64,000 bases of DNA from a virus. The DNA lies in IMG/VR virus record IMGVR_UViG_3300017917_000733, positions 57,145 through 121,144 of that record; one strand, given 5' to 3'. A model generated the notes under the pieces. The model searched no databases, was not told the DNA's origin, and worked only from the letters and a program-made list of their open reading frames with translations. Numbering within the stretch: the stretch's first letter is position 1; every line of letters begins with the position of its first letter. Shown here piece by piece: positions 1 through 64,000 of this stretch. The translations under genes and the position numbers were made by a program.

Positions 1-1842
1 TTCAAAATCGGTTAATTCTGTCGCTGATTCAATATAGTTAACAAACTTGTATGTGTTAAGTATTTGGTAATTCCCACTATCATCGATTTTGAATCTTATT
101 TTTGATGTGTAGGAATACATTGACGGTTCTACAACAAAAATGAAATCTTTGCGATCCAACTCATCATTAAAATCTATTGTTATTTCATACCCGCCTTTGA
201 CTCTCCATAACAACCTTAAAAATCCAAAAACTTCATTCATTAAGCTATCAGCAAAATCACCATGCTCTGACTTAATTAAGTTGTAGTCAAAGTCTTCATA
301 CTCTACTTCGGAGGATACTTTTTCACTATCAAAATCTACAGTAAAATGTTCAGTTATATCACCTATGCTATGTACATTAGTAAGTGTCCCCCCAAATGTT
401 TTACACAAGTGCAACCAAATATGCATTAACTTGATTCTTATCATTCTATGCAGTCTAGTATTTTTAAGGTCTAGTGTATACCAACCTCCTAAAAGCTGGT
501 GATCCCTAGGATTCATATTATACTTTTCGCGGTTATCATAATCTGAACCTAAGTTGTCACCTAAACCCGGGCCTGGACTAACTGCTAGAATTCTCATTCT
601 ATGATTCCACAACATGTTCATGCTATGTGAGAAAGCCTCAATGTCTTCACCAGGAGCACCAATTACCCAACATGCTGATACTTGCATTCCTACTTTGTGA
701 CTGTCAATTAAGTTTTGATTAATTTCTGCTACAGTGTTCTTTTTATTAATTGCTTTTAAAACCTTATCGCTACCGGATTCAATGCCATAGTTAAATCCTT
801 GGGCGCCAGCAGCCTTCATTAATTTATAGAATTCAAGATCCATTCTGCCGTCTGCTCTCGCATATCCCCACCAATTGATACCTAAATCTCGTTCAATTAA
901 CCCTTCACAAAATTTTCTGAATTCTTTTAAGTTACCATTCATTAGGCTATCAACAAATGAAACAAAGTTAATACCGTATTTTTTAACCTGATACTCTAAT
1001 TCATCAATAACATTAGAGGAACCCCTGTCTCTAAATTTCCAGTAATATACTTCAGTACAATAACTACACTTGGCAATACAACCTCTACTTATTTCAGCAC
1101 AAATAGAATTTTTACCCCAGTATTTTTCTAAATCAAAATCAGAGTAATCAGGATATGGCAAACTATCAATGTCTATACGTGTATCACTGTATAAACTACC
1201 TATAGAAATTTGTTCTGGTTTAATATCATTTTCCCAGTTGTTTAAAAAGTCTAAAACGTTTTGTTCACTCTCGCCTATGAAATAATAATCAGATTCTTTG
1301 GGCATAACAAAATTTCTTTCGTTACACTGTGGTCCACCCATAATTATGGTAACATTAGGTTTGCGTTTTCTTAACTCTCGTATCATCCATAATGTAGGTT
1401 CAAGATTTGTATAATACGTACTGAACCCTACGATATCACTTTCTTCTTCTAGTATCTTATTCAAATATGATTCCAGTATAGGCTCATATGTAGGATGAAT
1501 TCTAGTAAAGTATTCTGTACCTTGCCACCACCAATAATTAGCACCGTTCCATGCATCAGCTAGGTCTGGGTTTGCTTCTTTGAGTGCATAATGTGATTCT
1601 ACATTGAAATCAAAGACTCGTGTAGTATACCCAGCTTCGCGGGTTAATGCTGACAATCTTGCAAGGTTGTACGGTGGCATATAGATAGCCCAACTACCCA
1701 TTACACATAATGTTATTTTTGTTTTTCTAGAGGCAGTGAATACTTCTACTCCCTTGACGTTCAAACGTAATTTTCTCGCATTGGGTGCAGTATTTTTAGG
1801 GAATACATTTTCTGCTAACCACGTGTCTTTATCTACAGCCAT
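1..1842 (-). CDS. B12-binding radical SAM protein (3' part outside window)
   Basis: This frame is open from an ATG at 1842 (minus strand) to the window edge, giving 614 codons with no stop, so the C-terminus is missing. Residues ~25-180 look like a cobalamin-binding Rossmann domain that scans for neighbouring radical-SAM substrates (GSWAIYMPPYNLARLSAL, then a GG-rich strand IIMGGPQC). A radical SAM core follows with the cluster motif GCIAKCSYC (Cys255, 259, 262). This architecture belongs to the B12-radical SAM group (BchE/HpnR-like), whose members often methylate or rearrange unreactive carbons. It is the third gene of a minus-strand operon and starts 3 nt after the preceding gene's stop. 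The substrate cannot be read from the sequence. Confidence 0.9.
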   Translation of the reverse strand, partial: MAVDKDTWLAENVFPKNTAPNARKLRLNVKGVEVFTASRKTKITLCVMGSWAIYMPPYNLARLSALTREAGYTTRVFDFNVESHYALKEANPDLADAWNGANYWWWQGTEYFTRIHPTYEPILESYLNKILEEESDIVGFSTYYTNLEPTLWMIRELRKRKPNVTIIMGGPQCNERNFVMPKESDYYFIGESEQNVLDFLNNWENDIKPEQISIGSLYSDTRIDIDSLPYPDYSDFDLEKYWGKNSICAEISRGCIAKCSYCTEVYYWKFRDRGSSNVIDELEYQVKKYGINFVSFVDSLMNGNLKEFRKFCEGLIERDLGINWWGYARADGRMDLEFYKLMKAAGAQGFNYGIESGSDKVLKAINKKNTVAEINQNLIDSHKVGMQVSACWVIGAPGEDIEAFSHSMNMLWNHRMRILAVSPGPGLGDNLGSDYDNREKYNMNPRDHQLLGGWYTLDLKNTRLHRMIRIKLMHIWLHLCKTFGGTLTNVHSIGDITEHFTVDFDSEKVSSEVEYEDFDYNLIKSEHGDFADSLMNEVFGFLRLLWRVKGGYEITIDFNDELDRKDFIFVVEPSMYSYTSKIRFKIDDSGNYQILNTYKFVNYIESATELTDFE

Positions 1843-1845
1843 AAT

Positions 1846-2913
1846 TTACTTCCTATCACCGAATAGTATATAATCTTCTTGTTTGTAACCTTCCATGATT
1901 TCAGATCCTGAGCCAGAGTCTGGCGCACTATTTTTGTTATTAAGACTACCGCGAATAGGAACAATAGCCCACGTGCAGTAATCTTTAAAGTGTGGTAGAT
2001 TTTTTAATTCTTCTTCTAAGCTAAGTGTTTCTTCAACATTGTGTGGAGCCATCATAAATTTAACTTCTAAATGCCCAACACCTACATTTTTATGTTCAGC
2101 CTTTTCTTTTGCCACAGCTTCAACGACCTTAACGAACTTTGCCCTGTCATAAAACTCATAGTGTACTGATAGATTTAAATCACCATAGTGAATAATTTCT
2201 TGGTAGTAGTCAGGTTTGCGACTACCGTTGCTGTGTAAGCTAACGTGATGTCCGCATGCATTCAAATAACGTAACCAATCTAAGAAATCTTTGTTAACAG
2301 TTGGTTCGCCACCTGAAATAATGAAATTAACACTCTCACCCTTCGTAAACTTGCTTTCAATCAAATGTGTAGCTCTCATTAATTCTTCTAATGACTTATG
2401 TGGGTCAGTGTTATTATGTATCCAGGGCCAGCAATAGCTACAATCGTAGTTACAACGACGACCTATTTCCCAATAGATTTGCTTCTGCGTACTAGCGTGA
2501 GTTCTTTCCATACTGACGAAATCAGTTAGTTCAGTGTCAAGTAACTCAGGTTGTGCTGGTAAATTTTGACCTTTACGTAATGTAGGTATAAATTCTATCT
2601 TGCTTGCTTTAGGTATAAACAAGTCAGCACCGCAACTACACACGTTCTTAGTACAGTCTATCCAGTCATCGGGAACAGAAAAATCATCCCAAACACTGCC
2701 CAACTTACCACCAACCCTGCAGCTTGCTGTCCAAACTCCACCATCCATATCAATAAACAAACTATCAACACCTGCGCCGCACTTCCAACCTGTTAAGTAA
2801 TTTAATCTTGCCCCTACTAATTCATCAGTAGACCAATCTCTCCAATTACCATTTTGGTTATATGTTCTGATAGGCTTACCAGGTGTAAATTCGTAATTTG
2901 TTCTGTCTGTCAT
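1846..2913 (-). CDS. Radical SAM protein with N-terminal five-Cys module
   Basis: This is a 355-aa radical SAM enzyme. The 4Fe-4S motif CNYDCSYC is at Cys154/158/161, followed by ISGGEP (~200), the usual SAM-binding strand. Before the core, residues ~43-100 form a Cys-rich block with Cys45, 65, 87, 92 and 94 and the strings VGGK and DDFS. The same block with the same spacing sits at the C-terminus of the radical SAM protein at 27297-28256. It probably binds an auxiliary iron-sulphur cluster or zinc. The start ATG overlaps the stop of the upstream radical SAM gene by 4 nt (ATGA), so the two are translationally coupled. The target (peptide, sugar or nucleotide) is unknown. Confidence 0.9.
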   Translation of the reverse strand: MTDRTNYEFTPGKPIRTYNQNGNWRDWSTDELVGARLNYLTGWKCGAGVDSLFIDMDGGVWTASCRVGGKLGSVWDDFSVPDDWIDCTKNVCSCGADLFIPKASKIEFIPTLRKGQNLPAQPELLDTELTDFVSMERTHASTQKQIYWEIGRRCNYDCSYCWPWIHNNTDPHKSLEELMRATHLIESKFTKGESVNFIISGGEPTVNKDFLDWLRYLNACGHHVSLHSNGSRKPDYYQEIIHYGDLNLSVHYEFYDRAKFVKVVEAVAKEKAEHKNVGVGHLEVKFMMAPHNVEETLSLEEELKNLPHFKDYCTWAIVPIRGSLNNKNSAPDSGSGSEIMEGYKQEDYILFGDRK

Positions 2914-4265
2914 TTAATCTCTCCGCACTGTATGTAGAACTCTTTGAGTTCGGGGAATGTTTCTGTAAAATTTAGTCCGCGTAATTCATCGAAATCTTTG
3001 AACCAAGCATGAAATTGTTGTCTCAAAATACTTTGATCGGAGTTGTTATTCTTAATACTGTCTCTTAGATTTATTAAGAAATCAGTATAAGCACCCCATC
3101 TACCATATCGGTCACTGAAGTCAGGCATAGATGATTGAACAGATTGTATCCATTCAATTGCATCTGATAAGTTATCAGCAAAATTTGGTGTCAAAACAAA
3201 AGGTGTGTGACTATTAGGCCACGTTACTATGTTTTGCTTCAACATCGCAGGTTTACCTGTATCCTGACTTACTTTATATACCCATTGTAAAAACTTCTTA
3301 TATCTTGGGATGCTAAGTGCTGTAATGCTAGGTAAAAATCCTAACGTAACTCTGTCATTGTCTTTTGTCATGTTGAATAACTTATAGACATTACTTTCAA
3401 ATCGTTTCCAATCTAACCCGTTACGAATGTATTCAGCCTGTTCTTCTGTGCTTTCCATACTTATTAGAATTTCTAGTTTGAACTTTTCATTCAACTTAGG
3501 TAGATAATTCATAAGTTTATTGAAATAGCTTTCAGGAGTATTCAAGTTAGTGACTATCCATATAGTAGTGTTGTCGTTTTCAACATCTTTGTAAACATTT
3601 AACAACTTATCAATGAATGGATAAAAGTCGGGTGTAATCAACGGCTCGCCGCCGATAATACCTATTCTATCTAAACTATGTTTTGCTTCGGTATCAACCC
3701 ATCGCCAGAACAAATCAATAAACTTTTGATTAGGAGATCCGTTGACTTCTTCATAAATCTGATATGAAATTTTACCATTCTTAACGCTCTCACTGGCCCA
3801 TTGACTACTATAAACGTGATTGCAATACATGCACTTTAAGTCGCATGTATTTCCTAAACTCACTTCTAGCATGAAAGGCTTGTGACTTCTTAGAAACTTT
3901 GAGTCAAGGCTAACTTGTTCAGAAATAACATTAAGGTCGTCTGTTTGAAATTCTTCAAACATGTTTCTATGATAAGCAAAATCAATAAACCCCTGAGGAC
4001 TATTGCCTCGTAAGCTGACCGCGCCTTGATCTTCAATTTGCCAACATTGATTACAATCACTATGACGCTCTCCCTTTACCATTTCAAATCTGCGATTTAT
4101 TTGATAATCAGTATTTAGGAATAAGTTAATATCATAAGTGTTTAAATCCTTCTCAGTTACTGTCTGAAAGGGAGTTTTACAGCATGTTCGTATCTCATTC
4201 CTAGTTAAACTGATGTTTGGATAACCCCAGCGCAAATGGCATAGGCTTTTTTCGTTTGAGGGCAT
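2910..4265 (-). CDS. Radical SAM protein (twitch-type)
   Basis: This is a 451-aa radical SAM enzyme with cluster motif CDLKCMYC (Cys141/145/148) and IIGGEPL as the second motif. The N-terminal ~90 residues carry additional cysteines (Cys9, Cys28-Cys29, and CNQC at 71-74) that could hold an auxiliary cluster, as in twitch/SPASM-containing enzymes. It is the first gene of the three-gene minus-strand radical SAM operon and is divergent from the carbamoyltransferase operon. The shared intergenic region is ~40 bp to the small gene at 4305. Similar proteins are common in marine and freshwater phages, but their substrates are not established. Confidence 0.88.
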   Translation of the reverse strand: MPSNEKSLCHLRWGYPNISLTRNEIRTCCKTPFQTVTEKDLNTYDINLFLNTDYQINRRFEMVKGERHSDCNQCWQIEDQGAVSLRGNSPQGFIDFAYHRNMFEEFQTDDLNVISEQVSLDSKFLRSHKPFMLEVSLGNTCDLKCMYCNHVYSSQWASESVKNGKISYQIYEEVNGSPNQKFIDLFWRWVDTEAKHSLDRIGIIGGEPLITPDFYPFIDKLLNVYKDVENDNTTIWIVTNLNTPESYFNKLMNYLPKLNEKFKLEILISMESTEEQAEYIRNGLDWKRFESNVYKLFNMTKDNDRVTLGFLPSITALSIPRYKKFLQWVYKVSQDTGKPAMLKQNIVTWPNSHTPFVLTPNFADNLSDAIEWIQSVQSSMPDFSDRYGRWGAYTDFLINLRDSIKNNNSDQSILRQQFHAWFKDFDELRGLNFTETFPELKEFYIQCGEIK

Positions 4266-4275
4266 AATGGATTTT

Positions 4276-4283
4276 TATAAATA
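4276..4283 (+). promoter_or_regulatory. T4-type late promoter
   Basis: Exact TATAAATA box 22 nt before the ATG at 4305. In T4-like phages this box is read by the gp55 late sigma factor with host RNA polymerase. Confidence 0.65.
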
Positions 4284-4304
4284 ACTATTTAGTGAGATTG
4301 GTTT

Positions 4305-4403
4305 ATGAAATTTTTAAAAAACTGGATATTGAGTATCATCCGTGAGTATAGGTACAGAAAAAAATTAAAACAACTTAAAAAACGAGACCCTTTCATATAT
4401 TAA
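4305..4403 (+). CDS. Conserved phage mini-protein (32 aa)
   Basis: A 32-codon gene from ATG 4305 to TAA 4403, abutting the next ATG at 4404. The N-terminus is hydrophobic (MKFLKNWILSII), followed by a very basic helix (EYRYRKKLKQLKKRD) and an aromatic end (PFIY). Very similar basic mini-proteins ending in DPFIY recur in T4-like phages as far as I recall, with no known function. A TATAAATA late promoter lies just upstream. The role could be membrane-peripheral or nucleic-acid binding; neither can be shown here. Confidence 0.7.
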   Translation: MKFLKNWILSIIREYRYRKKLKQLKKRDPFIY

Positions 4404-5879
4404 ATGAATTACTTAGGCATATCATCCGGCTTCCATGATGCATCGGCTACCTTAATTGATTTCGAAGGTAATATCTTATTTGCTGGTCATAGTGAACGAT
4501 ACAGTAAAAATAAGCATGACAAATACTTAGATATTGACCTATTGAGAGATGTAACTAAATATCAAACGGATGCTTTGGAAATCCATTATTACGAAAGACC
4601 TTGGCTAAAGTCGTTAAGAGAAATACGAGCAGGCCAACCAATTTCACATCTAACAGCTAAAAGTGCTATAGGACAACAGTTCGTGTCATTTTTAGATAAT
4701 CCAAAAATTCATACATATAATCATCATTTAAGTCATGCTGCTGGCGGATTTCAAACTAGTCCTTTCGAAGATGCAACTGTCGTTGTTATAGACGCAATAG
4801 GTGAGTTTGATACTATAACAATATGGGACGCTAGATACGATAATAATGGATTTGCAAAGTACAAAAAACTATACAGCAAAAAGTATCCAAACAGTATTGG
4901 TTTATTTTACTCAGCAATGACTCAACGAGTAGGTCTTAGACCTTTAGACGAAGAATACATTCTTATGGGAATGGCCGCATACGGTGAGCCTGTGCATCTA
5001 CATGATATGATGGCACTTTTCAATAATGTATCAGATATAAATTTTAAAGAAAATTTACACATAGGTGTTCCTGAAGATTTTTTAAATAATGCGAATCCTA
5101 TGGATATCGCTAATAGCGCACAGCATTTGGTAGAATGGATGATTAAGCAAGTTGTAAGTAAAGCTAGGTATTTAGGGTCAAGCAAAAATTTAGTATATAG
5201 CGGTGGCGTTGCACTAAACTGTTTAGCTAACAGACTATTAGGAGATTATTTTGAAAACATTTGGATCATGCCTAATCCAGGTGATGCAGGAAGTAGTCTC
5301 GGAGCGGCTGCTCTTGGTTATGGCAGAAAACTTAATTGGATTAATGCTTTTCTTGGGCATGACATTGCCGGTACTTATCCCACTAACAATATACTTGACC
5401 ATCTACTTACCGATCGTATTGTTGGTGTGGCTAGTGGTAGGGCAGAATTTGGACCAAGAGCCTTAGGAAATAGAAGTCTGCTTGCAGACCCAAGAGGAAA
5501 CGAAGTAAAGGATCTAGTAAATGAAATCAAACGCAGACAAAAATTTCGACCATTTGCGCCAGTCATTCTGGAAGAGTATGTTGATGATTATTTTGATATG
5601 CCTGCTGGGTTCAGTAATAGTAGGTATATGCAAGTCATCGCTCCTTGCAGGCATCCTGACTTATTTCCTGCTATCGTTCATTATGATGGTACCAGTCGTG
5701 TCCAAACAGTGTCAAAAGATGGAACAGGCATTAGAGAACTCCTCGAAAAATGGTACGTACTAACAGGCTGTCCTATGCTATTGAATACGTCATTGAACAT
5801 TCGAGGCGAACCCATGGTCAACGATAGAAATGATGCAGCCCGTTTTGAGAATCTGTATGGAGTCAAAGTTTTATCATAA
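4404..5879 (+). CDS. Carbamoyltransferase (NodU/CmcH family)
   Basis: This 491-aa protein transfers a carbamoyl group from carbamoyl phosphate to a hydroxyl group. The N-terminal ASKHA-like fold starts NYLGISSGFHDASAT. The His-rich motif HHLSHAAGGF is at ~107 and the C-terminal YrdC-like signature EFGPRALGNRS at ~348; both are hallmarks of the family. The length is slightly below the usual ~550-600 aa. It heads a plus-strand run with the repeat protein and glutamine amidotransferase, divergent from three radical SAM genes. Phage members of this family have been linked to carbamoylation of hydroxymethylated cytosine in DNA, but others decorate sugars, so the acceptor here is uncertain. Confidence 0.93.
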   Translation: MNYLGISSGFHDASATLIDFEGNILFAGHSERYSKNKHDKYLDIDLLRDVTKYQTDALEIHYYERPWLKSLREIRAGQPISHLTAKSAIGQQFVSFLDNPKIHTYNHHLSHAAGGFQTSPFEDATVVVIDAIGEFDTITIWDARYDNNGFAKYKKLYSKKYPNSIGLFYSAMTQRVGLRPLDEEYILMGMAAYGEPVHLHDMMALFNNVSDINFKENLHIGVPEDFLNNANPMDIANSAQHLVEWMIKQVVSKARYLGSSKNLVYSGGVALNCLANRLLGDYFENIWIMPNPGDAGSSLGAAALGYGRKLNWINAFLGHDIAGTYPTNNILDHLLTDRIVGVASGRAEFGPRALGNRSLLADPRGNEVKDLVNEIKRRQKFRPFAPVILEEYVDDYFDMPAGFSNSRYMQVIAPCRHPDLFPAIVHYDGTSRVQTVSKDGTGIRELLEKWYVLTGCPMLLNTSLNIRGEPMVNDRNDAARFENLYGVKVLS

Positions 5880-5887
5880 GTAATTAA

Positions 5888-8626
5888 ATGCTAAGAGATG
5901 TATTTTATTACGGAAAAAAGCCAAACGCACACCCTAGAGAAAAGTTCGCAGTAAACCTAGCTGACGCTAGACAACAATGCACAACAGAACACTTTTGGAT
6001 AATTAATGAATACTGTGATTATCGTGGGTTCGATTGGGATTTTGATTTTGAATTTTTACCCGACGAAGATGTTTGGGCAGAAAACCATAACAACGTATGG
6101 CCTAGTCAACATCAAAAAGATAGTGGCACGTGGTTATGCTCTAAAGAACACAGCGATATTATAATATATCGTGCTGACGTAGATCCTGTAAAAAGAAGAA
6201 ATGAAATAAACGAACACTGGGTTCTTTTGAAAAATGTAGATACAGAAAAATTTGATTTTAGCTGGCATCCTGATCCAACCGAACCTCCCTATATCTATGT
6301 ATTTGGAAATCAATGGTATGATGTAAGTTTAGAACCCACACTAGAATATCATGTTTCGGGTGCAACTGATAAGAAATACATGACAGATATAATAGCGCAT
6401 ACAAAACCTGATATGGACAATTGGGTTACTACTTATCAAGTGGAAGATTTTGACTATAGCTGGCGCCCTCACCCACACAATCCTCCTATGATATATCAGT
6501 TCGGAACATTACTGGATGATATACACTTAAAGGATGGTCCTGTATATAACGCTCCGGGAAATGATGGTACAATCGTCTACCTTGATAATAAACTTGCTAC
6601 AAAATCTAAAGTTTCATATCCTAAGTATTATATTAACAATACACTAGATGAGTTAATACAAGACCATCCTAACGAAATATTTTGGGCCTTGCGTAAAAAT
6701 ATTAACTACGATAATTTTGATTTTAGTTGGACACCGACCAAAGAAAACGTTTTTCATATAAACGTATTCGGATCTCCTGATAGTGAAACTACGCAAACTT
6801 ATTTTGTTAATTCGGAAATGATAAGTCGCGGATTCAAAAGTTTCAATTTTATAGAAAATAAAAGATTAGATGACGAATACCTAGCGACATTATTCAAACC
6901 AATGGATATGTTCTTTGTGGATAGAAGCAATAAAGAATCGTCAGAAAGATTTGAAAAGTTAAAACAACGGTTTCCAAGTATCCAAAAGACACGTTATCTA
7001 CATACATGGGTTGATACTATTAATCGCTGTTTGAATAAATGTACAACTGAATTATGTTGGATACTAAACAGCGAATTAGATTATACTGACTTTGATTTTG
7101 AATATTATCCTAATCCATGGCAAATGAAAATGGTTCATGTATTCGGAACTCAATGGAGTCATTGGGGAACAACGTTTGTTGTCAATAAAGAAACATTCCC
7201 CAATGATACAAAATACATTAAAATAGTCGAGCATTTATCTAATATTAATTTTGTCAAAAAATCAAAGGCTCGTGCTACCAGTTGTTTATATGATATCTAT
7301 TTTATCGACCATGGTAACGATGAGTCTCTGGTACTTTTTGAAGAATTGAAACAAAATACGCCAAACGTTTACAATATCAAATACGATACTGATTATCTAC
7401 AAACATTTAAAAATCTATTAGAAGAAATTCCTATTAGAAAAGACCATTATATTTGGGTGTGCAGTTCTATATGTAAGTATGATAAGTTTGATTTTACTTA
7501 TATCTGTGATCCATTCTCACTAGAACAATTACACGTTTTTCCTAGCGATAAACAAAAGTTTGGAGATACATTCTTTGTTAATGTTAATAAATTGAGAATG
7601 TTAATAGATGACTTGAATAAATTGGATGACTTAGAAAAAATCAACTTTAATAATAGTTTACGAACCAATAGATTGCCTTGTCCTACATTTATAAATGATA
7701 GTGATACACATACTGATTTTGCAAAGTTTGAACACAATTTCCCTTATGCTGTATATCTGACTGAGGATAACAAAACAATGATGGTCAAAGATGATGAACC
7801 TATATCATTGTGGTCAAGTGATAGCAAAAATATTATCGTATCAAGTGAAGGTGCAAGTAGAGTTCTTATACCAAAAGAAGCAAAAGAATATGTTAAGAAA
7901 GAGTTGTACGACTATCCATACATTATAACAGCTAGCCGAGTTCGCCAAAGCAGACCAATGGACATTGTTTTTCTAAGCAACGGTGAAAAGGGCGCAGATG
8001 AAAACTTTGAACATTTACAACGAGTTGCAAGGGGCGTGGCTAACAAAATAATAAGAGTTGATGGTGTCAATGGTCGCGTAGCAGCATATCATGCAGCAGC
8101 CGAAGCAAGCACCACACCTTGGTTATTTACAGTGTTTGCTAAGTTGAAAGTCAATGAAAAGTTCAATTGGTCTTGGCAACCTGATAGATTACAGATGCCT
8201 AAACATTATATCTTTAATGCAACTAATCCAGTCAATGGCTTAGAGTATGGTCACCAAGCTATGATTGCATACAATAAGAAAATGACGTTAGCTAACATAG
8301 GTAAAGGACTTGACTTTACATTGGACGACGAACACGAAGTTGTAAATCTTAACTCGGGTATAGCATTGTTCAACACTGATGAATGGTCAACTTGGCGTAC
8401 TAGTTTCCGTGAAGTAATTAAACTTAGAAACGCAACAGATGACGAATCTAAAGAAAGATTAAATGTTTGGCTAACTGTGGGCAATGGTGATTTTGCTCAG
8501 TATAGTTTAGATGGTGCAAGACATGCAGTAGAATATTATGAAGAAGTCAACGGTGACATGGATAAACTAAAACTAAGCTATGATTGGCCTTGGCTACGTG
8601 CTTACTTTGATTCCAAATATAAATAA
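5888..8626 (+). CDS. Seven-repeat degenerate glycosyltransferase-like protein (912 aa)
   Basis: This long protein has at least seven diverged copies of one unit. Each unit has a hydrophobic strand (such as ELCWILNSELDY), an F-D/N-F/W-x-[WY]-x-P core (KFDFSWHPDP, DFDYSWRPHP, NFDFSWTP, DFDFEYYPNP, KFDFTYICDP, KFNWSWQPD) and a VFG-type strand (YIYVFGNQW, HVFGTQW). Fuller units add an Rossmann-like lead-in (MFFVDRS...RFEKLKQRFP). The C-terminal unit (DIVFLSNG...VNGRVAAYHAAAEASTTPWLF) resembles a GT-A nucleotide-sugar fold without its metal-binding DxD. It lies between a carbamoyltransferase and a glutamine amidotransferase. I infer a binding or scaffold role in glycan or DNA modification; no catalytic motif is visible. 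Confidence 0.8.
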   Translation: MLRDVFYYGKKPNAHPREKFAVNLADARQQCTTEHFWIINEYCDYRGFDWDFDFEFLPDEDVWAENHNNVWPSQHQKDSGTWLCSKEHSDIIIYRADVDPVKRRNEINEHWVLLKNVDTEKFDFSWHPDPTEPPYIYVFGNQWYDVSLEPTLEYHVSGATDKKYMTDIIAHTKPDMDNWVTTYQVEDFDYSWRPHPHNPPMIYQFGTLLDDIHLKDGPVYNAPGNDGTIVYLDNKLATKSKVSYPKYYINNTLDELIQDHPNEIFWALRKNINYDNFDFSWTPTKENVFHINVFGSPDSETTQTYFVNSEMISRGFKSFNFIENKRLDDEYLATLFKPMDMFFVDRSNKESSERFEKLKQRFPSIQKTRYLHTWVDTINRCLNKCTTELCWILNSELDYTDFDFEYYPNPWQMKMVHVFGTQWSHWGTTFVVNKETFPNDTKYIKIVEHLSNINFVKKSKARATSCLYDIYFIDHGNDESLVLFEELKQNTPNVYNIKYDTDYLQTFKNLLEEIPIRKDHYIWVCSSICKYDKFDFTYICDPFSLEQLHVFPSDKQKFGDTFFVNVNKLRMLIDDLNKLDDLEKINFNNSLRTNRLPCPTFINDSDTHTDFAKFEHNFPYAVYLTEDNKTMMVKDDEPISLWSSDSKNIIVSSEGASRVLIPKEAKEYVKKELYDYPYIITASRVRQSRPMDIVFLSNGEKGADENFEHLQRVARGVANKIIRVDGVNGRVAAYHAAAEASTTPWLFTVFAKLKVNEKFNWSWQPDRLQMPKHYIFNATNPVNGLEYGHQAMIAYNKKMTLANIGKGLDFTLDDEHEVVNLNSGIALFNTDEWSTWRTSFREVIKLRNATDDESKERLNVWLTVGNGDFAQYSLDGARHAVEYYEEVNGDMDKLKLSYDWPWLRAYFDSKYK

Positions 8627-8629
8627 AAC

Positions 8630-9349
8630 ATGAAACCAGTACTTATATTAGAACATCAAGCTCCTGAAAACGCAGCATATCTATTAACATGGTTAAAGAA
8701 CCGTGATATTCCTTATGAGATATTCAATGCCGACGTGCAAAAAGAATTTCCTCAAAGCATAGAACCATATTCAGCACTGGCTGTTATGGGCGGTGGCATG
8801 AGTGCAAACGATCCACTATTAACAAACAGACAAGCAGAGATATTGATATTGCAAGCTATGCACTATGATATTCCTGTCATTGGACATTGCCTCGGCGGGC
8901 AGTTAATGAGTAAAGCATTAGGTGGTAAGATAGGACTAAGCCCTAAACCTGAGATAGGATGGCAACCAATATCTTATATAGATAATGAACTAACTAAACA
9001 ATGGTTTGGTTCTGATCCCACTGATACAGTAATACATTGGCATTACGATACATTCAGCATACCAACAGGTGCTACATTATTAGCAAGTTCAGAAAGTTGT
9101 CCTAATCAAGCGTTTGCAATCGGTAAACATTTAGCTATGCAATTTCATATAGAAATAGATGAAAACAAAGTAAATCGTTGGGTATCAGATGACGATGGTA
9201 AATGGCAACAAGCTAGACAAGATTACGATTCGGTTCAAAACAGAGATGAAATGTTAAATGATATACCAAAATATTTGACAAAACATCAACAAACCGCTGA
9301 TAATATATACACTAACTGGCTCAAAACTACAGTTTGGGCTGATAAATAA
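8630..9349 (+). CDS. Class I glutamine amidotransferase
   Basis: This 239-aa GATase1 domain hydrolyses glutamine to supply ammonia. The nucleophile elbow GHCLGGQ has Cys87, and the catalytic His/Glu pair is in QFHIEID (His173, Glu175). Similar stand-alone proteins resemble the glutaminase half of GMP synthase. No synthetase domain is fused, so the ammonia acceptor must be another protein, possibly in the same operon (the carbamoyltransferase or the radical SAM proteins). The start lies 3 nt after the preceding stop, indicating co-translation. Confidence 0.92.
   Translation: MKPVLILEHQAPENAAYLLTWLKNRDIPYEIFNADVQKEFPQSIEPYSALAVMGGGMSANDPLLTNRQAEILILQAMHYDIPVIGHCLGGQLMSKALGGKIGLSPKPEIGWQPISYIDNELTKQWFGSDPTDTVIHWHYDTFSIPTGATLLASSESCPNQAFAIGKHLAMQFHIEIDENKVNRWVSDDDGKWQQARQDYDSVQNRDEMLNDIPKYLTKHQQTADNIYTNWLKTTVWADK
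9341..9348 (+). promoter_or_regulatory. Late promoter-like box GATAAATA
   Basis: GATAAATA overlaps the stop of the amidotransferase gene and lies ~100 bp before the tmRNA acceptor piece. It could drive late transcription of the small membrane gene and the tmRNA. It also encodes Asp-Lys-stop, so chance is possible. Confidence 0.35.
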
Positions 9350-9353
9350 GGTT

Positions 9354-9449
9354 ATGAGTTATATAGCTTGGATCATCGGTGGTTTGATTGTCGCTCTTGC
9401 CATATATTGGTTAATGGATTGGCAATCACAGCACGAAGATGGTGAATGA
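9354..9449 (+). CDS. Small membrane protein (31 aa)
   Basis: A short frame from ATG 9354 to TGA 9447-9449 with one predicted transmembrane helix (YIAWIIGGLIVALAIYWL) and an acidic tail (DWQSQHEDGE). It starts 4 nt after the amidotransferase stop and ends directly before the tmRNA. No recognisable Shine-Dalgarno sequence apart from the upstream AAGG. Single-helix mini-proteins of this type are common in phage operons; function unknown. Confidence 0.5.
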   Translation: MSYIAWIIGGLIVALAIYWLMDWQSQHEDGE

Positions 9450-9515
9450 TTATTGTGGTATGAAGTAAAGAGAAAAGTGTTCTGGACGGCGGGGCAGTAC
9501 CGCCCAGGTCCACCA

Positions 9516-9600
9516 AAAGAAAATTGACACGGTGTACAACGTGCATCACGGCGTGAGCATATGGTCAGGACATAGAGCCTGAATTCAGTTTTCTTTTGAT
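9516..9600 (+). other. tmRNA intervening (excised) segment
   Basis: This segment lies between the acceptor CCA and the coding-piece 5' end. Its ends are complementary: AAAAGAAAATTG directly after the CCA region pairs with CAGTTTTCTTTT just before the coding piece (12 bp, one G-U). This extends the acceptor stem into a long hairpin. That layout is expected for processing by host RNases into two pieces. Confidence 0.85.
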
Positions 9601-9687
9601 GGGCCTGACATAGTTTCGACAGGGCAAAGAGTAACAGAGTGGACCACACGGTAGATGACGACCGTAAATCGCATTAAAAACGTAAAC

Positions 9688-9720
9688 GCAAACGACGAAC
9701 AGTTCGCATTGGCAGCTTGA
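9688..9720 (+). other. tmRNA tag reading frame ANDEQFALAA
   Basis: Resume codon GCA at 9688-9690, ten sense codons and TGA at 9718-9720. The hydrophobic ALAA end is the ClpXP-type degron. The ANDE..ALAA pattern matches gamma- and betaproteobacterial tags rather than the alphaproteobacterial ones ending VAA. Confidence 0.95.
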
Positions 9721-9763
9721 TTAAAAGCAGCCTGGGGTAAGACAGACCTCGCAACAGAACCTC

Positions 9764-9788
9764 AAAAAGGGCATTAATGCCCTTTTTT
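9764..9788 (+). terminator. Rho-independent terminator of the tmRNA
   Basis: AAAAAGGGCAT, a 2-nt loop, then ATGCCCTTTTTT: a strong stem with a run of six T directly after the tmRNA coding piece. Confidence 0.9.
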
Positions 9789-9898
9789 CATGGCTACCAT
9801 GTGATTGTAATCACAATCTACCCGTAACTTTTATTTCCCTCATTAATCTAATTACTATATACTTGTTAAGTTATTTTTAATCACAGAAAGGCACACAA
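9789..9898 (+). promoter_or_regulatory. AT-rich leader of the DUF4214-like gene
   Basis: This gene-free stretch sits between the tmRNA terminator and the next gene. It contains a short inverted repeat (GTGATTGTAATCAC) and an AT-rich segment with ACTATATACTTG that may serve as a -10 region. A clear RBS (AGAAAGG at 9885-9891) is present. No promoter can be assigned firmly. Confidence 0.35.
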
Positions 9899-10801
9899 AT
9901 GACAACTACAATTACAATTAAAGACAAAGCAATTAACGCTACATACCAAGATAAAACTGGTACAACATCAGGCACTGGTACAGGCGCTAAGTTTGATGTT
10001 ACTAAAACAGACGGTGTTTATACCGTTGCATTGGATTCTGCACTAGCAAGCGCAGGCTCTGGTTACGCAGCAGGTGACACTATCACTATTCTTGGTTCTC
10101 AACTAGGTGGTGTTAACACTACTAACGATTTGATTCTTACTGTTGCTACAGTTGGAGCAGGTGGTAAAATCGCTACATTCGGCTCTGTCGGAACAGGTCG
10201 CGTAGGCGATGGCACAGTTGATGTTCAAGTTGATGTTACTGGTACAAGCGGCGTTGATACATATGTTGTTCCTGGCAACAGCACTGACTTCACAGTTACT
10301 AAGAATGAATCTGACATTACACTAGACAGCGGTCTTTCTACAAACGTTCACTTCAAACTAGCTGACCATGAGCGTGTTGTGTTCGATGACACAGCAATTG
10401 CATTTGATGCAGATGGTGTTGCAGGTGATGTATATGCATTACTAGCAGCCGCACTAGGTGTTAGCGATGTTACCGCTGAGTTCCAAGGTATTGGTATCGC
10501 TCTTGCAGACAACGGTTGGACAAACAAACAACTTGCAGAAGCATTGTTGAACACTGATGTTTACAAAGAAGATGCAGGTGGTGTAAGTACAGAAACTTTC
10601 ATCAAGCATGTCTACAAGAATGTCATGGGAACTGACGCTACATTGGCAGAAGTTGTTGACTTGACCAGTTGGATGACCACAAATCACCTAAGCCAAGCTG
10701 ATGTTTTGGTTATCGCTAGTCAATTAGAAGATTTCCAAACTACTATTGATTTAGTTGGTTTGGCAACTACTGGTATTGAGTATACCCCTTACGTAGCATA
10801 A
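9899..10801 (+). CDS. DUF4214-like surface protein
   Basis: This 300-aa protein is rich in Gly, Thr, Asp and Val and contains almost no Cys. The first ~130 residues are beta-rich and low in charge (repeated TGTTSGTGTGAKFDV-type strands). Residues ~135-185 contain LADHERVVFDDTAIAFD, a string typical of the linker before DUF4214 domains in exported and RTX-like proteins. The C-terminus (FIKHVYKNVMGTDATLAEVV to SQADVLVIASQLED) matches the DUF4214 helical pattern. There is no signal peptide, so it is either a virion decoration protein or secreted by type I export. It is flanked by the tmRNA terminator and its own terminator, a moron-like arrangement. Confidence 0.65.
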   Translation: MTTTITIKDKAINATYQDKTGTTSGTGTGAKFDVTKTDGVYTVALDSALASAGSGYAAGDTITILGSQLGGVNTTNDLILTVATVGAGGKIATFGSVGTGRVGDGTVDVQVDVTGTSGVDTYVVPGNSTDFTVTKNESDITLDSGLSTNVHFKLADHERVVFDDTAIAFDADGVAGDVYALLAAALGVSDVTAEFQGIGIALADNGWTNKQLAEALLNTDVYKEDAGGVSTETFIKHVYKNVMGTDATLAEVVDLTSWMTTNHLSQADVLVIASQLEDFQTTIDLVGLATTGIEYTPYVA

Positions 10802-10849
10802 CCTGCAAATAATTTATTGGGTAGAAAATATCACAGTAAATATTATTCT

Positions 10850-10876
10850 AGCCTGAGAAATCAGGCTTGTTTTTTA
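10850..10876 (+). terminator. Rho-independent terminator
   Basis: Stem AGCCTGA / TCAGGCT with a GAAA tetraloop, followed by GTTTTTTT; between the DUF4214-like gene and the outer-membrane protein gene. Confidence 0.9.
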
Positions 10877-10888
10877 AAAGGAAATTAT

Positions 10889-11440
10889 ATGAAAAAAATC
10901 TTAGCAATCTTAGCTCTTGCCACTTTTGGTTCTGCGTTCGCCGCAGATTATGTTTCTGTTGACGTTGATAGCGTCAAGGGTCTAGAAGGTGCAAGGAACA
11001 GCATCGCACAATATGTTCGTGCTGGCAAAGGATTCGGTGATTACCAACTTGGTCTACAGTCTCGTACTGCTGTCTTCAGTGGTGGCGGAATGTTGAACAG
11101 TTTGGAAGCAACTGTTGCTAACAACAAAGTTAGCAAATTTGGTGTTACTCCATTCGTTGGTGTTGGATACGACAATGGCTTTAACGGTGTAAAGAATGGC
11201 AACTACACTTACGGTCTGGTAGGTGCTACAACTGGTATGAAAGTAGGACTTGGTTATGCACTATTAGGTGTTAAGACTCGTGTAGGTAGCAACGAAGCAG
11301 TTCAAACTAAACAAACCGTTGCGTTCGGTACATACAGTATCCCAGTTGCAAATAAAGTTTCCCTAAACTTGAATGCAAGTAAGTCTTATCAGACTATCAA
11401 AGAAGATGCAGTAGGCTTAGGTTTAACATTCAGCTTCTAA
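10889..11440 (+). CDS. Outer-membrane beta-barrel protein with signal peptide
   Basis: The start at ATG 10889 is chosen because AAAGGAAA lies 6-10 nt upstream and the product begins with a textbook signal peptide (MKKILAILALATFGSAFA, cleavage before ADYVS). An earlier in-frame start at 10817 would run through the terminator. The mature ~165 residues alternate polar and hydrophobic residues (FGVTPFVGVGYDNGF, KVGLGYALLGVKT) and end in LGLTFSF, the C-terminal aromatic signal for BAM insertion. It is probably an 8-strand barrel. A phage gene for a host outer-membrane protein suggests superinfection exclusion or a moron-like change to the cell surface; the exact role is unknown. Confidence 0.8.
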   Translation: MKKILAILALATFGSAFAADYVSVDVDSVKGLEGARNSIAQYVRAGKGFGDYQLGLQSRTAVFSGGGMLNSLEATVANNKVSKFGVTPFVGVGYDNGFNGVKNGNYTYGLVGATTGMKVGLGYALLGVKTRVGSNEAVQTKQTVAFGTYSIPVANKVSLNLNASKSYQTIKEDAVGLGLTFSF

Positions 11441-11455
11441 TCATTCAAAGGCATC

Positions 11456-11478
11456 AAAGGCTCTTCGGAGCCTTTTTT
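11456..11478 (+). terminator. Rho-independent terminator
   Basis: AAAGGCTC, TTCG tetraloop, GAGCCTTT plus T-run; a very stable hairpin right after the beta-barrel gene. Confidence 0.93.
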
Positions 11479-11510
11479 GTTGGGGTACAGCCCTGTCAAT
11501 TAAATATCAA

Positions 11511-12191
11511 ATGCATCCAGTTATATTTACTTCTTATAATCACGCAGTAGACCCTAGACTTGCAGAGTATCAAAGTCTTGTGATTGAGAAACTTAGAAAT
11601 GGAATTCCATTCCTACCGTTAAAGTACGGCTTCACTGAAAATGAAATGCTACACGGTGATATATTAAACAAAGCGATACATAAAGTATTTTATGAAATGG
11701 GTGCGGATTGTATTCTTATAGTAGATGTAGACGCGATACCACTAAGTACTGAATCATTAGAAGAAACATTACACGTAGCCTATTCAGGACACGTAGTTGG
11801 AAACATTCAACGGTCAAATCATTTTGAAAATGGTCAGCATGTCTATGTAGGCTCATCTTATATATGTTTTACTAGGTACATATTTGAAGCTGCTGGTAGT
11901 CCGACTATGTGTTACAACAACAAATATGATACATGTGAATTATTAACTGTGAATGCAGAACGTTTTAACATACCTGTAACTAAATTTATGCCAACTCATG
12001 TTGATTCGCCGTGGGTAGACTCTAACGGAAATTTAGGATACTGGAACTTAGCTGACGGTATGCCTAAATATGGAATAGGGACTACATTTTCCTATGAAAA
12101 TAAACCCATGTCTTATCATTTATTTTCATCAAGGCATCATATTTACAATCAATATTTCTTTGATAAGTGCCAAAGTATTTTGTCCAAATAA
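11511..12191 (+). CDS. GT-A glycosyltransferase-like protein
   Basis: This 226-aa protein starts with HPVIFTSYNHAVDPRL and has CILIVDVDAIPLS at ~65-77. The DVDA is a good candidate for the DxD metal/nucleotide-sugar site of GT-A enzymes, preceded by a hydrophobic strand as expected. Later motifs (YVGSSYICFTRYIF, MPTHVDSPWVDSNG, PMSYHLFSSRHH) resemble acceptor-side regions of small phage glycosyltransferases. It stands alone between a terminator and a tRNA gene. It may glycosylate DNA, virion proteins or host lipopolysaccharide. Confidence 0.7.
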   Translation: MHPVIFTSYNHAVDPRLAEYQSLVIEKLRNGIPFLPLKYGFTENEMLHGDILNKAIHKVFYEMGADCILIVDVDAIPLSTESLEETLHVAYSGHVVGNIQRSNHFENGQHVYVGSSYICFTRYIFEAAGSPTMCYNNKYDTCELLTVNAERFNIPVTKFMPTHVDSPWVDSNGNLGYWNLADGMPKYGIGTTFSYENKPMSYHLFSSRHHIYNQYFFDKCQSILSK

Positions 12192-12229
12192 TTCGAACCA
12201 CCCATTGATTTAATATATAATAGAAACAT

Positions 12230-12302
12230 GCGCTGTTCTCAATGGTTGAGTAAGAGCCTCTAAAACTCTGAATAACGGGTTCGACTCCCGTACAGCGCAC
12301 CA
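12230..12302 (+). tRNA. tRNA with anticodon CUA (amber-reading), unusual D-arm
   Basis: The 73-nt gene includes an encoded CCA. Acceptor stem GCGCTGT/ACAGCGC is a perfect 7 bp with discriminator A. The T-arm ACGGG-TTCGACT-CCCGT is canonical. The anticodon arm is AGAGC-CTCTAAA-ACTCT: four pairs plus a C31-A39 mismatch, U33 in place, and positions 34-36 read CTA, which decodes UAG. The D-arm is about three nucleotides short (CTC/GAG with an AATGGTT loop). A TCT (Arg) reading would require losing U33 and most of the anticodon stem, so CUA is preferred. The short variable loop makes it class I. Confidence 0.8.
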
Positions 12303-12304
12303 AT

Positions 12305-12312
12305 TATAAATA
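12305..12312 (+). promoter_or_regulatory. T4-type late promoter
   Basis: Exact TATAAATA directly after the tRNA, 5 nt before ATG 12318 and ~160 nt before the ATG at 12474. It probably serves mainly the downstream gene. Confidence 0.55.
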
Positions 12313-12317
12313 ATATT

Positions 12318-12467
12318 ATGAAACTACCGTTTATTGGACTCATGGGAGTCAAAAATGATTTAACACTTGTTACCCCTAGTGGTCGTGAGTTGTTTAGGGT
12401 GCCCCAATGGGCAGCGTGGAGAATCCAACACGTACAACACTGGATCGCACAAAAAACTTGGAGATAA
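12318..12467 (+). CDS. Small hypothetical protein (49 aa)
   Basis: An open frame from ATG 12318 to TAA 12465-12467. The product is Trp-rich (five Trp) with a basic, Gln-rich C-terminal half (PQWAAWRIQHVQHWIAQ). It lies between the tRNA and the amber-containing gene, and its stop is 6 nt before the next ATG. There is no good RBS, so expression is plausible but unproven. Confidence 0.45.
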   Translation: MKLPFIGLMGVKNDLTLVTPSGRELFRVPQWAAWRIQHVQHWIAQKTWR

Positions 12468-12473
12468 AACAAA

Positions 12474-13046
12474 ATGGCATAGATTGAATTTGCATGTAAA
12501 GACGTAGTGTTTCACTTTAACAAGAAACACCTAGAAGACCAAACTATACCCATGTGGGTCTTAAAATTTCATGGGGAAACATATTATGTGAATCATGTGG
12601 AATGCAATGTTCCATGGTCTACTAAAGAGACACCCGACAATTCACATACAAAAGGCAGCATCAAAGTCAAAGAGGTCTTATTAAAGATTGATGACGATAA
12701 CAATGCTACATTAACCAATCTCACTATCTTTGATAAAATTCGTTTGCGTAATCAAAAATTAGGTATTACACGAATCATATTCAAACCTCACAGTGAAATG
12801 CACAAGGCAATATTAAAGAACGAGTTTAAACATAGTCCACTCAAATATGTGAATGCACCTTGTTCAACTTCATATTTGGTTTGTGATTTATTAGATAAGG
12901 CAGAGTTTACATTTGCATCATTGAAGTATGAAGGATTTAGACAATTAATGCCCAACGAATCATACTATCAGCAATATGATGATGTTAAAGGTGAACATTT
13001 AAAAGTGGATTACAGTCATCCAGACACACCCTACGAATATAGTTAA
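12474..13046 (+). CDS. Conserved phage protein with in-frame TAG at codon 3
   Basis: ATG 12474 has a good RBS (GGAG at 12460-12463, 10 nt upstream). The frame reads Met-Ala-TAG-Ile-Glu-Phe-Ala-Cys-Lys-Asp-Val-Val and then stays open to TAA 13046, ~190 codons. The only alternative start, GTG 12507, has no RBS and would drop IEFACKDV, which looks like the proper start of the protein. The product is soluble and basic, with NHVECNVPWSTKETPD and LLKIDDDNNATLTN blocks typical of a conserved T4-like phage protein of unknown function. The amber tRNA lies 170 nt upstream, so readthrough is the simplest explanation. Confidence 0.75.
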
Positions 13047-13078
13047 CCAAAATATTTTATTTCGCAAAAGCCCTGTGC

Positions 13079-13162
13079 TATACTAAATAATGTTGAAGCA
13101 TGGGGCTTCACCTAACACTCTTTAAACATAATGGTCTTAGAGTGTGACCAGAAAAGGAAAAT
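13079..13162 (+). promoter_or_regulatory. Extended -10 promoter and structured leader
   Basis: TGCTATACT (13076-13084) forms an extended -10 box. Two hairpins follow in the leader: TGAAGC/GCTTCA (13094-13110) and ACACTCT/AGAGTGT (13115-13145). An RBS AAAAGGAAA lies just before ATG 13163. Confidence 0.5.
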
Positions 13163-13984
13163 ATGATGTACAATCAAAAGCTGGTGGCCAGCCTAAAAGC
13201 CAATGGTAAAATCCTTCGTGAATTCAAGGATACTGTCTACTGCCCATTCGGAGCAGAATACTCAATCTTACTCAAGAACCTAAACACAGTCCGTGCAGTT
13301 GTCAATGTTTATATTGACGGCGAGAACATTGTTCCAGGTGGTCTTGTTCTTAACGCAGGTCAAGAGGTTGACCTTGAGCGTAGCATCAAGAACGGCAATC
13401 TAACTGAAGGTAACAAACTAAAGTTCATTGAACGAACCGGAGCAGTTGAACAACATCGTGGTATCAAACTTGAAGATGGTATTGTTCGTATTGAATACCA
13501 GTTTGAAATTGCTCGTCCAATTATCAACATCAGTGATAATATCTGGAAATCTACTCCTATTACAGGGGCGTATGATAATTACAAAACATACAATGTCAAT
13601 GGTATGATGCGTAGTGTAGATTACAGCGCCGGCGAGACTATGAAAGCTACCGCGGCAAGTGCTACTAATGCCACATTACAAGCCATGAATATCAGCGCAA
13701 CATCAGCACATGATGGTATGGCTACGATGGATTGGAATGATGCAGGTATTACTGTTCCGGGTAGTAAAAGTGAACAAAAGTTTCAAACAACATATTTAAA
13801 CGCATTGGATCCGCAGAAGTATTCTATTGTGTTGAAGATTCTCGGTGAGACTCCTGATAATGAACCTGTTCGCAAGCCCGTCACTACTAAGCATAAGCCT
13901 AAGTGTGTGACATGTGGCAAACAGAATAAAGCTACTGCTAAGTTCTGTACTGAATGCGGTACAGCCTTAGAAATTTTCGCTTAA
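13163..13984 (+). CDS. Phage protein with C-terminal zinc ribbon
   Basis: This 273-aa protein has a beta-rich N-terminal domain (residues ~5-115, e.g. TVYCPFGAEYSILLKNLNTV and VVNVYIDGENIVPGG). A low-complexity Ala/Thr/Met middle follows, then a zinc ribbon CVTCGKQNKATAKFCTECG (two CxxC knuckles) at ~246-264. The N-terminal pattern resembles jelly-roll-like virion accessory proteins. A structured leader and its own promoter suggest high expression. The last codons overlap the convergent permease gene by 4 nt. Function unknown. Confidence 0.75.
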   Translation: MMYNQKLVASLKANGKILREFKDTVYCPFGAEYSILLKNLNTVRAVVNVYIDGENIVPGGLVLNAGQEVDLERSIKNGNLTEGNKLKFIERTGAVEQHRGIKLEDGIVRIEYQFEIARPIINISDNIWKSTPITGAYDNYKTYNVNGMMRSVDYSAGETMKATAASATNATLQAMNISATSAHDGMATMDWNDAGITVPGSKSEQKFQTTYLNALDPQKYSIVLKILGETPDNEPVRKPVTTKHKPKCVTCGKQNKATAKFCTECGTALEIFA

Positions 13985-14952
13985 ATCATTTTCGATGCTA
14001 TGTTGGTATACAAAGGTATACCAACTAACACATTGAACGGGAATGTTATACCAAGGCTAAGACCAAAGTAGATACTAGGATTAGCCTCTGGTATAGCAAA
14101 CTTCACTACCGCGGGTACAGCAATATAACTAGCACTAGCAGCTAGTACCATTAATAGTGCCGTGTTACCCAAGCTAACTCCAAACAATATACATAGACCT
14201 AAAGCCAAGATACTGTGCATTATAGGTGCTACTATAGCGTATGCTAATAACGCAGGACTTTTGTCACGTAACTCAGGTATGCGTTTTGCAACTTGTAATC
14301 CCATGTCTAACAAGAAAAACGCTAGTAAGCCCTTGAACAAGTCACCAGTGAATGGCTTCATTACAGTAGCACCACTTTCACCCGTCAACATACCGATAGC
14401 TAAACTTGCTAACAGTAATATATGAGCACCGTCAGTAAACGATTCATGCAACACATGTTTTATACTGACTGAATTGTTAGCTCTTGTATATGCAGCTAAT
14501 GCTACTGCCATGATGATTGCAGGACTTTCCATTAACGCCATAACAGCAGACATGTACCCGCCAAACTCTATTCCGTTGTTTGACAAATATTGTGTCGCTG
14601 TAACAAACGTGACAGCACTTACACTTCCATAAGTAGCAGCTACTGCGGCACTATCGAATCCATTTAAGAATCGTTTCAATATCACATAACCCATCGCAGG
14701 AATAGTCAATGCTAGAAATAATCCTATTCCTATAACACTACCGATTTCGTCAGTGAACCCGCTTTTTGCTAATGCAAAGCCACCTTTAAGTCCTAATGCC
14801 ATTAACAAGTACAGACTTAAAAATTTTACAATTTGGTTTGGGATTTCTAAATTGCTACGTATAAGTCCAGCAAAAATGCCAAACACAAAGAATAATATTG
14901 CGGGGTCTAGTAAATTGTTCATGCAGATACTTATCGCAACTAATTTGCCCAT
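13981..14952 (-). CDS. SbtA-like sodium-dependent bicarbonate permease
   Basis: This 323-aa polytopic membrane protein of the Sbt_1/DUF897 family has about ten hydrophobic helices. Characteristic strings are NLLDPAILFFVFGIFAGLI, KFLSLYLLMALGLKGG near the N-terminus, and SYIAVPAVVKFAIPEANPS near the C-terminus. The annotated start is the first ATG; the family normally starts at MNNLLDPA (ATG at 14922), which is equally likely. It is the only minus-strand gene in this region, divergent from the AhpC cassette. It probably imports bicarbonate with sodium across the inner membrane. It is an unusual auxiliary metabolic gene for a phage. Confidence 0.88.
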   Translation of the reverse strand: MGKLVAISICMNNLLDPAILFFVFGIFAGLIRSNLEIPNQIVKFLSLYLLMALGLKGGFALAKSGFTDEIGSVIGIGLFLALTIPAMGYVILKRFLNGFDSAAVAATYGSVSAVTFVTATQYLSNNGIEFGGYMSAVMALMESPAIIMAVALAAYTRANNSVSIKHVLHESFTDGAHILLLASLAIGMLTGESGATVMKPFTGDLFKGLLAFFLLDMGLQVAKRIPELRDKSPALLAYAIVAPIMHSILALGLCILFGVSLGNTALLMVLAASASYIAVPAVVKFAIPEANPSIYFGLSLGITFPFNVLVGIPLYTNIASKMI

Positions 14953-15055
14953 AAAACTTTAAAACGCAATATAGTAGCATATAATCGACTCAGTAGACCA
15001 CTAAATAAAAGTATATAGTGCTCTACTGAAGTGCTCTATATCGAGAAAGAGGATA

Positions 15056-15427
15056 ATGTCAAACTTAGGTTGTTTTACTTGTTTAAACTGTGGAAAAGTT
15101 AACCCAATCAAGGGCCACTCCTATACAAACAAATACTGTAATAATAGTTGCCAGCAAGAACATCAAAGACGCCATCGTGCGTTTGAGAATGTTCAGAAAT
15201 GGAAAGAATCAAAAGAGCCGCAAGCCTGGGCTAAAATTCCCGACTGGATTAGAAAATATTTGGTTGATAACAGAGGTCACAAATGTGAATCATGTAATAA
15301 TGAAACACATAATGGGAAAGAGATTCCACTAGATGTAACTTATCGTGATGGTGATAGTTACAATACAAAGGAAGACAACTTAATGTTGATATGCCCCAAT
15401 TGTAGGGCACAAAGTAAAATTCATTAA
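15056..15427 (+). CDS. HNH endonuclease-like protein, active site degraded
   Basis: This 123-aa protein has an N-terminal zinc knuckle (CFTCLNCG...YCNNSCQ) and a C-terminal HNH-like region (HKCESCNN...DNLMLICPNC). In active HNH enzymes the central strand is LHHIDGD and the last CxxC is followed by H. Here the strand is LDVTYRDGD and the end is CPNCRA, so the catalytic His is missing. The zinc-binding cysteines remain. It may be a nuclease relic or a DNA-binding protein. RBS GAAAGAGG lies just upstream; AGTGCTCTA occurs twice in the leader (15018-15041). Confidence 0.75.
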   Translation: MSNLGCFTCLNCGKVNPIKGHSYTNKYCNNSCQQEHQRRHRAFENVQKWKESKEPQAWAKIPDWIRKYLVDNRGHKCESCNNETHNGKEIPLDVTYRDGDSYNTKEDNLMLICPNCRAQSKIH

Positions 15428-15446
15428 CACACAAGGAGAAACACTA

Positions 15447-15992
15447 ATGAAAACAATCGGCGATAAAATTACAAGTTTTGCAGTTACAGGCGTTAAGCCA
15501 GGTGCACTTACACCGGAAGGCGCGTTTGAAACTATTACTGACAAAAGTTTCGAAGGAAAATGGAAAGTTATTGTTTACTATCCTAAGGACTTCACTTTCG
15601 TATGTCCTACTGAGATTGTTGCTTATGACAAGCTCAATGGCGACTTTAGTGACCGTGATGCAGTTCTATTAATCGGTTCTACAGATAACGAATTCTGTAA
15701 GCTAGCATGGCGTAATGCACACGAAGACCTAAAGAAAACAAATTCTTGGTCATTCGCTGATGTTGCCCGTGACGAGAACAGTTTAGCACAACAATTAGGT
15801 ATCTTCTACGGTCCAGCAGGCGCCGCATTACGTGCTACATTCATTGTTGACCCTGATAACGTTATTCAGCACGTTACAGTTAACAACTTGGACGTTGGTC
15901 GTAATCCAGATGAAACATTGCGTATTCTTGACGCACTACAGACTGGCGAACTATGCCCATGCTCACGTCCTATCGGTGGTGAGACACTATAA
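15447..15992 (+). CDS. ahpC: AhpC-type 2-Cys peroxiredoxin
   Basis: This 181-aa thioredoxin-fold peroxidase reduces H2O2 and organic peroxides. The peroxidatic Cys53 lies in FTFVCPTE. The C-terminal ELCPCSRPIGG carries resolving Cys170/172, the arrangement of AhpC enzymes that are recycled by AhpD (mycobacterial type) rather than AhpF. An ahpD gene lies at 17656-18195 in the same cassette. The RBS CAAGGAGAAA is strong. The stop codon overlaps the next ATG. Confidence 0.95.
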   Translation: MKTIGDKITSFAVTGVKPGALTPEGAFETITDKSFEGKWKVIVYYPKDFTFVCPTEIVAYDKLNGDFSDRDAVLLIGSTDNEFCKLAWRNAHEDLKKTNSWSFADVARDENSLAQQLGIFYGPAGAALRATFIVDPDNVIQHVTVNNLDVGRNPDETLRILDALQTGELCPCSRPIGGETL

Positions 15993-16339
15993 TGGATTAT
16001 CACGCACATCTTTACTGGGAGAACGAGTCTCAACGATTTGAGGCTCTACATCTAAGACCACAGTTGCAAGACTTGGGTTGCAAGCTAGGTAGAATTTGGG
16101 ATGAACCTATTGGGCCGCACCCCATGGCAATGTATCAGGTAAATTACAATAGTGATAATAAAAAAGCTGTAGAAGACTTATTGTACAAAGCCAAACTACA
16201 TATTCTACTACACGAAGACACCGGTGACGATTTGCGTGACCATATTGAAAATACACGATGGATAGGCAGACCATTGACAGTAAACATCAAATGGTTAAAA
16301 GATAACATTAAGGAAGGAAAACAACATGAACTTTCGTGA
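15992..16339 (+). CDS. DOPA 4,5-dioxygenase-like protein
   Basis: This 115-aa protein belongs to the DOPA 4,5-dioxygenase-like family of small ferredoxin-fold proteins. Motifs are YHAHLYW at the start, GPHPMAMYQVNY (~47-58) and HEDTGDDLRDH (~74-84), giving the conserved His residues thought to bind iron. The start overlaps the ahpC stop (TAATG). The family opens catechol rings in fungi and plants; bacterial members have no settled substrate. It may handle an oxidised aromatic in this redox cassette. Confidence 0.85.
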   Translation: MDYHAHLYWENESQRFEALHLRPQLQDLGCKLGRIWDEPIGPHPMAMYQVNYNSDNKKAVEDLLYKAKLHILLHEDTGDDLRDHIENTRWIGRPLTVNIKWLKDNIKEGKQHELS

Positions 16340-16391
16340 TTTATTTGAATATCTAAAGAGAGAACATTGCCCCTCTTGTAAAGGAAAATAA
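16326..16391 (+). CDS. Mini-protein with CPSC knuckle (21 aa)
   Basis: ATG 16326 follows an excellent RBS (AAGGAAGGA). The 21-codon product ends EHCPSCKGK, half of a zinc knuckle. It overlaps the end of the dioxygenase-like gene, and its stop overlaps the next ATG (TAATG), so it may act in translational coupling. Function unknown. Confidence 0.5.
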   Translation: MNFRDLFEYLKREHCPSCKGK

Positions 16392-16996
16392 TGTTAGAAA
16401 CAATAAGTGAATTGTTTAATGAAGCCTACAAGCGTAATTGGATTACTGCAAGAGACGGTAATGCTAGTATTCGTTGGCATGACCGTGACCATATGTATAT
16501 CACTCCCAGTGGTATACGTAAGCAAACACTTCAACCAGAAATGTTTGTTAAGTGGGATATGGTAAACGAGTATAGAGCATTGCCTTATACTAATCTAAGC
16601 AGCGCCTTACGCCCATCAGGTGAACTACCACTTCATTATGAACTGCAAAAACAGATTGATACTGAAGTTCGTGTAGTATTACATATGCACCCTACTTACA
16701 CGGTTGCAGCTATGTATGCAGGCATCGAGTTAAGTGAACTTGTAAAAGAGTTTCCAGAACTAGGTCGTTATACAAAAGTAGGACAAAATGTTCCTGATGT
16801 TCCTCCGATAAGTGTAGAGTTAGCAAACGCAACTTATCCAAAACTTATTAATGAGTCTGGGCAAACAATTAATCATATTGTTGGTATCGACAGACATGGA
16901 GTAGTTGCGGTAGATACAAGTCCTTGGCGTGCATTTGAGCATATTGAACGTCTTGAACATATTTGTAAGATAGTTTTGTCTTCTAGGAGATTTTAA
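16391..16996 (+). CDS. Class II aldolase/adducin family protein
   Basis: This 201-aa zinc-dependent aldolase-fold enzyme has GNASIR (~23-28), the phosphate-binding loop, metal ligands in HMHPTYTVA (~98-106) and the third ligand in IDRHGVVAV (~173). Family members include fuculose-phosphate aldolase, ribulose-phosphate epimerase and methylthioribulose-phosphate dehydratase. Which reaction occurs cannot be told. It is coupled to neighbours by overlap upstream and a direct stop-start junction (TAAATG) with terC downstream. Confidence 0.88.
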   Translation: MLETISELFNEAYKRNWITARDGNASIRWHDRDHMYITPSGIRKQTLQPEMFVKWDMVNEYRALPYTNLSSALRPSGELPLHYELQKQIDTEVRVVLHMHPTYTVAAMYAGIELSELVKEFPELGRYTKVGQNVPDVPPISVELANATYPKLINESGQTINHIVGIDRHGVVAVDTSPWRAFEHIERLEHICKIVLSSRRF

Positions 16997-17656
16997 ATGT
17001 TAGAAATGATTTGGGCTGTCATAGCCATTATATTAATCGATATTGTACTAGCAGGTGATAACGCACTTGTTATTGGCATGGCAGCAAATCGCTTGCCAGA
17101 ACATCTTAGAAAACGTGTAATTTTCTGGGGTACATTTGGGGCAGTTGCGATTAGATTTTTAAGCGTATTACTATTGACATATTTGTTACTAGTGCCTGGC
17201 TTAAAACTAATTGGTGGTTTGGCGTTGTTGTACATTGGTTGGAAACTAGCTTTTCAAAACAGTGAACATACAATTGATGCTAAAGACACGTTCTGGGGTG
17301 CTATCAGTACAATCGTTGTTGCAGATGCAGTAATGGGTATTGACAATGCACTAGGAATCGCAGCAGCGGCAGGGGGAAATATTTGGATGGTAGTGTTTGG
17401 TCTATTAATCAGTGTACCTATCATATTGTTTGGTAGCACTGTGATAGCAAAGATATTAGAAAAGTATCCAGATAGTGTGTTTATCGGAAGTTTTGTATTG
17501 TTTGTTGTTGCGGCAAAAATGATATTAGCAGAACCTTTCGTAGAATCACACATTGATCCAATGCACGATTTGGGAGAATATGCACTACCCTGGTTGGCAG
17601 GTATAGTGCTAACAGCAAAACAATATTACAGAGCAAGAATAAGGAGTAACAAATAA
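16997..17656 (+). CDS. terC: TerC-family integral membrane protein
   Basis: This 219-aa protein has about seven helices and the TerC signature: acidic residues within helices in IDIVLAGDNALVIGMAA (~14-30) and ADAVMGIDNALGIAAAA (~109-125). TerC/Alx proteins are linked to tellurite resistance and metal (manganese) efflux, including metallation of exported enzymes. An RBS AGGAG lies 7 nt upstream inside the aldolase gene. The stop overlaps the ahpD ATG. It fits a stress-protection role in this cassette. Confidence 0.93.
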   Translation: MLEMIWAVIAIILIDIVLAGDNALVIGMAANRLPEHLRKRVIFWGTFGAVAIRFLSVLLLTYLLLVPGLKLIGGLALLYIGWKLAFQNSEHTIDAKDTFWGAISTIVVADAVMGIDNALGIAAAAGGNIWMVVFGLLISVPIILFGSTVIAKILEKYPDSVFIGSFVLFVVAAKMILAEPFVESHIDPMHDLGEYALPWLAGIVLTAKQYYRARIRSNK

Positions 17657-18195
17657 TGCAACCAATTACAATTAACGGAGATTGGGTACAATCAGTAAAA
17701 GACAGTATCCCAGATCATAGCAAAGATATTAAACTAAACATTGACAGTGTTATTAACCGTAGTGGTTTAGATCCTGTAGACACACATGCTATTGCATATG
17801 TTTCAGCACTAGCTGCAGGTAACGGTGGATTGGCTTTTGAAATTGAACATAATAGCCCATTGTTCACAGCAGAAGCCGAACGTGAGGCAGCTAAAACAGC
17901 AGCAAGTTTAATGGGTCAAAATAATATTTGGTATCCATTCACTGAAATGGCTAATGACGAATCAATGAAAGGATTGCCTGCAGGATTGCGTATGAATGCA
18001 TATGCTACACACGGTGGCGTTTCAAAGAAAAAGTTTGAAATGTATTCACTGGCTGCAAGTATCATAGGCAAGTGTCATTTCTGTGTCAAGGCACATTATG
18101 ACACATTAAAGAAAGAAGGCATGACTACCCAAGAACTAATGGCTATTGGTCGCATTGCTGCCGTAGTTAACGCAATTGGGAAAGTTGCAATTTAA
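17656..18195 (+). CDS. ahpD: AhpD-type alkylhydroperoxidase
   Basis: This 179-aa all-helical carboxymuconolactone decarboxylase-like protein carries the full AhpD site. A Glu lies 12 residues before the CxxC in KCHFCVKAH, with the His three residues after the second Cys. AhpD regenerates oxidised AhpC using reducing power from host dihydrolipoamide systems. Together with AhpC at 15447 it forms a complete peroxide-reducing pair. It is the last gene of the cassette; an early promoter for the next gene follows. Confidence 0.93.
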   Translation: MQPITINGDWVQSVKDSIPDHSKDIKLNIDSVINRSGLDPVDTHAIAYVSALAAGNGGLAFEIEHNSPLFTAEAEREAAKTAASLMGQNNIWYPFTEMANDESMKGLPAGLRMNAYATHGGVSKKKFEMYSLAASIIGKCHFCVKAHYDTLKKEGMTTQELMAIGRIAAVVNAIGKVAI

Positions 18196-18196
18196 A

Positions 18197-18225
18197 TTGC
18201 AATAAATAGCAGGGTATGATATAAT
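18197..18225 (+). promoter_or_regulatory. Early sigma70-type promoter (leaderless)
   Basis: TTGCAA, 17-bp spacer beginning TAAATAGC, TATAAT. The ATG at 18234 lies 8 nt after the -10 box, so the transcript probably starts at or within a base or two of the start codon. Confidence 0.8.
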
Positions 18226-18233
18226 GTCCTGCT

Positions 18234-18488
18234 ATGAAGATACAACGTGCATTAGACTGGAGTGAAGTTAGCGATAACTTGCGTAGCCAATTGGGAACGA
18301 TTGGCTACAACCCAGACTTGCGTAAACTGTATAAAAACATCGAACACATGGTGTCAGACCTGAGTAAATTAGAAGTCACTTTCCGTCGTTCACAAAAGTA
18401 TGCAATGTTGGATGATAAAGTATACGAAATCAACAAAGCAATAGACCACTTAGAAAAATTGATTCTCATGGCTAAACTTATGGGTTGA
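18234..18488 (+). CDS. Helical early protein (84 aa)
   Basis: An all-alpha protein with heptad-like spacing (NIEHMVSDLSKLEVTF, INKAIDHLEKLILMAKLM), probably a coiled coil. There is no Shine-Dalgarno sequence; the promoter lies immediately upstream, so it is likely translated from a leaderless mRNA. It overlaps the promoter of the next gene. No family is recognised. Confidence 0.7.
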   Translation: MKIQRALDWSEVSDNLRSQLGTIGYNPDLRKLYKNIEHMVSDLSKLEVTFRRSQKYAMLDDKVYEINKAIDHLEKLILMAKLMG

Positions 18489-18513
18489 CAATAAATCCAT
18501 ATTGTTATACACT
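18485..18513 (+). promoter_or_regulatory. Early sigma70-type promoter (leaderless)
   Basis: TTGACA-ATAAATCC motif, 17-bp spacer, -10 TACACT; ATG 18521 follows after 7 nt. Confidence 0.8.
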
Positions 18514-18520
18514 AGCTATT

Positions 18521-18928
18521 ATGGAATTCAAAATCGAAGCCAGCAAGCGTAGCAAGAAATTCATTGAGGCACTGATGCCCTCAATAATCAAGCAACTTAA
18601 ATTAGAAAGTAGTACTAAAGTAGTAGTAATTCGTGTCGCTAACGAGTGCGGAAAAGACCAAGGTATAACTGTAGACTTGGGTATTAGTTTTGGTTACATG
18701 GTTGTAATCAAGCCTACCCGTAGTTTCAAAGACCTCGGACTTACACTTGCACATGAAATGGTTCATGTGAAACAATTGGCTAAGGGTCAATTGAAACATC
18801 GTCCTACTGGATCCTACATCTGGGCGGGCAAGCGTTTCAGTAAAAAAACTGAATACTTGAGTATGCCCTGGGAAATTGAAGCATTTAGTAAGCAGGAACT
18901 TATTTTGCGTCGGGCCCTCGAGGTTTGA
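18521..18928 (+). CDS. Putative zinc metallopeptidase (HExxH, SprT-like)
   Basis: The start is placed at ATG 18521 because the earlier in-frame ATG (18485) overlaps the promoter. The 135-aa product has LGLTLAHEMVHVKQL (~78-92), a clear HExxH zinc site, with a downstream acidic residue in WEIEAF (~120) as a possible third ligand. Similar small phage metallopeptidases are distantly SprT-like. Targets are unknown; early expression suggests action on a host protein. Confidence 0.78.
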   Translation: MEFKIEASKRSKKFIEALMPSIIKQLKLESSTKVVVIRVANECGKDQGITVDLGISFGYMVVIKPTRSFKDLGLTLAHEMVHVKQLAKGQLKHRPTGSYIWAGKRFSKKTEYLSMPWEIEAFSKQELILRRALEV

Positions 18929-18983
18929 CAATAAATGGGTTTGGGCATATAATACATGTATTGATTGATTAAAGGAGCTTGCA
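18925..18983 (+). promoter_or_regulatory. Early promoter with palindromic operator and conserved leader
   Basis: TTGACA, 17-bp spacer, TATAAT (18948-18953), then the perfect palindrome AATACATGTATT (18951-18962) over the start site. The leader TTGATTGATTAAAGGAGCTT contains the RBS. The same module recurs at 45384, 53473 and 54184. Confidence 0.9.
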
Positions 18984-19256
18984 ATGTCTCAACTCACTGA
19001 ATACACCCTGGAAATCTACAAACAAGACAAGCGTACTAAAAAAGGTCGCCGTCTGTATGCAAAAGAAGATTTTGCCCCCGTGACTAAAGACTACATTCAG
19101 GCAGTTGCTGAAGGTAAGCGTAAACTGGGTTTCATTGTTGAAGTTTTTGAAACTTTCGTGACCCGCAAGAATCTGCAATCTGGTCGTGAGTTCCAAGAAC
19201 GTTACGACACCCCGTATTTCTGCTCTCCTTCTAGCGAATCTTTTTGGAGCAACTAA
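18984..19256 (+). CDS. Early hypothetical protein (90 aa)
   Basis: A soluble, charged protein (net basic N-terminal half: YKQDKRTKKGRRLY) with Pro/Ser-rich end. It is driven by the palindrome-containing early promoter with a strong AAAGGAGC RBS. Its stop overlaps the next ATG (TAATG). No family is recognised; candidate host-takeover protein. Confidence 0.7.
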   Translation: MSQLTEYTLEIYKQDKRTKKGRRLYAKEDFAPVTKDYIQAVAEGKRKLGFIVEVFETFVTRKNLQSGREFQERYDTPYFCSPSSESFWSN

Positions 19257-19435
19257 TGAAATCGTACAAAGTAACACTGTTGTTCACAAATCTGGAAAAC
19301 TTCATGGGCACTGATGACGAGGCCTCTATGACTGTGGAAATCAAGTCTGACAGCTACAGCCACGCTATGCTGTTGGCCCAGAGATTCGCTAAAGTCATGG
19401 ATGCTGACCGTTTCGATATTGACGAAAAAATTTGA
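19256..19435 (+). CDS. Early hypothetical protein (59 aa)
   Basis: The start is set at 19256 because its ATG overlaps the previous TAA (translational coupling); an in-frame ATG at 19244 is less likely. The 59-aa product KSYKVTLLFTNLENF...AMLLAQRFAKVMDADRF suggests a small beta-alpha fold. Co-transcribed with the 90-aa gene. Confidence 0.65.
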   Translation: MKSYKVTLLFTNLENFMGTDDEASMTVEIKSDSYSHAMLLAQRFAKVMDADRFDIDEKI

Positions 19436-19469
19436 CAATAAATCCAAATCCTGATACAATACTTGTATT
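19432..19469 (+). promoter_or_regulatory. Early promoter with AATACNNGTATT operator
   Basis: TTGACA, 17 bp, TACAAT (19455-19460), and the inverted repeat AATAC-TT-GTATT at 19458-19469. Leader ends in a GAGGAAAAC RBS before ATG 19494. Confidence 0.88.
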
Positions 19470-19493
19470 GACACTGAAATAGAGGAAAACGAA

Positions 19494-19802
19494 ATGGCAC
19501 TGACTCCCCTGACCGAACGTCAAAAAGCACTGATTGTTTCCAATGTCGTTAAGGCATGTCGCAACATTGACAACCTGAACAGCACTGGTTACAAGTACAT
19601 TAACCTCTGCTCGGGTTTCATCGCCCACTACGACCTGTATGGTTTCATTTCAGCCTACAGCGAACCTGAATCTCTCAAGCGAGATATTATTTCCTACGCT
19701 GGTCAAAATCAGTGGAAGAACTTCCGTCCCGGTGAGCGTGACTACGAATATTACATGTCCAAGGCTGATGTATATAATCGTATTCTTGCCCAAATCGTCT
19801 AA
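19494..19802 (+). CDS. Early hypothetical protein (102 aa)
   Basis: A mostly helical, Tyr-rich protein (YKYINLCSGFIAHYDLYGFISAY). Single-gene early transcription unit with its own operator-containing promoter. No recognisable domain. Confidence 0.68.
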   Translation: MALTPLTERQKALIVSNVVKACRNIDNLNSTGYKYINLCSGFIAHYDLYGFISAYSEPESLKRDIISYAGQNQWKNFRPGERDYEYYMSKADVYNRILAQIV

Positions 19803-19808
19803 AATAAT

Positions 19809-19837
19809 TTGACGATAAATCAATCTTCACATACAAT
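19809..19837 (+). promoter_or_regulatory. Early sigma70-type promoter
   Basis: TTGACG-ATAAATC, 17-bp spacer, TACAAT. The operator half-sites here are degenerate (AATCAAGTTT). Precedes the MoxR gene; RBS TAGGAG lies before ATG 19880. Confidence 0.85.
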
Positions 19838-19879
19838 CAAGTTTCTTTATCTCAACGCCATCTTTCATAGGAGCATATT

Positions 19880-20983
19880 ATGGCATCGCAAGTCTCTGAC
19901 AATCTGACTATTACATCTGTTCAAGCCCGCAAAGCAATGCTTGCGGCATTCAAAGCAAAACGTCCCATTTTCTTGTGGGGCCCTCCCGGCATCGGTAAGT
20001 CTGAGGTTGTCGCTGAAGTCGCTGAGGAACTTAACGGTCCCGTGATTGACTTGCGTATGGCTCAGATGGAACCTACTGACATTCGCGGTATCCCTTACTT
20101 CAACAAAGATATCAACAAGATGGACTGGGCTGCTCCTGTCGATCTGCCTAGCGAAGAATTCGCAAAACAACATCCCATCGTTGTATTGTTCCTCGATGAA
20201 ATGAACAGTGCCCCGCCCGCTGTGCAGGCTGCAGGTTATCAACTGATTCTGAACCGTCGTGTTGGTAAGTATGTTCTGCCCGATAACGTTGTTATCGTTG
20301 CGGCAGGCAACCGCGACAGTGACAAGGGTGTTACTTATCGCATGCCGATGCCCCTCGCTAACCGATTCTTGCACTTGGAAATGCGCCCTGACTTTACTGC
20401 ATGGCAGAACTGGGCTGTTAACAAAGGCATTCACAAGGACGTTGTTGGTTACTTGTCTTTCGCTAAACAAGACATGTACGACTTTGATGCTAAGTCTGCA
20501 AGCCGAGCATTCGCTACTCCCCGTAGCTGGTGTTTCGTCAGTGACCTTCTTAAAGAGGAAGATGCACTTGATACTGATACACTGTTTAACTTGGTCAGTG
20601 GTGCTGTTGGTGAAGGTCTTGCTGTTAAGTTTATGGCTCACCGCAAGATTGCAGGTAAGATGCCCGAGCCTAGTGATATTCTCAGCGGTAAGGTCAAGGA
20701 TCTGCAAGTCAAGGAAATTTCTGCAATGTACTCTTTGACTATCTCTATGTGTTACGAACTCCGTGACTGCCTTGAGAACAAGAAGGTTGACAACAAGAAG
20801 TTCCATGAAATGGCTGATAATTTCTTCAACTACATCATGGCAAACTTTGAGACTGAGTTGGTCGTTATGGGTGCTAAGATTGCACTAAAAACGTACAAGC
20901 TGCCGATTGAGCCTAGTCAACTCAAGAACTTTGACGAATTCCACAAGAAGTACGGTAAGTACATCGTGGAGGCAGGTAACTGA
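19880..20983 (+). CDS. MoxR-type AAA+ ATPase
   Basis: This 367-aa AAA+ protein has Walker A GPPGIGKS (34-41), Walker B VLFLDEMN (~107-114), and a sensor I-like AAGNRDSDKG. The pattern fits the MoxR family, which remodels or chelates metal into partner proteins together with a VWA-domain protein. The VWA/metallopeptidase partner is encoded at 21483-22766, separated by two small genes. An early promoter drives it and a terminator follows. Codon use is GC-richer than in virion genes. The target complex is unknown. Confidence 0.9.
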   Translation: MASQVSDNLTITSVQARKAMLAAFKAKRPIFLWGPPGIGKSEVVAEVAEELNGPVIDLRMAQMEPTDIRGIPYFNKDINKMDWAAPVDLPSEEFAKQHPIVVLFLDEMNSAPPAVQAAGYQLILNRRVGKYVLPDNVVIVAAGNRDSDKGVTYRMPMPLANRFLHLEMRPDFTAWQNWAVNKGIHKDVVGYLSFAKQDMYDFDAKSASRAFATPRSWCFVSDLLKEEDALDTDTLFNLVSGAVGEGLAVKFMAHRKIAGKMPEPSDILSGKVKDLQVKEISAMYSLTISMCYELRDCLENKKVDNKKFHEMADNFFNYIMANFETELVVMGAKIALKTYKLPIEPSQLKNFDEFHKKYGKYIVEAGN

Positions 20984-21000
20984 TAGTTAACTGCTTTACA

Positions 21001-21034
21001 GGGTGAGTGTAGCAATATGCTCACCCTTTTTTTA
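21001..21034 (+). terminator. Rho-independent terminator
   Basis: GGGTGAG / CTCACCC stem with a 12-nt loop and a run of seven T after the MoxR gene. Confidence 0.88.
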
Positions 21035-21047
21035 TAAAGGAAGTATT

Positions 21048-21200
21048 ATGAGTGGTAAAAAATATTTTTATGCGTTAGGTCAAAGTGCCCGCGCAAGAGG
21101 TATGTCTAAAGAAGGTGGATTATTTATGTATAGGATTAGTGAGGCTCTCCCGTACGCACGAATTGCATTTGATGCAGGCTACCGAGGGCTGTCACTATGA
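21048..21200 (+). CDS. Small hypothetical protein (50 aa)
   Basis: The start at ATG 21048 is supported by the RBS AAAGGAAG; the longer frame from 21003 runs through the terminator. The product is basic and aromatic (KKYFYALGQSARARGMSKEGG). The stop overlaps the next ATG by 4 nt. Confidence 0.65.
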   Translation: MSGKKYFYALGQSARARGMSKEGGLFMYRISEALPYARIAFDAGYRGLSL

Positions 21201-21427
21201 GCGAAGACAAAAAGAAAATTGAAATCGTTTTCGCCCCTGGTTGCTTTGACCATTTCGAAGGCACACAGGAAGAACTTGAGGAACTGATTCAGCAAATCAA
21301 GGACATGGCAGAATCAGGTGAACTATTTGAACAATCCTTCGATGTTCAGGACCTTATTGACGAAACCGATCCTCTAGAGATTGAAGAAATTGTAAACGAA
21401 ATGCTTACACCTCGAAAACTTCACTGA
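21197..21427 (+). CDS. Small acidic protein (76 aa)
   Basis: A strongly acidic helical protein (EELEELIQQIKDMAESGELF, IDETDPLEIEEIVNEML). It sits between the MoxR ATPase and VWA genes and overlaps its upstream neighbour, so it may be an adaptor for that pair. No domain recognised. Confidence 0.68.
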   Translation: MSEDKKKIEIVFAPGCFDHFEGTQEELEELIQQIKDMAESGELFEQSFDVQDLIDETDPLEIEEIVNEMLTPRKLH

Positions 21428-21428
21428 A

Positions 21429-21466
21429 TTGACAATAAATCCAGTGTACAGTATAATATAAGTATT
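21429..21466 (+). promoter_or_regulatory. Early sigma70-type promoter with variant operator
   Basis: TTGACA-ATAAATCC, 17 bp, TATAAT (21452-21457); AATATAAGTATT at 21455-21466 is a one-off variant of AATACNNGTATT. RBS AGGAG before ATG 21483. Confidence 0.85.
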
Positions 21467-21482
21467 CTATAGGAGTATTCAC

Positions 21483-22766
21483 ATGAGTGAAGTTATTGAT
21501 AAGTCTAAGTCTAAGAAAAAGCGTAGCGCAAAATTTGAAAATCTTGTTGGTCCTATGGATCCTAAGATTGATGCACAGGCCCGTGAACGTCTGGTTACAG
21601 CACGTATCGGTCTATTGTTGCGTCATTCATTCTTCGGTAATCTCGCAACTCGCCTGACTCTTATCAACGGTGACGAATGGTTGTCTACTGCGGCAACTGA
21701 CGGTCTCAAGTTCTATTACAACTCCCGATTCATTATGATGCTGAAGCCTAAGGAAGTTGAATTCCTCGTGGCTCACGAAGTTCTGCACGTTGTTTATGAC
21801 CACATGGGTCGCCGTAATCATCGTGATCCTCAAATCTGGAACATTGCCGATGACTACGCCGTTAACGCTGACTTGAAGCGACACAAGGTTGGTCAATTCA
21901 TTACCACAGTCCCTTGCCTCTACGAACAAAAGTATGATGGCAAGCCTGCTGAGGAAATCTATGATGACTTGATGAAGAATGTTCAGAAACTGGACATCGA
22001 CCAACTCATTGACCAGATGATTGATGACCACATGGATGGTGATGAACAAGATAGTGACGGTGAAGGTGATGGTGACAAAAAAGGCAAGCGTCCTAAAATG
22101 TCTCCTGAGGAACGTGAACGTGCCCGTCAAGAAATCAAGCAAGCAATTATCAATGCGGCACAAAGTGCAGAAGCAGGTAGTCTGCCTAAAGGCGTCGAAC
22201 GTCTGATTAAAGATGCTACTAACCCTGTCATGCCTTGGCGTGAACTGATTCAAACTAACTTGACCAGTGCTATTCGTACTGACTATAGTTGGATGCGTCC
22301 TTCTCGTCGCGGTTGGCATATGGATGCTGTGATGCCTGGCATGACTCCTGGTGAAGAAATCGATGTGGTCGTTGCTATTGACATGTCTGGTTCTATCAGC
22401 GACAAACAAGCACAGCAATTCTTGGGTGAGATTGCAGGCATGATGGAAGCGTTTGATGGCTACAAGGTTCATGTGTTCTGTTTTGACACTGATATCTATA
22501 ACCCTCAAGATTTCACATCTGAGAACATGGATACAATTGACAACTACGAACCAATGGGCGGTGGTGGCACTGACTTTGACGCTATCTTTGAATACTTGAA
22601 GAAAGTTGGCAATGTGCCCAAGCGTCTAATCTGTTTCACTGACGGTTATCCCTGTGGTTCATGGGGCGACCCTGACTACTGTGATACGACTTGGATCATT
22701 CACGGTGACCCGGATCCGAATCCCCCGTTCGGTACATTCGCACTGTACGATGACCATAAAAAGTGA
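21483..22766 (+). CDS. VWA-like protein with metallopeptidase domain (DUF2201 type)
   Basis: A 427-aa two-domain protein. The N-terminal putative metallopeptidase has an HExxH motif in AHEVLHVVYDH (His98, Glu99, His102). An acidic linker (~180-200, DGDEQDSDGEGDGD) leads to a VWA-type domain with MIDAS motif IDMSGSIS (~299-306) and GGGGTDF (~360). This is the usual partner of MoxR ATPases; the ATPase is encoded just upstream. Together they probably form an early-expressed chaperone or protease machine that acts on host or phage complexes. Confidence 0.88.
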   Translation: MSEVIDKSKSKKKRSAKFENLVGPMDPKIDAQARERLVTARIGLLLRHSFFGNLATRLTLINGDEWLSTAATDGLKFYYNSRFIMMLKPKEVEFLVAHEVLHVVYDHMGRRNHRDPQIWNIADDYAVNADLKRHKVGQFITTVPCLYEQKYDGKPAEEIYDDLMKNVQKLDIDQLIDQMIDDHMDGDEQDSDGEGDGDKKGKRPKMSPEERERARQEIKQAIINAAQSAEAGSLPKGVERLIKDATNPVMPWRELIQTNLTSAIRTDYSWMRPSRRGWHMDAVMPGMTPGEEIDVVVAIDMSGSISDKQAQQFLGEIAGMMEAFDGYKVHVFCFDTDIYNPQDFTSENMDTIDNYEPMGGGGTDFDAIFEYLKKVGNVPKRLICFTDGYPCGSWGDPDYCDTTWIIHGDPDPNPPFGTFALYDDHKK

Positions 22767-22773
22767 GGACTAG

Positions 22774-22875
22774 ATGAATATCTTAACTGTCGCAATTCTT
22801 GTTGCAGTGATTGTTGCCATTTTATATGGCATGTATTTTATCCTGAAAAGGGTAAAAGATGATGACGATGATTAA
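22774..22875 (+). CDS. Single-helix membrane mini-protein (33 aa)
   Basis: ATG 22774 to TAA 22873-22875. One transmembrane helix (ILTVAILVAVIVAILYGMYFIL) followed by KRVK and five Asp. RBS GAGGA at 22765-22769. Too short for family assignment. Confidence 0.6.
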   Translation: MNILTVAILVAVIVAILYGMYFILKRVKDDDDD

Positions 22876-22886
22876 TCAAGTGTCCA

Positions 22887-23153
22887 ATGGCTGATGAATT
22901 GAACCCGTTAGTTTGGTTTGGTACTAGAGAACTACTGTATACTCCAAAACATTTTACAGTAGCTAGTACCAGTCTTACTCCCGAATCTAAAATTTGGATA
23001 CTGAATAACCTTAAAGGTCGTTTTAGTTGCGTCAATCACACTGATGATTACAGTAGTGATTCGGGCATATCGTTGTTTGTAGATTCTATATATGGCAGAC
23101 CCGCATTTGAGGATCCTGCTGAGGCTACAATGTACGAACTCAAGTGGTCTTAA
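22887..23153 (+). CDS. Remote member of the LRW-tail paralogue family (88 aa)
   Basis: The C-terminus FEDPAEATMYELKWS matches the motif that ends the tandem paralogues at 59865-63093 (for example DEKEAMLFTLRWS). The preceding SKIWILNNLKG also matches their Trp-helix. It is a single copy far from the main array. No function is known for the family. Confidence 0.7.
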   Translation: MADELNPLVWFGTRELLYTPKHFTVASTSLTPESKIWILNNLKGRFSCVNHTDDYSSDSGISLFVDSIYGRPAFEDPAEATMYELKWS

Positions 23154-23215
23154 AAATATTTGCAATCTCTGTTACTGCATTAAATAAAATGCATAAACAT
23201 TAAGGAGATTGCAAT

Positions 23216-23890
23216 ATGAGTTTTTTACGCCATGTAGGTAAACACGGTGATCGTAAGGTAGCTGTGATTTTCCGTGAGATACCAGGTGAACCTCATATGT
23301 GTTTGGTTGCCTATACTGAAACACTTAACCAACATATTCACGATCCGCTAGTCAAGTGTATTGAAAGTGATATTGGTCAAAACAGTGAAAATCTAGCCGA
23401 TGCACTGAACAGAACACATACGAACGACGGTAGAATCATTCTACACGTTTTACATACTGAAGGTCAGTTAAAGAAAGTCAATACAGAATTAATCGTAATG
23501 ACCCCTGCGCCTAATACAAAAATCAAGTTGAATGAATTAAACAAGATACTTGATGAAATGAAACAAGGTGAAGAAGCAGTTAAGCGTCTTGCTGAAATGG
23601 ACAAGTCAATGGGCTTACAAGACCCAGCTGATGTTGCACGTAGAATGCGCGGAGATGCACAACAGCCACCAGTACAAACAGCACAAGGTCTATTAGGTGA
23701 TAACGACTTAGCAAATAATCTACGCCAGCAAGCTGCTAAAATGACGGCTGAAGCTAAAGGTCTAATGGCTGAAGCTGATAGACTTTTGAAAGAAGCTGCA
23801 CAAATGGATCCTGCTCCAGTAGAAGCACCTGCTAAGAAATCTACCGCAAAGAAAACAACTACTAAGAAAACTGCTAAAGCTACTGCATAA
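23216..23890 (+). CDS. Conserved T4-like phage protein with histone-like tail (224 aa)
   Basis: The N-terminal ~100 residues (HVGKHGDRKVAVIFREIPGE, HMCLVAYTETL) form a conserved phage domain of unknown function. Residues ~120-200 are helical and Ala/Gln-rich with coiled-coil character. The last ~25 residues are Lys/Ala/Thr-rich (AKKSTAKKTTTKKTAKATA), resembling histone H1 tails and likely to bind nucleic acid. RBS AAGGAGA upstream. The stop overlaps the next ATG. Confidence 0.75.
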   Translation: MSFLRHVGKHGDRKVAVIFREIPGEPHMCLVAYTETLNQHIHDPLVKCIESDIGQNSENLADALNRTHTNDGRIILHVLHTEGQLKKVNTELIVMTPAPNTKIKLNELNKILDEMKQGEEAVKRLAEMDKSMGLQDPADVARRMRGDAQQPPVQTAQGLLGDNDLANNLRQQAAKMTAEAKGLMAEADRLLKEAAQMDPAPVEAPAKKSTAKKTTTKKTAKATA

Positions 23891-24186
23891 TGAGTCCAGA
23901 ATTCATCGAGAAATGGGAGCATATCCTTGAAGATGTTGAAAAGAACAAAATACCTATTCAGTTTATTAAGAAACTAATTATTAAACTAGAAGGTAAAAGA
24001 CAGCAAACTCTCAATATTGAAAAGTTTCTGTCTCAAGGATTAGACCCCGAACAAATAGAAGAAGCGGTTAGTAGAAAACTACACGAACTTGATGACCTAG
24101 TTGTCAGTGTAGAATTCATTCTGAATGTACAATCTATTGCTGATACTGTACAACCTGAAACGGATAAACTATTGGGAAGATTATGA
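23890..24186 (+). CDS. Conserved T4-like phage protein (98 aa)
   Basis: All-helical protein beginning SPEFIEKWEHILEDVEKNKI with EQIEEAVSRKLHELDD later. It overlaps the histone-tailed gene upstream and DHFR downstream by 4 nt each, so it belongs to the nucleotide-metabolism operon. Function unknown. Confidence 0.72.
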   Translation: MSPEFIEKWEHILEDVEKNKIPIQFIKKLIIKLEGKRQQTLNIEKFLSQGLDPEQIEEAVSRKLHELDDLVVSVEFILNVQSIADTVQPETDKLLGRL

Positions 24187-24635
24187 AGTTGATTGTAGCT
24201 TGTGATCCTAAAGGAGGAATAGGCTATCAGTGTAAGTTGCCCTGGGATAAAATCCAGGGCGATTTGCCAAGATTTAAGGCATTGACTGACGGACAAACTA
24301 TTGTCATGGGTCGAAATACTTGGGATAGCTTACCGAAGAAACCTTTACCAAACAGAAACAATATAATTTTAACTAAATTAGATTTTACAAATTTACCACC
24401 TAATGCATGTGTTGCACATAGTTTGGATGAACTTGATAACAATGCTTGGATTATAGGTGGTGCAAAGTTGATTAACACATCTTGGGAATATGTAGATGAA
24501 ATACATTTAACCAGAACATTTGCCGAATACACTTGTGATACTTTCATAGATTTAGTAAAATTAGAAAGTGAATATATGTGTTGGTTTAAAGAGAACCATA
24601 CAGACCATTCATATGAAATTTGGAAAAGAAAATGA
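24183..24635 (+). CDS. folA: Dihydrofolate reductase
   Basis: This 150-aa enzyme reduces dihydrofolate with NADPH, regenerating the cofactor used by thymidylate synthase (25204). Motifs: KGGIGYQCKLPW (~10-21), the acidic catalytic residue in GDLPRFK (Asp26 region), and VMGRNTWDSLP (~42-52). It is in the same coupled operon as the synthase, separated by a methyltransferase gene whose ATG overlaps its TGA. Length is typical for bacterial DHFR. Confidence 0.96.
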   Translation: MKLIVACDPKGGIGYQCKLPWDKIQGDLPRFKALTDGQTIVMGRNTWDSLPKKPLPNRNNIILTKLDFTNLPPNACVAHSLDELDNNAWIIGGAKLINTSWEYVDEIHLTRTFAEYTCDTFIDLVKLESEYMCWFKENHTDHSYEIWKRK

Positions 24636-25207
24636 AAGCATATAGTGTTCCTGGTTTTACTAGCGAAGAAGAACTTAATATTTTAAGTGATTGGGCAACA
24701 AGTGTTCCAAAAAACGGTATAATTGTTGAAGTAGGTTCTTTGTTTGGTAGATCAGCATCGGCATTTGCTGACGGTGCGGATCCATCGGTTACCATATATT
24801 GCATTGATTTTTTTGACAATATTTGGCCTGGAGATCATATTGATTTGATGAAATCAGCATCTTTTGAAAAAGACAAAGTGTATTACATTGGTAGTGAATT
24901 TAAAAAGTATACTAGCGAATATAAAAATATTATACCGTTAACTAATACACAAGCCGTTTATCCATATGATAAAGAGGAAATAGATTTATTTTTTTTAGAT
25001 GCAAGCCACAGAAATCCGAATGACATTAAAAATTTAATTTACTTTAAAAAATTTTTCAAAAGGGGCACTTTAATTTGTGGTCACGATTACATAAATGATA
25101 TTTTTCCCGATGTTGTTAAAAACGTTCATTTTCTTGAACTGGCTTATAACACTAAAGCAAGTTTTTATGAACGAACATCACTCTGGTCAATAAGGATTAC
25201 CGAATGA
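24632..25207 (+). CDS. SAM-dependent methyltransferase (class I, Methyltransf_24-like)
   Basis: The start is placed at ATG 24632, which overlaps the DHFR stop (ATGA). The 191-aa product has a glycine-rich SAM site IIVEVGSLFGRSASAF (~30-45), an acidic strand IYCIDFFD (~57-64), and LFFLDASH (~125). This is the pattern of small O-methyltransferases acting on sugars or aromatics. It lies between DHFR and thymidylate synthase. Codon use is AT-rich. The acceptor is unknown. Confidence 0.82.
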   Translation: MKAYSVPGFTSEEELNILSDWATSVPKNGIIVEVGSLFGRSASAFADGADPSVTIYCIDFFDNIWPGDHIDLMKSASFEKDKVYYIGSEFKKYTSEYKNIIPLTNTQAVYPYDKEEIDLFFLDASHRNPNDIKNLIYFKKFFKRGTLICGHDYINDIFPDVVKNVHFLELAYNTKASFYERTSLWSIRITE

Positions 25208-26079
25208 AACAATACCACGATTTACTACAAGACATATTAGATAACGGAGAAATAAAAGATGACAGAACTGGCGTTGGCACTATTAGTGTGTTTGGACGTA
25301 ATCTTCGCTTTGATTTGCGTAGGGGCTTTCCAGCAATCACCACAAAAAAGCTCGCATGGAAAGCGTGTGTAAGTGAACTATTATGGTTCATTGAGGGATC
25401 TGGCGACGAACGCAGACTCGCTGAAATATTACATGGTCCTGATAACGATGGCAAGGTCACGATTTGGACACCAAATGCTCTCGCACCTTATTGGAAGTCA
25501 AAAGCAAAGTTCGATGGAGACCTTGGTCGAGTTTATGGAGTACAGTGGCGTCACTGGAACAAGTACAACTGGAATGAGCAAGCAAATGCACATGAGATAA
25601 CCGAAGTTGACCAATTGACTAATCTACTTGAAGGATTAAAAAATGACCCTAACGGTCGTAGACACATTCTCAGTGGCTGGAATGTTGCTGAAATGGATCA
25701 AATGGCACTGCCACCATGTCACGTAATGAGTCAATACTATGTCAACAAAAATAAAGAACTATCTTGTCATATGTACCAGCGTAGTGTGGATGTGTTTCTT
25801 GGTTTACCTTTTAATATTGCTAGCTATGCGCTACTCACTCATTTGATTGCTACACATTGTGGCTACAGTGTTGGTGAATTAATTATTTCAACAGGTGATA
25901 CACATATCTACAAGGATCATGTAGAGCAGGTGAAGGAACAATTAACGAGGGAAGAATTCCCACTACCTACTCTAATGTTAAATCCCAATAAAACAAACAT
26001 CTTTGAAATGCACATGGGTGATATTGTTTTATCAAACTATCAAAGTCATGGACAAATCAAAGCAACTATGGCAGTTTGA
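25204..26079 (+). CDS. thyA: Thymidylate synthase
   Basis: This 291-aa ThyA enzyme makes dTMP from dUMP and methylene-tetrahydrofolate. Motifs: DRTGVGTISVFG near the N-terminus, catalytic Cys in LPPCHVMSQYY (~172), YQRSVDVFLGLPFNIASYA (~191-209) and GDTHIYKDHVEQV. The Asn in LPFNIASY is the residue that selects dUMP; dCMP hydroxymethylases have Asp there, so this is a true thymidylate synthase. Starts overlap neighbours by 4 nt upstream and ~32 nt downstream. Confidence 0.96.
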   Translation: MKQYHDLLQDILDNGEIKDDRTGVGTISVFGRNLRFDLRRGFPAITTKKLAWKACVSELLWFIEGSGDERRLAEILHGPDNDGKVTIWTPNALAPYWKSKAKFDGDLGRVYGVQWRHWNKYNWNEQANAHEITEVDQLTNLLEGLKNDPNGRRHILSGWNVAEMDQMALPPCHVMSQYYVNKNKELSCHMYQRSVDVFLGLPFNIASYALLTHLIATHCGYSVGELIISTGDTHIYKDHVEQVKEQLTREEFPLPTLMLNPNKTNIFEMHMGDIVLSNYQSHGQIKATMAV

Positions 26080-26332
26080 TACTGATGCCAAGACTATTCG
26101 ACATGTAGTTCACAAAATATTGTTGAGCGACATTGATAATCCTGACCTGCATTTAGCTCAACCACTATGGGAGTGGCAACAAACAGATGCAGGTAAGTAT
26201 GTAATGGAAAATTCTTGTCCTAAACCAAGTTGGCAGCGCCACATGGACACGCTTACGTATGGATATCAGTATATAATTGTTGCGTATTTTACTCCTCAAC
26301 AATTAACGTATTGGAGGTTAAAATTCGAATGA
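26048..26332 (+). CDS. Conserved phage protein (94 aa)
   Basis: The start is set at ATG 26048, giving MDKSKQLWQFDTD; an earlier in-frame ATG (26003) lies deeper inside thyA. The 94-aa protein has W.RHMDTLTYGYQYIIVAYF and ends LTYWRLKFE. It overlaps thyA and the epimerase gene (ATGA). It resembles small conserved proteins of T4-like phages; function unknown. Confidence 0.7.
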   Translation: MDKSKQLWQFDTDAKTIRHVVHKILLSDIDNPDLHLAQPLWEWQQTDAGKYVMENSCPKPSWQRHMDTLTYGYQYIIVAYFTPQQLTYWRLKFE

Positions 26333-27300
26333 ATATATTAGTAACAGGTGGATTAGGACTTATAGGTCACAATGTTGTAGATAGATTAGAAAAGTTAGGT
26401 CATCTAGTCACCGTTGTTGACACAAAAACAAACTATGGAATCATCCCACAAGATGAAATTGATTATCTCATGGGTGAACGTTTGAAAGTCATTTACAGAA
26501 GTGGTATCTATATCAACAACAGTGATATCACTGATGCACAAAAAATGAATTACATTTTCAACTATGACAAGCCTGAAATTGTGATACACATGGCTAGTTT
26601 CCCAAGACAAAAAGTAGTTAACGCAAATCCAGCATGGGGAAGTCGCGTTATGAGTGAAGGGTTGCTCAACTTGTTGGAAGCTAGTAAAAAACATGGTGTA
26701 CGCAAGTTTGTTTACATCAGTAGTTCAATGGTCTATGGTGACTTTACTGACGATGTTACTGAAGATGCTATCTGTAAACCTCAGGGTCAATATGGCATTA
26801 TGAAATTAGCAGGAGAATGGCTTGTTAGAGATTATTATAGAAGTGCTGGTATTTCTGGAACAATTATTCGTCCAAGTGCTGTGTATGGTCCATTGGATGT
26901 TGAGGACAGAGTTATCGCTAAGTTCATGCTTACAGCGATGCGTGGCGGCACTCTCAATGTTAATGGTGCCAATGAGGCACTCGATTTTACATATGTAACT
27001 GATGCAGCAGATGGTATCGTTGCAGCAGCACTAAGCAACAACACAGATAACAAAACTTACAATATTACAAAGAGTCACAGCCGCACACTGTTAGATGCCG
27101 CACAACTTGCAGTGAAAATTGTAGGTAAAGGTACTATCAATGTCAAAGACAGGGATTTAGATTTTCCCAGTCGCGGTGCATTAAACATTGACGCAGCACG
27201 TGGAGATTTTGGTTACGATCCTAAAATTGATGTAGAAGAAGGATTTCAAAAATATTATGAGTGGCTAAGTATTAGTCCATATTGGTCTAAAAAAATATGA
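26329..27300 (+). CDS. NAD-dependent sugar epimerase/dehydratase
   Basis: The start at ATG 26329 overlaps the previous TGA. The 323-aa extended SDR protein begins NILVTGGLGLIGHNVVDRL with the GxxGxxG NAD site. It has the Ser in YISSSMVYG and the catalytic Tyr-Lys pair in YGIMK (~160-164). Family members act on UDP- or dTDP-sugars. It is grouped with a radical SAM protein and a DegT aminotransferase, so a modified (amino)sugar pathway is likely. Confidence 0.92.
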   Translation: MNILVTGGLGLIGHNVVDRLEKLGHLVTVVDTKTNYGIIPQDEIDYLMGERLKVIYRSGIYINNSDITDAQKMNYIFNYDKPEIVIHMASFPRQKVVNANPAWGSRVMSEGLLNLLEASKKHGVRKFVYISSSMVYGDFTDDVTEDAICKPQGQYGIMKLAGEWLVRDYYRSAGISGTIIRPSAVYGPLDVEDRVIAKFMLTAMRGGTLNVNGANEALDFTYVTDAADGIVAAALSNNTDNKTYNITKSHSRTLLDAAQLAVKIVGKGTINVKDRDLDFPSRGALNIDAARGDFGYDPKIDVEEGFQKYYEWLSISPYWSKKI

Positions 27301-28256
27301 AAATAGTGCCCATTAAAGTAGAATCAGTCTCACGTACAAAATATAAATTCGTAGAGTGGATGTTACATAACGTGTGCAATCACGACTGTAGCTTTTGCGG
27401 GCAATCAATTAAAGACGGTTCAAAAAGATGGTTGAGTATTGAACAGTATAAAACATATGCCGATAAAATAATTAAATTGTGTGAAGGCAACCCCTTTTGG
27501 ATACAATTTACAGGAGGCGAACCAACATTGTTTCCTGAACTACTAGAGTTGATGGACTATGTTAAAAACAAAGGAGCATATGTCAGTTTAATTTCTAATG
27601 GTACAAGAACATTACGATGGTGGCAAGAGTTAAAAGATAAGAAATGTTTAGATTATCTATATGTCACATATCATAGTGAACAAACAGATGACTACAAACA
27701 CATTGTAGATGTGTTGAATATGTTTCACGACGAACCAATTCAAACAGTATGCCTGATTACTCACTCGGTTACGTCAGTGAATTTAGCCATCGAAGCTAGA
27801 ACATATATTGAACAGAACACCGGAACATTAATATTATTCAAAGCAATGATGTTAGGGGACTTTGATATATTCGCAACATATACAAATGACCAATTGAATG
27901 AAGTTAAAAAATCCTATTCTTTTGGCATCAATAGAAATACAAAAACACAACATGCATTCCCAAAAAAATATGAAATGGTAGGTAAACTATTAGTGACGTA
28001 TGATGATGGCTCTAATAAAATCGTAGATTCTCAATACCTACTAAAAAATAATCAAAACAATTTCATTAATTGGAATTGTGAAGTTGGCATCGATACAATG
28101 AGAATCGTAGTCGATGAAATATATAGAGGCGTGTGTGAAGTGGGAGGAAAACAATTTTCTCTCCAAGATGATTTTAGTTTTAGCAACAATAGTATAAAAT
28201 GCACTAAAACAAAATGTGTTTGTAATACCGATATAGTGACCACAAAAATAAAATGA
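27297..28256 (+). CDS. Radical SAM protein with C-terminal five-Cys module
   Basis: A 319-aa radical SAM enzyme with cluster motif CNHDCSFC (Cys27/31/34) and QFTGGEPTLF (~72-81). The C-terminal 60 residues contain Cys261, 280, 302, 307 and 309 with VGGK and DDFS strings. This is the same module found N-terminal in the radical SAM protein at 1846-2913. It overlaps the epimerase and the aminotransferase by 4 nt each, tying it to a sugar-modification operon. Substrate unknown. Confidence 0.9.
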   Translation: MKIVPIKVESVSRTKYKFVEWMLHNVCNHDCSFCGQSIKDGSKRWLSIEQYKTYADKIIKLCEGNPFWIQFTGGEPTLFPELLELMDYVKNKGAYVSLISNGTRTLRWWQELKDKKCLDYLYVTYHSEQTDDYKHIVDVLNMFHDEPIQTVCLITHSVTSVNLAIEARTYIEQNTGTLILFKAMMLGDFDIFATYTNDQLNEVKKSYSFGINRNTKTQHAFPKKYEMVGKLLVTYDDGSNKIVDSQYLLKNNQNNFINWNCEVGIDTMRIVVDEIYRGVCEVGGKQFSLQDDFSFSNNSIKCTKTKCVCNTDIVTTKIK

Positions 28257-29314
28257 ATATACCCCATTTTGGTCTACAAAGACAATATAATAATATTGGC
28301 GAAGAACTACTAGATGCCTCACATAGAGCATTGAAAGACGGTCAACTAGTGAACGGGCATTATACTCGTTCGTTTGAAGAATGGTTAAAAAATCGCACTA
28401 AAACAAAGTACGCCGTAACAGTACATTCAGGTACACAAGCACTTGAGATTATTGCCCGTTACAAAAAGATTAAACATAATCAAAGTATGCAGGGTAATCC
28501 TAAAGTACGCATACCTAATCTAACATACCCTGCAACATTAAATGCATTCTTGTCTGCTGGATGGGATGTAGAGTTGGGTGATACAGACAAGTATGGCATA
28601 TTGAAAATGGAAGGTGGTACTGCAGGTGTATATGATTGTCTAGTAGGACTATATGGAAAGATGCCATGGGAACAAGCAAGAATTGAACAAAGTCACGGTG
28701 TCATTGTCGATGGAGCACAACACTGGCTTGTTTCAAACGGTCAAATAGGTAGTGGTATGGCTATTAGCTTTGACCCTACAAAAAATCTACCAAGTTCAGG
28801 CAATGGTGGCGCTATTGTCACAAACGATGAACATTTATATCTTTATGCTGCTAGATACAGAGATAACAACAAGCCTGACTTTTATGATGTAGGTACAAAC
28901 ACTAAAATGAGTGAGCAAGATTGTGCTCAAATTTTAGTACGTGCAAAATATATCAATGAATGGCAATCACGAAGAAAAGCTATAAGTGATTATTGGTGTG
29001 ATAGATTTAGAGACTTACCTGTAACTTGTTTATCAGACACTCCTACACCACACACACATCAAAAGTTTGTGATGTATATGTCAGATAGAAATTCTATGCA
29101 TACGCACTTGATTGTTAACGATATCGAAAGTAAGATCCATTACGAATACACATTAGGTGATCTACCGACTACCTATACAATGTCAAAACCCGACTTGTTA
29201 AGTAACAGCGTTATGCTAAGTCGCGGTGTTATTAGTTTGCCTATGTACCCTGAACTTACTGATAACGAAGTGAATTATATAGCAGACAAAGTTGATGAAT
29301 TCTTTGGAAAATAA
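28253..29314 (+). CDS. DegT/DnrJ/EryC1-type PLP aminotransferase
   Basis: This 353-aa fold-type I aminotransferase acts on nucleotide keto-sugars in its family. The start PHFGLQRQYNNIGEELLDA, the PLP ring-stacking region DGAQHWL (~160) and the internal-aldimine Lys in FDPTKNLPSSGNGGAI (~178) are characteristic. Last gene of the coupled run from 23216; a late promoter for the lysis genes follows. With the epimerase it could make an amino sugar for virion, surface or DNA decoration. Confidence 0.93.
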   Translation: MNIPHFGLQRQYNNIGEELLDASHRALKDGQLVNGHYTRSFEEWLKNRTKTKYAVTVHSGTQALEIIARYKKIKHNQSMQGNPKVRIPNLTYPATLNAFLSAGWDVELGDTDKYGILKMEGGTAGVYDCLVGLYGKMPWEQARIEQSHGVIVDGAQHWLVSNGQIGSGMAISFDPTKNLPSSGNGGAIVTNDEHLYLYAARYRDNNKPDFYDVGTNTKMSEQDCAQILVRAKYINEWQSRRKAISDYWCDRFRDLPVTCLSDTPTPHTHQKFVMYMSDRNSMHTHLIVNDIESKIHYEYTLGDLPTTYTMSKPDLLSNSVMLSRGVISLPMYPELTDNEVNYIADKVDEFFGK

Positions 29315-29327
29315 ACAATATCCCTAG

Positions 29328-29335
29328 TATAAATA
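29328..29335 (+). promoter_or_regulatory. T4-type late promoter
   Basis: Exact TATAAATA, 8 nt before ATG 29344 of the lysis cassette. Confidence 0.65.
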
Positions 29336-29343
29336 AGGGTACT

Positions 29344-29787
29344 ATGTGGATACTAACTATACTACCCGAATCAGCCATACATATCATTTTTGGCATTGGT
29401 GTCCTAGGCGTAATCGCAGGATTTGTCCTAGGTTTTATTCCCTTTATTAGGACTTACAAACTAGCGATACAAATATGCAGTATCCTATTGCTAGTATTTG
29501 GCGTTTACCTCGAAGGCGGATTAGCTGATTATAAAGAGTGGGAACTCAAAGTCAAAGAAATGGAAGCTAAAGTAGCAGAAGCTGAAGCAAAAGCCGCCAA
29601 CAAAAATGTAGAGATTCAGGAAAAAATCGTTGAAAAAACAAAAGTTGTCCGTGAAAAAGGTCGTGATATTATCAAATATATTGACCGTGAAGTAGTCAAG
29701 GATAATGAAGTTATCAAATACGTCGAAACATGTCCTGCTATTCCCGCAGCACTGATTGAGCAACACAATAAGGCGGCTACAAAATGA
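29344..29787 (+). CDS. Inner-membrane spanin-like protein
   Basis: This 147-aa protein has two N-terminal hydrophobic segments (IIFGIGVLGVIAGFVLGFI and IQICSILLLVFGVYL) and a long charged coiled coil (~60-125, KVKEMEAKVAEAEAKA). The shape fits an i-spanin (Rz-like) that anchors in the inner membrane and reaches across the periplasm. It overlaps a lipoprotein gene by 4 nt, the usual i-spanin/o-spanin layout. A holin-like role is an alternative. Confidence 0.7.
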   Translation: MWILTILPESAIHIIFGIGVLGVIAGFVLGFIPFIRTYKLAIQICSILLLVFGVYLEGGLADYKEWELKVKEMEAKVAEAEAKAANKNVEIQEKIVEKTKVVREKGRDIIKYIDREVVKDNEVIKYVETCPAIPAALIEQHNKAATK

Positions 29788-30044
29788 GATACCTACTAAT
29801 CGCTTTATTATTAGCTGGATGCACTACAACTGTTCCAGTACAACCTAAGTTCCCTAATCCTGTTCCTGAACTTATGAAAAAGTGTGAGGACTTGAAAAAG
29901 ATTGAGGGCGACAAGGTAGCAATTACTGAATTACTCAAAGTCGTAGTCTATAACTATTCACTATATTACGAATGCTCAGCCAAAGTAGAAGGTTGGCAAG
30001 AGTGGTACAACGAACAGAAAAAGATATATGAAAGTGCAAAATAA
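29784..30044 (+). CDS. Lipoprotein (o-spanin candidate 1)
   Basis: An 86-aa protein with a lipobox LLLAGC (Cys13) after a short signal (RYLLIALLLAGC). The mature part is helical and Pro-rich at the start (VPVQPKFPNPVPEL). Immediately follows the membrane coiled-coil gene, consistent with an outer-membrane spanin subunit. It overlaps a second lipoprotein gene. Confidence 0.72.
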   Translation: MRYLLIALLLAGCTTTVPVQPKFPNPVPELMKKCEDLKKIEGDKVAITELLKVVVYNYSLYYECSAKVEGWQEWYNEQKKIYESAK

Positions 30045-30300
30045 TAGCATATTATTGGCATGTTTGTTATTAGTCGGTTGCGCGTCTACTAATGACTATC
30101 AGACCTACGTGGAAACACAAAAGACACTTAACCGTGACTATACTATGGCCGAACTAGCACGAATATCAGCACTTACTGAAATTGTAAAAGAATCTCAGGA
30201 CGTGAACGTTAGGATTGAAGCAATCAAAGCACTGCAAGAGATTCAAAGAACTAAAAAGCCGTTAAGAATAGACAGACCAAAGTCTTGGCTAGAAAGATAA
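30028..30300 (+). CDS. Lipoprotein (o-spanin candidate 2)
   Basis: A 90-aa protein with lipobox LLLVGC (NNSILLACLLLVGCAST). The mature part is a charged amphipathic helix (IEAIKALQEIQRTKKPL). Overlaps the first lipoprotein by 17 nt. Having two lipoproteins after one i-spanin-like gene is unusual; one may have another envelope role. Confidence 0.7.
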   Translation: MKVQNNSILLACLLLVGCASTNDYQTYVETQKTLNRDYTMAELARISALTEIVKESQDVNVRIEAIKALQEIQRTKKPLRIDRPKSWLER

Positions 30301-30303
30301 ATA
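30296..30303 (+). promoter_or_regulatory. T4-type late promoter
   Basis: GATAAATA, ~21 nt before ATG 30325; overlaps the stop of the lipoprotein gene. Confidence 0.55.
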
Positions 30304-30324
30304 CTTAATAGTCAGGAAATTATT

Positions 30325-30849
30325 ATGGCACAAGAAATTATTAATATTGGTACGTTGCCCAACGATGGTTCAGGTGATCCGTTACGTGTAGCGTTCCAAA
30401 AGATAAACAACAATTTTACCCAGTTATACGGCACTGGGTACCAGACTATAGAAAGTGTCACTACTGGAACTGACCTACAAGAGATTTTCAGCTATCCTGC
30501 TGATTCGTTTACTGAAGGTATTTTCCAGATTAATTCCTTTAACCCATTGACACAGGATAGCACAACTATGACTATCACTAGTGTAATCAGAAACGACCTA
30601 TCAAATGTACAATTTACTGGTACTAGCACAATGGTCTACGGAGACTATGTGACTAATTATGATATGGCTGTAGTCAGCGGAAACGTAGTATTATACGCAC
30701 AACCGCTAGTCGATGCACAAATCAATCATTTTATAGCATATCAAATACTGTTCAACAATGTTGTTCTAGGAACACCTTTATCTACACAAAGCGGTTCTGA
30801 TTTAACAACAGAGAATAGTATCAATATTACTACAGAACAACCAGTATGA
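30325..30849 (+). CDS. Virion-associated protein (tail/fibre-type N-terminus)
   Basis: This 174-aa protein begins AQEIINIGTLPNDGSGDPLR followed by VAFQKINNNFTQLY. That signature is shared by the N-termini of several T4-like structural proteins and is probably an attachment module. The rest is beta-rich and polar. Late promoter upstream and the stop overlapping the next ATG place it in the virion operon. Precise location in the particle unknown. Confidence 0.7.
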   Translation: MAQEIINIGTLPNDGSGDPLRVAFQKINNNFTQLYGTGYQTIESVTTGTDLQEIFSYPADSFTEGIFQINSFNPLTQDSTTMTITSVIRNDLSNVQFTGTSTMVYGDYVTNYDMAVVSGNVVLYAQPLVDAQINHFIAYQILFNNVVLGTPLSTQSGSDLTTENSINITTEQPV

Positions 30850-31238
30850 GAGCTAGAGAATTTATAACAGAAACCACTGGTTCTATTTTGCCCGATGTGC
30901 AAAAAACTCTACCTGCCGCTTGGGTAATTGACGACTTGCAAAACAACGATTTCTATAAGCAATATCGTTTTGGTGTTGCATTAGCAGGCGCAAAAGGCGC
31001 TGAACAACGTAAAAAAGATGGTGTCCCACCTTATGCTAGTGAAACAACATGGGGCGAAAATGAAATTGTAGTTTCATATGCAGGTGAAAATCCTTTAAAG
31101 AAATACTTAGATGATGCACTAAGACAATTAGGATTAAGTCCTAAATCAGCTAAACTAGTGACTACATCAAAAAGCGAAGAACCAGCAGCTACTGGTAAAA
31201 CAAGTCCTTTACAAGGGTTCAAGGGTTACAAGAAATGA
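30846..31238 (+). CDS. MRAKEFI-tag family protein 1
   Basis: This 130-aa protein begins MRAREFITE and ends TSPLQGFKGYKK. Both ends are shared with the proteins at 31235 and 32490, while the middle is unrelated apart from a QYRFGVALAGA block that matches QWRFGIAMAGA in the third. The conserved termini suggest packaging or head-core targeting, as for T4-like proteins processed in the prohead. 4-nt overlaps on both sides. Confidence 0.7.
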   Translation: MRAREFITETTGSILPDVQKTLPAAWVIDDLQNNDFYKQYRFGVALAGAKGAEQRKKDGVPPYASETTWGENEIVVSYAGENPLKKYLDDALRQLGLSPKSAKLVTTSKSEEPAATGKTSPLQGFKGYKK

Positions 31239-31615
31239 GAGCAAAAGAATTTATCACTGAGGGTTCTCGCAAAGGCTCTAGATCGGATGCAGCACACGAA
31301 TTTGATAGAGCACACCCGGGATTAGTATCACCGGGAGGTAACGGTGATGTATATTGGGGTCGCTATTATGATTTTTACCGTGTAGCACAATTAACAGGTG
31401 TGGATCCTGATGAATTAGACAAAATGGATTTGATTTCATTTTTTGGTAACCTGCCAGTGTTTTCAGGTTACACTGAACACGACCGTGATAAATTATTCCG
31501 AGTAATGAAAAAATTAGGTATGAAGCCAAAAGATAGTATTTCTAAAGGAAGTACAGAAACAGATGGTACTAATATCACAAGCCCAGTGAACGGATTTAAG
31601 GGATATAAAAAGTAA
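31235..31615 (+). CDS. MRAKEFI-tag family protein 2
   Basis: 126 aa; starts MRAKEFITEG and ends ITSPVNGFKGYKK like its two paralogues. The central part (RYYDFYRVAQLTGVDPDELDKM) is helical and unrelated to the others. Overlaps the upstream gene by 4 nt and abuts the Ntn-hydrolase gene, whose ATG overlaps its TAA. Confidence 0.7.
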   Translation: MRAKEFITEGSRKGSRSDAAHEFDRAHPGLVSPGGNGDVYWGRYYDFYRVAQLTGVDPDELDKMDLISFFGNLPVFSGYTEHDRDKLFRVMKKLGMKPKDSISKGSTETDGTNITSPVNGFKGYKK

Positions 31616-32493
31616 TGTGCATTATAGTTGCAAAATACTTTGATGGAATAGGTTGGGCAGGAGCAAAAAATCGTGACCGCAAATATATACCTACATTAGA
31701 TTTTATCGAATCAGATGAGCAGGGTATAGGTAGAATGATGATGCACGATTTAGTTACAGGATATAAAGAGGGCATCAACAGTCATGGTGTTAGCATATTA
31801 AACACTAGTTTGGATGTACTTGAAGATGAGCCTGATGTTGAATCAGGAAACGCAAAATCAAGTCCAGACGGAAACATTATCGCAACAGCACTATTGTACG
31901 ATAATCCTATCAACGCAGTTCATCACATCATTAAAAAGAAATTAGTTGGATGCACTATTGTATTTGACAAAGAAAATATGTTTTTAGTAGAAGCAAGCGA
32001 CCAAGATGGTACACAGCCCTACAAATACGAAGTTAGAAAGATTCCAAAAACTGAAACTGTAGTCAGAACTAATCATGGTATTTGGTTACCTTGGGCTAGT
32101 TTCCAGCGTAAAGAAGACGATAAACAGCAAACACTAGATAGAATTAGTAGTGAAGCAAGATTATTACAAGCTGAAGAAGTTGTCAAAAAGGCAAAAGAGC
32201 CACAAGATTTAGTGGACGGACTGTGCAGGGTTAACACAAAACATCCTCAGCTAAATATAATGAGAATGAGCACTGGTAAGGACGAGTTTCGCACCACATC
32301 ACAGCAGTTATGTGTGCCAAGTGAGAGAACACTTTATTGTCGTCCAGTGAGCAGCAATTTAAAGTTCGATTTCTGGACTCTCAATAAACCTAAACCAAAT
32401 GTATGGGTTGAGATACTAAGTAATCGTGCATTATGGCAACGAAATGGAGATGATCCTCCGTTTGACAGTTTGCACTTGAAAGATATAAAATGA
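31615..32493 (+). CDS. Ntn-hydrolase with N-terminal Cys (NRDE/choloylglycine hydrolase-like)
   Basis: This 292-aa protein begins MCIIVAKYF; removal of Met would expose Cys2 as an N-terminal nucleophile. The nearby NRDR (~19-22) and later INSHGVSILNTSL fit the linear-amide Ntn-hydrolase fold. Such enzymes cleave C-N amide bonds (penicillin V, bile-salt or acyl-homoserine-lactone type). It is inserted between two tag-family genes with 4-nt overlaps. Role in the virion or in signal degradation is unknown. Confidence 0.75.
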   Translation: MCIIVAKYFDGIGWAGAKNRDRKYIPTLDFIESDEQGIGRMMMHDLVTGYKEGINSHGVSILNTSLDVLEDEPDVESGNAKSSPDGNIIATALLYDNPINAVHHIIKKKLVGCTIVFDKENMFLVEASDQDGTQPYKYEVRKIPKTETVVRTNHGIWLPWASFQRKEDDKQQTLDRISSEARLLQAEEVVKKAKEPQDLVDGLCRVNTKHPQLNIMRMSTGKDEFRTTSQQLCVPSERTLYCRPVSSNLKFDFWTLNKPKPNVWVEILSNRALWQRNGDDPPFDSLHLKDIK

Positions 32494-32888
32494 GAGCAAA
32501 AGAATTTATTGTTGAAACAAAATATGGCGCTGCAACTGATGTGCATGCCAGTGCTAAGAAAATGCCAGGATCACATGTTTCAGCAATAAAGGGCGCTATT
32601 AGTATGCCCGATATTTCTCAAACCAAACAAGGTGGTAGTCCATATGCACAATGGAGATTCGGCATAGCTATGGCAGGCGCGCCAGACTACGTTACAGAAC
32701 CAGCAGGTGCATTCGCAGGTGATCCATTACTTGCAACATATACAGATGTTGAATTAGAAATCATCAATAAAGCCGCAGAAATGATCGGCGCCGGTGAAGT
32801 TAAAAAACTAACTGACAACCGCAGTACAGAACACCCTAAGGTCAACACAACAAGCCCCATTAATAGCTTCAAGGGCTACAAAAAATAA
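32490..32888 (+). CDS. MRAKEFI-tag family protein 3
   Basis: 132 aa; starts MRAKEFIVE and ends TSPINSFKGYKK. The block GGSPYAQWRFGIAMAGAPD is shared with family protein 1. 4-nt overlap with the Ntn-hydrolase gene. See the first member for the possible role of the terminal tags. Confidence 0.7.
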   Translation: MRAKEFIVETKYGAATDVHASAKKMPGSHVSAIKGAISMPDISQTKQGGSPYAQWRFGIAMAGAPDYVTEPAGAFAGDPLLATYTDVELEIINKAAEMIGAGEVKKLTDNRSTEHPKVNTTSPINSFKGYKK

Positions 32889-32935
32889 TATCAGCATGTT
32901 AAAATCAACTAAGTAATACAAACTTAGGATGATAC

Positions 32936-33628
32936 ATGATTGATATTAACAACACACTAGACCTAGTCAAACTTAAATTTTATAACGAATGGTTATATAC
33001 CGCCCACATCTATGATGAGGGCGATAGTCCAATGCACAAGACTTTAACTGCTAAAGTTGTAAAAGACTATGTTGATCCATTAAACTTACCCAAGAATGCT
33101 AAGATTTTAGATTTGGGTTGTGGTCCAGGTTATTTTCTTGATGAAATGAAAGAACGTGGCTATACTGATTTAACTGGAGTTACACTTAGCCCCGGTGATA
33201 TAGAAATCTGCGAGAAAAACGGACACACAATCAAAAAATATGATTTAAGTTTCTTGCCACAAAAAGATGGATACTTTGACGAATCTGTAGACTTTATTTT
33301 CTTACGCCATGCACTAGAGCATAGTCCATATCCTATTTTTAGCTTAATGGAATATAACCGTGTATTGAAACAGTTCGGTAGGATATATATTGAAGTTCCT
33401 GCCCCAGACTGTGACCGAAGACACGAGTACAACTTAAATCACTATAGTATTTTGGGTGAAAAACAGTTAGCAGCCTTGTTGGAAAGAACAGGTTTCAATA
33501 TAGATATGTTTCAAACCATAGAATTTCAAATCAGTGGGAAAAATCCAAATACTAATGAGGATTTTACAGCTACAGAGAGATTCTACTGTATAGTCGCTAC
33601 TAAACAACGGCCATTAGATATTAAGTAA
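32936..33628 (+). CDS. SAM-dependent methyltransferase (class I)
   Basis: A 230-aa methyltransferase with motif I ILDLGCGPGYFL (~56-67), motif II LTGVTLS (~79-85) and FIFLRHALEHS (~120-130) as in Methyltransf_11 enzymes of small-molecule and glycan pathways. It stands alone between virion genes and is followed by a terminator. Acceptor unknown; no DNA-recognition domain is present. Confidence 0.88.
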   Translation: MIDINNTLDLVKLKFYNEWLYTAHIYDEGDSPMHKTLTAKVVKDYVDPLNLPKNAKILDLGCGPGYFLDEMKERGYTDLTGVTLSPGDIEICEKNGHTIKKYDLSFLPQKDGYFDESVDFIFLRHALEHSPYPIFSLMEYNRVLKQFGRIYIEVPAPDCDRRHEYNLNHYSILGEKQLAALLERTGFNIDMFQTIEFQISGKNPNTNEDFTATERFYCIVATKQRPLDIK

Positions 33629-33631
33629 AAC

Positions 33632-33639
33632 GATAAATA
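33632..33639 (+). promoter_or_regulatory. T4-type late promoter overlapping a terminator
   Basis: GATAAATA whose last three bases form part of the 5' arm of the following terminator. A late transcript started here would begin inside the hairpin and escape termination. Confidence 0.55.
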
Positions 33640-33663
33640 CTCTCTATACGAGAGTATTTTTTT
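33637..33663 (+). terminator. Rho-independent terminator
   Basis: ATACTCTC / GAGAGTAT, 8-bp stem, 5-nt loop, then a run of seven T; after the methyltransferase gene. Confidence 0.88.
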
Positions 33664-33674
33664 AGGATACTTAT

Positions 33675-34025
33675 ATGAATATCAGTCAAATATTGAGAAA
33701 TTTAGCCGACAAGTTAGACACAATGGCTACTAGTGCCGAAAAACCTACAGTAGCAGACCAAGCCCTACAAGTAGCAAGAGCACCAGAAACACAAGAGTTA
33801 GACGGTGAAGAATTACCGTTAAGCACAATGGTTCCTCCATTACAACAAAAGATGGAACTATTGAAAAGATCCGTAGGAATAGACAACGTATTTGACGGTT
33901 CTCCTATTGACAAAACTGAAAACGGTGATGATGACGAATTAGAAGTTATCAAAAAGAATGCGGGTATTTTACCTAACCCAGCCGCAATTATGGCATTGTC
34001 TGATGATGAGCCACTAGATGATTAA
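33675..34025 (+). CDS. Small acidic virion-region protein (116 aa)
   Basis: N-terminal amphipathic helix (NISQILRNLADKLDTM), then a Pro/Glu-rich region, and an acidic C-terminus (ALSDDEPLDD). Just downstream of a late promoter and upstream of a fibre gene, so probably a virion or assembly protein. No family recognised. Confidence 0.62.
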   Translation: MNISQILRNLADKLDTMATSAEKPTVADQALQVARAPETQELDGEELPLSTMVPPLQQKMELLKRSVGIDNVFDGSPIDKTENGDDDELEVIKKNAGILPNPAAIMALSDDEPLDD

Positions 34026-34040
34026 TCTGGGGGCTAGATA

Positions 34041-35618
34041 ATGTCTTTCATTCAAAACTTTTTCACAAGCCGCGACAACAACGCAAACACAGAAACATAT
34101 GTAGGTCAAACAGACCGTCTATGGTATAATCCTGATAATAATACAATCAGAGTAAGTGATGGTAGTACACCTGGAGGCTTGCCTGTAGATTTAAACATTG
34201 ATTCAAACCTTACAGTTAATACTTTTACAGCCAACTCAGGGAACATTATAGGTAACTTAGTAGTCGGTGGTAATATCTCTCCTGCAACTGATACTAAAAT
34301 AGGTGGAGTTAAAGCAGGACCCGGAGCCAACATTTCCAATGACGGTACACTTACTATTGACACTGCGGGGCTACCATTAAGTTTCGGAGATTTCACTGCT
34401 AATAATAATATTTTAACATTGGTCAACGTAGACCAAAATATGATATTAGCTACTAATGGTGATGCAGAAGTTCAATTAGTAGGAAACATTGGTTTCTACC
34501 GTACAGATGGCTTTCCACCTAATGTCGCTAATAGATATTTTCAAGCACTTAGCGACGGTCAAATTAAAATGTACGTACCTCAAGTTGACGCAACAGCAGG
34601 AGCTATTGAAATTATAGGTACTACAAGTGGTTTAGCAGGCCCGGTTGTTAATTCGGGCGTCATGGTACACATTACAGGACAGAATGGATTACCTAGTAGA
34701 TTCTACAATGACGGTGTAGGAAGTTTTGCAGCGTTTGTGGGTCGTAGAGTTAATGGAACAGTCGCATCACCTACAGCCGTATTAGCAGGTGATGAACTTA
34801 TAAGATTCTCAAGTACAGGCTACAATGGTACTGAAATATCAGGTAACGGTAGTGCTAGAATAGTGTTCCAAGCAATGGAAAACTTTACTCCATCCAACAC
34901 TGGTAGTAATTTAAGTTTTTGGACTGCGGCAATTGGTAGCAATACATTAACTAAGATAGTAACTATAGACAGTGCCAATGGACTAGTAGCTACTAATGTT
35001 GTTTCAATTGGTAACGCAAACGTAGGTAATTTGGGTACAGGTGGTTTAATCACTGCTACCGGAAATATTACAGGTGGTAATTTAGTGACAGGTGGCAGTG
35101 CTAATATCACTGGTAATGTTAATGCAGGCAACTTAGTATTATCAACTGGTAATATTATCTATACACCAAGACATGGAGCATTCTATAGTAATGTAGACCA
35201 AACTAATCCAGTTGCAAACACTGCCATGGCAATGACATTTAATAACACTGTTACTGCTAATGGTGTATCTGTTGTTTCTAATTCTCAACTTACTATTGCT
35301 AAAACTGGTGTGTATAACATTCAATTTAGCGCACAAGTAAACAAAACAGGTGGCGGCACGGGAATCGTTGATATTTGGTTGAATAAAAACGGTACTCCTG
35401 TTGATTGGACTAATACTTCAATACCAGTAACTGCGGGTGCCCCTCAAGTAGCGGCATGGAATTTTGTTGAAAATGTTACTGTAGCAAATACATATTTTCA
35501 AATCATGTGGTCTAGTCCAGATACAGGTGTATTATTGGATGCTGTGGTCGCAAATACGAACCCAACAAGACCCGGTATTCCTTCAGTTATAGTATCAGTA
35601 ACACCCGTCGGTGCATAA
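34041..35618 (+). CDS. Tail fibre-like protein with C1q/TNF-like C-terminal domain
   Basis: This 525-aa protein starts SFIQNFFTSRDNNANTETYV, followed by a module often seen in phage fibres (YNPDNNTIRVSDGSTPGG). The middle has many Gly/Asn/Thr repeats (GNIIGNLVVGGNIS, GNITGGNLVTGGSANITGN), typical of trimeric beta fibres. Residues ~375-525 (HGAFYSNVDQTNPVANTAMA to IVSVTPVGA) look like a jelly-roll receptor-binding domain of C1q/TNF type. The stop overlaps the next ATG. Probably binds the host surface. Confidence 0.78.
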   Translation: MSFIQNFFTSRDNNANTETYVGQTDRLWYNPDNNTIRVSDGSTPGGLPVDLNIDSNLTVNTFTANSGNIIGNLVVGGNISPATDTKIGGVKAGPGANISNDGTLTIDTAGLPLSFGDFTANNNILTLVNVDQNMILATNGDAEVQLVGNIGFYRTDGFPPNVANRYFQALSDGQIKMYVPQVDATAGAIEIIGTTSGLAGPVVNSGVMVHITGQNGLPSRFYNDGVGSFAAFVGRRVNGTVASPTAVLAGDELIRFSSTGYNGTEISGNGSARIVFQAMENFTPSNTGSNLSFWTAAIGSNTLTKIVTIDSANGLVATNVVSIGNANVGNLGTGGLITATGNITGGNLVTGGSANITGNVNAGNLVLSTGNIIYTPRHGAFYSNVDQTNPVANTAMAMTFNNTVTANGVSVVSNSQLTIAKTGVYNIQFSAQVNKTGGGTGIVDIWLNKNGTPVDWTNTSIPVTAGAPQVAAWNFVENVTVANTYFQIMWSSPDTGVLLDAVVANTNPTRPGIPSVIVSVTPVGA

Positions 35619-35884
35619 TGTTTGATCCATTTAAACAAGCAAGACTAATGAACGGATACGATAAACTCAAGTCCGTTCAATTACCTGAAGACAGCATAGA
35701 TTCATTAGATGACTTAAAAAAACTTGCAGGTATAAACGAAAACACCAGCATGGGAGAAGAAATGAGCCACCAAGGAACTAATTTAGGTAAAATCATGCGC
35801 GAACGAAATATTCAGCCCGGCACTGACGAATGGTTTAAACTATGGTTCGCTAAACCAAAATTGACAGGTGAGAAGCCTTACTAA
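35618..35884 (+). CDS. Small protein upstream of terminase (88 aa)
   Basis: 88 aa with DSIDSLDDLKKLAGINENT and a C-terminal IMRERNIQPGTDEWFKLWF. Position directly before the large terminase suggests a packaging or head-completion role, but it is only half the length of T4 gp16 and has no clear DNA-binding motif. Start overlaps the fibre stop. Confidence 0.6.
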   Translation: MFDPFKQARLMNGYDKLKSVQLPEDSIDSLDDLKKLAGINENTSMGEEMSHQGTNLGKIMRERNIQPGTDEWFKLWFAKPKLTGEKPY

Positions 35885-35896
35885 CTAAATAATGGT

Positions 35897-37444
35897 ATGA
35901 GTGGAACGCCTACCTTAATTAAAGACCCTTATAAAAAGACGGTTTTTAAAAATGACCAAGAATTACAAGACTTTATAAAGTGTTGCGACCCTAACACTGG
36001 TTATCTATACTTCATGGATAACTTCTTTATGATTCAGCACCCGACACGTGGTAGCATGAATTATCACCCCTGGCCTTATCAGGAACGATTGATTGAAACA
36101 TACCATAAATATCGTTTCTCAATTTCATTGATGCCTCGACAGTCAGGTAAGTCTACTAGTGCTGCTGGTTATCTATTATGGTACGCTATGTTCGTGCCTG
36201 ACAGTACAATTCTTATTGCAGCGCACAAATATACAGGTGCTCAGGAAATCATGCAACGTATTCGTTATGCATACGAAGCATGTCCCGATCACATTAAAGC
36301 AGGTGTGACAACATACAACAAAGGCTCACTAGACTTTGAGAACGGCAGTCGCATTGTTAGTGCTACAACGACTGAAAACACAGGTCGTGGTATGTCTATC
36401 TCATTATTGTACCTAGACGAATTTGCGTTCGTTAGACCTAGTATAGCGCAAGAATTCTGGACTGCTATTACTCCTACACTATCTACTGGTGGTAAAGCGA
36501 TTATCACAAGTACCCCAAACAGTGACGAAGACCAGTTCGCATTGATTTGGAAGGGTGCGAACAAGACAGAAGATGAATTCGGTAATACAACTGAATTAGG
36601 TATTAATGGATTCAGAGCATATCGTGCTTATTGGAATGAACAGCCGGGCAGGGACGAAGCCTGGGCTGAACAGATGAAGGCACAACTAGGCGAGGATCGC
36701 TTCAACCGAGAGATTGGTTGTGAATTCATTATTGCTGACGAAACATTAATTAATCCTAACACATTGATAATGCTTGAAGGACAAGAACCTACATTTCGTC
36801 AAGGACAGATTCGTTGGTATAAGAAACCTGAAAAGGGAAACATATATACAGTAGCACTTGATCCTAGTATTGGTACTGGTGGTGATCCTGCAGCTATTCA
36901 AGTGTTTGAAGCAAATTCAGCTACACAGGTTGGTGAGTGGAAACACAACAAGACAACTATTCCTGAACAAATTAAGTTGATAGCACAGATTTGCAAGTAC
37001 ATTGAAGAATGCACTAACGAACCTAATAACATTTACTATTCTATTGAAAATAACTCAATAGGTGAGGCAGCGTTAGTTTCATTGAACGAATACGGTGAAA
37101 GTAGTATTCCAGGAACATTTATAAGTGAACCCGGTAGAAAACGCAAGGGTTTCAACACCAGTGCTAAGTCAAAATTAGCAGCTTGTGCAAAGTTTAAGAC
37201 TCTGTTAGAAAGCAAGAAAATGACAATACACAGTCGTAGTCTTATAACAGAACTTAAAGCATTTGTTGCATCAGGTGGAAGCTACCAAGCTAAGATTGGA
37301 GACACCGACGATTTGGTTATGGCTACACTATTAACTGTAAGAATTATCCAGCAATTATCAGAATATAATGTAGATTTAGACAATTATGTCCGAGACCATG
37401 ACGAATTTGTAGCTCCTTTGCCCTTCTTTGCCTTGCTAAGTTGA
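35897..37444 (+). CDS. terL: Terminase large subunit (gp17-like)
   Basis: This 515-aa packaging motor is shorter than T4 gp17 (610 aa). The ATPase domain has Walker A MPRQSGKST (~79-87) and Walker B LLYLDEFAF (~172-180), with ITSTPN as the coupling motif. The nuclease domain begins VALDPSIGTGGDP (~319) with the first catalytic Asp, ENNSIGEAAL (~391) and DTDDLVMATLL (~472) supplying further acidic residues. It pumps DNA into the prohead and cuts the concatemer. Confidence 0.96.
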   Translation: MSGTPTLIKDPYKKTVFKNDQELQDFIKCCDPNTGYLYFMDNFFMIQHPTRGSMNYHPWPYQERLIETYHKYRFSISLMPRQSGKSTSAAGYLLWYAMFVPDSTILIAAHKYTGAQEIMQRIRYAYEACPDHIKAGVTTYNKGSLDFENGSRIVSATTTENTGRGMSISLLYLDEFAFVRPSIAQEFWTAITPTLSTGGKAIITSTPNSDEDQFALIWKGANKTEDEFGNTTELGINGFRAYRAYWNEQPGRDEAWAEQMKAQLGEDRFNREIGCEFIIADETLINPNTLIMLEGQEPTFRQGQIRWYKKPEKGNIYTVALDPSIGTGGDPAAIQVFEANSATQVGEWKHNKTTIPEQIKLIAQICKYIEECTNEPNNIYYSIENNSIGEAALVSLNEYGESSIPGTFISEPGRKRKGFNTSAKSKLAACAKFKTLLESKKMTIHSRSLITELKAFVASGGSYQAKIGDTDDLVMATLLTVRIIQQLSEYNVDLDNYVRDHDEFVAPLPFFALLS

Positions 37445-37450
37445 TAAATA
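37443..37450 (+). promoter_or_regulatory. T4-type late promoter
   Basis: GATAAATA overlapping the terminase stop codon, 4 nt before ATG 37455; could also serve genes further down. Confidence 0.45.
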
Positions 37451-37454
37451 CAAT

Positions 37455-39293
37455 ATGCCTAAGAATTCAGAAAACCTTAACAGACAGCTTTTTGACCTAT
37501 TAAAGGGTAAAGGATACGATCCTATAACCCTAGATACGTCAGGAAAAGAGACTCCAGTACCAGAAGAAGCAGAAGTATTCCAGTTTGATTTCGTCAAAGA
37601 CGGTGAAAATTATGGAAAAGTCACTGTTTCTATTGATGGATTACACAAACTTATCATTTACTTTAGTGACGATGTTGCTAATAGTTCAAAAGCGAACGAC
37701 GGTGAAAAGCCATCAGTTGATGGTAATTCATGGTACTCATTGTTGAGACACTTAAAGAAATTCGCAAAAAATAGACAACTCAGTTTTGAGTTAAAGAATT
37801 CAAACCATTTAAAGCACGATATGGCTAAGAGGGAATATATGAAAAACAAAGAGAAAATCAGTGAAGGATACTACCCAATGGGGAAAAAAGCAAGCTATAG
37901 CGATGCTATACCTAACGTAAAGATGGTGATTCAACACACTCGCCAAATTGAAGAAGGTGAACAACGTTATCGCAACATTGCTAGAATTTTCTTAGAGAAT
38001 GAGCAAGGTGAAAGATTCCTAGCACCTACAACAAAGCCAGGCATTGCACGTGTATATGCTCGCCATATCGCAGAAGGTGGTCAACCACATGACGAGCGTT
38101 GGAATCATATCAACAGCTTGTGCGAAGAATATCAAAAAATGGCAGGGTTCGTTCGTGCTGTTCGCAATGGACAATTCAATGAATCTGCACAACAATTAGT
38201 TAATGAAGGTATCAATCACTACCAGTCATTGCGTGAAACACTAAGCAAGATGACAGGTCATCGTGGTTATAATACTTATTTTGAAAGCTATACACCACCT
38301 TTAATGGAAGATGAAGTAGACACAAGTGCGTTAAACGAATTATTTGTCCAAGAGACATTGGACCCACGCATTGAAAGTGTAATGCCAATATTATCTCGCC
38401 TACACAAAACAGTAGCTGAAATGAAAGAAGTTGGTGCATTAGCAGAATGGGCTGACAGCTTACTTGAAGGCGGCGATGGTGGTGAAGCAAGCGAAGAAAT
38501 CGACGGTGATACACCAGGAGATGCAGGTGAAGGTGGTGCAGAAGACGCACCTGAAGATTCATTATCAGAAGCTACTGATGCATATTCTATTCCTGAAGAT
38601 GATTTGGATGAAGATAGACATTATGAGCGCGGTGAAGAATATGAAGATATGGCTGACCGTGAATTGATGCACCATGCTCGTATGTTAGGTTTAGAAAAGA
38701 ACATAGTACCTGATGACGAAGGTGGTTTAGCTAACCGTCGTGAAATCATATATTTGTTACAACAACAATTAGATGACGAAGATTTAGAAGAAGGTTTAGG
38801 TGATATCGCTAAGAAAGTCGGTGGTGTTGTTAAGAAAGCAGCTGGCAAAGCGTTAGACACATTAGGTCATGGAAGTGATGAAGAATTAATTCGTGACTTA
38901 CAAAAGAAAGCTGGCGTACCACAACATGGCAAACCAAGCATGGCACACTCCGATGTTGAAAAGGTTGACGAAGATGGTCAATTCGCGGGTGACTATAAAA
39001 CTGGTCCAGAAGGTCAGTGGCGCAACAAAGGCCCTAAAGCAAACAAACCTGCTAAAGTGGGTGACTTAGTTGGTGCTAGTGAATCAATTCAGAACACACT
39101 AAATGCTCTAACTGAAATGGACAAGAGCGAAGATGGTAAAGGTCCAGAAGGTAAAGCTGAACCAGTCAAAGCTAAAGACTTTGCTAAAGATGCTGAGAAG
39201 AAGTTAGAGAAGCATATGGACAAGGCTCACAAGAAAGATGTGAAAGAAGGACAGGAAGACCTAAACGCAATCATGCGACTATTGGGTAAATAA
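37455..39293 (+). CDS. Large acidic T4-like virion/assembly protein (612 aa)
   Basis: The N-terminal ~120 residues are a mixed alpha/beta domain (FQFDFVKDGENYGKVTVSI). The middle (~150-330) is helical (QHTRQIEEGEQRYRNIARIF, SLCEEYQKMAGFVRAVRNG). The C-terminal half is very acidic and disordered (EGGDGGEASEEIDGDTPGD) with Lys-rich ends. Similar proteins are found near terminase in T4-like environmental phages as far as I recall. A scaffold, core or neck role is possible. Followed by a hairpin at 39302-39326. Confidence 0.65.
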   Translation: MPKNSENLNRQLFDLLKGKGYDPITLDTSGKETPVPEEAEVFQFDFVKDGENYGKVTVSIDGLHKLIIYFSDDVANSSKANDGEKPSVDGNSWYSLLRHLKKFAKNRQLSFELKNSNHLKHDMAKREYMKNKEKISEGYYPMGKKASYSDAIPNVKMVIQHTRQIEEGEQRYRNIARIFLENEQGERFLAPTTKPGIARVYARHIAEGGQPHDERWNHINSLCEEYQKMAGFVRAVRNGQFNESAQQLVNEGINHYQSLRETLSKMTGHRGYNTYFESYTPPLMEDEVDTSALNELFVQETLDPRIESVMPILSRLHKTVAEMKEVGALAEWADSLLEGGDGGEASEEIDGDTPGDAGEGGAEDAPEDSLSEATDAYSIPEDDLDEDRHYERGEEYEDMADRELMHHARMLGLEKNIVPDDEGGLANRREIIYLLQQQLDDEDLEEGLGDIAKKVGGVVKKAAGKALDTLGHGSDEELIRDLQKKAGVPQHGKPSMAHSDVEKVDEDGQFAGDYKTGPEGQWRNKGPKANKPAKVGDLVGASESIQNTLNALTEMDKSEDGKGPEGKAEPVKAKDFAKDAEKKLEKHMDKAHKKDVKEGQEDLNAIMRLLGK

Positions 39294-39301
39294 GTTCTCA
39301 A

Positions 39302-39326
39302 AAACCTCACTTAAAACGTGAGGTTT
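39302..39326 (+). terminator. Terminator-like hairpin without T-run
   Basis: AAACCTCAC / GTGAGGTTT, 9-bp stem and 7-nt loop, followed by GCC rather than T. A weak terminator or RNA-processing site before the gp32 promoter. Confidence 0.45.
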
Positions 39327-39337
39327 GCCACATCTGG

Positions 39338-39377
39338 CATAAATACTATTGACATGAGTAGAAAGTATTGCTAAACT
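39338..39377 (+). promoter_or_regulatory. Tandem late and early promoters of gp32
   Basis: CATAAATA (39338-39345) overlaps the upstream flank of an early promoter TTGACA (39349-39354), 17-bp spacer, TAAACT (39372-39377). The leader contains hairpin CGCTA-ATAGG-TAGCG about 50 nt before the ATG. Expression at both stages fits gp32. Confidence 0.7.
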
Positions 39378-39455
39378 ATCACTTGTGTTAGTCGCTAATA
39401 GGTAGCGGCGAATATTAAAAACAGAGACCATCTCAATTTTATAAGGAAAAATATT

Positions 39456-40457
39456 ATGGCATCATTAGCAGAGATCCGCGCTCGTATTGCAGCGCAAGAA
39501 AACAAGTCAAACAACAAGGGTTCTAACACCCAATCAGATAACTCAATCTACCCCCACTGGAATATGGATGAAGGCACAACAGCTACAGTGCGTTTCCTAC
39601 CAGACAAAGATCCTAACAATACATTCTTCTGGATCGAACGACAAATCATCAAACTTCCATTCAATGGCGTTAAAGGTGATCCTAACGTAAAGCAAACAGT
39701 CGTACAAGTTCCTTGTATGGAAATGTATGGCGAGGCATGTCCTATTCTTGCAGAAGTTCGTCCTTGGTACAAAGACGAAACACTAAAAGAATTGGCAAAC
39801 AAATATTGGAAGAAGCGTAGTTATCTATTCCAAGGTTTTGTTCGCCAGAACCCAATCGGTGATGACACAACTCCTGCGAATCCTATTCGTCGTTTCATCA
39901 TCAGCCCACAAATCTTCACAATCATCAAATCTAGTTTGATGGATCCTGAAATGGAAGAATTGCCAACTGACTTGTTGCGCGGTCTTGACTTCAACATTAA
40001 GAAGACCAGCAAAGGTGGTTATGCTGATTATTCTACTAGTAACTGGGCACGTAAAGAAAGTGCATTGACCGAAGCCGAACAAGCAGCACTTGAGGCACAT
40101 GGTCTTTTCAATCTTGCTGACTTCTTGCCTAAGAAGCCTACAGAGGCTGAACTAAAAGTAATCAAAGAAATGTTTGAGGCAAGTGTTGATGGTCAACCTT
40201 TCGACAATGAACGTTGGGGCGCATACTATCGTCCTTATGGTCTAGAAGCACCTGCAGGTGCAACCGCGGCACAAACAACAGCGTCTGTTGGAACCAGCGC
40301 ACCCGCAACAGCACCCGTAGCAGAGTCTACACCACCGTTCGATGCCGATGAACCACAACAATCAAGTTCTCCAATCGAAGTTCCTAAATCATCAGGAACA
40401 TCAAGCGACAAAGCACAAGACATTCTAGCAATGATTCGTGCTAGACAACAAAAGTAA
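39456..40457 (+). CDS. 32: Single-stranded DNA-binding protein (gp32)
   Basis: This 333-aa replication and recombination protein coats single-stranded DNA. The basic N-terminus (SLAEIRARIAAQENKS) is the self-association region. The OB-fold core runs from PHWNMDEGTTATVRFLPDKD to ~260, with RQNPIGDD and RRFIISPQIFTII. The C-terminal tail is Ala/Thr/Pro-rich and acidic (PFDADEPQQ), used in T4 to contact other replication proteins. Neighbours uvsX and uvsY support the call. The leader hairpin may allow autogenous control as in T4. Confidence 0.93.
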   Translation: MASLAEIRARIAAQENKSNNKGSNTQSDNSIYPHWNMDEGTTATVRFLPDKDPNNTFFWIERQIIKLPFNGVKGDPNVKQTVVQVPCMEMYGEACPILAEVRPWYKDETLKELANKYWKKRSYLFQGFVRQNPIGDDTTPANPIRRFIISPQIFTIIKSSLMDPEMEELPTDLLRGLDFNIKKTSKGGYADYSTSNWARKESALTEAEQAALEAHGLFNLADFLPKKPTEAELKVIKEMFEASVDGQPFDNERWGAYYRPYGLEAPAGATAAQTTASVGTSAPATAPVAESTPPFDADEPQQSSSPIEVPKSSGTSSDKAQDILAMIRARQQK

Positions 40458-40499
40458 ACTAGGATGGGGAGCGTATGCTCCCTTCCTTAGGAGAACAAT

Positions 40500-40745
40500 A
40501 TGACATTACCAGACGAACGCTACCGTGCCCTTAAGCAAGGTAAAAAACTATTGGAAGAACTTTGTGATCCAGGACGCACACCTAGAGTACCTAGTTTGGT
40601 TCGTGATAGAGCAAGAGGTGTATTAAGACATTTTCCTAGTGATTCTGAGTTAGATAGAATCGCTGATACATGTCCAGAATACCTTGACAAACTAACCTTT
40701 AGTGAGCGACAATTCACTAATGGATTACACAAAGTAGGAGAATAA
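40500..40745 (+). CDS. BPSL0761-family protein
   Basis: An 81-aa protein with TLPDERYRALKQGKKLLEEL, then RTPRVPSLVRDRARGVLRHFPS, the signature of the BPSL0761 family found in many proteobacterial genomes (Burkholderia and relatives). Function unknown. RBS TTAGGAGAA upstream. Supports a beta/gammaproteobacterial host link. Confidence 0.82.
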   Translation: MTLPDERYRALKQGKKLLEELCDPGRTPRVPSLVRDRARGVLRHFPSDSELDRIADTCPEYLDKLTFSERQFTNGLHKVGE

Positions 40746-40746
40746 A

Positions 40747-40944
40747 ATGGCAAAAGCAACAAAGCTAGATAAACTAGCAAAAGTAAACGACAGTTTTACT
40801 ATCAATCGCTATGACAATGGATTCATGGCTGAAGTTAGCGGTCGTGATAAAAAAGAAGACTGGAAAACAGTTAAAGCTATCTGTAACACAGAAGAAGAAT
40901 TGATTGACCTAATCAAAGAATATAATACAAAGGATGTGGAGTAA
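40747..40944 (+). CDS. Small hypothetical protein (65 aa)
   Basis: A Lys-rich alpha/beta protein (KLDKLAKVNDSFTINRYDNG, NTEEELIDLIKEY). It is preceded by RBS GTAGGAGA and lies directly before uvsX, probably in the same transcript. No family known. Confidence 0.68.
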   Translation: MAKATKLDKLAKVNDSFTINRYDNGFMAEVSGRDKKEDWKTVKAICNTEEELIDLIKEYNTKDVE

Positions 40945-40946
40945 AC

Positions 40947-42017
40947 ATGGCAAAACCATTTGACATTAGTAAGTTTCGTAAGGACATTACAAAAGCTATT
41001 GATGGACTAAGCATTGGCTTTAATGATCCTACAGACTGGATCTCCACAGGAAATTATGCTCTCAATTACCTCATTAGTGGTGACTTTAATAAAGGCGTAC
41101 CTCTTGGTAAAGTTACTGTCTTTGCCGGAGAGTCAGGAGCAGGAAAATCATTCATCTGCTCAGGAAACCTCGTTAGACACGCACAACAACAAGGGATCTT
41201 TGTGGTCCTCATTGATACAGAAAATGCGCTAGATGAAGCATGGTTACATGCTCTTGGCGTTTCAACAGACGATGATAAATTGTTGAAGTTGAACATGGCT
41301 ATGATTGATGACGTAGCTAAAACCATTTCAGAATTTATGAAGTCTTACAAAGCAATGCCAGCTGATGACAAGCCAAAAGTTCTTTTCGTGCTTGACAGTC
41401 TTGGTATGCTATTAACACCTACTGACGTTAATCAGTTTGAAGCAGGTGATATGAAAGGTGACATGGGTCGTAAGCCTAAGGCACTTACAGCACTTGTGCG
41501 TAACTGTGTTAACATGTTCGGTAGTCACAACGTTGGTCTAGTTGCTACTAACCACACTTATGCTTCACAAGATATGTTTGACCCTGATGACAAAATTTCA
41601 GGTGGTCAAGGCTTCATCTATGCAAGTTCAATTGTTGTCGCAATGAAGAAATTGAAACTTAAAGAAGACGAAGATGGTAACAAGATTAGTGATGTTCGCG
41701 GTATTCGTGCAAGTTGCAAGATTATGAAAACTCGCTATGCTAAGCCATTCGAAAGTGTTCAAGTTAAGATTCCTTATGAGACAGGCATGAGTCCTTACTC
41801 TGGTCTACTGGACATGATTGAAAAGAATGAACTTGTTAAGAAAGAAGGCAACAGTCTTGTGTACACTACACTTGATGGTGAAATCATTAAGAAGTTCCGC
41901 AAGGCATGGGAAGCAAATACCGACGGATGCTTAGACAAAGTTATGTCCGAGTATGCTGAAAAAACTAAGTCTGAGATAAGTACTGTAACAACCGATGAAG
42001 GAGCGGTTACAGAATGA
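40947..42017 (+). CDS. uvsX: UvsX RecA-like recombinase
   Basis: A 356-aa strand-exchange ATPase. Walker A is GESGAGKS (~62-69), Walker B is VLFVLDSLGML (~147), and loop regions match UvsX (GDMGRKPKALTALVRN, TNHTYASQDMFDP). It pairs DNA strands during recombination-dependent replication, loaded by UvsY (42272) onto gp32-coated DNA. The stop overlaps the next ATG. Confidence 0.96.
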   Translation: MAKPFDISKFRKDITKAIDGLSIGFNDPTDWISTGNYALNYLISGDFNKGVPLGKVTVFAGESGAGKSFICSGNLVRHAQQQGIFVVLIDTENALDEAWLHALGVSTDDDKLLKLNMAMIDDVAKTISEFMKSYKAMPADDKPKVLFVLDSLGMLLTPTDVNQFEAGDMKGDMGRKPKALTALVRNCVNMFGSHNVGLVATNHTYASQDMFDPDDKISGGQGFIYASSIVVAMKKLKLKEDEDGNKISDVRGIRASCKIMKTRYAKPFESVQVKIPYETGMSPYSGLLDMIEKNELVKKEGNSLVYTTLDGEIIKKFRKAWEANTDGCLDKVMSEYAEKTKSEISTVTTDEGAVTE

Positions 42018-42271
42018 GTTTAGATTTTGCAAGTGAAGTGTGGGAAGTATTACGTTCCCATATAGATTTCAATGAACGAACAGATGCGGCAGATTCGCTA
42101 GTTAATTTTTTGATTGACAACAACTATGAGGCTGAAGATATTAAAAATGCCTTTAGGGGTGAGAAAGAAATTATTAACTCTGTAAAAGAATATCTGTTAC
42201 AACATGAGGATGAACTAGAGTATGAGGATGACGATTATGATAGTGACTCCGATGACGATGATTGGAATTAA
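42014..42271 (+). CDS. Small acidic protein (85 aa)
   Basis: Helical N-terminal part (EVWEVLRSHIDFNERTDAA) and a C-terminus made almost only of Asp, Glu, Tyr and Ser (DDDYDSDSDDDDW). Located between uvsX and uvsY with a 4-nt overlap and direct junction. A DNA-mimic or regulator of the recombinase is possible; unproven. Confidence 0.7.
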   Translation: MSLDFASEVWEVLRSHIDFNERTDAADSLVNFLIDNNYEAEDIKNAFRGEKEIINSVKEYLLQHEDELEYEDDDYDSDSDDDDWN

Positions 42272-42730
42272 ATGAATTGGTACACACGCATAACCCAAAA
42301 CTTAGGCGTGATACCCGACTTCATTCTTCACTATGAGAATGAACTTCTTAGTGCTAAGAGTGAAGTCAAAATTTATGGCAATGTTGAAAAGAACATTGCC
42401 AATTTACCCGGTATCACTGAACACCGTTTTAATCAATTGCAAGAGATAGAGGCTGTATTACAGTACCTCAATATTCAATTACGGAAAATTCGCCGAAAAC
42501 ATTTTCAAAAATATTTAGAAGCGTATAATAGAGCATTGACTAGTCGTGATGCCGAGAAGTATGTTGATGGTGAAGACGAAGTTATTGACTTTGAAGTTTT
42601 GGTCAATGAAGTCGCATTATTACGCAACAAATGGCTAGGTGTTATGAAGGGCCTTGAAGCAAAGCAGTGGCAGCTAGGGCATATATGCCGTCTGAGGACA
42701 GCTGGTATGGAAGATATTACGATTGGTTAA
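42272..42730 (+). CDS. uvsY: UvsY-like recombination mediator
   Basis: A 152-aa helical protein with VEKNIANLPGITEHRFNQLQ, RKIRRKHFQKYLEAYNRAL and a C-terminal HICRLRTAGMEDI. Length and order after uvsX match T4 UvsY (137 aa), which helps load UvsX onto gp32-coated DNA. Sequence similarity is weak, so context carries much of the call. Its end overlaps the convergent endonuclease gene by 14 nt. Confidence 0.72.
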   Translation: MNWYTRITQNLGVIPDFILHYENELLSAKSEVKIYGNVEKNIANLPGITEHRFNQLQEIEAVLQYLNIQLRKIRRKHFQKYLEAYNRALTSRDAEKYVDGEDEVIDFEVLVNEVALLRNKWLGVMKGLEAKQWQLGHICRLRTAGMEDITIG

Positions 42731-43361
42731 ATTTACATTTATCCCCGTGGTATCTTGAGTAATTAGGTTTGTCAATAGTTTTATTACAATGAGGGCATGT
42801 TAATCTTTGCCGATTGGCATGCTTTTCTTTCATTAATTGTATAGATTCAGGGGTATGACTTTTTCCAGTAAATGATTGATGCCCTGTATGAATTCCTTTG
42901 TTCCAGGCAACTTGCCCTTTAGTAGATGTTTTTATACCCGATAAACCTTTATTCCAAGTTGATCTACCTTTCCTGTCCCTTGACATTTTTAACTTAGCCG
43001 CATCAGAATGAGTTTTACCAAACATAGGATTGCATTCTCCTACTTGTTTTGATTTTCTAAGTTTTTCTTTTTCTGTTTTAGCTGGATTTAAATCACCAGA
43101 AGCAAACCCAATTGAATTATTATTGAAATTCATACACAAGGGTTTCCCTACATGTTCTGTCAGTAAAGATTTTTCAGCTTTTAGCAACTCATCAGTAGAT
43201 TCATGGTATGACAAAATTTCTTTGGATAATTCCTGTTTGTCTTTAATACTACGAGGCCATTTTCCTGAACCCATGTATCCATCATCTAAATTTTTGGTAC
43301 TATGTCGCCCAATATAATATCGCCCATTAGTGTGTACAAGTTTATAAATGTAGTGTATCAT
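42717..43361 (-). CDS. GIY-YIG homing endonuclease with NUMOD3 and zinc tail
   Basis: The likely start is ATG 43361 (MIHYIYKLVHTNGRYYIG); the frame is open upstream to 43397. The catalytic GIY-YIG domain is IYKLVHTNGRYYIGRHSTKN with DDGYMGSGKWP. NUMOD3-like repeats follow (GECNPMFGKTHSDAAKLKMS, GKSHTPESIQLMKE). The end CPHCNKTIDKPNYSRYHGDKC is a zinc finger also found in the endonuclease at 47102. It sits on the minus strand between two plus-strand genes, an invader of the recombination operon. Confidence 0.9.
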   Translation of the reverse strand: MIHYIYKLVHTNGRYYIGRHSTKNLDDGYMGSGKWPRSIKDKQELSKEILSYHESTDELLKAEKSLLTEHVGKPLCMNFNNNSIGFASGDLNPAKTEKEKLRKSKQVGECNPMFGKTHSDAAKLKMSRDRKGRSTWNKGLSGIKTSTKGQVAWNKGIHTGHQSFTGKSHTPESIQLMKEKHANRQRLTCPHCNKTIDKPNYSRYHGDKCKFNQS

Positions 43362-43366
43362 AAAAT

Positions 43367-43374
43367 TATTTATC
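43367..43374 (-). promoter_or_regulatory. T4-type late promoter (minus strand)
   Basis: GATAAATA on the minus strand, 5 nt before the endonuclease start at 43361. Confidence 0.5.
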
Positions 43375-43398
43375 ATTGAACAGCAGGATTGGAGCATT

Positions 43399-44241
43399 AT
43401 GGCTAATTACACTAGCTCAAATATGGCAGCACAGGGTCTCTTTGCAGGTCAAACAGGTACAGGTCCTAGTAATACAGTATCAGGTGCGGCCGCGCAAAGT
43501 GTACAAACAGTTAATCTTAGCGGATTAACTGCACTTAGTGGCCCGTCAACAATAACATTGTCAAACATAGATGACTTAATGTGGAGTAACACACATGTTA
43601 AGAAATATCAAGTACTTGAAATCGAACAAGATTTGTTGGCACTAAGTTGTGCTTGGAAAAGATTGCGTGATGAACATAACAATGGTGGTACATACTCAGG
43701 TATCAGTAAATTAGTTGATAAAGAATTATTTGAAAAAGTTACTGATGTTGACCATACTATGGCAGCAGAAATCCGAGATTTCTACAGCAAGAAAATTGTC
43801 ATGTGGAAATTGAAGGGACAAAAACTTAGCAACTTCCGTGAAGATATGAATTCATTTATTCATTCTAACGGTAAAGTTTTTAAAGAAGATGTGTGCCCAT
43901 TAGTGTATCGCTTACCTGAGTTCTATGAATACGATTTGGCATTTCAAAAAATGTCCGATGAACATAGTAAAGTTATCACCGAATCAATTAAAGGTAAGAC
44001 ACAAAAGGTTCTTAAACTTGCAAAGAAACTTGCAGTCAATCGCAAGCATTCTAAGATAATGGAATATTGGTTCGCTGACGAGAACAACAATTTAGTTAAA
44101 CTTGGCTTTGCACAAGACAACACATTGCTGTCATTGTTGGACAAGTGTGCGTACCAGGATATCACGATCAGTGGCTACTACACTAAACGCATTAGGGATA
44201 ATGTTGAATACTGGATCGCCGACAAAATTAAGTTCGTTTGA
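43399..44241 (+). CDS. Conserved phage protein (280 aa)
   Basis: The first ~55 residues are Gly/Ala/Ser/Thr-rich and flexible (TSSNMAAQGLFAGQTGTGPS). The rest is helical (LEIEQDLLALSCAWKRLRDE, KVLKLAKKLAVNRKHSKIMEYW). A flexible head with helical core resembles structural or assembly proteins. No domain is recognised. Confidence 0.65.
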   Translation: MANYTSSNMAAQGLFAGQTGTGPSNTVSGAAAQSVQTVNLSGLTALSGPSTITLSNIDDLMWSNTHVKKYQVLEIEQDLLALSCAWKRLRDEHNNGGTYSGISKLVDKELFEKVTDVDHTMAAEIRDFYSKKIVMWKLKGQKLSNFREDMNSFIHSNGKVFKEDVCPLVYRLPEFYEYDLAFQKMSDEHSKVITESIKGKTQKVLKLAKKLAVNRKHSKIMEYWFADENNNLVKLGFAQDNTLLSLLDKCAYQDITISGYYTKRIRDNVEYWIADKIKFV

Positions 44242-44266
44242 TATTTAATCCTTTTTGTTGTATACT
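44238..44266 (+). promoter_or_regulatory. Early sigma70-type promoter
   Basis: TTGATA, 17-bp spacer, TATACT; followed by leader with RBS GAAAGGAG before ATG 44296. Confidence 0.8.
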
Positions 44267-44295
44267 GTAATCACAGTAGACGAAAGGAGTAGCAA

Positions 44296-44496
44296 ATGGC
44301 AATGATTCAACGTCCCGTAGGTTATCGTGTTGACCTGATTGAATATGAGCGTGGTTGGGGTAGCAAGATTGACGAAACGTTGTATTTTGACAACGAGGAA
44401 GAAGCCCGCGAATATGTCAAAAACTTCAATGCTCGGAACACTGCAACGACCGTCCCCGACTGGTACATGGTAGCAGATTATCGCGGTAGAATCTAA
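44296..44496 (+). CDS. Early hypothetical protein (66 aa)
   Basis: A small alpha/beta protein (RPVGYRVDLIEYERGWGSKI, DNEEEAREYVKNFNARN). Its own early promoter and strong RBS. No family recognised. Confidence 0.68.
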   Translation: MAMIQRPVGYRVDLIEYERGWGSKIDETLYFDNEEEAREYVKNFNARNTATTVPDWYMVADYRGRI

Positions 44497-44513
44497 GTAC
44501 TACAAACCCAAAC

Positions 44514-44542
44514 TTGACTAATAATCAGTTTGGGTTTATACT
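44514..44542 (+). promoter_or_regulatory. Early sigma70-type promoter (leaderless)
   Basis: TTGACT-AATAATC, 17-bp spacer, TATACT; ATG 44550 follows after 7 nt. Confidence 0.8.
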
Positions 44543-44549
44543 TGAGGCT

Positions 44550-45071
44550 ATGAAAACGGTAGTTGAACACCTCAAAGACAGACACCTCAATCTTGAGTTG
44601 CATCGTCCCATGGTTGATGAGGTTGAGCGTGTCGCTACATTCTTCCTTTACAATCTGTCAGGTTGTCTAGTTGGATATCAACAATACCGACCCGAGGGCG
44701 AAAAGAAGCCACAGAACAATCCCAAGCAAGGCAAGTATTTCACATACCGAAAGCAACCTACCCTCGCAGTCTGGGGAGTAGAAAGTTTACATTTATCACC
44801 TAATGTTGTTTTTCTGACTGAAGGTGTTTTCGATGCCTGCAGGCTCACTGAGCGTGGATACAGTGCCCTTGCTGTTCTAAGTAACAACACGGGATCAGAC
44901 CTGAAAAACTTTTTATTCATGTTGAATAGAAAAGTAGTAGCCGTTTGTGATAACGATGATGCTGGTCGCAAACTTGCCAAGTTCGGTGATGTTGCTGTGT
45001 TCTGTGAGGATCACGACCTGGGGGACAGTACAGAAGAATTTGTGAATACTTTGTTACTCAAGTACGCATAA
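44550..45071 (+). CDS. Toprim-domain protein (primase-like fragment)
   Basis: The start at ATG 44550 is chosen because the longer TTG-initiated frame (44514) overlaps the promoter. The 173-aa product has a Toprim pattern: VVFLTEGVFDACRL (~87-100, with the Glu) and VVAVCDNDDAGRKLA (~128-142, with the DxD). The N-terminal part resembles the region preceding Toprim in DnaG/TOPRIM-like phage proteins. No helicase or zinc domain is present. It may act in primer synthesis or nucleotide transfer. Likely leaderless mRNA. Confidence 0.75.
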   Translation: MKTVVEHLKDRHLNLELHRPMVDEVERVATFFLYNLSGCLVGYQQYRPEGEKKPQNNPKQGKYFTYRKQPTLAVWGVESLHLSPNVVFLTEGVFDACRLTERGYSALAVLSNNTGSDLKNFLFMLNRKVVAVCDNDDAGRKLAKFGDVAVFCEDHDLGDSTEEFVNTLLLKYA

Positions 45072-45379
45072 TGTCTAAAAAGCACGACCTCACTGCTATC
45101 ATTTACGACAAGAAGGGCCGCGTCCTTAGCATTGGACAGAATAGTTATGTAAAGACACATCCTGTACAGAAAAAGTATGCAAAAAAGGCAGGGCTACCGA
45201 ATAAGGAGTTCCTTCATGCTGAGGTGTCTGCTATCGTTAAATGTAAAGACCTGAATAAGGCCCACAAGATTTCTATTTTCCGTTTCAATACTGATGGAAG
45301 TCCTGCATTGGCCAGGCCCTGCCCTGTCTGCATGAGTGCAATCGAAGCCGTAGGAATTAAAACTATAGTTCACACCTGA
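45071..45379 (+). CDS. Cytidine/deoxycytidylate deaminase-fold protein
   Basis: A 102-aa zinc deaminase domain: HAEVSAIVKC (HAE motif, ~50) and PCPVCMSAI (PCxxC motif, ~84). The start overlaps the Toprim gene stop (TAATG). The family deaminates cytosine in nucleotides, nucleosides or tRNA. The short length is below the usual dCMP deaminase (T4 Cd is ~190 aa), so the substrate is uncertain. dUMP supply for thymidylate synthase would fit. Confidence 0.82.
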   Translation: MSKKHDLTAIIYDKKGRVLSIGQNSYVKTHPVQKKYAKKAGLPNKEFLHAEVSAIVKCKDLNKAHKISIFRFNTDGSPALARPCPVCMSAIEAVGIKTIVHT

Positions 45380-45383
45380 GGAT

Positions 45384-45421
45384 TTGACAATAAATGGTTT
45401 TGGGCATACAATACATGTATT
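45384..45421 (+). promoter_or_regulatory. Early promoter with palindromic operator
   Basis: TTGACA, 17 bp, TACAAT (45407-45412), palindrome AATACATGTATT (45410-45421), and the same leader with AAAGGAGC RBS as at 18925. Confidence 0.9.
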
Positions 45422-45443
45422 GATTGATTAAAGGAGCTTGCAA

Positions 45444-45758
45444 ATGGATCAGTTGACTAAAGACATTCAAGAAGTTTTCGGTACTAAGCCCGACTATGCT
45501 ATGTTTACCGAATTCGGCAACGATGCCGTTGACGCTATCGTGCGTAGTGCTAAAGTACTCAAAATGGATTGGCCTGCTGTTTATGCTGAACTGGTGAGTT
45601 TGGCTGAGCGTTTTCCTGAAGACTTCGGCGAAGCTACTGACACCGCTGTCCGTGAGGTCGTTTATAGCAAACTGGGCTTTGACACTCCCTTTTTATATTT
45701 GACAATAAATCCAAAACCTGATACAATACTTGTATTGACACTGAAACACAGGAACTAA
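45444..45758 (+). CDS. Early hypothetical protein (104 aa) with embedded promoter
   Basis: Start ATG 45444 follows the conserved leader RBS. The first ~85 residues are helical (DQLTKDIQEVFGTKPDYAMF, DWPAVYAELVSLAERF). The last ~20 codons read straight through the next early promoter (YLTINPKPDTILVLTLKH), so the C-terminus is encoded by the regulatory element. No family known. Confidence 0.65.
   Translation: MDQLTKDIQEVFGTKPDYAMFTEFGNDAVDAIVRSAKVLKMDWPAVYAELVSLAERFPEDFGEATDTAVREVVYSKLGFDTPFLYLTINPKPDTILVLTLKHRN
45699..45736 (+). promoter_or_regulatory. Early promoter with AATACNNGTATT operator, inside a gene
   Basis: TTGACA, 17 bp, TACAAT (45722-45727), AATAC-TT-GTATT (45725-45736). Lies within the 3' end of the 104-aa gene and serves the genes from 45760. 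Confidence 0.88.
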
Positions 45759-45759
45759 A

Positions 45760-45870
45760 ATGCTTGGCTATTATGATTATGACATTCACGATGTGGTAAA
45801 TGCTGTCTGTATGACCGGCATTTTACTTACATTGATTGTTCTCCCTTTTGTTTTTACTTTTGGAGTATAA
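45760..45870 (+). CDS. Small membrane protein (36 aa)
   Basis: ATG 45760 to TAA 45868-45870. Acidic/aromatic start (LGYYDYDIHDVV), one hydrophobic helix (TGILLTLIVLPFVFTFGV). RBS CAGGAAC upstream; the next ATG is 2 nt after the stop. Confidence 0.58.
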   Translation: MLGYYDYDIHDVVNAVCMTGILLTLIVLPFVFTFGV

Positions 45871-45871
45871 A

Positions 45872-46132
45872 ATGAACACACGAATCCAAGAACTATTTGT
45901 TAGGGCATACGGTTATGTCCCTCTCCCCATTGAAGACCATATTTCATCGGAAATGAAAAAATTTGCCGAGTTGATGGTCGTTGAATTCACCGAAACCGTG
46001 AAACAAACTGCCAACGGACTTGCTGAATCTGGATTCCGTCAAGGTCAATCAGAGGAAGAAGTTATGAAAAGTGTCAACGGTGCTTTGGCTGTGCTCAAAG
46101 GAATTGTTGCTAAGTTCGGAGTTGAAGAATGA
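45872..46132 (+). CDS. Early helical protein A (86 aa)
   Basis: Start ATG 45872 (preceded by GGAG) is chosen over an upstream non-ATG extension. The pattern NTRIQELFVRAYGY ... KKFAELMVVEFTE matches the next gene (NERIEELAKQCYV ... WKFAELIVRECVE), so the two are tandem paralogues. This FAELIV-type family is common in phages and of unknown function. Confidence 0.7.
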   Translation: MNTRIQELFVRAYGYVPLPIEDHISSEMKKFAELMVVEFTETVKQTANGLAESGFRQGQSEEEVMKSVNGALAVLKGIVAKFGVEE

Positions 46133-46389
46133 ACGAACGAATTGAAGAACTTGCCAAGCAATGTTATGTTAAAACCGGTAGCCCACATACTGACCATTTT
46201 GAATATTGGAAATTTGCCGAATTGATTGTCAGGGAATGTGTAGAGATTGCTTACGAATATGATGCTCCGAAAATGTCTGGTCCTGGTATGATTATTGGTA
46301 ACAGAATTGAAGCACACTTCGGAGTTGGTATGTCCGTAGAAGATAAAAAGACCCTAATTAAAGAGTTATTGGGTGTGAAGAATGATTGA
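46129..46389 (+). CDS. Early helical protein B (86 aa)
   Basis: Paralogue of the preceding gene (FAELIVREC motif), with a 4-nt overlap to it. C-terminal half is distinct (VEDKKTLIKELLGVKND). Overlaps the following gene by 8 nt. Confidence 0.7.
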   Translation: MNERIEELAKQCYVKTGSPHTDHFEYWKFAELIVRECVEIAYEYDAPKMSGPGMIIGNRIEAHFGVGMSVEDKKTLIKELLGVKND

Positions 46390-46711
46390 CTATCACGAAG
46401 CCGTGAAGCAAATGCACCTAGGCAATGTAGTTAAATACATTGGGACCGTAAATGGCAATGTAATGACCACTAAAGGTCGCTCTTATTGTATGTGTCGTGG
46501 TATTATATTTGAATACCGTGATGGCAATGCGGCTTATAGGTCCGAAGGTAAGATTGTATATGACCCAGACTTTCGGTATGAATTGACAGGTGAAACGGTA
46601 GATACAAGGTATTGGCCAACTAAGCCAAAGATTCCTAAAACTCCAAGAGTTTTAGACAAAGAAACGGTTAGCAAGTTAAGTTATAGCAGGGTTGGATTAG
46701 GGAATGTTTAG
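46382..46711 (+). CDS. Hypothetical protein ending in the window's only TAG stop
   Basis: A 109-aa protein with YHEAVKQMHLGNVVKYIGTV and a C-terminal Pro/Lys-rich region (PTKPKIPKTPRVLDKE). It is the only complete gene I find whose stop is TAG (46709-46711). A second in-frame TAG follows two codons later, and the frame then continues into the ATG of the next gene at 46727. Confidence 0.7.
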   Translation: MIDYHEAVKQMHLGNVVKYIGTVNGNVMTTKGRSYCMCRGIIFEYRDGNAAYRSEGKIVYDPDFRYELTGETVDTRYWPTKPKIPKTPRVLDKETVSKLSYSRVGLGNV

Positions 46712-46719
46712 CATAAATA
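46712..46719 (+). promoter_or_regulatory. T4-type late promoter
   Basis: CATAAATA, 7 nt before ATG 46727. Confidence 0.5.
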
Positions 46720-46726
46720 GTATACT

Positions 46727-47011
46727 ATGACTAATAAATCTTTTCGTGATTATATTAATTTGATTGAAAATGCTCAAGGATTGCGTGGCACAGGAAATCC
46801 GGGCATGCCAACTCCATATGACCAAGGTCATACTGATGCTAAAAAAGGTAGGTCATACGATAATCCATATGACCAACCGGGGGAAGAACAAGAACATAGC
46901 CAATACAAAAAAGGTTATGAACAAGGTAAGCAAGGTGTAGCAGAAGAACAACTTGAAGAAACCAGCCCAGAAGCAATCGCTAAAATCAATGAATTGACAC
47001 GCCGCCCATAA
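46727..47011 (+). CDS. Small hydrophilic late protein (94 aa)
   Basis: Very polar protein with two similar Gly/Lys/Tyr segments (YDQGHTDAKKGRSYDNPYDQ and YKKGYEQGKQGVAEEQ). The N-terminus (NKSFRDYINLIENAQ) is helical and ends with SPEAIAKINELTRRP. Composition recalls virion internal or prohead-processed proteins. Behind a late promoter and before a homing endonuclease. Confidence 0.65.
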   Translation: MTNKSFRDYINLIENAQGLRGTGNPGMPTPYDQGHTDAKKGRSYDNPYDQPGEEQEHSQYKKGYEQGKQGVAEEQLEETSPEAIAKINELTRRP

Positions 47012-47013
47012 TT

Positions 47014-47101
47014 GCTGATTCCCAAATAAAAAGATAAATAAAAGTGTAGTTCGCGGATCTGGACAATCCCAACTACTCTAACGCTATTTGGGAGCATCAG
47101 C
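47014..47101 (+). promoter_or_regulatory. RBS-sequestering hairpin with internal late promoter
   Basis: GCTGATTCCCAAATA (47014-47028) is complementary to TATTTGGGAGCATCAGC (47085-47101; two extra bases), which contains the GGGAG ribosome-binding site of the endonuclease. Inside the loop lies late promoter GATAAATA (47033-47040) and a smaller GTAGTT/AACTAC stem. Read-through transcripts would hide the RBS; late transcripts lack the 5' arm. Confidence 0.65.
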
Positions 47102-47701
47102 ATGAATATTTATCTCTGTGTGAAAATCCACACAAAAACAAACCTCAAGTATTTCTGTAAAACAGCAAAGAAGAATCCATATACTTACTTTGGTAGTGGC
47201 AAGTATTGGCTCAGACACTTACATTCACATGGAAAAGAGTTTGTAAAAACACTAAAAGTTTGGGAATTCAATGACGAACAATCCGCTACTAAGTTCGCAT
47301 TGAAATTCTCCAAAGACAACAATATTGTAGAGTCAAAACATTGGGCTAACTTACAGGCGGAAAACGCACTTGACGGGTGGATGCCCGGGACAAAAAGACC
47401 AACTACTACGGGTGAAAACAATCCTGCTAAACGACGGGATGTTAGGGAAAAGTTATCAAAAAACAATCCCATGAAGAACCCTGAAATCGCTAAACGATTA
47501 GGAGATAGGATCCGAGGTATTCCTAAACCATACCAAACCGGCAAGAACAACAACGCATGTCAACCGGGCGTAGGTGGCAAAATCAGCAAGGCACTTAAAG
47601 GAAAGCCAAAAGAAAGGGTTACATGTCCACATTGTGGTAAGACAGGTGGCAAGAGTAACATGACAAGATACCACTTTGAAAATTGTAAACTAAAGTATTA
47701 A
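47102..47701 (+). CDS. GIY-YIG-like homing endonuclease with NUMOD3 and zinc tail
   Basis: A 199-aa protein with a diverged GIY-YIG start (NIYLCVKIHTKTNLKYFCKT, then YTYFGSGKYWLRHL). NUMOD3-type motifs follow (GENNPAKRRDVREKLSKNNP), then GKISKALKGKP and a zinc finger CPHCGKTGGKSNMTRYHFENC that matches the endonuclease at 42717. The second Tyr-Ile-Gly is replaced by KYFCKT, so activity is uncertain. The upstream hairpin suggests tight translational control. Confidence 0.82.
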   Translation: MNIYLCVKIHTKTNLKYFCKTAKKNPYTYFGSGKYWLRHLHSHGKEFVKTLKVWEFNDEQSATKFALKFSKDNNIVESKHWANLQAENALDGWMPGTKRPTTTGENNPAKRRDVREKLSKNNPMKNPEIAKRLGDRIRGIPKPYQTGKNNNACQPGVGGKISKALKGKPKERVTCPHCGKTGGKSNMTRYHFENCKLKY

Positions 47702-47711
47702 CACAAAACGG

Positions 47712-47749
47712 TTGACAATAAATCAGATACCTGCTACAATACTTGTATT
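47712..47749 (+). promoter_or_regulatory. Early promoter with AATACNNGTATT operator
   Basis: TTGACA-ATAAATC, 17 bp, TACAAT (47735-47740), AATAC-TT-GTATT (47738-47749). Drives rIIA; RBS CACAGG is weak. Confidence 0.88.
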
Positions 47750-47775
47750 GAAACTCAAAACACAGGTAGTTATAC

Positions 47776-49932
47776 ATGAAACTTCACAATGTAGTTCAGA
47801 ACGAGGCAGTGTTGTCCAATGTCGGTTCTGTCACTTCCTTTTCTATTAAAGCAACCGCAAAAAGTTTCCGTATCTTGTCTGATGGTCTGTATGCCAACAA
47901 GGTTCGGGCTATTATCAGGGAACTCAGTTGTAACGCATACGATTCCCATGTTGCCGCGGGTAAAATCAATACCCCGTTTGATGTTCATTTGCCCAACGCA
48001 CTTGAGCCTTTCTTTTCCATCCGTGACTATGGCACAGGTCTGAGCCACGAACAGGTCACCAATATCTTCACGACCTTCTTTGAGTCCACCAAAACAGATA
48101 GCAATGACTATGTGGGTGCACTGGGTCTGGGTTCTAAGTCGCCCTTCTCTTACACTGATAACTTCACTGTGACTGCCATTAAAGATGGTCGCAAAGGTAT
48201 CTACACTGCCTTCATTAATGAGCAAGGCGTTCCGTCTATCGCACTGATGATGGAAGAACAAACCACTGATCCAGCTGGTGTCGAGGTTCGTTTTGCTGTT
48301 GATAACCGATATGACTTTGACAAGTTCCGTCAAGAGGCTCGGTATGTCTATGAATATTTCAAACTGCGTCCTGTAATCAGTGGCAACGCAGACTTTGGTT
48401 TCAAGGATCCTACTTACAAAGAAAAGGATATCATCCCTGGTGTTCATCACGCAGGTGATGGCTATAACTCCTACGCTATCATGGGTAACATCAAGTACCC
48501 GATCGAAGTGCCCAATGCTGACAAGTCTCTCGGCGGTCTGCATGGTCTGCTTTCATGCGGTCTGGTAATGGAGTTTGCGATCGGCGAGCTTGACTTTCAA
48601 GCAAGCCGCGAAGGTCTCTCTTACATTCCCGAAACGATTAACGCAATCAAGAATAAACTTGAGGCACTGAATGCTCAGTTGGCTGTGCATATTGCTACCG
48701 AAGCCAACAAGATTGACAATCTGTGGGAACGTGCAATCTATCTGAATAAGCGATATCAGGATGCTCTTTGGACACAGGCTGTAGCCAAGTATGTTATTGA
48801 TACCAAGTTTGAACTGTTCACTCCGCAACAAAGTCGTTGGGACGCACTGAAACAATTCAAGCTGGATGTGAACGAACTGGCTACCAAGTACAACATTGTC
48901 CTCAAGAGTTTCAACAAGACCAAAAGTCTTAACTCATGTTCTACTAACAAGCCGCAGAACACCCACAATAATACAAATGGTCAAGTGATTATTTCACAAG
49001 AGTGGCGTATCCGTGTCAGTGACGATACTTATTTTGTTATCAATGATACCAAAGTCGGCGCTACTGAACGGGCTAAGTTTCACTGGCGAAACATTAAAGC
49101 TGAAACATATTCTAGTACTGTGTATGTGATTGAGGCTGCTGACAAGAACAAGACTGTAAATACCGGTGCATTCTTCAAGGCACTGATGAATCCTCCCGAG
49201 GATCGAATCATGGTTGCAAGCAGCCTGCTTGAGAAGGAACGCAAGAGTGGTCTTGGTGCAAACGTGACCATCATGGTTCTGGAAGAAGGTTCACGCCGTG
49301 GTCGTTGGTCTAGTACTGTCCCCATGGTCTGGCATGATGCTGGTAAGGCTGATAGTTTTGATGACAGTACAACTTACTACTACTTGCCTCTGAGTGGCTT
49401 TCAATGTCTGGGTACATATCCTGATGTGAAGGAACTGCATTACCATCTGCAAAAGAGTGGTCTGTTCATGCAAAACATTTACGGTGTGCGTAAAAGTGAC
49501 ATTGAATGGGTCAAAACTCAAAAGAACTGGGTTAACCTTGACGAACATATCAAGGGTAAACTCAGCAAACTAGGTCAAGCAGATGTATTGGGTTTGGTCA
49601 AGAAGGCTATTGACTTCAATGAACTTTACCAGTACAATGCTACTAAACATGTCACAGATCCAAAGAGTCCTTACATTGCATTGTATAATGTTTTCAAAGA
49701 TGTAAAGAGTGAGGATCAAAGTCGCAAGACTAGTCTTGAGGCTCTGTGTCGCAACTACAAGGTGCAAACTGGTGCAAATATTGACCCGTCGGCACTGATT
49801 GATAAGTATCAAAAGGAAGTCAACGATATCTACAATCGCTATCCTCTGTTGAAGTATATCAGCAAGTATAATACTCCTGCAGAAGCTATCGGTGACTATA
49901 TTAACATGATTGACGCAAAGAAAGGTGTCTAA
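47776..49932 (+). CDS. rIIA: RIIA-like membrane-integrity protector (GHKL ATPase)
   Basis: A 718-aa protein similar in size and motif order to T4 rIIA (725 aa). The GHKL-type ATP site is visible: RELSCNAYDSH (~48-58, N box), SIRDYGTGLS (~82-91, G1 box) and GALGLGSKSPF (~114-124). T4 RIIA and RIIB protect the infected cell against the lambda Rex exclusion system and influence lysis timing. Strong early promoter with operator; rIIB follows 1 nt after the stop. Codon use is unlike the virion genes (few TTA/CTA/TCA). Confidence 0.9.
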   Translation: MKLHNVVQNEAVLSNVGSVTSFSIKATAKSFRILSDGLYANKVRAIIRELSCNAYDSHVAAGKINTPFDVHLPNALEPFFSIRDYGTGLSHEQVTNIFTTFFESTKTDSNDYVGALGLGSKSPFSYTDNFTVTAIKDGRKGIYTAFINEQGVPSIALMMEEQTTDPAGVEVRFAVDNRYDFDKFRQEARYVYEYFKLRPVISGNADFGFKDPTYKEKDIIPGVHHAGDGYNSYAIMGNIKYPIEVPNADKSLGGLHGLLSCGLVMEFAIGELDFQASREGLSYIPETINAIKNKLEALNAQLAVHIATEANKIDNLWERAIYLNKRYQDALWTQAVAKYVIDTKFELFTPQQSRWDALKQFKLDVNELATKYNIVLKSFNKTKSLNSCSTNKPQNTHNNTNGQVIISQEWRIRVSDDTYFVINDTKVGATERAKFHWRNIKAETYSSTVYVIEAADKNKTVNTGAFFKALMNPPEDRIMVASSLLEKERKSGLGANVTIMVLEEGSRRGRWSSTVPMVWHDAGKADSFDDSTTYYYLPLSGFQCLGTYPDVKELHYHLQKSGLFMQNIYGVRKSDIEWVKTQKNWVNLDEHIKGKLSKLGQADVLGLVKKAIDFNELYQYNATKHVTDPKSPYIALYNVFKDVKSEDQSRKTSLEALCRNYKVQTGANIDPSALIDKYQKEVNDIYNRYPLLKYISKYNTPAEAIGDYINMIDAKKGV

Positions 49933-49933
49933 A

Positions 49934-50911
49934 ATGAGCTATCCGTTTATTATTCAAGGTAACAACATTACTGTTGTGATTGGCAATAAGCCCCACACCA
50001 TCGCAAAATCGCACATTACCTATCAAAAGGTAGTTGATGCTATCAAGGCAGGTGATTGGGATCGTGTCAAGGACTTGATTGAACCTAAGCAAGTCGTACT
50101 GAACTACGGCAAAGGTAATGTCAGTGTTCAAGGTGAAACACTGTTCTGGAAGGGTAAGCCCATGCACAATGCACTGGCTACTCGCATGATTGCTATGCTA
50201 CAGGATGAGTTCCCTATCGAGCCTCTTGTTAACTTCATGGAAAACCTGATGACTAACCCTAGTAAGCAAGCGGTTCAGGAACTCTATGGTTTCCTTGAAA
50301 AGAACAGTCTGCCGATTACTCCTGATGGTCACTTCCTCGCATACAAGCGTGTGCGTGAGGACTACAAGGATTGTCATACTGGTACTATGCTCAATGCACC
50401 TGGTTGCACTGTTGAAATGGAACGCAACGAAGTTGACGATAACCGTAACAACACTTGTAGCACTGGTCTGCACTTCTGTGCCGAAAGCTACCTCAAGAGT
50501 TTCGGCGGTGCTCGTACCGTGATTGTGAAAATCAATCCGCGTGATGTAGTGTCCATTCCTAGCGACTACAACGATGCTAAGGGTCGTGCATGTCGTTACG
50601 AAGTTGTTGGTGAAGTTGGTGTTAACCCTGATGATGCACAAGAGTTTACTCAACCTGTACAGGCTAACGCTAACAACAACACTTACAAGCCTGAACCAAA
50701 GACTGGCTCTAGTGAGTTCTACAAAGGTTATCATGCAGGCTATCATGGTCTAAGATATGATGGTGGTTCACAAGATTACAGTGAAGGTTACGACAAAGGC
50801 GAACATGACAACCGCGCTGGTAACATGCGTTATCGTTATGTTTACGCCGCGCAATCTTCTAAATCTCAGGAAGCATGGCCTTTTGCTAAAGACAGTTGGC
50901 GTAACACTTGA
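49934..50911 (+). CDS. rIIB: RIIB-like protein
   Basis: The start ATG 49934 directly follows the rIIA stop; an earlier in-frame start lies inside rIIA. The 325-aa protein has the conserved RIIB core: EKNSLPITPDGHFLAYKRV (~125-143), NNTCSTGLHFCAESYL (~175-190). The C-terminal part is unusual, with Gly/Tyr repeats (YKGYHAGYHGLRYDGG, DYSEGYDKGEHDN). Works with RIIA in T4. Its stop overlaps the next ATG. Confidence 0.9.
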   Translation: MSYPFIIQGNNITVVIGNKPHTIAKSHITYQKVVDAIKAGDWDRVKDLIEPKQVVLNYGKGNVSVQGETLFWKGKPMHNALATRMIAMLQDEFPIEPLVNFMENLMTNPSKQAVQELYGFLEKNSLPITPDGHFLAYKRVREDYKDCHTGTMLNAPGCTVEMERNEVDDNRNNTCSTGLHFCAESYLKSFGGARTVIVKINPRDVVSIPSDYNDAKGRACRYEVVGEVGVNPDDAQEFTQPVQANANNNTYKPEPKTGSSEFYKGYHAGYHGLRYDGGSQDYSEGYDKGEHDNRAGNMRYRYVYAAQSSKSQEAWPFAKDSWRNT

Positions 50912-51645
50912 TGGATAATCTGACCTTATATTGCAATTGCTTTAAGGATCACGAAAACAATTACACCCAGTACAATCAGAAAAATCTGATGCTGGGTGCT
51001 TTTGATTTTACAAAAGAATACCGTGATTCATTAGTAAAAAGAAATTTCCTGTTTGATGATACAGGGGACAACATAAGCCATTTGAATAAATGGTTCGGTG
51101 ATCTAACTGGTACATATTGGGTATGGAAAAATACCTCTGACGAAATCGTCGGTACAAATCATTACCGTAAATTTTGGAATGAATACGAAATGTCCCAGTT
51201 AAAGTATGATGAAGATACATTGTACATTGTGTTTCCAAAGTACTTTGACTATTCTATCTATGAACAGTACCGCGATGCACATACGGCGTATGGATTATGG
51301 GTATTACAAGAGGCAGTGAAATCTGGTAAAATTGATATGTCACAGGACATATACAACAATTTGTATACACAGCAATTTCTAATTACCTGTAATATGTTTT
51401 GGGGGCACAGAAAAAACTTTGACAAAATGTGTCAAGTTTTGTTTGACATATTGTTTGAAGTGTATGAAGGTATCAAATATGTTATACCTTACATTCAGCC
51501 ACCAAATCAAACTCGCTTAATGGCATTTCTCGCTGAAAGAATCTGCACATTAATTTATATCAACAAAGACTATTATTTGGGCAACATGAAACTGACACCT
51601 GTTAATTACATGTGGAAAGTAGATACTACAAAAATACCTACTTGA
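50911..51645 (+). CDS. DUF4422 glycosyltransferase-like protein
   Basis: Start ATG 50911 overlaps the rIIB stop. The 244-aa product has NISHLNKWFGDLTGTYWVWK (~55-75), EIVGTNHYRKFW (~79-90) and MAFLAERICTLIYI (~211-224), the conserved spots of the DUF4422 family found next to polysaccharide glycosyltransferases. Possibly modifies a surface glycan or DNA sugar. AT-richer than rIIA/rIIB, so probably acquired separately. Confidence 0.82.
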   Translation: MDNLTLYCNCFKDHENNYTQYNQKNLMLGAFDFTKEYRDSLVKRNFLFDDTGDNISHLNKWFGDLTGTYWVWKNTSDEIVGTNHYRKFWNEYEMSQLKYDEDTLYIVFPKYFDYSIYEQYRDAHTAYGLWVLQEAVKSGKIDMSQDIYNNLYTQQFLITCNMFWGHRKNFDKMCQVLFDILFEVYEGIKYVIPYIQPPNQTRLMAFLAERICTLIYINKDYYLGNMKLTPVNYMWKVDTTKIPT

Positions 51646-51658
51646 TTTTACCCGAATA

Positions 51659-51689
51659 TTAACAAAACAAATTCTGACTCGTATATAAT
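51659..51689 (+). promoter_or_regulatory. Probable early promoter
   Basis: TTAACA and TATAAT with a 19-bp spacer (or TATATA at 17 bp); upstream of the AAA+ gene at 51718 with RBS AGAAAGAAA. Confidence 0.55.
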
Positions 51690-51717
51690 TTAATTTTCAA
51701 CACATAGAAAGAAACAC

Positions 51718-52764
51718 ATGGCATATTTCATGCGTAACGGCAATACATATCGCATTGCCCGTAAAGAAGCACTTGATATCACTGAACATCTACCTGGCGG
51801 TAACTACACTGTCAATAAAGATGAAATGACAGGTCAACTCTACCTAGAACATATTGATAGTTTCAATCTTCCTAGTAAGATTTACGGTGACTGTTTACGT
51901 CACACTGACCGTATTGTGAATACATTCATGGATCGTCCTAATGCAACTGGTGTTATGCTCACCGGTGAGAAGGGTGCAGGTAAGACACTACTTACTAAGA
52001 ATGTTTGCGCGAAACTTGCCGCAATGGATATCCCTACAATCGTTATCAATGCGCCATGGTGTGGTGACAAGTTCAATTCATTCATTCAAAGTATTGAACA
52101 ACCTTGCGCTATTCTGTTTGATGAATTTGAGAAGGTCTATGACCGTGATGACCAGGAAAAGATTCTGACGTTGCTTGATGGTGTGTTCCCTAGCAAGAAA
52201 CTATTCCTGCTAACAAGTAACGACAAGTGGCGTGTTGATTTTCACATGCGTAATCGTCCTGGTCGTATCTTCTATATGCTTGACTTCAAGGGTGTAGATG
52301 CAAACTTCATTCGTGAATACTGCCAAGACAATTTGAACGCTAAGGATCAGATTGAACGCATTGTGAACATTTCTACAATGTTCCGTGAATTCAACTTTGA
52401 CATGCTGAAGGCACTAGTCGAAGAAATGAATCGTTATGGTGAAACTCCTCAGCAAGCATTGTCCATGCTTAATGCTAAGCCTGAGTTTGATGGTGAGACA
52501 AAGTACGAGGTCAAGATTGTTCACGAAGGTCGTGAGATTGATTATGATGCTGAATATCGCGGTAACCCACTCAGCCCTGATGGTGTCGAAATTGGTTTCG
52601 ATCCTGAGCCAGAGAATGACGATGCCGATTACATTCACAAAATCTTTACCGCAAGCACACTTGTGACTGTAAAGAATGGTCAGTTTGTTTTCGAGGACAA
52701 AGGCACTCGCATCATGCTGACACGGAAAGAGGAACGCAAGCCTAACTACTGGGACGCTTTCTGA
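51718..52764 (+). CDS. AAA+ ATPase
   Basis: A 348-aa protein with Walker A GEKGAGKT (~83-90), Walker B AILFDEFEKV (~131-140) and sensor LLTSNDKW (~161). An arginine-rich segment (RNRPGRIFYMLDFKG) follows as in small AAA+ clamps. C-terminal ~130 residues are acidic. Related phage ATPases are of unknown role; this and the one at 54523 may remodel host complexes. Followed by two terminators. Confidence 0.85.
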   Translation: MAYFMRNGNTYRIARKEALDITEHLPGGNYTVNKDEMTGQLYLEHIDSFNLPSKIYGDCLRHTDRIVNTFMDRPNATGVMLTGEKGAGKTLLTKNVCAKLAAMDIPTIVINAPWCGDKFNSFIQSIEQPCAILFDEFEKVYDRDDQEKILTLLDGVFPSKKLFLLTSNDKWRVDFHMRNRPGRIFYMLDFKGVDANFIREYCQDNLNAKDQIERIVNISTMFREFNFDMLKALVEEMNRYGETPQQALSMLNAKPEFDGETKYEVKIVHEGREIDYDAEYRGNPLSPDGVEIGFDPEPENDDADYIHKIFTASTLVTVKNGQFVFEDKGTRIMLTRKEERKPNYWDAF

Positions 52765-52767
52765 CAC

Positions 52768-52798
52768 AAAAATGTGTACTCTAGTAGTACACATTTTT
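52768..52798 (+). terminator. Terminator
   Basis: AATGTGTACT / AGTACACATT, 10-bp stem extended by A-T pairs, 5-nt loop, T-run. Confidence 0.85.
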
Positions 52799-52819
52799 AA
52801 TACTCAAGTATTCATTTTA

Positions 52820-52852
52820 TCGGTTCTGGCTCGCTAGGACCGATTCTTTTTT
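52820..52852 (+). terminator. Rho-independent terminator
   Basis: TCGGTTCT / AGGACCGA stem (one G-T), then TTCTTTTTT; second terminator in tandem before the SleB-type gene promoter. Confidence 0.85.
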
Positions 52853-52884
52853 GAGGAACGATAACTGATACACCAACAAACAAT

Positions 52885-52913
52885 TTGACGAAAAACCCAT
52901 TCTAGTGTATGAT
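52885..52913 (+). promoter_or_regulatory. Sigma70-type promoter
   Basis: TTGACG, 17-bp spacer, TATGAT; leader with ACGGAG RBS-like site before ATG 52946. Confidence 0.82.
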
Positions 52914-52945
52914 TCGGGTTCACACATACACAACGGAGTTGGTTA

Positions 52946-53476
52946 ATGCAAAAAGTATTAGTAGGTTTGGGTGGCATCGCCCTTGTTACTATCTTGGGTG
53001 TCCAACAATATCAACTGGCTACAATCTCAAATGATGTTGCCGAAATTAAGGAAGCGTTTATTACGCAAACGGCTGAAAAGGTAGCCTTCACTGAAAAAGA
53101 CCATGAATGTCTAGCCAAAAATATTTACTACGAGGCTGGCATTGAAAGTGAGCATGGCAAGTATGCTGTAGCACAGGTTACAATCAATCGGTTGAAGTCG
53201 GGACGTTGGGGCGACACTGTTTGTAAGGTTGTGTACAGTAAGGCTCAGTTTAGCTGGACACTGAAAAAGAAGTTGGAGAAGCCGCGCGGTCAAGCGTGGT
53301 ACGATAGCCAATATATTGCTCATAAAGTATTAAATGGCGAGAGGGTGAACCCTCTCAAGGAAGCCATGTATTACCATGCTGATTATGTCAGTCCCAAGTG
53401 GAAGGACAGTGTTGCAAAAATACAACAGGTTGGCCAGCATATCTTCTATACGAAACCCAAGGTTTCCGAAATTTGA
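52946..53476 (+). CDS. SleB-type cell wall hydrolase with membrane anchor
   Basis: A 176-aa protein with an N-terminal hydrophobic anchor (VLVGLGGIALVTILGV) and a Hydrolase_2 (SleB) domain: CLAKNIYYEAGIE (~55-67, with the catalytic Glu), GKYAVAQVTINRLKSG (~70-85), TVCKVVYSKAQFSWT and AMYYHADYVSPKW. The family cleaves peptidoglycan (lytic transglycosylase-like). Signal-anchor release would allow holin-independent export. It is the best endolysin candidate in the window, though its promoter is of the early type. Confidence 0.88.
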   Translation: MQKVLVGLGGIALVTILGVQQYQLATISNDVAEIKEAFITQTAEKVAFTEKDHECLAKNIYYEAGIESEHGKYAVAQVTINRLKSGRWGDTVCKVVYSKAQFSWTLKKKLEKPRGQAWYDSQYIAHKVLNGERVNPLKEAMYYHADYVSPKWKDSVAKIQQVGQHIFYTKPKVSEI

Positions 53477-53510
53477 CAATAAATCAGTTTGGGCATACAA
53501 TACATGTATT
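53473..53510 (+). promoter_or_regulatory. Early promoter with palindromic operator
   Basis: TTGACA, 17 bp, TACAAT (53496-53501), AATACATGTATT (53499-53510), conserved leader ending AAAGGAGCTT; third copy of the 18925 module. It overlaps the stop of the hydrolase gene. Confidence 0.9.
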
Positions 53511-53531
53511 GATTGATTAAAGGAGCTTTTC

Positions 53532-53774
53532 ATGTCTATCAAGCGTTTCAAACAGTCTCAAAAATTTCGTGTCTGTATCGGCAATGTGTCGTTTTATGCG
53601 ACTGCTAAACAGATTCGCTATGGTGTCGGTGACTTTTCTACTTGCAACGCCGCTACACAAAAGGCTCTGGATGCACTAGAGTTCACCCGTAGCGGTGACG
53701 GTGTTGCTGACCAGTGCGCCGTGGGTCTTGCTGGTACTTGGGAAGGTATGCAAGTTCAACTTAACATCGCCTAA
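53532..53774 (+). CDS. Early hypothetical protein (80 aa)
   Basis: A small soluble protein (KRFKQSQKFRVCIGNVSFYA, AVGLAGTWEGMQVQLNIA), mixed alpha/beta. Directly behind the operator-containing promoter. No family recognised. Confidence 0.66.
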   Translation: MSIKRFKQSQKFRVCIGNVSFYATAKQIRYGVGDFSTCNAATQKALDALEFTRSGDGVADQCAVGLAGTWEGMQVQLNIA

Positions 53775-53775
53775 C

Positions 53776-53940
53776 ATGAATACTATTTTGTACTACTTGA
53801 ATCTTGCATTCTTGCCCCTGTTGGCATTGGTCATTCTTGTCAAAAATTTGACCCGACTGACAATCCAGGCATTTCAATGGACTGCCAGTGAGTGCAAAGA
53901 AGCATATCGTGCTAATCGGCGCGTTTTTAAAATGGATTGA
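53776..53940 (+). CDS. Small membrane protein (54 aa)
   Basis: Start ATG 53776 lies 1 nt after the previous stop. One N-terminal transmembrane helix (YYLNLAFLPLLALVILV) and a basic cytoplasmic tail (SECKEAYRANRRVFKMD). Co-transcribed with the 80-aa gene. Confidence 0.6.
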   Translation: MNTILYYLNLAFLPLLALVILVKNLTRLTIQAFQWTASECKEAYRANRRVFKMD

Positions 53941-53952
53941 AAGGTAAAACTT

Positions 53953-54159
53953 ATGTCTTACACCGTTTTCAAGCACAATAAAGAGTTTGGTCCGCGCAAG
54001 GGCTTAGAAGGTCCGTTTCACTACCCCAACGGTCGGGTCCTGTACTACGATCCGAAAGAAGGAAAGTACTACGATCCTCTTACCGACTTCTATGTTGAAC
54101 AGTCTGAGGTCGCTGACCTTCAGAATCAGATCCTGAGTTTGTTGGTCGGAAAAAACTAA
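53953..54159 (+). CDS. Early hypothetical protein (68 aa)
   Basis: Tyr/Pro/Gly-rich N-terminal half (FGPRKGLEGPFHYPNGRVLY) and a short C-terminal helix (EVADLQNQILSLLVGKN). RBS GAAAGG upstream. No family recognised. Confidence 0.64.
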   Translation: MSYTVFKHNKEFGPRKGLEGPFHYPNGRVLYYDPKEGKYYDPLTDFYVEQSEVADLQNQILSLLVGKN

Positions 54160-54183
54160 TACTTTAGTACTACACGTCCAAAT

Positions 54184-54221
54184 TTGACAATAAATGGATT
54201 TGGACATATAATACATGTATT
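54184..54221 (+). promoter_or_regulatory. Early promoter with palindromic operator
   Basis: TTGACA, 17 bp, TATAAT (54207-54212), AATACATGTATT (54210-54221) and the same leader/RBS as at 18925 and 45384. Confidence 0.9.
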
Positions 54222-54243
54222 GATTGATTAAAGGAGCTTGCAA

Positions 54244-54471
54244 ATGACTGAATTCGAATCCAAGTGCTATGGTATGACTGAACAAGATATCCGTGACCAA
54301 TACATGAACAGCATTACGGCAAAGTTCACTGGTCTGGAAATGGTCGTGATGGGCATTCTGTCTGATGCTCAGGAGTGCTCGGCAATGGGCTCCAAAGAGG
54401 AAGTTCGCAAACAACTGAACATTGCCAAATTCATTCTGTCTGAAATGATGGAAGCTAAACAAGCGGCTTGA
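54244..54471 (+). CDS. Early helical protein (75 aa)
   Basis: Start ATG 54244 follows the conserved leader. Met-rich helical protein (TGLEMVVMGILSDAQECSAM, EEVRKQLNIAKFILSEMM). No family known. The next promoter overlaps its stop codon. Confidence 0.66.
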   Translation: MTEFESKCYGMTEQDIRDQYMNSITAKFTGLEMVVMGILSDAQECSAMGSKEEVRKQLNIAKFILSEMMEAKQAA

Positions 54472-54496
54472 CAATAATTGGGTTTGATTGTAAAAT
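54468..54496 (+). promoter_or_regulatory. Early sigma70-type promoter
   Basis: TTGACA-ATAATTG, 17 bp, TAAAAT; no AATACNNGTATT operator here. Serves the AAA+ gene at 54523 with RBS GAAAGG. Confidence 0.82.
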
Positions 54497-54522
54497 ACTA
54501 TTTTAATCGTTGAAAGGTTCAC

Positions 54523-55551
54523 ATGTCTAGCATCGTTCGCATCACTTCTGGCTCTTATCGTAATGCACCTGTCAAAGGTGAAGTGTTTACACTGGTCAAA
54601 GGTTACCAACTGGGTGCAAAGGGTGGTTTCGTGACTGTGAAAAACGAAGGTCAGTTTCCCGGTCGTCCTGAAGAGGTCCGTGTGAATGTTGACAATCAGG
54701 AATCTATTGAGTTTCTGGCTGGTCGTGACAGTGTTGTGATTGAAGCACCTAAGGCACAACAGGAAAAAGAAACTGACGAACAGGCAATGGATCGTATTAA
54801 GGAACGATTCGGCGTGCTTGATGAAATGTCTAAGGCATGTATTCAAGGTGACATTCGTGCTATGATTGTCACGGGTCCTCCCGGTGTCGGCAAGTCGCAT
54901 GGTGTGACTGCACAACTGGAAAAGGCTAGCACCTTTGACAAACTTGCTGGCAAAAAGATTCGCTTTGAAACAATCAAAGGTGCAATGTCTGCAATTGGTC
55001 TGTTCGCTACACTGTACAAATATTCTGACGCTAAGAATGTGTTGGTGTTTGATGACTGTGACATTTGGGAAGATCAGGATGCACTGAACATTCTCAAGGC
55101 AGCACTTGATTCTGGCAAACGCCGTCGAATTTCTTACAACAAAGACAGTCGCCTGTTGCGTGAAGAAGGTGTGCCCAATCAATTTGACTTCAATGGTTCT
55201 GTGATTTTCATTACTAACTTGAATTTCAGCGACCGTCGTAGTGCAAAGATTAAGGCTCACTTGGAAGCTCTCCAATCTCGCTGTCACTATCTTGACCTCA
55301 CCGTGAACAGTGAGCGTGACAAAATGTTGCGTATTCGTCAAGTTCACCGTGATGCTGATGAAACGGGCGGTCTGTTTAGCGACTATGATTTCACTGAAGG
55401 TCAAGATGAAATTATCATGGACTTCATGTGGGACAATCATACAAAACTGCGCGAAGTGTCACTGCGTATGGCATTGAAGATTGCTGACCTTGTCAAGATT
55501 AGCCCGAACAACTGGAAGAATCTGGCTAAGTCTACTTGCATGAAAGAATAA
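54523..55551 (+). CDS. AAA+ ATPase
   Basis: A 342-aa protein with a beta-rich N-terminal domain (~1-85, IVRITSGSYRNAPVKGEV) and an AAA+ core: Walker A GPPGVGKS (~117-124), Walker B VLVFDDCDIW (~173-182), sensor VIFITNLNFSD (~226). Related ATPases occur in many T4-like and jumbo phages without a settled function. Strongly biased codon use produces a 478-codon antisense open frame. Followed by a terminator. Confidence 0.85.
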   Translation: MSSIVRITSGSYRNAPVKGEVFTLVKGYQLGAKGGFVTVKNEGQFPGRPEEVRVNVDNQESIEFLAGRDSVVIEAPKAQQEKETDEQAMDRIKERFGVLDEMSKACIQGDIRAMIVTGPPGVGKSHGVTAQLEKASTFDKLAGKKIRFETIKGAMSAIGLFATLYKYSDAKNVLVFDDCDIWEDQDALNILKAALDSGKRRRISYNKDSRLLREEGVPNQFDFNGSVIFITNLNFSDRRSAKIKAHLEALQSRCHYLDLTVNSERDKMLRIRQVHRDADETGGLFSDYDFTEGQDEIIMDFMWDNHTKLREVSLRMALKIADLVKISPNNWKNLAKSTCMKE

Positions 55552-55597
55552 CGCCGTGTGAAGGCGGGGCAATGTCAATAAGTCCCCCACCTATTTT

Positions 55598-55621
55598 AGG
55601 AGACTAAGGTCTCCTTTTTTT
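55598..55621 (+). terminator. Rho-independent terminator
   Basis: AGGAGAC / GTCTCCT stem, TAAG loop, T-run of seven. Confidence 0.92.
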
Positions 55622-55631
55622 GCCTGTTTGT

Positions 55632-55661
55632 TTGCTTTCTGTATGTTGAATTTTGTATAAT
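55632..55661 (+). promoter_or_regulatory. Sigma70-type promoter (leaderless)
   Basis: TTGCTT, 18-bp spacer, TATAAT (55656-55661); ATG 55668 follows after 6 nt. Confidence 0.72.
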
Positions 55662-55667
55662 GTACAA

Positions 55668-56666
55668 ATGGTAGAACTAAAGACGGCTGAACATGTAATC
55701 CATTACATGATATCCAATGTAAAACTTTCACGGTATGATGAAAAGTTTATTGCTAACCTACAGGGATTAAAACAGGTCACTACTAATCAAGTAGAATTAT
55801 TTTACAGAATCATTTTCAAGTATCGTAGACAATTAGCCAAGGATGAATTGTATGCGGAGAAACTGATAGAGTTACCTTGGACTATGCCTGTAGTTGAAAG
55901 TGTGGCACAATACACTGATGGATTTGTAATCATAGAAAATTCTAAGATACTTTTTAGATGTCCATACAACAGAAACTTTATCAAACAATTTAGAGATACT
56001 GAATTCAATCCTTTCAAATGGGATAAGGAAAAGAGGCAGTATGAGGCTGATTACGGAGAGAACACACTAAAGTTTTTAGTGAACTCTACAATCAACCACT
56101 TTAAGCACATACACTATTGTGATGAAACTAAAAAGTTATTAGGATCATTGCACCAGTACAAAGATGAACAATACTGGAACCCTACATTGACACTACTCAA
56201 CGACCGTTACTATTTGGTAGCATGTAATCAACATATATTAGATGCAATAGCCGATATTGAATTGAACAATGATGTAAAAACTCTAGCCAAACTAACACAG
56301 TATGGTGTGACCATTGACAATAAACTATACGATAACAACGATGAAAGAATGAGGTTCATAACCAATAACATTGTTGAAGTAGAGGTTAGTCAGGTCATAA
56401 ATATGGCATCATGGCTAAAAGAAATAGGTTGTGATTTAGCGTGTATCAGAGGACCTGCTAGTTTTATCAAAAAACAGTTCACGGATGAATTGGATAAACT
56501 CAATATCAAACACACTGACACAAATATTTTTATAGTAGACAGCGCAACGTTTGATACTGCCAAGTTCCCTGTATTTGTAAGTTTCAGAACTATTATAGGA
56601 CCGTTACCAAAAGGCATGTCAAAAATAATTAGACTAGTAAACTCTCAACCTGTGGATATTAAATGA
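55668..56666 (+). CDS. Conserved protein upstream of uvsW with HARP-like segment
   Basis: Start ATG 55668 lies just after the -10 box, implying a leaderless mRNA. The 332-aa protein has IIENSKILFRCPYNRNFIKQ then FNPFKWDKEKRQYEADYG (~105-140), resembling the HARP domain of SMARCAL1-type annealing helicases (strand, basic patch, W..E...Y). HARP domains promote strand annealing. Its stop overlaps uvsW, so the two may form a split annealing-helicase pair. Function is inferred from this resemblance only. Confidence 0.6.
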   Translation: MVELKTAEHVIHYMISNVKLSRYDEKFIANLQGLKQVTTNQVELFYRIIFKYRRQLAKDELYAEKLIELPWTMPVVESVAQYTDGFVIIENSKILFRCPYNRNFIKQFRDTEFNPFKWDKEKRQYEADYGENTLKFLVNSTINHFKHIHYCDETKKLLGSLHQYKDEQYWNPTLTLLNDRYYLVACNQHILDAIADIELNNDVKTLAKLTQYGVTIDNKLYDNNDERMRFITNNIVEVEVSQVINMASWLKEIGCDLACIRGPASFIKKQFTDELDKLNIKHTDTNIFIVDSATFDTAKFPVFVSFRTIIGPLPKGMSKIIRLVNSQPVDIK

Positions 56667-58120
56667 AAGAATGTAAACTAATAATAAAAGATGAAGTCAA
56701 TGTAAAACTTGAGGGCTTAGAATTAGGCGACCGCAAGACATTGATGAAGATGTTTGAATATGAGATCCCGGGTGCTAGATATCTTCCTGCAGTTAGATTA
56801 GGACGTTGGAATGGTAAAGTAAGTTACTTTGCGTTAGGTGGTTCAACTTATATCAATCTATTGCCTGAGATTCTTCCATTATTGGATCAAGCAGGATATG
56901 ATATTCAGTTAGAAGACCTGCGTGAATATACAACTACATTCAATTTCAACAAAGTGTCCGAGGAGACATTTAAACACAAGCTATGGCCAGACAAGCATCC
57001 AATGGCAGGACAACCTGTTGTATTGCGTGACTATCAGATTGAAATCATTAACAAGTTTTTAGAGAACCCACAATGCATTCAGGAAGTCGCAACTGGGGCA
57101 GGTAAGACATTAACAACAGCGGCATTAAGTTTAAGCGTAGAAGAATATGGTAGAAGTATTGTTATCGTACCTAATAAGGACCTCGTTCGCCAAACAGAAG
57201 CCGACTACATTAACTTGGGTCTGGATGTTGGTGTATATTTTGGTGATCGTAAAGAAATCGGACGTGCCCACACTATTTGTACGTGGCAATCGTTGAATAA
57301 CATGATGAAGAAAACTAAAGCAGGTGAAGCTGAGATTTCTATTGGTGAATTCATTGAAGGTGTTGTTTGTGTCATGGTTGACGAAGTACACATGGCAAAG
57401 GCTGATGCATTAAAAACATTACTTACGGGTCCAATGGCACATATCCCAATTCGTTGGGGGCTGACTGGTACTATTCCTAAAGCAAAGTACGAAGCACAAT
57501 CATTGTTTGTCAGTTTAGGCCCCGTCATTGGTAAATTGTCTGCAAGTGAATTACAAGACAAGGGTGTGCTTGCACAATGTCATGTGAACATTGTTCAATT
57601 AAAAGACGATGTTGAATTCACAAACTACCAAAGTGAGTTGAAATACTTGACAGAGGACAAGAAACGATTAGATGCTATAGCTGAATTAGTATTAAAAATC
57701 AAAGACAGTGGCAATACACTGGTTCTTGTAGATAGAATCAGTGCAGGTAATGAACTTGTTGATAGACTACCAGGTTCAGTGTTTGTCAGCGGAAACACAA
57801 AACTAACTGAAAGAAAAGAAGAATATGATGAAGTTGCAACTAGTAGTGACAAAATTATCGTGGCTACTTATGGGGTTGCCGCTGTGGGTATTAATATACC
57901 TCGTATTTTCAACTTGGTTCTGTTGGAGCCTGGCAAGTCATTTGTTAGAGTTATCCAGAGCATTGGTAGGGGTATAAGGAAAGCCGAAGACAAGGACTTT
58001 GTCCAAATCTGGGACATTACAAGCAACTGCAAGTTCGCAAAACGACACCTGACCCAAAGAAAGTCTTACTATAAAGAGGCCAACTATCCTTTTGCAATTG
58101 AAAAGTTAGAGTATAAGTGA
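56663..58120 (+). CDS. uvsW: UvsW-like superfamily 2 helicase
   Basis: A 485-aa helicase. N-terminal region (RYLPAVRLGRWNGKVSYFAL) matches UvsW's DNA-binding domain. Motif I EVATGAGKT (~141-149), motif II VDEVH (~238), motif III LTGTIPK, and motif VI QSIGRGIRK (~431-439) are present. UvsW unwinds R-loops and branched DNA and helps the switch from origin- to recombination-dependent replication. Length matches T4 UvsW (~500 aa). Confidence 0.95.
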   Translation: MKECKLIIKDEVNVKLEGLELGDRKTLMKMFEYEIPGARYLPAVRLGRWNGKVSYFALGGSTYINLLPEILPLLDQAGYDIQLEDLREYTTTFNFNKVSEETFKHKLWPDKHPMAGQPVVLRDYQIEIINKFLENPQCIQEVATGAGKTLTTAALSLSVEEYGRSIVIVPNKDLVRQTEADYINLGLDVGVYFGDRKEIGRAHTICTWQSLNNMMKKTKAGEAEISIGEFIEGVVCVMVDEVHMAKADALKTLLTGPMAHIPIRWGLTGTIPKAKYEAQSLFVSLGPVIGKLSASELQDKGVLAQCHVNIVQLKDDVEFTNYQSELKYLTEDKKRLDAIAELVLKIKDSGNTLVLVDRISAGNELVDRLPGSVFVSGNTKLTERKEEYDEVATSSDKIIVATYGVAAVGINIPRIFNLVLLEPGKSFVRVIQSIGRGIRKAEDKDFVQIWDITSNCKFAKRHLTQRKSYYKEANYPFAIEKLEYK

Positions 58121-58132
58121 TAAGATATAATT

Positions 58133-58633
58133 ATGAGAATATTAACATTAGACAATCAACCATATAACTTAGAAAACTTGCCTGAAGAAGTTGATGATTT
58201 ACGTTTTGCAATACTTGACAACAGCAATCCTAGCAATGTAGATTATCATTACATTCCATTGATTTTCTTAGAAAGTTTTTCTGCTCCGGCACTTGTACTA
58301 CGTATAGGTGATAGCGTAATCAAAATGCCTGTAGACTGGCAGATATTGATTGGTGAAAAGGAGCACGGTGATTTAGAAACATTGCCATTGACAAGTATCA
58401 ATGACAGAGGATTTAATGCGTTCGAATTTAATCCACTGACTAGTTTCAGACCTGACTTTCTACCCATTGAAATTATTGACATTTACCATGACGTAACTTG
58501 GTATGCACCTAGACTAAAGAACGGACAGTTTCTATGTGTTCCTATTGATGATGGTGACAGACCCAGATGTGTTTACTTTGTCAAAGAGATTAGTAGAAAC
58601 TGTGAGATTGTAGATTACAAACAGGCATTCTAA
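58133..58633 (+). CDS. Conserved phage protein (166 aa)
   Basis: A beta-rich protein (RILTLDNQPYNLENLPEEVD, IGDSVIKMPVDWQILIGEKE, WYAPRLKNGQFLCVPIDDGD). It begins 12 nt after uvsW and its stop overlaps the gp62-like ATG. Similar proteins appear next to replication genes in T4-like phages. Function unknown. Confidence 0.7.
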   Translation: MRILTLDNQPYNLENLPEEVDDLRFAILDNSNPSNVDYHYIPLIFLESFSAPALVLRIGDSVIKMPVDWQILIGEKEHGDLETLPLTSINDRGFNAFEFNPLTSFRPDFLPIEIIDIYHDVTWYAPRLKNGQFLCVPIDDGDRPRCVYFVKEISRNCEIVDYKQAF

Positions 58634-59226
58634 TGGCAACAAAAAAAGCACAAACACCTAAAGAAGAAAAATTTGAGAAACAAGACGTTGACTTGTTTGA
58701 AGTTCTTGCGGCGTTAGACAGAAAAGACTATAATTACTATGATTCACTAAGCGTAGAACAACAAAAGAAAATTGTGCCCTTCATGTTAACCAAATGGATG
58801 AGTGCAATCAAAGGTAGTGAGGGTGTGTCTAGGTATTATGTTATGAGTACCAATGAGTATGCAAACAAATATCTGTTCAATGAGTTTGTGTCTAAGCATC
58901 CTAAACTACAATGGTTGATGTTGTGTGCAAGTAGTCCAGGACTAGGCAAACAATTTCATCAGTGGATTCCAGAGATAGGTATTAAAGTTTCTAAACTAGA
59001 AGAATCAGCCAAAGTAAAAGATATCAGTGCCTATTATAAAAAGATTTATCCTAAAGCAAGTGACAATGACATTCAACAGGTAAGCGAAGCATTTGTTGAA
59101 GAACATAAACGCAAAAGACATTTGGCTCAGTTATTTCCTGACTTAAAACTTAGCGACATTGAAACATTAAATCAAGTTGTAACCGATGAACAAATTAAGC
59201 AATACGAAAGAGATAGAGGAAATTAA
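58633..59226 (+). CDS. 62: gp62-like clamp-loader small subunit
   Basis: A 197-aa helical protein with VDLFEVLAALDRKDYNYYDS (~19-38), FMLTKWMSAIKG (~51-62) and KHPKLQWLMLCASSPGLGKQ (~89-108). This order resembles cyanophage gp62 (D-F-xVLxALDxKD, RWLS, KHPxLxWxLLC). gp62 joins gp44 to load the sliding clamp. The N-terminal 15 residues are Lys-rich. gp44 and gp45 are not in this window, so the call relies on pattern and neighbours. Confidence 0.7.
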   Translation: MATKKAQTPKEEKFEKQDVDLFEVLAALDRKDYNYYDSLSVEQQKKIVPFMLTKWMSAIKGSEGVSRYYVMSTNEYANKYLFNEFVSKHPKLQWLMLCASSPGLGKQFHQWIPEIGIKVSKLEESAKVKDISAYYKKIYPKASDNDIQQVSEAFVEEHKRKRHLAQLFPDLKLSDIETLNQVVTDEQIKQYERDRGN

Positions 59227-59908
59227 CAAACCATTACGTTATGGTTGTGATTTTTGTGGTAGAGAATTCGCCAGAGAATCTACCATAGCTAAACATATCT
59301 GTGAATATAAGCAACGTTGGTTGAATAAAGACTTGCCTGGCAATCGTATTGGCTTTCAATCTTGGTTGCAATTCTACAAGAAAAACACAGCTACAAAGAA
59401 ACAAAAGACCTACGAAGAATTTATTCGTAGCGCATACTATATTGCTTTTGTAAAGTTTGGTAGTTACTGTGTAGATATCAATGCATTGAATATCAGTAGG
59501 TTCGTTGACTGGTTGTTAAAGAATCAGATTAAGATTGATAACTGGTGTAGCGATAACACATACAATAGATATTTGTGCGAGTATCTTAGAATTGAAGATC
59601 CACTAGATGCTATAGCCAGAAGCGTAGAAACAACGATAGATTGGGCAAGCAAAGACAACATCTTGCCCAAAGACTATTTGCGATATGGTAATGTCAATCG
59701 TATCTGTCAATTGATTATTTTGGGTAAAATAAGTCCATGGATGTTGTATCATAGTAACAGCGGGCATGAGTTTTTAGACAGACTTAATCCAGACCATGTT
59801 ACAATGTTGTTAGATTATATCAATCCAGAATTGTGGAAGATCAAGTTTAATAAAGAGCCAGAAAATGTCAAAACAGTTAAAGAAATCCTCAATGCTGGGG
59901 GGTATTGA
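59186..59908 (+). CDS. C2H2-type zinc-finger phage protein
   Basis: A 240-aa protein with one zinc finger near the start (CDFCGREFARESTIAKHIC) followed by a helical region (YIAFVKFGSYCVDINALNIS, FVDWLLKNQIKIDNWCSDN). This layout is conserved in T4-like marine phages. ATG 59186 gives a 41-nt overlap with the gp62-like gene; homologues usually start near NKPLRYGC, so the true start could be a non-ATG codon close to 59222. Possibly DNA-binding. Confidence 0.75.
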   Translation: MNKLSNTKEIEEINKPLRYGCDFCGREFARESTIAKHICEYKQRWLNKDLPGNRIGFQSWLQFYKKNTATKKQKTYEEFIRSAYYIAFVKFGSYCVDINALNISRFVDWLLKNQIKIDNWCSDNTYNRYLCEYLRIEDPLDAIARSVETTIDWASKDNILPKDYLRYGNVNRICQLIILGKISPWMLYHSNSGHEFLDRLNPDHVTMLLDYINPELWKIKFNKEPENVKTVKEILNAGGY

Positions 59909-60119
59909 TGTTGAGCATGACTATCGTGTAAAAATACCCTTTGAGTTGTCTTATGACAATGGGTTCAATATTAATAATTGGAACGAATGTTGTGCTAGAG
60001 CCATTGAAATGTTTGGATTACCGGGCGACAAATATACATGTAAAATGACGAAAGAAAATATTGAGTTTTGGTTCCGAAACGAAAAAGATGCAATGTTGTT
60101 TGAGTTGACTTGCGGATGA
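59865..60119 (+). CDS. LRW-tail paralogue 1 (84 aa)
   Basis: First member of a tandem array. The protein has INNWNECCARAIEMFGLPGD (Trp-helix with Gly-Pro end), a beta segment and a C-terminal helix FRNEKDAMLFELTCG. ATG 59865 has RBS AAAGAG within the upstream gene; ATG 59892 is an alternative. The terminal TCG replaces the RW of later members. No function known. Confidence 0.68.
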   Translation: MSKQLKKSSMLGGIDVEHDYRVKIPFELSYDNGFNINNWNECCARAIEMFGLPGDKYTCKMTKENIEFWFRNEKDAMLFELTCG

Positions 60120-60397
60120 AATGTATTGAATTCAGTTTACCTTCTGGCTCGGCTGGAATGGCTGCAGGATTAACTAGACAAGTTATTATTAAGCAGCTTA
60201 GTCAGATAAAAGAACAGCATGGCATCGATTTTAAAACAAAGACAGACTATCACAGGCTTTATGTTTGGTTAAAAAATGATTCGGATTATACATTATTTTT
60301 CTTGGTGTGGGAAAGCACTTCAACGTGGAGGGTTCCGACACTTATTGAAAAGGATTATCCTGAGGATTGGGGCCCTGATCCGTGGACTGAAAGCTAA
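60116..60397 (+). CDS. LRW-tail paralogue 2, extended (93 aa)
   Basis: ATG 60116 overlaps the previous stop (ATGA). The family tail NDSDYTLFFLVWES occurs at ~62-75 but is followed by an extra ~20 residues rich in Pro, Trp and acidic residues (WGPDPWTES at the end). The extension is encoded in the stretch that overlaps the next frame. Confidence 0.62.
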   Translation: MKCIEFSLPSGSAGMAAGLTRQVIIKQLSQIKEQHGIDFKTKTDYHRLYVWLKNDSDYTLFFLVWESTSTWRVPTLIEKDYPEDWGPDPWTES

Positions 60398-60773
60398 ACG
60401 AAAACTTAAAAAGAGTGGGTACAAAAACTGGAAACAGTATAGGCGTAATCGCGACCCAAATGTCAACAAATATGCTAACTATTTGGATGACTTCTACAAA
60501 GGCTACCCATATGTTTATGCTTGCCCGAATCCAAGTCATTATGGGTACGAATTGTTGTATGATTATGGGCCCGGTGGGGTCAGATATGGGTATGATGACA
60601 TAGACGATTGGTGTGAAGAAAAGATAAAATGGAACTATCGGACCGATATTCATCGTGTTTGGATGAACCGTGATGGTAGTTATGAGTTGAATGATATTGG
60701 AGGAAGTGATATAATATTCTATGCATTCAAACATGAAAAAGACTTCACACATTTCTTACTAAGATGGGCATGA
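60276..60773 (+). CDS. LRW-tail paralogue 3, Tyr-rich long form (165 aa, start uncertain)
   Basis: The only in-frame ATG is at 60276, giving 122 nt of overlap with paralogue 2; a non-ATG start near 60380-60395 is possible. The conserved part is NWKQYRRNRDPNVNKYANYL, YGYELLYDYGPGGVRYGYDD, WCEEKIKWNYRTDIHRVW, and ends FKHEKDFTHFLLRWA. It is longer than its neighbours because of the Tyr/Gly-rich insert. The stop overlaps the next ATG. Confidence 0.65.
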   Translation: MIRIIHYFSWCGKALQRGGFRHLLKRIILRIGALIRGLKAKRKLKKSGYKNWKQYRRNRDPNVNKYANYLDDFYKGYPYVYACPNPSHYGYELLYDYGPGGVRYGYDDIDDWCEEKIKWNYRTDIHRVWMNRDGSYELNDIGGSDIIFYAFKHEKDFTHFLLRWA

Positions 60774-61024
60774 TGGAACAAGGTAGCTTTACGTACAAGA
60801 CAGAACACTACTACGGTAGTAAGAAACATATCCATACCATTTCTTGGGTAGGTAAAGGTGAAGTTGACAGTGAAGAAATTCAAAAGTGGTGTATTGAGAA
60901 TTTCGGGCAACCCGGTTACCAAGAAGAACATGGCGAAGCTAGATGGTTAGACCATACAGATTTTGCATCAGTCATTCTAATTAAAGACGAAGATTTGACC
61001 TTCTTCTTATTGAAGTGGACATGA
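60770..61024 (+). CDS. LRW-tail paralogue 4 (84 aa)
   Basis: Starts at the ATGA overlap (60770). Contains EEIQKWCIENFGQPGYQEEH (Trp-helix, Gly-x-Pro) and ends IKDEDLTFFLLKWT. The N-terminal strand is FTYKTEHYYGSKKHIHTISW. Confidence 0.72.
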   Translation: MMEQGSFTYKTEHYYGSKKHIHTISWVGKGEVDSEEIQKWCIENFGQPGYQEEHGEARWLDHTDFASVILIKDEDLTFFLLKWT

Positions 61025-61236
61025 GAAATTTATACCCAGACTTAAATTATAAAGTCCTTGTAAAGTTACCAAGTACCGATACTGACCATATTGACGAATG
61101 GTGCTGGAAGCATTTTGGTGAACAGGGTGAGAAATGGGATTGTTGTTTTGCTGATGACAGTCCCTGGAATTATGACCAATATTATATGTTTGCTAATCAA
61201 AAAGATGCAATGCTTTTTACACTAAGATGGGTATAA
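61021..61236 (+). CDS. LRW-tail paralogue 5 (71 aa)
   Basis: Starts at the ATGA overlap (61021). Contains DHIDEWCWKHFGEQGEKWDC and ends FANQKDAMLFTLRWV. A clean example of the minimal family unit: strand, Trp-helix, strand pair, terminal helix. Confidence 0.75.
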   Translation: MRNLYPDLNYKVLVKLPSTDTDHIDEWCWKHFGEQGEKWDCCFADDSPWNYDQYYMFANQKDAMLFTLRWV

Positions 61237-61466
61237 GAAAAGTTCATATGGAGGGACCTACTTGGCACGATACTAAAGTAGGATGGCATGAATTGGAACT
61301 GAACCTGAACGGTAACCAAAAACGCTGTGACGAAGTAATGGAATGGCTGTATAATACGATAGACAAACCTGAAAGACATTGTAGATGGTTCTTAACTGTT
61401 TCAGGAATCAAAATTAAATTTAGATATGAGCGTGATTATATCGTAGCAATGTTGAGGTGGTCGTGA
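61227..61466 (+). CDS. LRW-tail paralogue 6 (79 aa)
   Basis: ATG 61227 is formed from the AGA-TGG codons of the previous gene's Arg-Trp (10-nt overlap); ATG 61248 is an alternative. Contains RCDEVMEWLYNTIDKPERHC and ends FRYERDYIVAMLRWS. Confidence 0.7.
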   Translation: MGIRKVHMEGPTWHDTKVGWHELELNLNGNQKRCDEVMEWLYNTIDKPERHCRWFLTVSGIKIKFRYERDYIVAMLRWS

Positions 61467-61687
61467 ATACTATAAAGTTTAAACAACTATACAAAATTAA
61501 ATATGCCGAAACAGTAGACGGTGTACAAGCACAGTGGCAAATAAGTTATAAAGATTATATTGTCAATGCATGGCTCAAAGAAAACTGTAAGCACCCATAT
61601 TATCACAGTCCTGGTTATCTAACAGAAAAGTTTATTGAGTTTGAAGATGAAAAAGAAGCAATGATGTTTGCATTAAGGTGGGTATGA
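61463..61687 (+). CDS. LRW-tail paralogue 7 (74 aa, GTG start)
   Basis: Starts at GTGA (61463) overlapping the previous TGA, with AGGTGG four nucleotides upstream as RBS-like sequence. Contains IVNAWLKENCKHPYYHSPGY and ends FEDEKEAMMFALRWV. Confidence 0.7.
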   Translation: MNTIKFKQLYKIKYAETVDGVQAQWQISYKDYIVNAWLKENCKHPYYHSPGYLTEKFIEFEDEKEAMMFALRWV

Positions 61688-61887
61688 GAGTAATGAACAA
61701 AAGTATTTGGCCCTATCAATTTACAATGCCGCCATGTGACCTTGAAACTTTAAAGCAGAGAAAAGATTGGATGATGAAAAATTTATATCACGGTGGTTAT
61801 TACGAACCTAAGTGGTATATTAATGGAGACACTTATTGTTTCCAAGATGAAAAAGAAGCAATGTTGTTTACATTGAGGTGGTCTTGA
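61684..61887 (+). CDS. LRW-tail paralogue 8 (67 aa)
   Basis: ATGA overlap start (61684) after AGGTGGGT. Contains LKQRKDWMMKNLYHGGYYEP and ends FQDEKEAMLFTLRWS, nearly the same as paralogue 7's end, so these two are probably the most recent duplicates. Confidence 0.73.
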   Translation: MRVMNKSIWPYQFTMPPCDLETLKQRKDWMMKNLYHGGYYEPKWYINGDTYCFQDEKEAMLFTLRWS

Positions 61888-62102
61888 TTGAAGTAAAGAT
61901 TTTGGATATGCTTCCCAATAAAGCGATAGAAATTGTCGATGACCTCAAGCTAAAGGGTTATATGATTGGGATAGATTTTGACTTTGCCTACCATCCTCCC
62001 AAGTTTGATGACTTTTCAGGTGATGCAGTCTATAATAGATATGTATTATTCACATTTTACAAAGAAGAATTAGCAACATGGTTCAGTCTGATGTATCATT
62101 AA
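61884..62102 (+). CDS. LRW-tail paralogue 9, diverged (72 aa, TTG start)
   Basis: Probable start TTGA (61884) overlapping the previous stop, after AGGTGGTC; GTG 61878 is an alternative. End FYKEELATWFSLMYH is a diverged form of the family tail. Contains NKAIEIVDDLKLKGYMIGID. Confidence 0.62.
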   Translation: MIEVKILDMLPNKAIEIVDDLKLKGYMIGIDFDFAYHPPKFDDFSGDAVYNRYVLFTFYKEELATWFSLMYH

Positions 62103-62350
62103 TGGAAGAAATCATCAAGGAAAAACTTGAAGAACTGCAAAGAGATATAGATGCCGATATTATGCGAGTTTGTTTAGTTGATGGTGGCTGGACAGAAGTA
62201 TTGTTTTGTTATAATAACGACAAACATGCTGTTGATGTTTTAGAATGGATCGGGAATAACGTCAAAGAAAATCAATGGTCACGATTGAATGGTTACTTTG
62301 TTTTTCGCAATAAAAAAGATGCTGAGTGGTTCATGTTGCGATGGCTATAA
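62102..62350 (+). CDS. LRW-tail paralogue 10 (82 aa)
   Basis: Start ATG 62102 overlaps the previous TAA; an earlier in-frame ATG (62078) is less likely. Contains AVDVLEWIGNNVKENQWSRL and ends FRNKKDAEWFMLRWL. Confidence 0.72.
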   Translation: MEEIIKEKLEELQRDIDADIMRVCLVDGGWTEVLFCYNNDKHAVDVLEWIGNNVKENQWSRLNGYFVFRNKKDAEWFMLRWL

Positions 62351-62628
62351 AATTCAACATAAACAGAAGCATAGGATGGAATTTAGAATACGCAACTATG
62401 AAAGTAACACAGATTATCACTGACGGTGCAGATTGCTATCCATGGACTGAATACTTTGCTTTATTGCCACGCAAATCAGTTACAGGTAAACGCATCTTCT
62501 GGACTAAAGCATACAAGCGTAAAGTATGGGTAGTGTGGGGAGCAGGCTTTCATATGGAACCAGAAGTTCAATATGCTACTGCATTTGATTTATTAACCTA
62601 CGATGATAAAGATACCTTTACAACATGA
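62341..62628 (+). CDS. Conserved protein inside the array (95 aa)
   Basis: ATG 62341 is again formed from the CGA-TGG of the previous gene. This protein lacks the family tail; it is basic and aromatic (TGKRIFWTKAYKRKVWVVWG, EPEVQYATAFDLLTYDD). Similar small proteins occur in T4-like phages. Probably an unrelated gene trapped in the array. Confidence 0.68.
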   Translation: MAIKFNINRSIGWNLEYATMKVTQIITDGADCYPWTEYFALLPRKSVTGKRIFWTKAYKRKVWVVWGAGFHMEPEVQYATAFDLLTYDDKDTFTT

Positions 62629-62824
62629 CACACTCACGCCTGAGCAAGAACAATGGCTAATGAAGAATGTCGGCCCTAAAATGCATCACTTGCACAATAG
62701 CATAGGCGGACAAGGTTGGTTAGTCAAAAGAGAATCGCAACCAAATACTGATTATCTAAGATTGTATCTCACATTAGAAGATGATAGACTCGCTACATTT
62801 TTTACAATCAAATTTTCGTCATGA
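62603..62824 (+). CDS. LRW-tail paralogue 11, diverged (73 aa)
   Basis: Overlaps the previous gene by 26 nt. Contains TPEQEQWLMKNVGPKMHHLH (Trp-helix with Gly-Pro) and ends LEDDRLATFFTIKFSS, a diverged tail. The stop overlaps the next ATG. Confidence 0.66.
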   Translation: MIKIPLQHDTLTPEQEQWLMKNVGPKMHHLHNSIGGQGWLVKRESQPNTDYLRLYLTLEDDRLATFFTIKFSS

Positions 62825-63093
62825 CCAATATTTCACCTATACAAGATTATGATGACGATGGCCCAGAGATAGAGTTTCGCAAGAAACGCTGGGACTATTG
62901 GAAAGCATTGAAGCAAATTCGTAAAGAATATATGCAAGATACAGCTAGCGGTGAGTTTGATGCGTTTGAATTTGAAGATTACATTGAAGCAAACTATGGC
63001 ATCAAGATGAACATAGTAGATGGTAATATTACAGACGGATATAAAATCATGGACGAAAAGAAGTACCTAATATTTTTACTGAAATATCAATGA
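62821..63093 (+). CDS. LRW-tail paralogue 12, diverged (90 aa)
   Basis: ATGA overlap start. Acidic N-terminus (QDYDDDGPEIEF), basic helix (KKRWDYWKALKQIRKEY) and end MDEKKYLIFLLKYQ, the last recognisable tail of the array. Confidence 0.64.
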   Translation: MTNISPIQDYDDDGPEIEFRKKRWDYWKALKQIRKEYMQDTASGEFDAFEFEDYIEANYGIKMNIVDGNITDGYKIMDEKKYLIFLLKYQ

Positions 63094-63431
63094 CAGACCA
63101 TCCATTCAAAATCACACAGTACGAAAAGTTTGTAACTGTATCATGGCCTACCTTTAAGGATGTAAGAGAAAAAGTTACTAAGCTAAAATTAGTTGAAGCG
63201 GCATTCAATCAATCTAACGCTGTTGAGGTTGGTTTCGTGTTAGAACTCAATAACAAAGAATATGATATCCTGTGGATCAATTCTTTTCTTAGTTTGACTG
63301 AAAATGATTATTTGGCTTACTTACAAGACATGTATACCATCAAAGGTGTTGCGTATAGAGATATGTCAGACGCAACAAAATTCTTTGATTGGCTAGAAGG
63401 AAAGTATATATGGCAATTACTCAAGGCTTAA
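63090..63431 (+). CDS. Hypothetical protein (113 aa)
   Basis: ATGA overlap with paralogue 12. Contains TVSWPTFKDVREKVTKLKLV, LNNKEYDILWINSFLSL and a C-terminal FFDWLEGKYIWQLLKA. No clear family tail; may be a related but more diverged protein. Confidence 0.64.
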   Translation: MTDHPFKITQYEKFVTVSWPTFKDVREKVTKLKLVEAAFNQSNAVEVGFVLELNNKEYDILWINSFLSLTENDYLAYLQDMYTIKGVAYRDMSDATKFFDWLEGKYIWQLLKA

Positions 63432-63694
63432 ATGGGACATTAGCACAAGATTTGTGTTATAATGACATAGAACCAATCTATTTTAGAATATTCAAAAAGA
63501 CCGTTCCAGTTGACAATACATGGGAGGATCGTGTATTCTATGAAATTAAGAAATTCCCAATGGGACGTAATGAAACAATAGACTGGTTACTCAAACACTA
63601 TAGCAATGAAGAATATGCAGGTACTTGGTGGACTACGGTAAACGGAATCTGCATGAATCAGAAAATTTACACACACTATAAATTGATAGAATAA
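63410..63694 (+). CDS. Conserved phage protein (94 aa)
   Basis: Start ATG 63410 after RBS AAGGAAAG, overlapping the previous gene by 22 nt. Contains GLNGTLAQDLCYNDIEPIYF, NETIDWLLKHYSNEEYAGTW (similar to the array's Trp-helix) and ends NQKIYTHYKLIE. Possibly a distant relative of the array. Conserved in T4-like phages as far as I recall; unknown function. Confidence 0.68.
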   Translation: MAITQGLNGTLAQDLCYNDIEPIYFRIFKKTVPVDNTWEDRVFYEIKKFPMGRNETIDWLLKHYSNEEYAGTWWTTVNGICMNQKIYTHYKLIE

Positions 63695-63718
63695 CAAACG
63701 ACATAATGATTGACGAAT

Positions 63719-63726
63719 GATAAATA
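63719..63726 (+). promoter_or_regulatory. T4-type late promoter
   Basis: GATAAATA, 19 nt before ATG 63746 of the HNH endonuclease. Confidence 0.6.
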
Positions 63727-63745
63727 AGTATATCAGGAGACAATT

Positions 63746-64000
63746 ATGAGTTACAGAAAAATTTGGGAAGCACACAACGGACCTATACCAAAAGACGCTG
63801 ATGGTCGTAGTTATGAAATACATCACATTGACGGGAACCACCAAAACAACGATATCAACAACTTGCGGTTAGCAACGATCCAAGAACATTATGATATACA
63901 TTTTTCGCAAGGTGACTATGGTGCGTGTTTAGCAATAATCATGCGTATGAGTGTTCCAGTTGATGTAGCCAAAAAATTACAGAGTAAACTTAGCAAAGCA
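63746..64000 (+). CDS. HNH homing endonuclease (5' part, runs off window)
   Basis: ATG 63746 with RBS AGGAGA; 85 codons with no stop before the window edge. The HNH pattern is intact: YEIHHIDGNHQNNDINNLRL (~27-46) with the His pair and the Asn, followed by ATIQEHYDIHF carrying the last His. The first 25 residues (SYRKIWEAHNGPIPKDADGR) are typical of phage HNH enzymes that act on virion or replication genes. Confidence 0.88.
   Translation, partial: MSYRKIWEAHNGPIPKDADGRSYEIHHIDGNHQNNDINNLRLATIQEHYDIHFSQGDYGACLAIIMRMSVPVDVAKKLQSKLSKA

Follow-up and report, generated by a model that had tools for sequence, protein, structure and literature searches.

tmRNA is the RNA that frees stuck ribosomes, and an ALAA tag end is a ClpXP-type degron. 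Two-piece tmRNAs of phages have been published for the OM43 phage Melnitz and its relatives, with 53 cases, mostly aquatic, in a set of 18,146 phage genomes (PMC9004378); counting every form, the tmRNA database holds 79 unique sequences from phages (PMC11915505). As a rule, phage tmRNAs are listed and then left. We found permuted genes, mostly without tmRNA annotation in the records, in cultured phages as well (L463-L470), namely Stenotrophomonas phages DLP6 and QDWS359, Xanthomonas phages Rb1 and X1, Alcaligenes phage QDWS595, and Synechococcus S-CAM1, S-CAM3 and BUCT-ZZ01; in the six whose elbow could be scored it is of the standard TTC/GG type, and these phage genes are not close by DNA to the gene described here. 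The rarity suggested in an earlier note on this DNA is thus unsupported, such genes being common in viral contigs and published for Melnitz-like phages. The phage two-piece tmRNA is already known as a kind, and what makes the present gene a variant is its mosaic composition.

Like the ssrA genes of Melnitz and other aquatic phages (PMC9004378), the gene in the 64,000-nucleotide stretch analysed here (the window) is a permuted two-piece ssrA borne by a T4-like phage, and neither type needs an integrase-bearing prophage. By description, the Melnitz ssrA is alphaproteobacterial and joined to a glutamine riboswitch (PMC9004378), whereas the window gene has a beta-like coding piece, with the elbow alone of alpha type, and the Rfam scan of the window gave no riboswitch. 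With the betaproteobacterial permuted tmRNA (RF01850) it shares the order of the pieces, the sequence and structure of the coding piece, the tag and the 3' hairpin, but its T-loop is GGCAGTA where that family has TTCGA, its D-loop has AG where that family has GG, its excised segment is longer and its closing stem is extended. With the alphaproteobacterial permuted tmRNA (RF01849) it shares the elbow, GGC[AG]GTA with AG, and the six-base lead of the D-loop, whereas its coding piece and tag are not of alpha type, alpha tags mostly starting with ANDN.

The gene and the phage that carries it

ARAGORN reports a single tmRNA in the window, of the permuted class (tmRNA*, 9423-9811) and with the tag ANDEQFALAA. 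The Rfam model tmRNA_permuted (RF04321) matches over its full length (model positions 1-213) at 9454-9720 with 136.6 bits against a gathering cut-off of 47 bits, and beta_tmRNA (RF01850), also full-length, matches at 9400-9790 with 124.1 bits against a cut-off of 84 bits, both with E values of 1e-26 or better. These calls confirm the permuted two-piece tmRNA that the earlier note had proposed in a phage. The complete gene occupies 9454-9764 on the plus strand of a large virus of bacteria, and the acceptor piece with its encoded CCA precedes the excised segment and the coding piece, as expected for a permuted gene (Table 1). The CCA end at 9515, the excised segment at 9516-9600 and the coding start at 9601 had been placed correctly beforehand. 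Pairing of GGGCCTG with CAGGTCC includes the G3-U70 wobble of alanine identity, and the tag frame has its resume codon, stop and hydrophobic end. The helix that closes the excised segment, put at 12 bp in the earlier note, is present and in folding reaches 14 bp by including the CA of the CCA; the folding energy is -27.0 kcal/mol, where shuffled sequences average -18.0 (z -3.2). As described, the T-stem is intact, but the loop is GGCAGTA and not the usual TTCRA. The strong terminator said to follow is visible by eye as a hairpin to which the 3' hairpin of beta_tmRNA aligns, although the terminator scan did not list it.

Table 1. Parts of the permuted tmRNA gene, in positions of the window
Feature	Position	Strand	Basis
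Acceptor piece (P2 5' strand, T-arm, 3' acceptor strand, CCA)	9454-9515	+	Sequence reading, Rfam
P2 helix 5' strand, TGTGGT	9454-9459	+	Pairs with ACCACA at 9643-9648
T-arm, intact stem GGCGG/CCGCC (9488-9492/9500-9504)	9488-9504	+	Sequence reading
T-loop GGCAGTA, alphaproteobacterial type	9493-9499	+	Sequence reading
3' acceptor strand CAGGTCC	9505-9511	+	Pairs with 9601-9607
A73	9512	+	Sequence reading
Encoded CCA end	9513-9515	+	Sequence reading
Excised segment, 85 nt, 14-bp closing stem	9516-9600	+	Folding
Coding piece (5' acceptor strand, D-loop, P2 3' strand, tag, 3' pseudoknot region)	9601-9764	+	beta_tmRNA match
5' acceptor strand GGGCCTG	9601-9607	+	Sequence reading
D-loop ACATAG, then TTTCGAC; A at the G18 position	9608-9620	+	Sequence reading
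TTTCGAC	9614-9620	+	Sequence reading
P2 helix 3' strand, ACCACA	9643-9648	+	Sequence reading
Tag ORF ANDEQFALAA (9688-9717), resume codon GCA at 9688, TGA at 9718-9720	9688-9720	+	ARAGORN, sequence reading
Putative intrinsic terminator hairpin AAAAAGGGCAT-TA-ATGCCCTTTTT	about 9765-9787	+	By eye; beta_tmRNA 3' hairpin aligned there

The record, 121 kb long, is a fragment that stops where the window ends. Phage genes neighbour the tmRNA, among them a terminase, a UvsX-like recombinase, RIIA and a helicase; these and a single-strand binding protein are of types known from genomes of the T4 superfamily. With a T4-type terminase, UvsX, RIIA and replication genes in one record, the label T4-like given to the phage holds at the level of the superfamily only, its best cultured terminase matches being about 50% identical and lying in jumbo phages, Sinorhizobium phage Phosso and Pseudomonas phage PA5oct among them. 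The virus is a T4-superfamily phage and probably a jumbo phage. Elsewhere in the window, positions 1846-18195 hold metabolic cargo (two radical SAM proteins, a carbamoyltransferase, a glutamine amidotransferase, AhpC-like and AhpD-like proteins, an SbtA-type bicarbonate transporter and a class II aldolase), and a cell-wall hydrolase (PF07486) at 52946-53476 has homologues near the tmRNA in L004, L073, L121, L370, L416 and L448. A 31-codon frame for the hydrophobic peptide MSYIAWIIGGLIVALAIYWLMDWQSQHEDGE (9354-9449, plus strand) ends just before the tmRNA; the next gene downstream of the tmRNA (9899-10801, start MTTTITIKDK, weak DUF4214) has the same place in L626.

By DNA, the window tmRNA had no match at 1e-5 among 50,697 phage records, and E values up to 10 brought weak partial matches only. 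Its sister gene in L003 is nearly all identical and differs by few letters from the window core, among them two compensatory pair changes in P2 (TGTGGT/ACCACA in the window, TGCTGT/ACAGCA in L003). Since P2 joins the two pieces and has been kept by these changes, both halves are under selection, as a single RNA. Among about 200 phage tmRNAs compared, the pairs of P2, the acceptor stem and the T-stem vary in step, and all 52 distinct stems keep acceptor pairs 1, 2, 3 (the G3-U70 wobble) and 7 unchanged. We also chose 15 related contigs by their terminase (82-86% identical), independently of any tmRNA. Seven of these members of the window's terminase clade carry a permuted tmRNA above the cut-off and one more does so weakly, the weak case (L629/L630) having a long open reading frame between the tmRNA pieces; two contigs of the clade are 264 and 525 kb long. 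The compensatory P2 and the recurrence of the same type of RNA in the clade bear out the earlier view that the gene is intact and looks functional.

A mosaic gene with a co-varying elbow

The elbow departs from the standard on both sides, with TAG in the D-loop where TGG is standard and GGCAGTA in the T-loop where TTCRA is standard. The family consensus of beta_tmRNA has UUCGAUU and UGG at these places; betaproteobacterial chromosomes are represented here by this Rfam consensus only, since a class sample around a Methylomonas genome held almost only one-piece tmRNAs. All alphaproteobacterial tmRNAs with a scorable elbow combine GGC[AG]GT with AG, so that the window elbow, which has the GGC[AG]GTA and D-loop AG of alpha_tmRNA (RF01849), is of alpha type. 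Scored alone, the acceptor piece has alpha_tmRNA as the best model of the clan at 23.8 bits, an assignment made up of a few bits and the elbow letters, and the coding piece has beta_tmRNA at 90.3 bits and is not of the RF01849 type. Judged by its letters, the gene is a phage mosaic whose elbow (A18 with T-loop GGCAGTA) is of alpha type and whose body is of beta type. Deviating T-loop letters had been noted earlier in Caulobacter and in a mitochondrial tmRNA (PMC1168896). We rejected the odd T-loop as a sign of a relic, the identical loop being standard in alphaproteobacteria.

We then asked how the two sides of the elbow go together in about 185 non-redundant viral genes. Contigs were picked either by their D-loop letters alone (TAG or TGG) or by their T-loop letters alone (GGCAGTA) and the free side was scored, a retrieval that favours, for one side, the letters used in the choice. 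A18 occurs with G55 (T-loops TGC or GGC) in 115 genes and G18 with U55 in 69 (63 contigs and six cultured phages); G18 with G55 was never seen, and A18 with U55 once, in L085. The letters before TTTCGAC or TTCGAC in the cultured phages (CCCAGG, CCAAGG and ACATGGC) count as GG, and the tmRNAs of the contigs found by terminase fit the pairing wherever the elbow is readable. The exception, L085, is mismatched in an acceptor pair too and looks recombinant. Elusimicrobia, Acidobacteria and candidate phyla likewise combine D-loop AG with T-loop TGC, in tmRNAs of the one-piece form (genome loci L134, L139, L150 and others). The pairing thus arose more than once.

L003, L622 and L629/L630 share a letter-identical backbone, ATTGCTGTATGAAGCAAAGAGAAAAGTGTTCTGGACG...CAGGTCCACCA, and carry T-arms of three types together with the D-loops ACATAG, ACATTGG and CATAG, respectively. 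Matched sets of T-arm and D-loop on one backbone are the trace that exchange as a unit between phages would leave. With parts exchanged among phages, neither the permuted form nor any single part names a donor, and the earlier proposal that the permuted form points to the donor lineage finds no support in a gene with an alpha elbow and a beta coding piece.

Excised segments and transcription

In relatives, 25 of 134 non-redundant excised segments contain an open reading frame that has a Shine-Dalgarno sequence before it and starts 9-20 nt after the CCA, against 1.45 expected (sd 1.2, maximum 6) in 300 dinucleotide shuffles; among segments of 130 nt or more the share is 16 of 23. Examples include L085 (about 480-1130), L305, L314, L320, L425 and L627. 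The frames of L305 and L314 are more alike as protein (0.75) than as DNA (0.69), with 8, 2 and 12 differences at the three codon positions. That of L320 matches Pfam PGDYG at 27.8, above the cut-off of 27, and that of L425 matches DUF2061 at 22.3, just under the cut-off of 23.1. Small hydrophobic peptides are frequent, and one frame is common to L058 and L292 despite their different elbows. No such frame was found in the window's own excised segment (9516-9600). Relatives thus appear, from these reading frames, to use the excised piece as coding space; a literature search of partial coverage returned no earlier report of coding excised segments.

Of 188 viral genes, 30 have the core of a T4-type late promoter, TATAAATA, at 45-68 nt upstream of the T-arm, where 0.006 per gene would be expected. 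GGC-class genes account for 23 of the 30, and in L353, L359, L416, L448, L628 and others the distance is 45-55 nt. TATAAATA is absent just upstream of the window gene and the promoter scan gave no sigma-70 match for it, so a transcription start further upstream is likely. Late expression of the window gene is plausible by analogy with these relatives.

Function and meaning for the phage

The anatomy of the gene, its intact pairing, the compensatory change between the pieces and the co-variation of the elbow are read from the letters themselves, and from them we infer processing, charging, rescue and timing. One precursor would span 9454 to the terminator, and nucleases would free the 85-nt stem-loop between the CCA (9515) and G1 (9601), so that two RNAs, acceptor and coding, would remain, joined by the acceptor helix and P2. 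Alanine charging would be expected through G3-U70. With host SmpB and EF-Tu, the RNA would load into ribosomes that have stalled at the ends of broken mRNAs and append the tag ANDEQFALAA. The likely use would be the recycling of ribosomes during infection, when many mRNAs are cut. No SmpB was found in the 121-kb record or in nine related records by a search that detected the protein in 10 of 14 control genomes, hence the expected reliance on the host's. We consider rescue with host SmpB the likeliest function and hold the reading as a whole, a phage-encoded, circularly permuted two-piece tmRNA of mosaic make-up that likely recycles ribosomes in infection with host SmpB, with considerable confidence.

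The RNA could instead serve mainly as an inhibitor or decoy that, by competition, draws SmpB and ribosomes away from the host tmRNA and so spares phage proteins the host's quality control. Mycobacterium phage DS6A has a tmRNA-like RNA without a tag that is reported to inhibit the host tmRNA upon expression in E. coli (PMC11915505). We regard this as improbable for the window gene, whose tag frame, resume codon, stop codon, G3-U70 pair and P2 helix are each intact and conserved, an ALAA tag being needless for a decoy. Slightly less probable still is tag-directed proteolysis, in which extra tmRNA made by the phage would tag host proteins for breakdown, so that their amino acids could be reused in the early phase of infection. 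It was proposed for Melnitz, where the gene stands behind an early promoter (PMC9004378), but tmRNA targets stalled ribosomes and not selected proteins, and many relatives of the window gene have T4-type late promoters instead. A captured host gene or a relic without present function is the least credible reading, for although tmRNA genes often serve as integration sites and fragments of them can occur in phages, this gene is complete, shows compensatory change and has the same RNA in its phage relatives, and the core AGTTTCGACAGGGC had matches in eight of 399 Pseudomonadota genomes, none of them a tmRNA. As no bacterial tmRNA with this core occurs in those 399 genomes, we rejected capture of the whole gene from a host.

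The sole tRNA gene of the 121-kb record (12230-12302, plus strand) has the anticodon CUA, of the amber suppressor type (Pyl according to ARAGORN). Of 82 greedy reading frames, just two end in TAG. The frame that starts at 12474 opens with ATG GCA TAG; a DNA search for the suppressor tRNA in 15 related contigs, run without a positive control, gave no match. Recoding of this stop codon by the phage is possible, and the CUA tRNA might increase the need for ribosome rescue.

Returning to rescue with host SmpB, it can now be tested why phages keep a rescue RNA of their own when, in the records searched, they have no SmpB to go with it. On balance we favour the view that the permuted tmRNA of aquatic phages is a modular platform, in which T-arm and D-loop move together as matched elbow cassettes and the excised segment in many phages carries a small protein gene with its ribosome-binding site right after the CCA; of this platform the window would represent the form with an alpha-type elbow and an empty segment. 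Three natural elbows on a near-identical RNA (L003, L622 and L629) make the exchange of the elbow contact as a unit testable.
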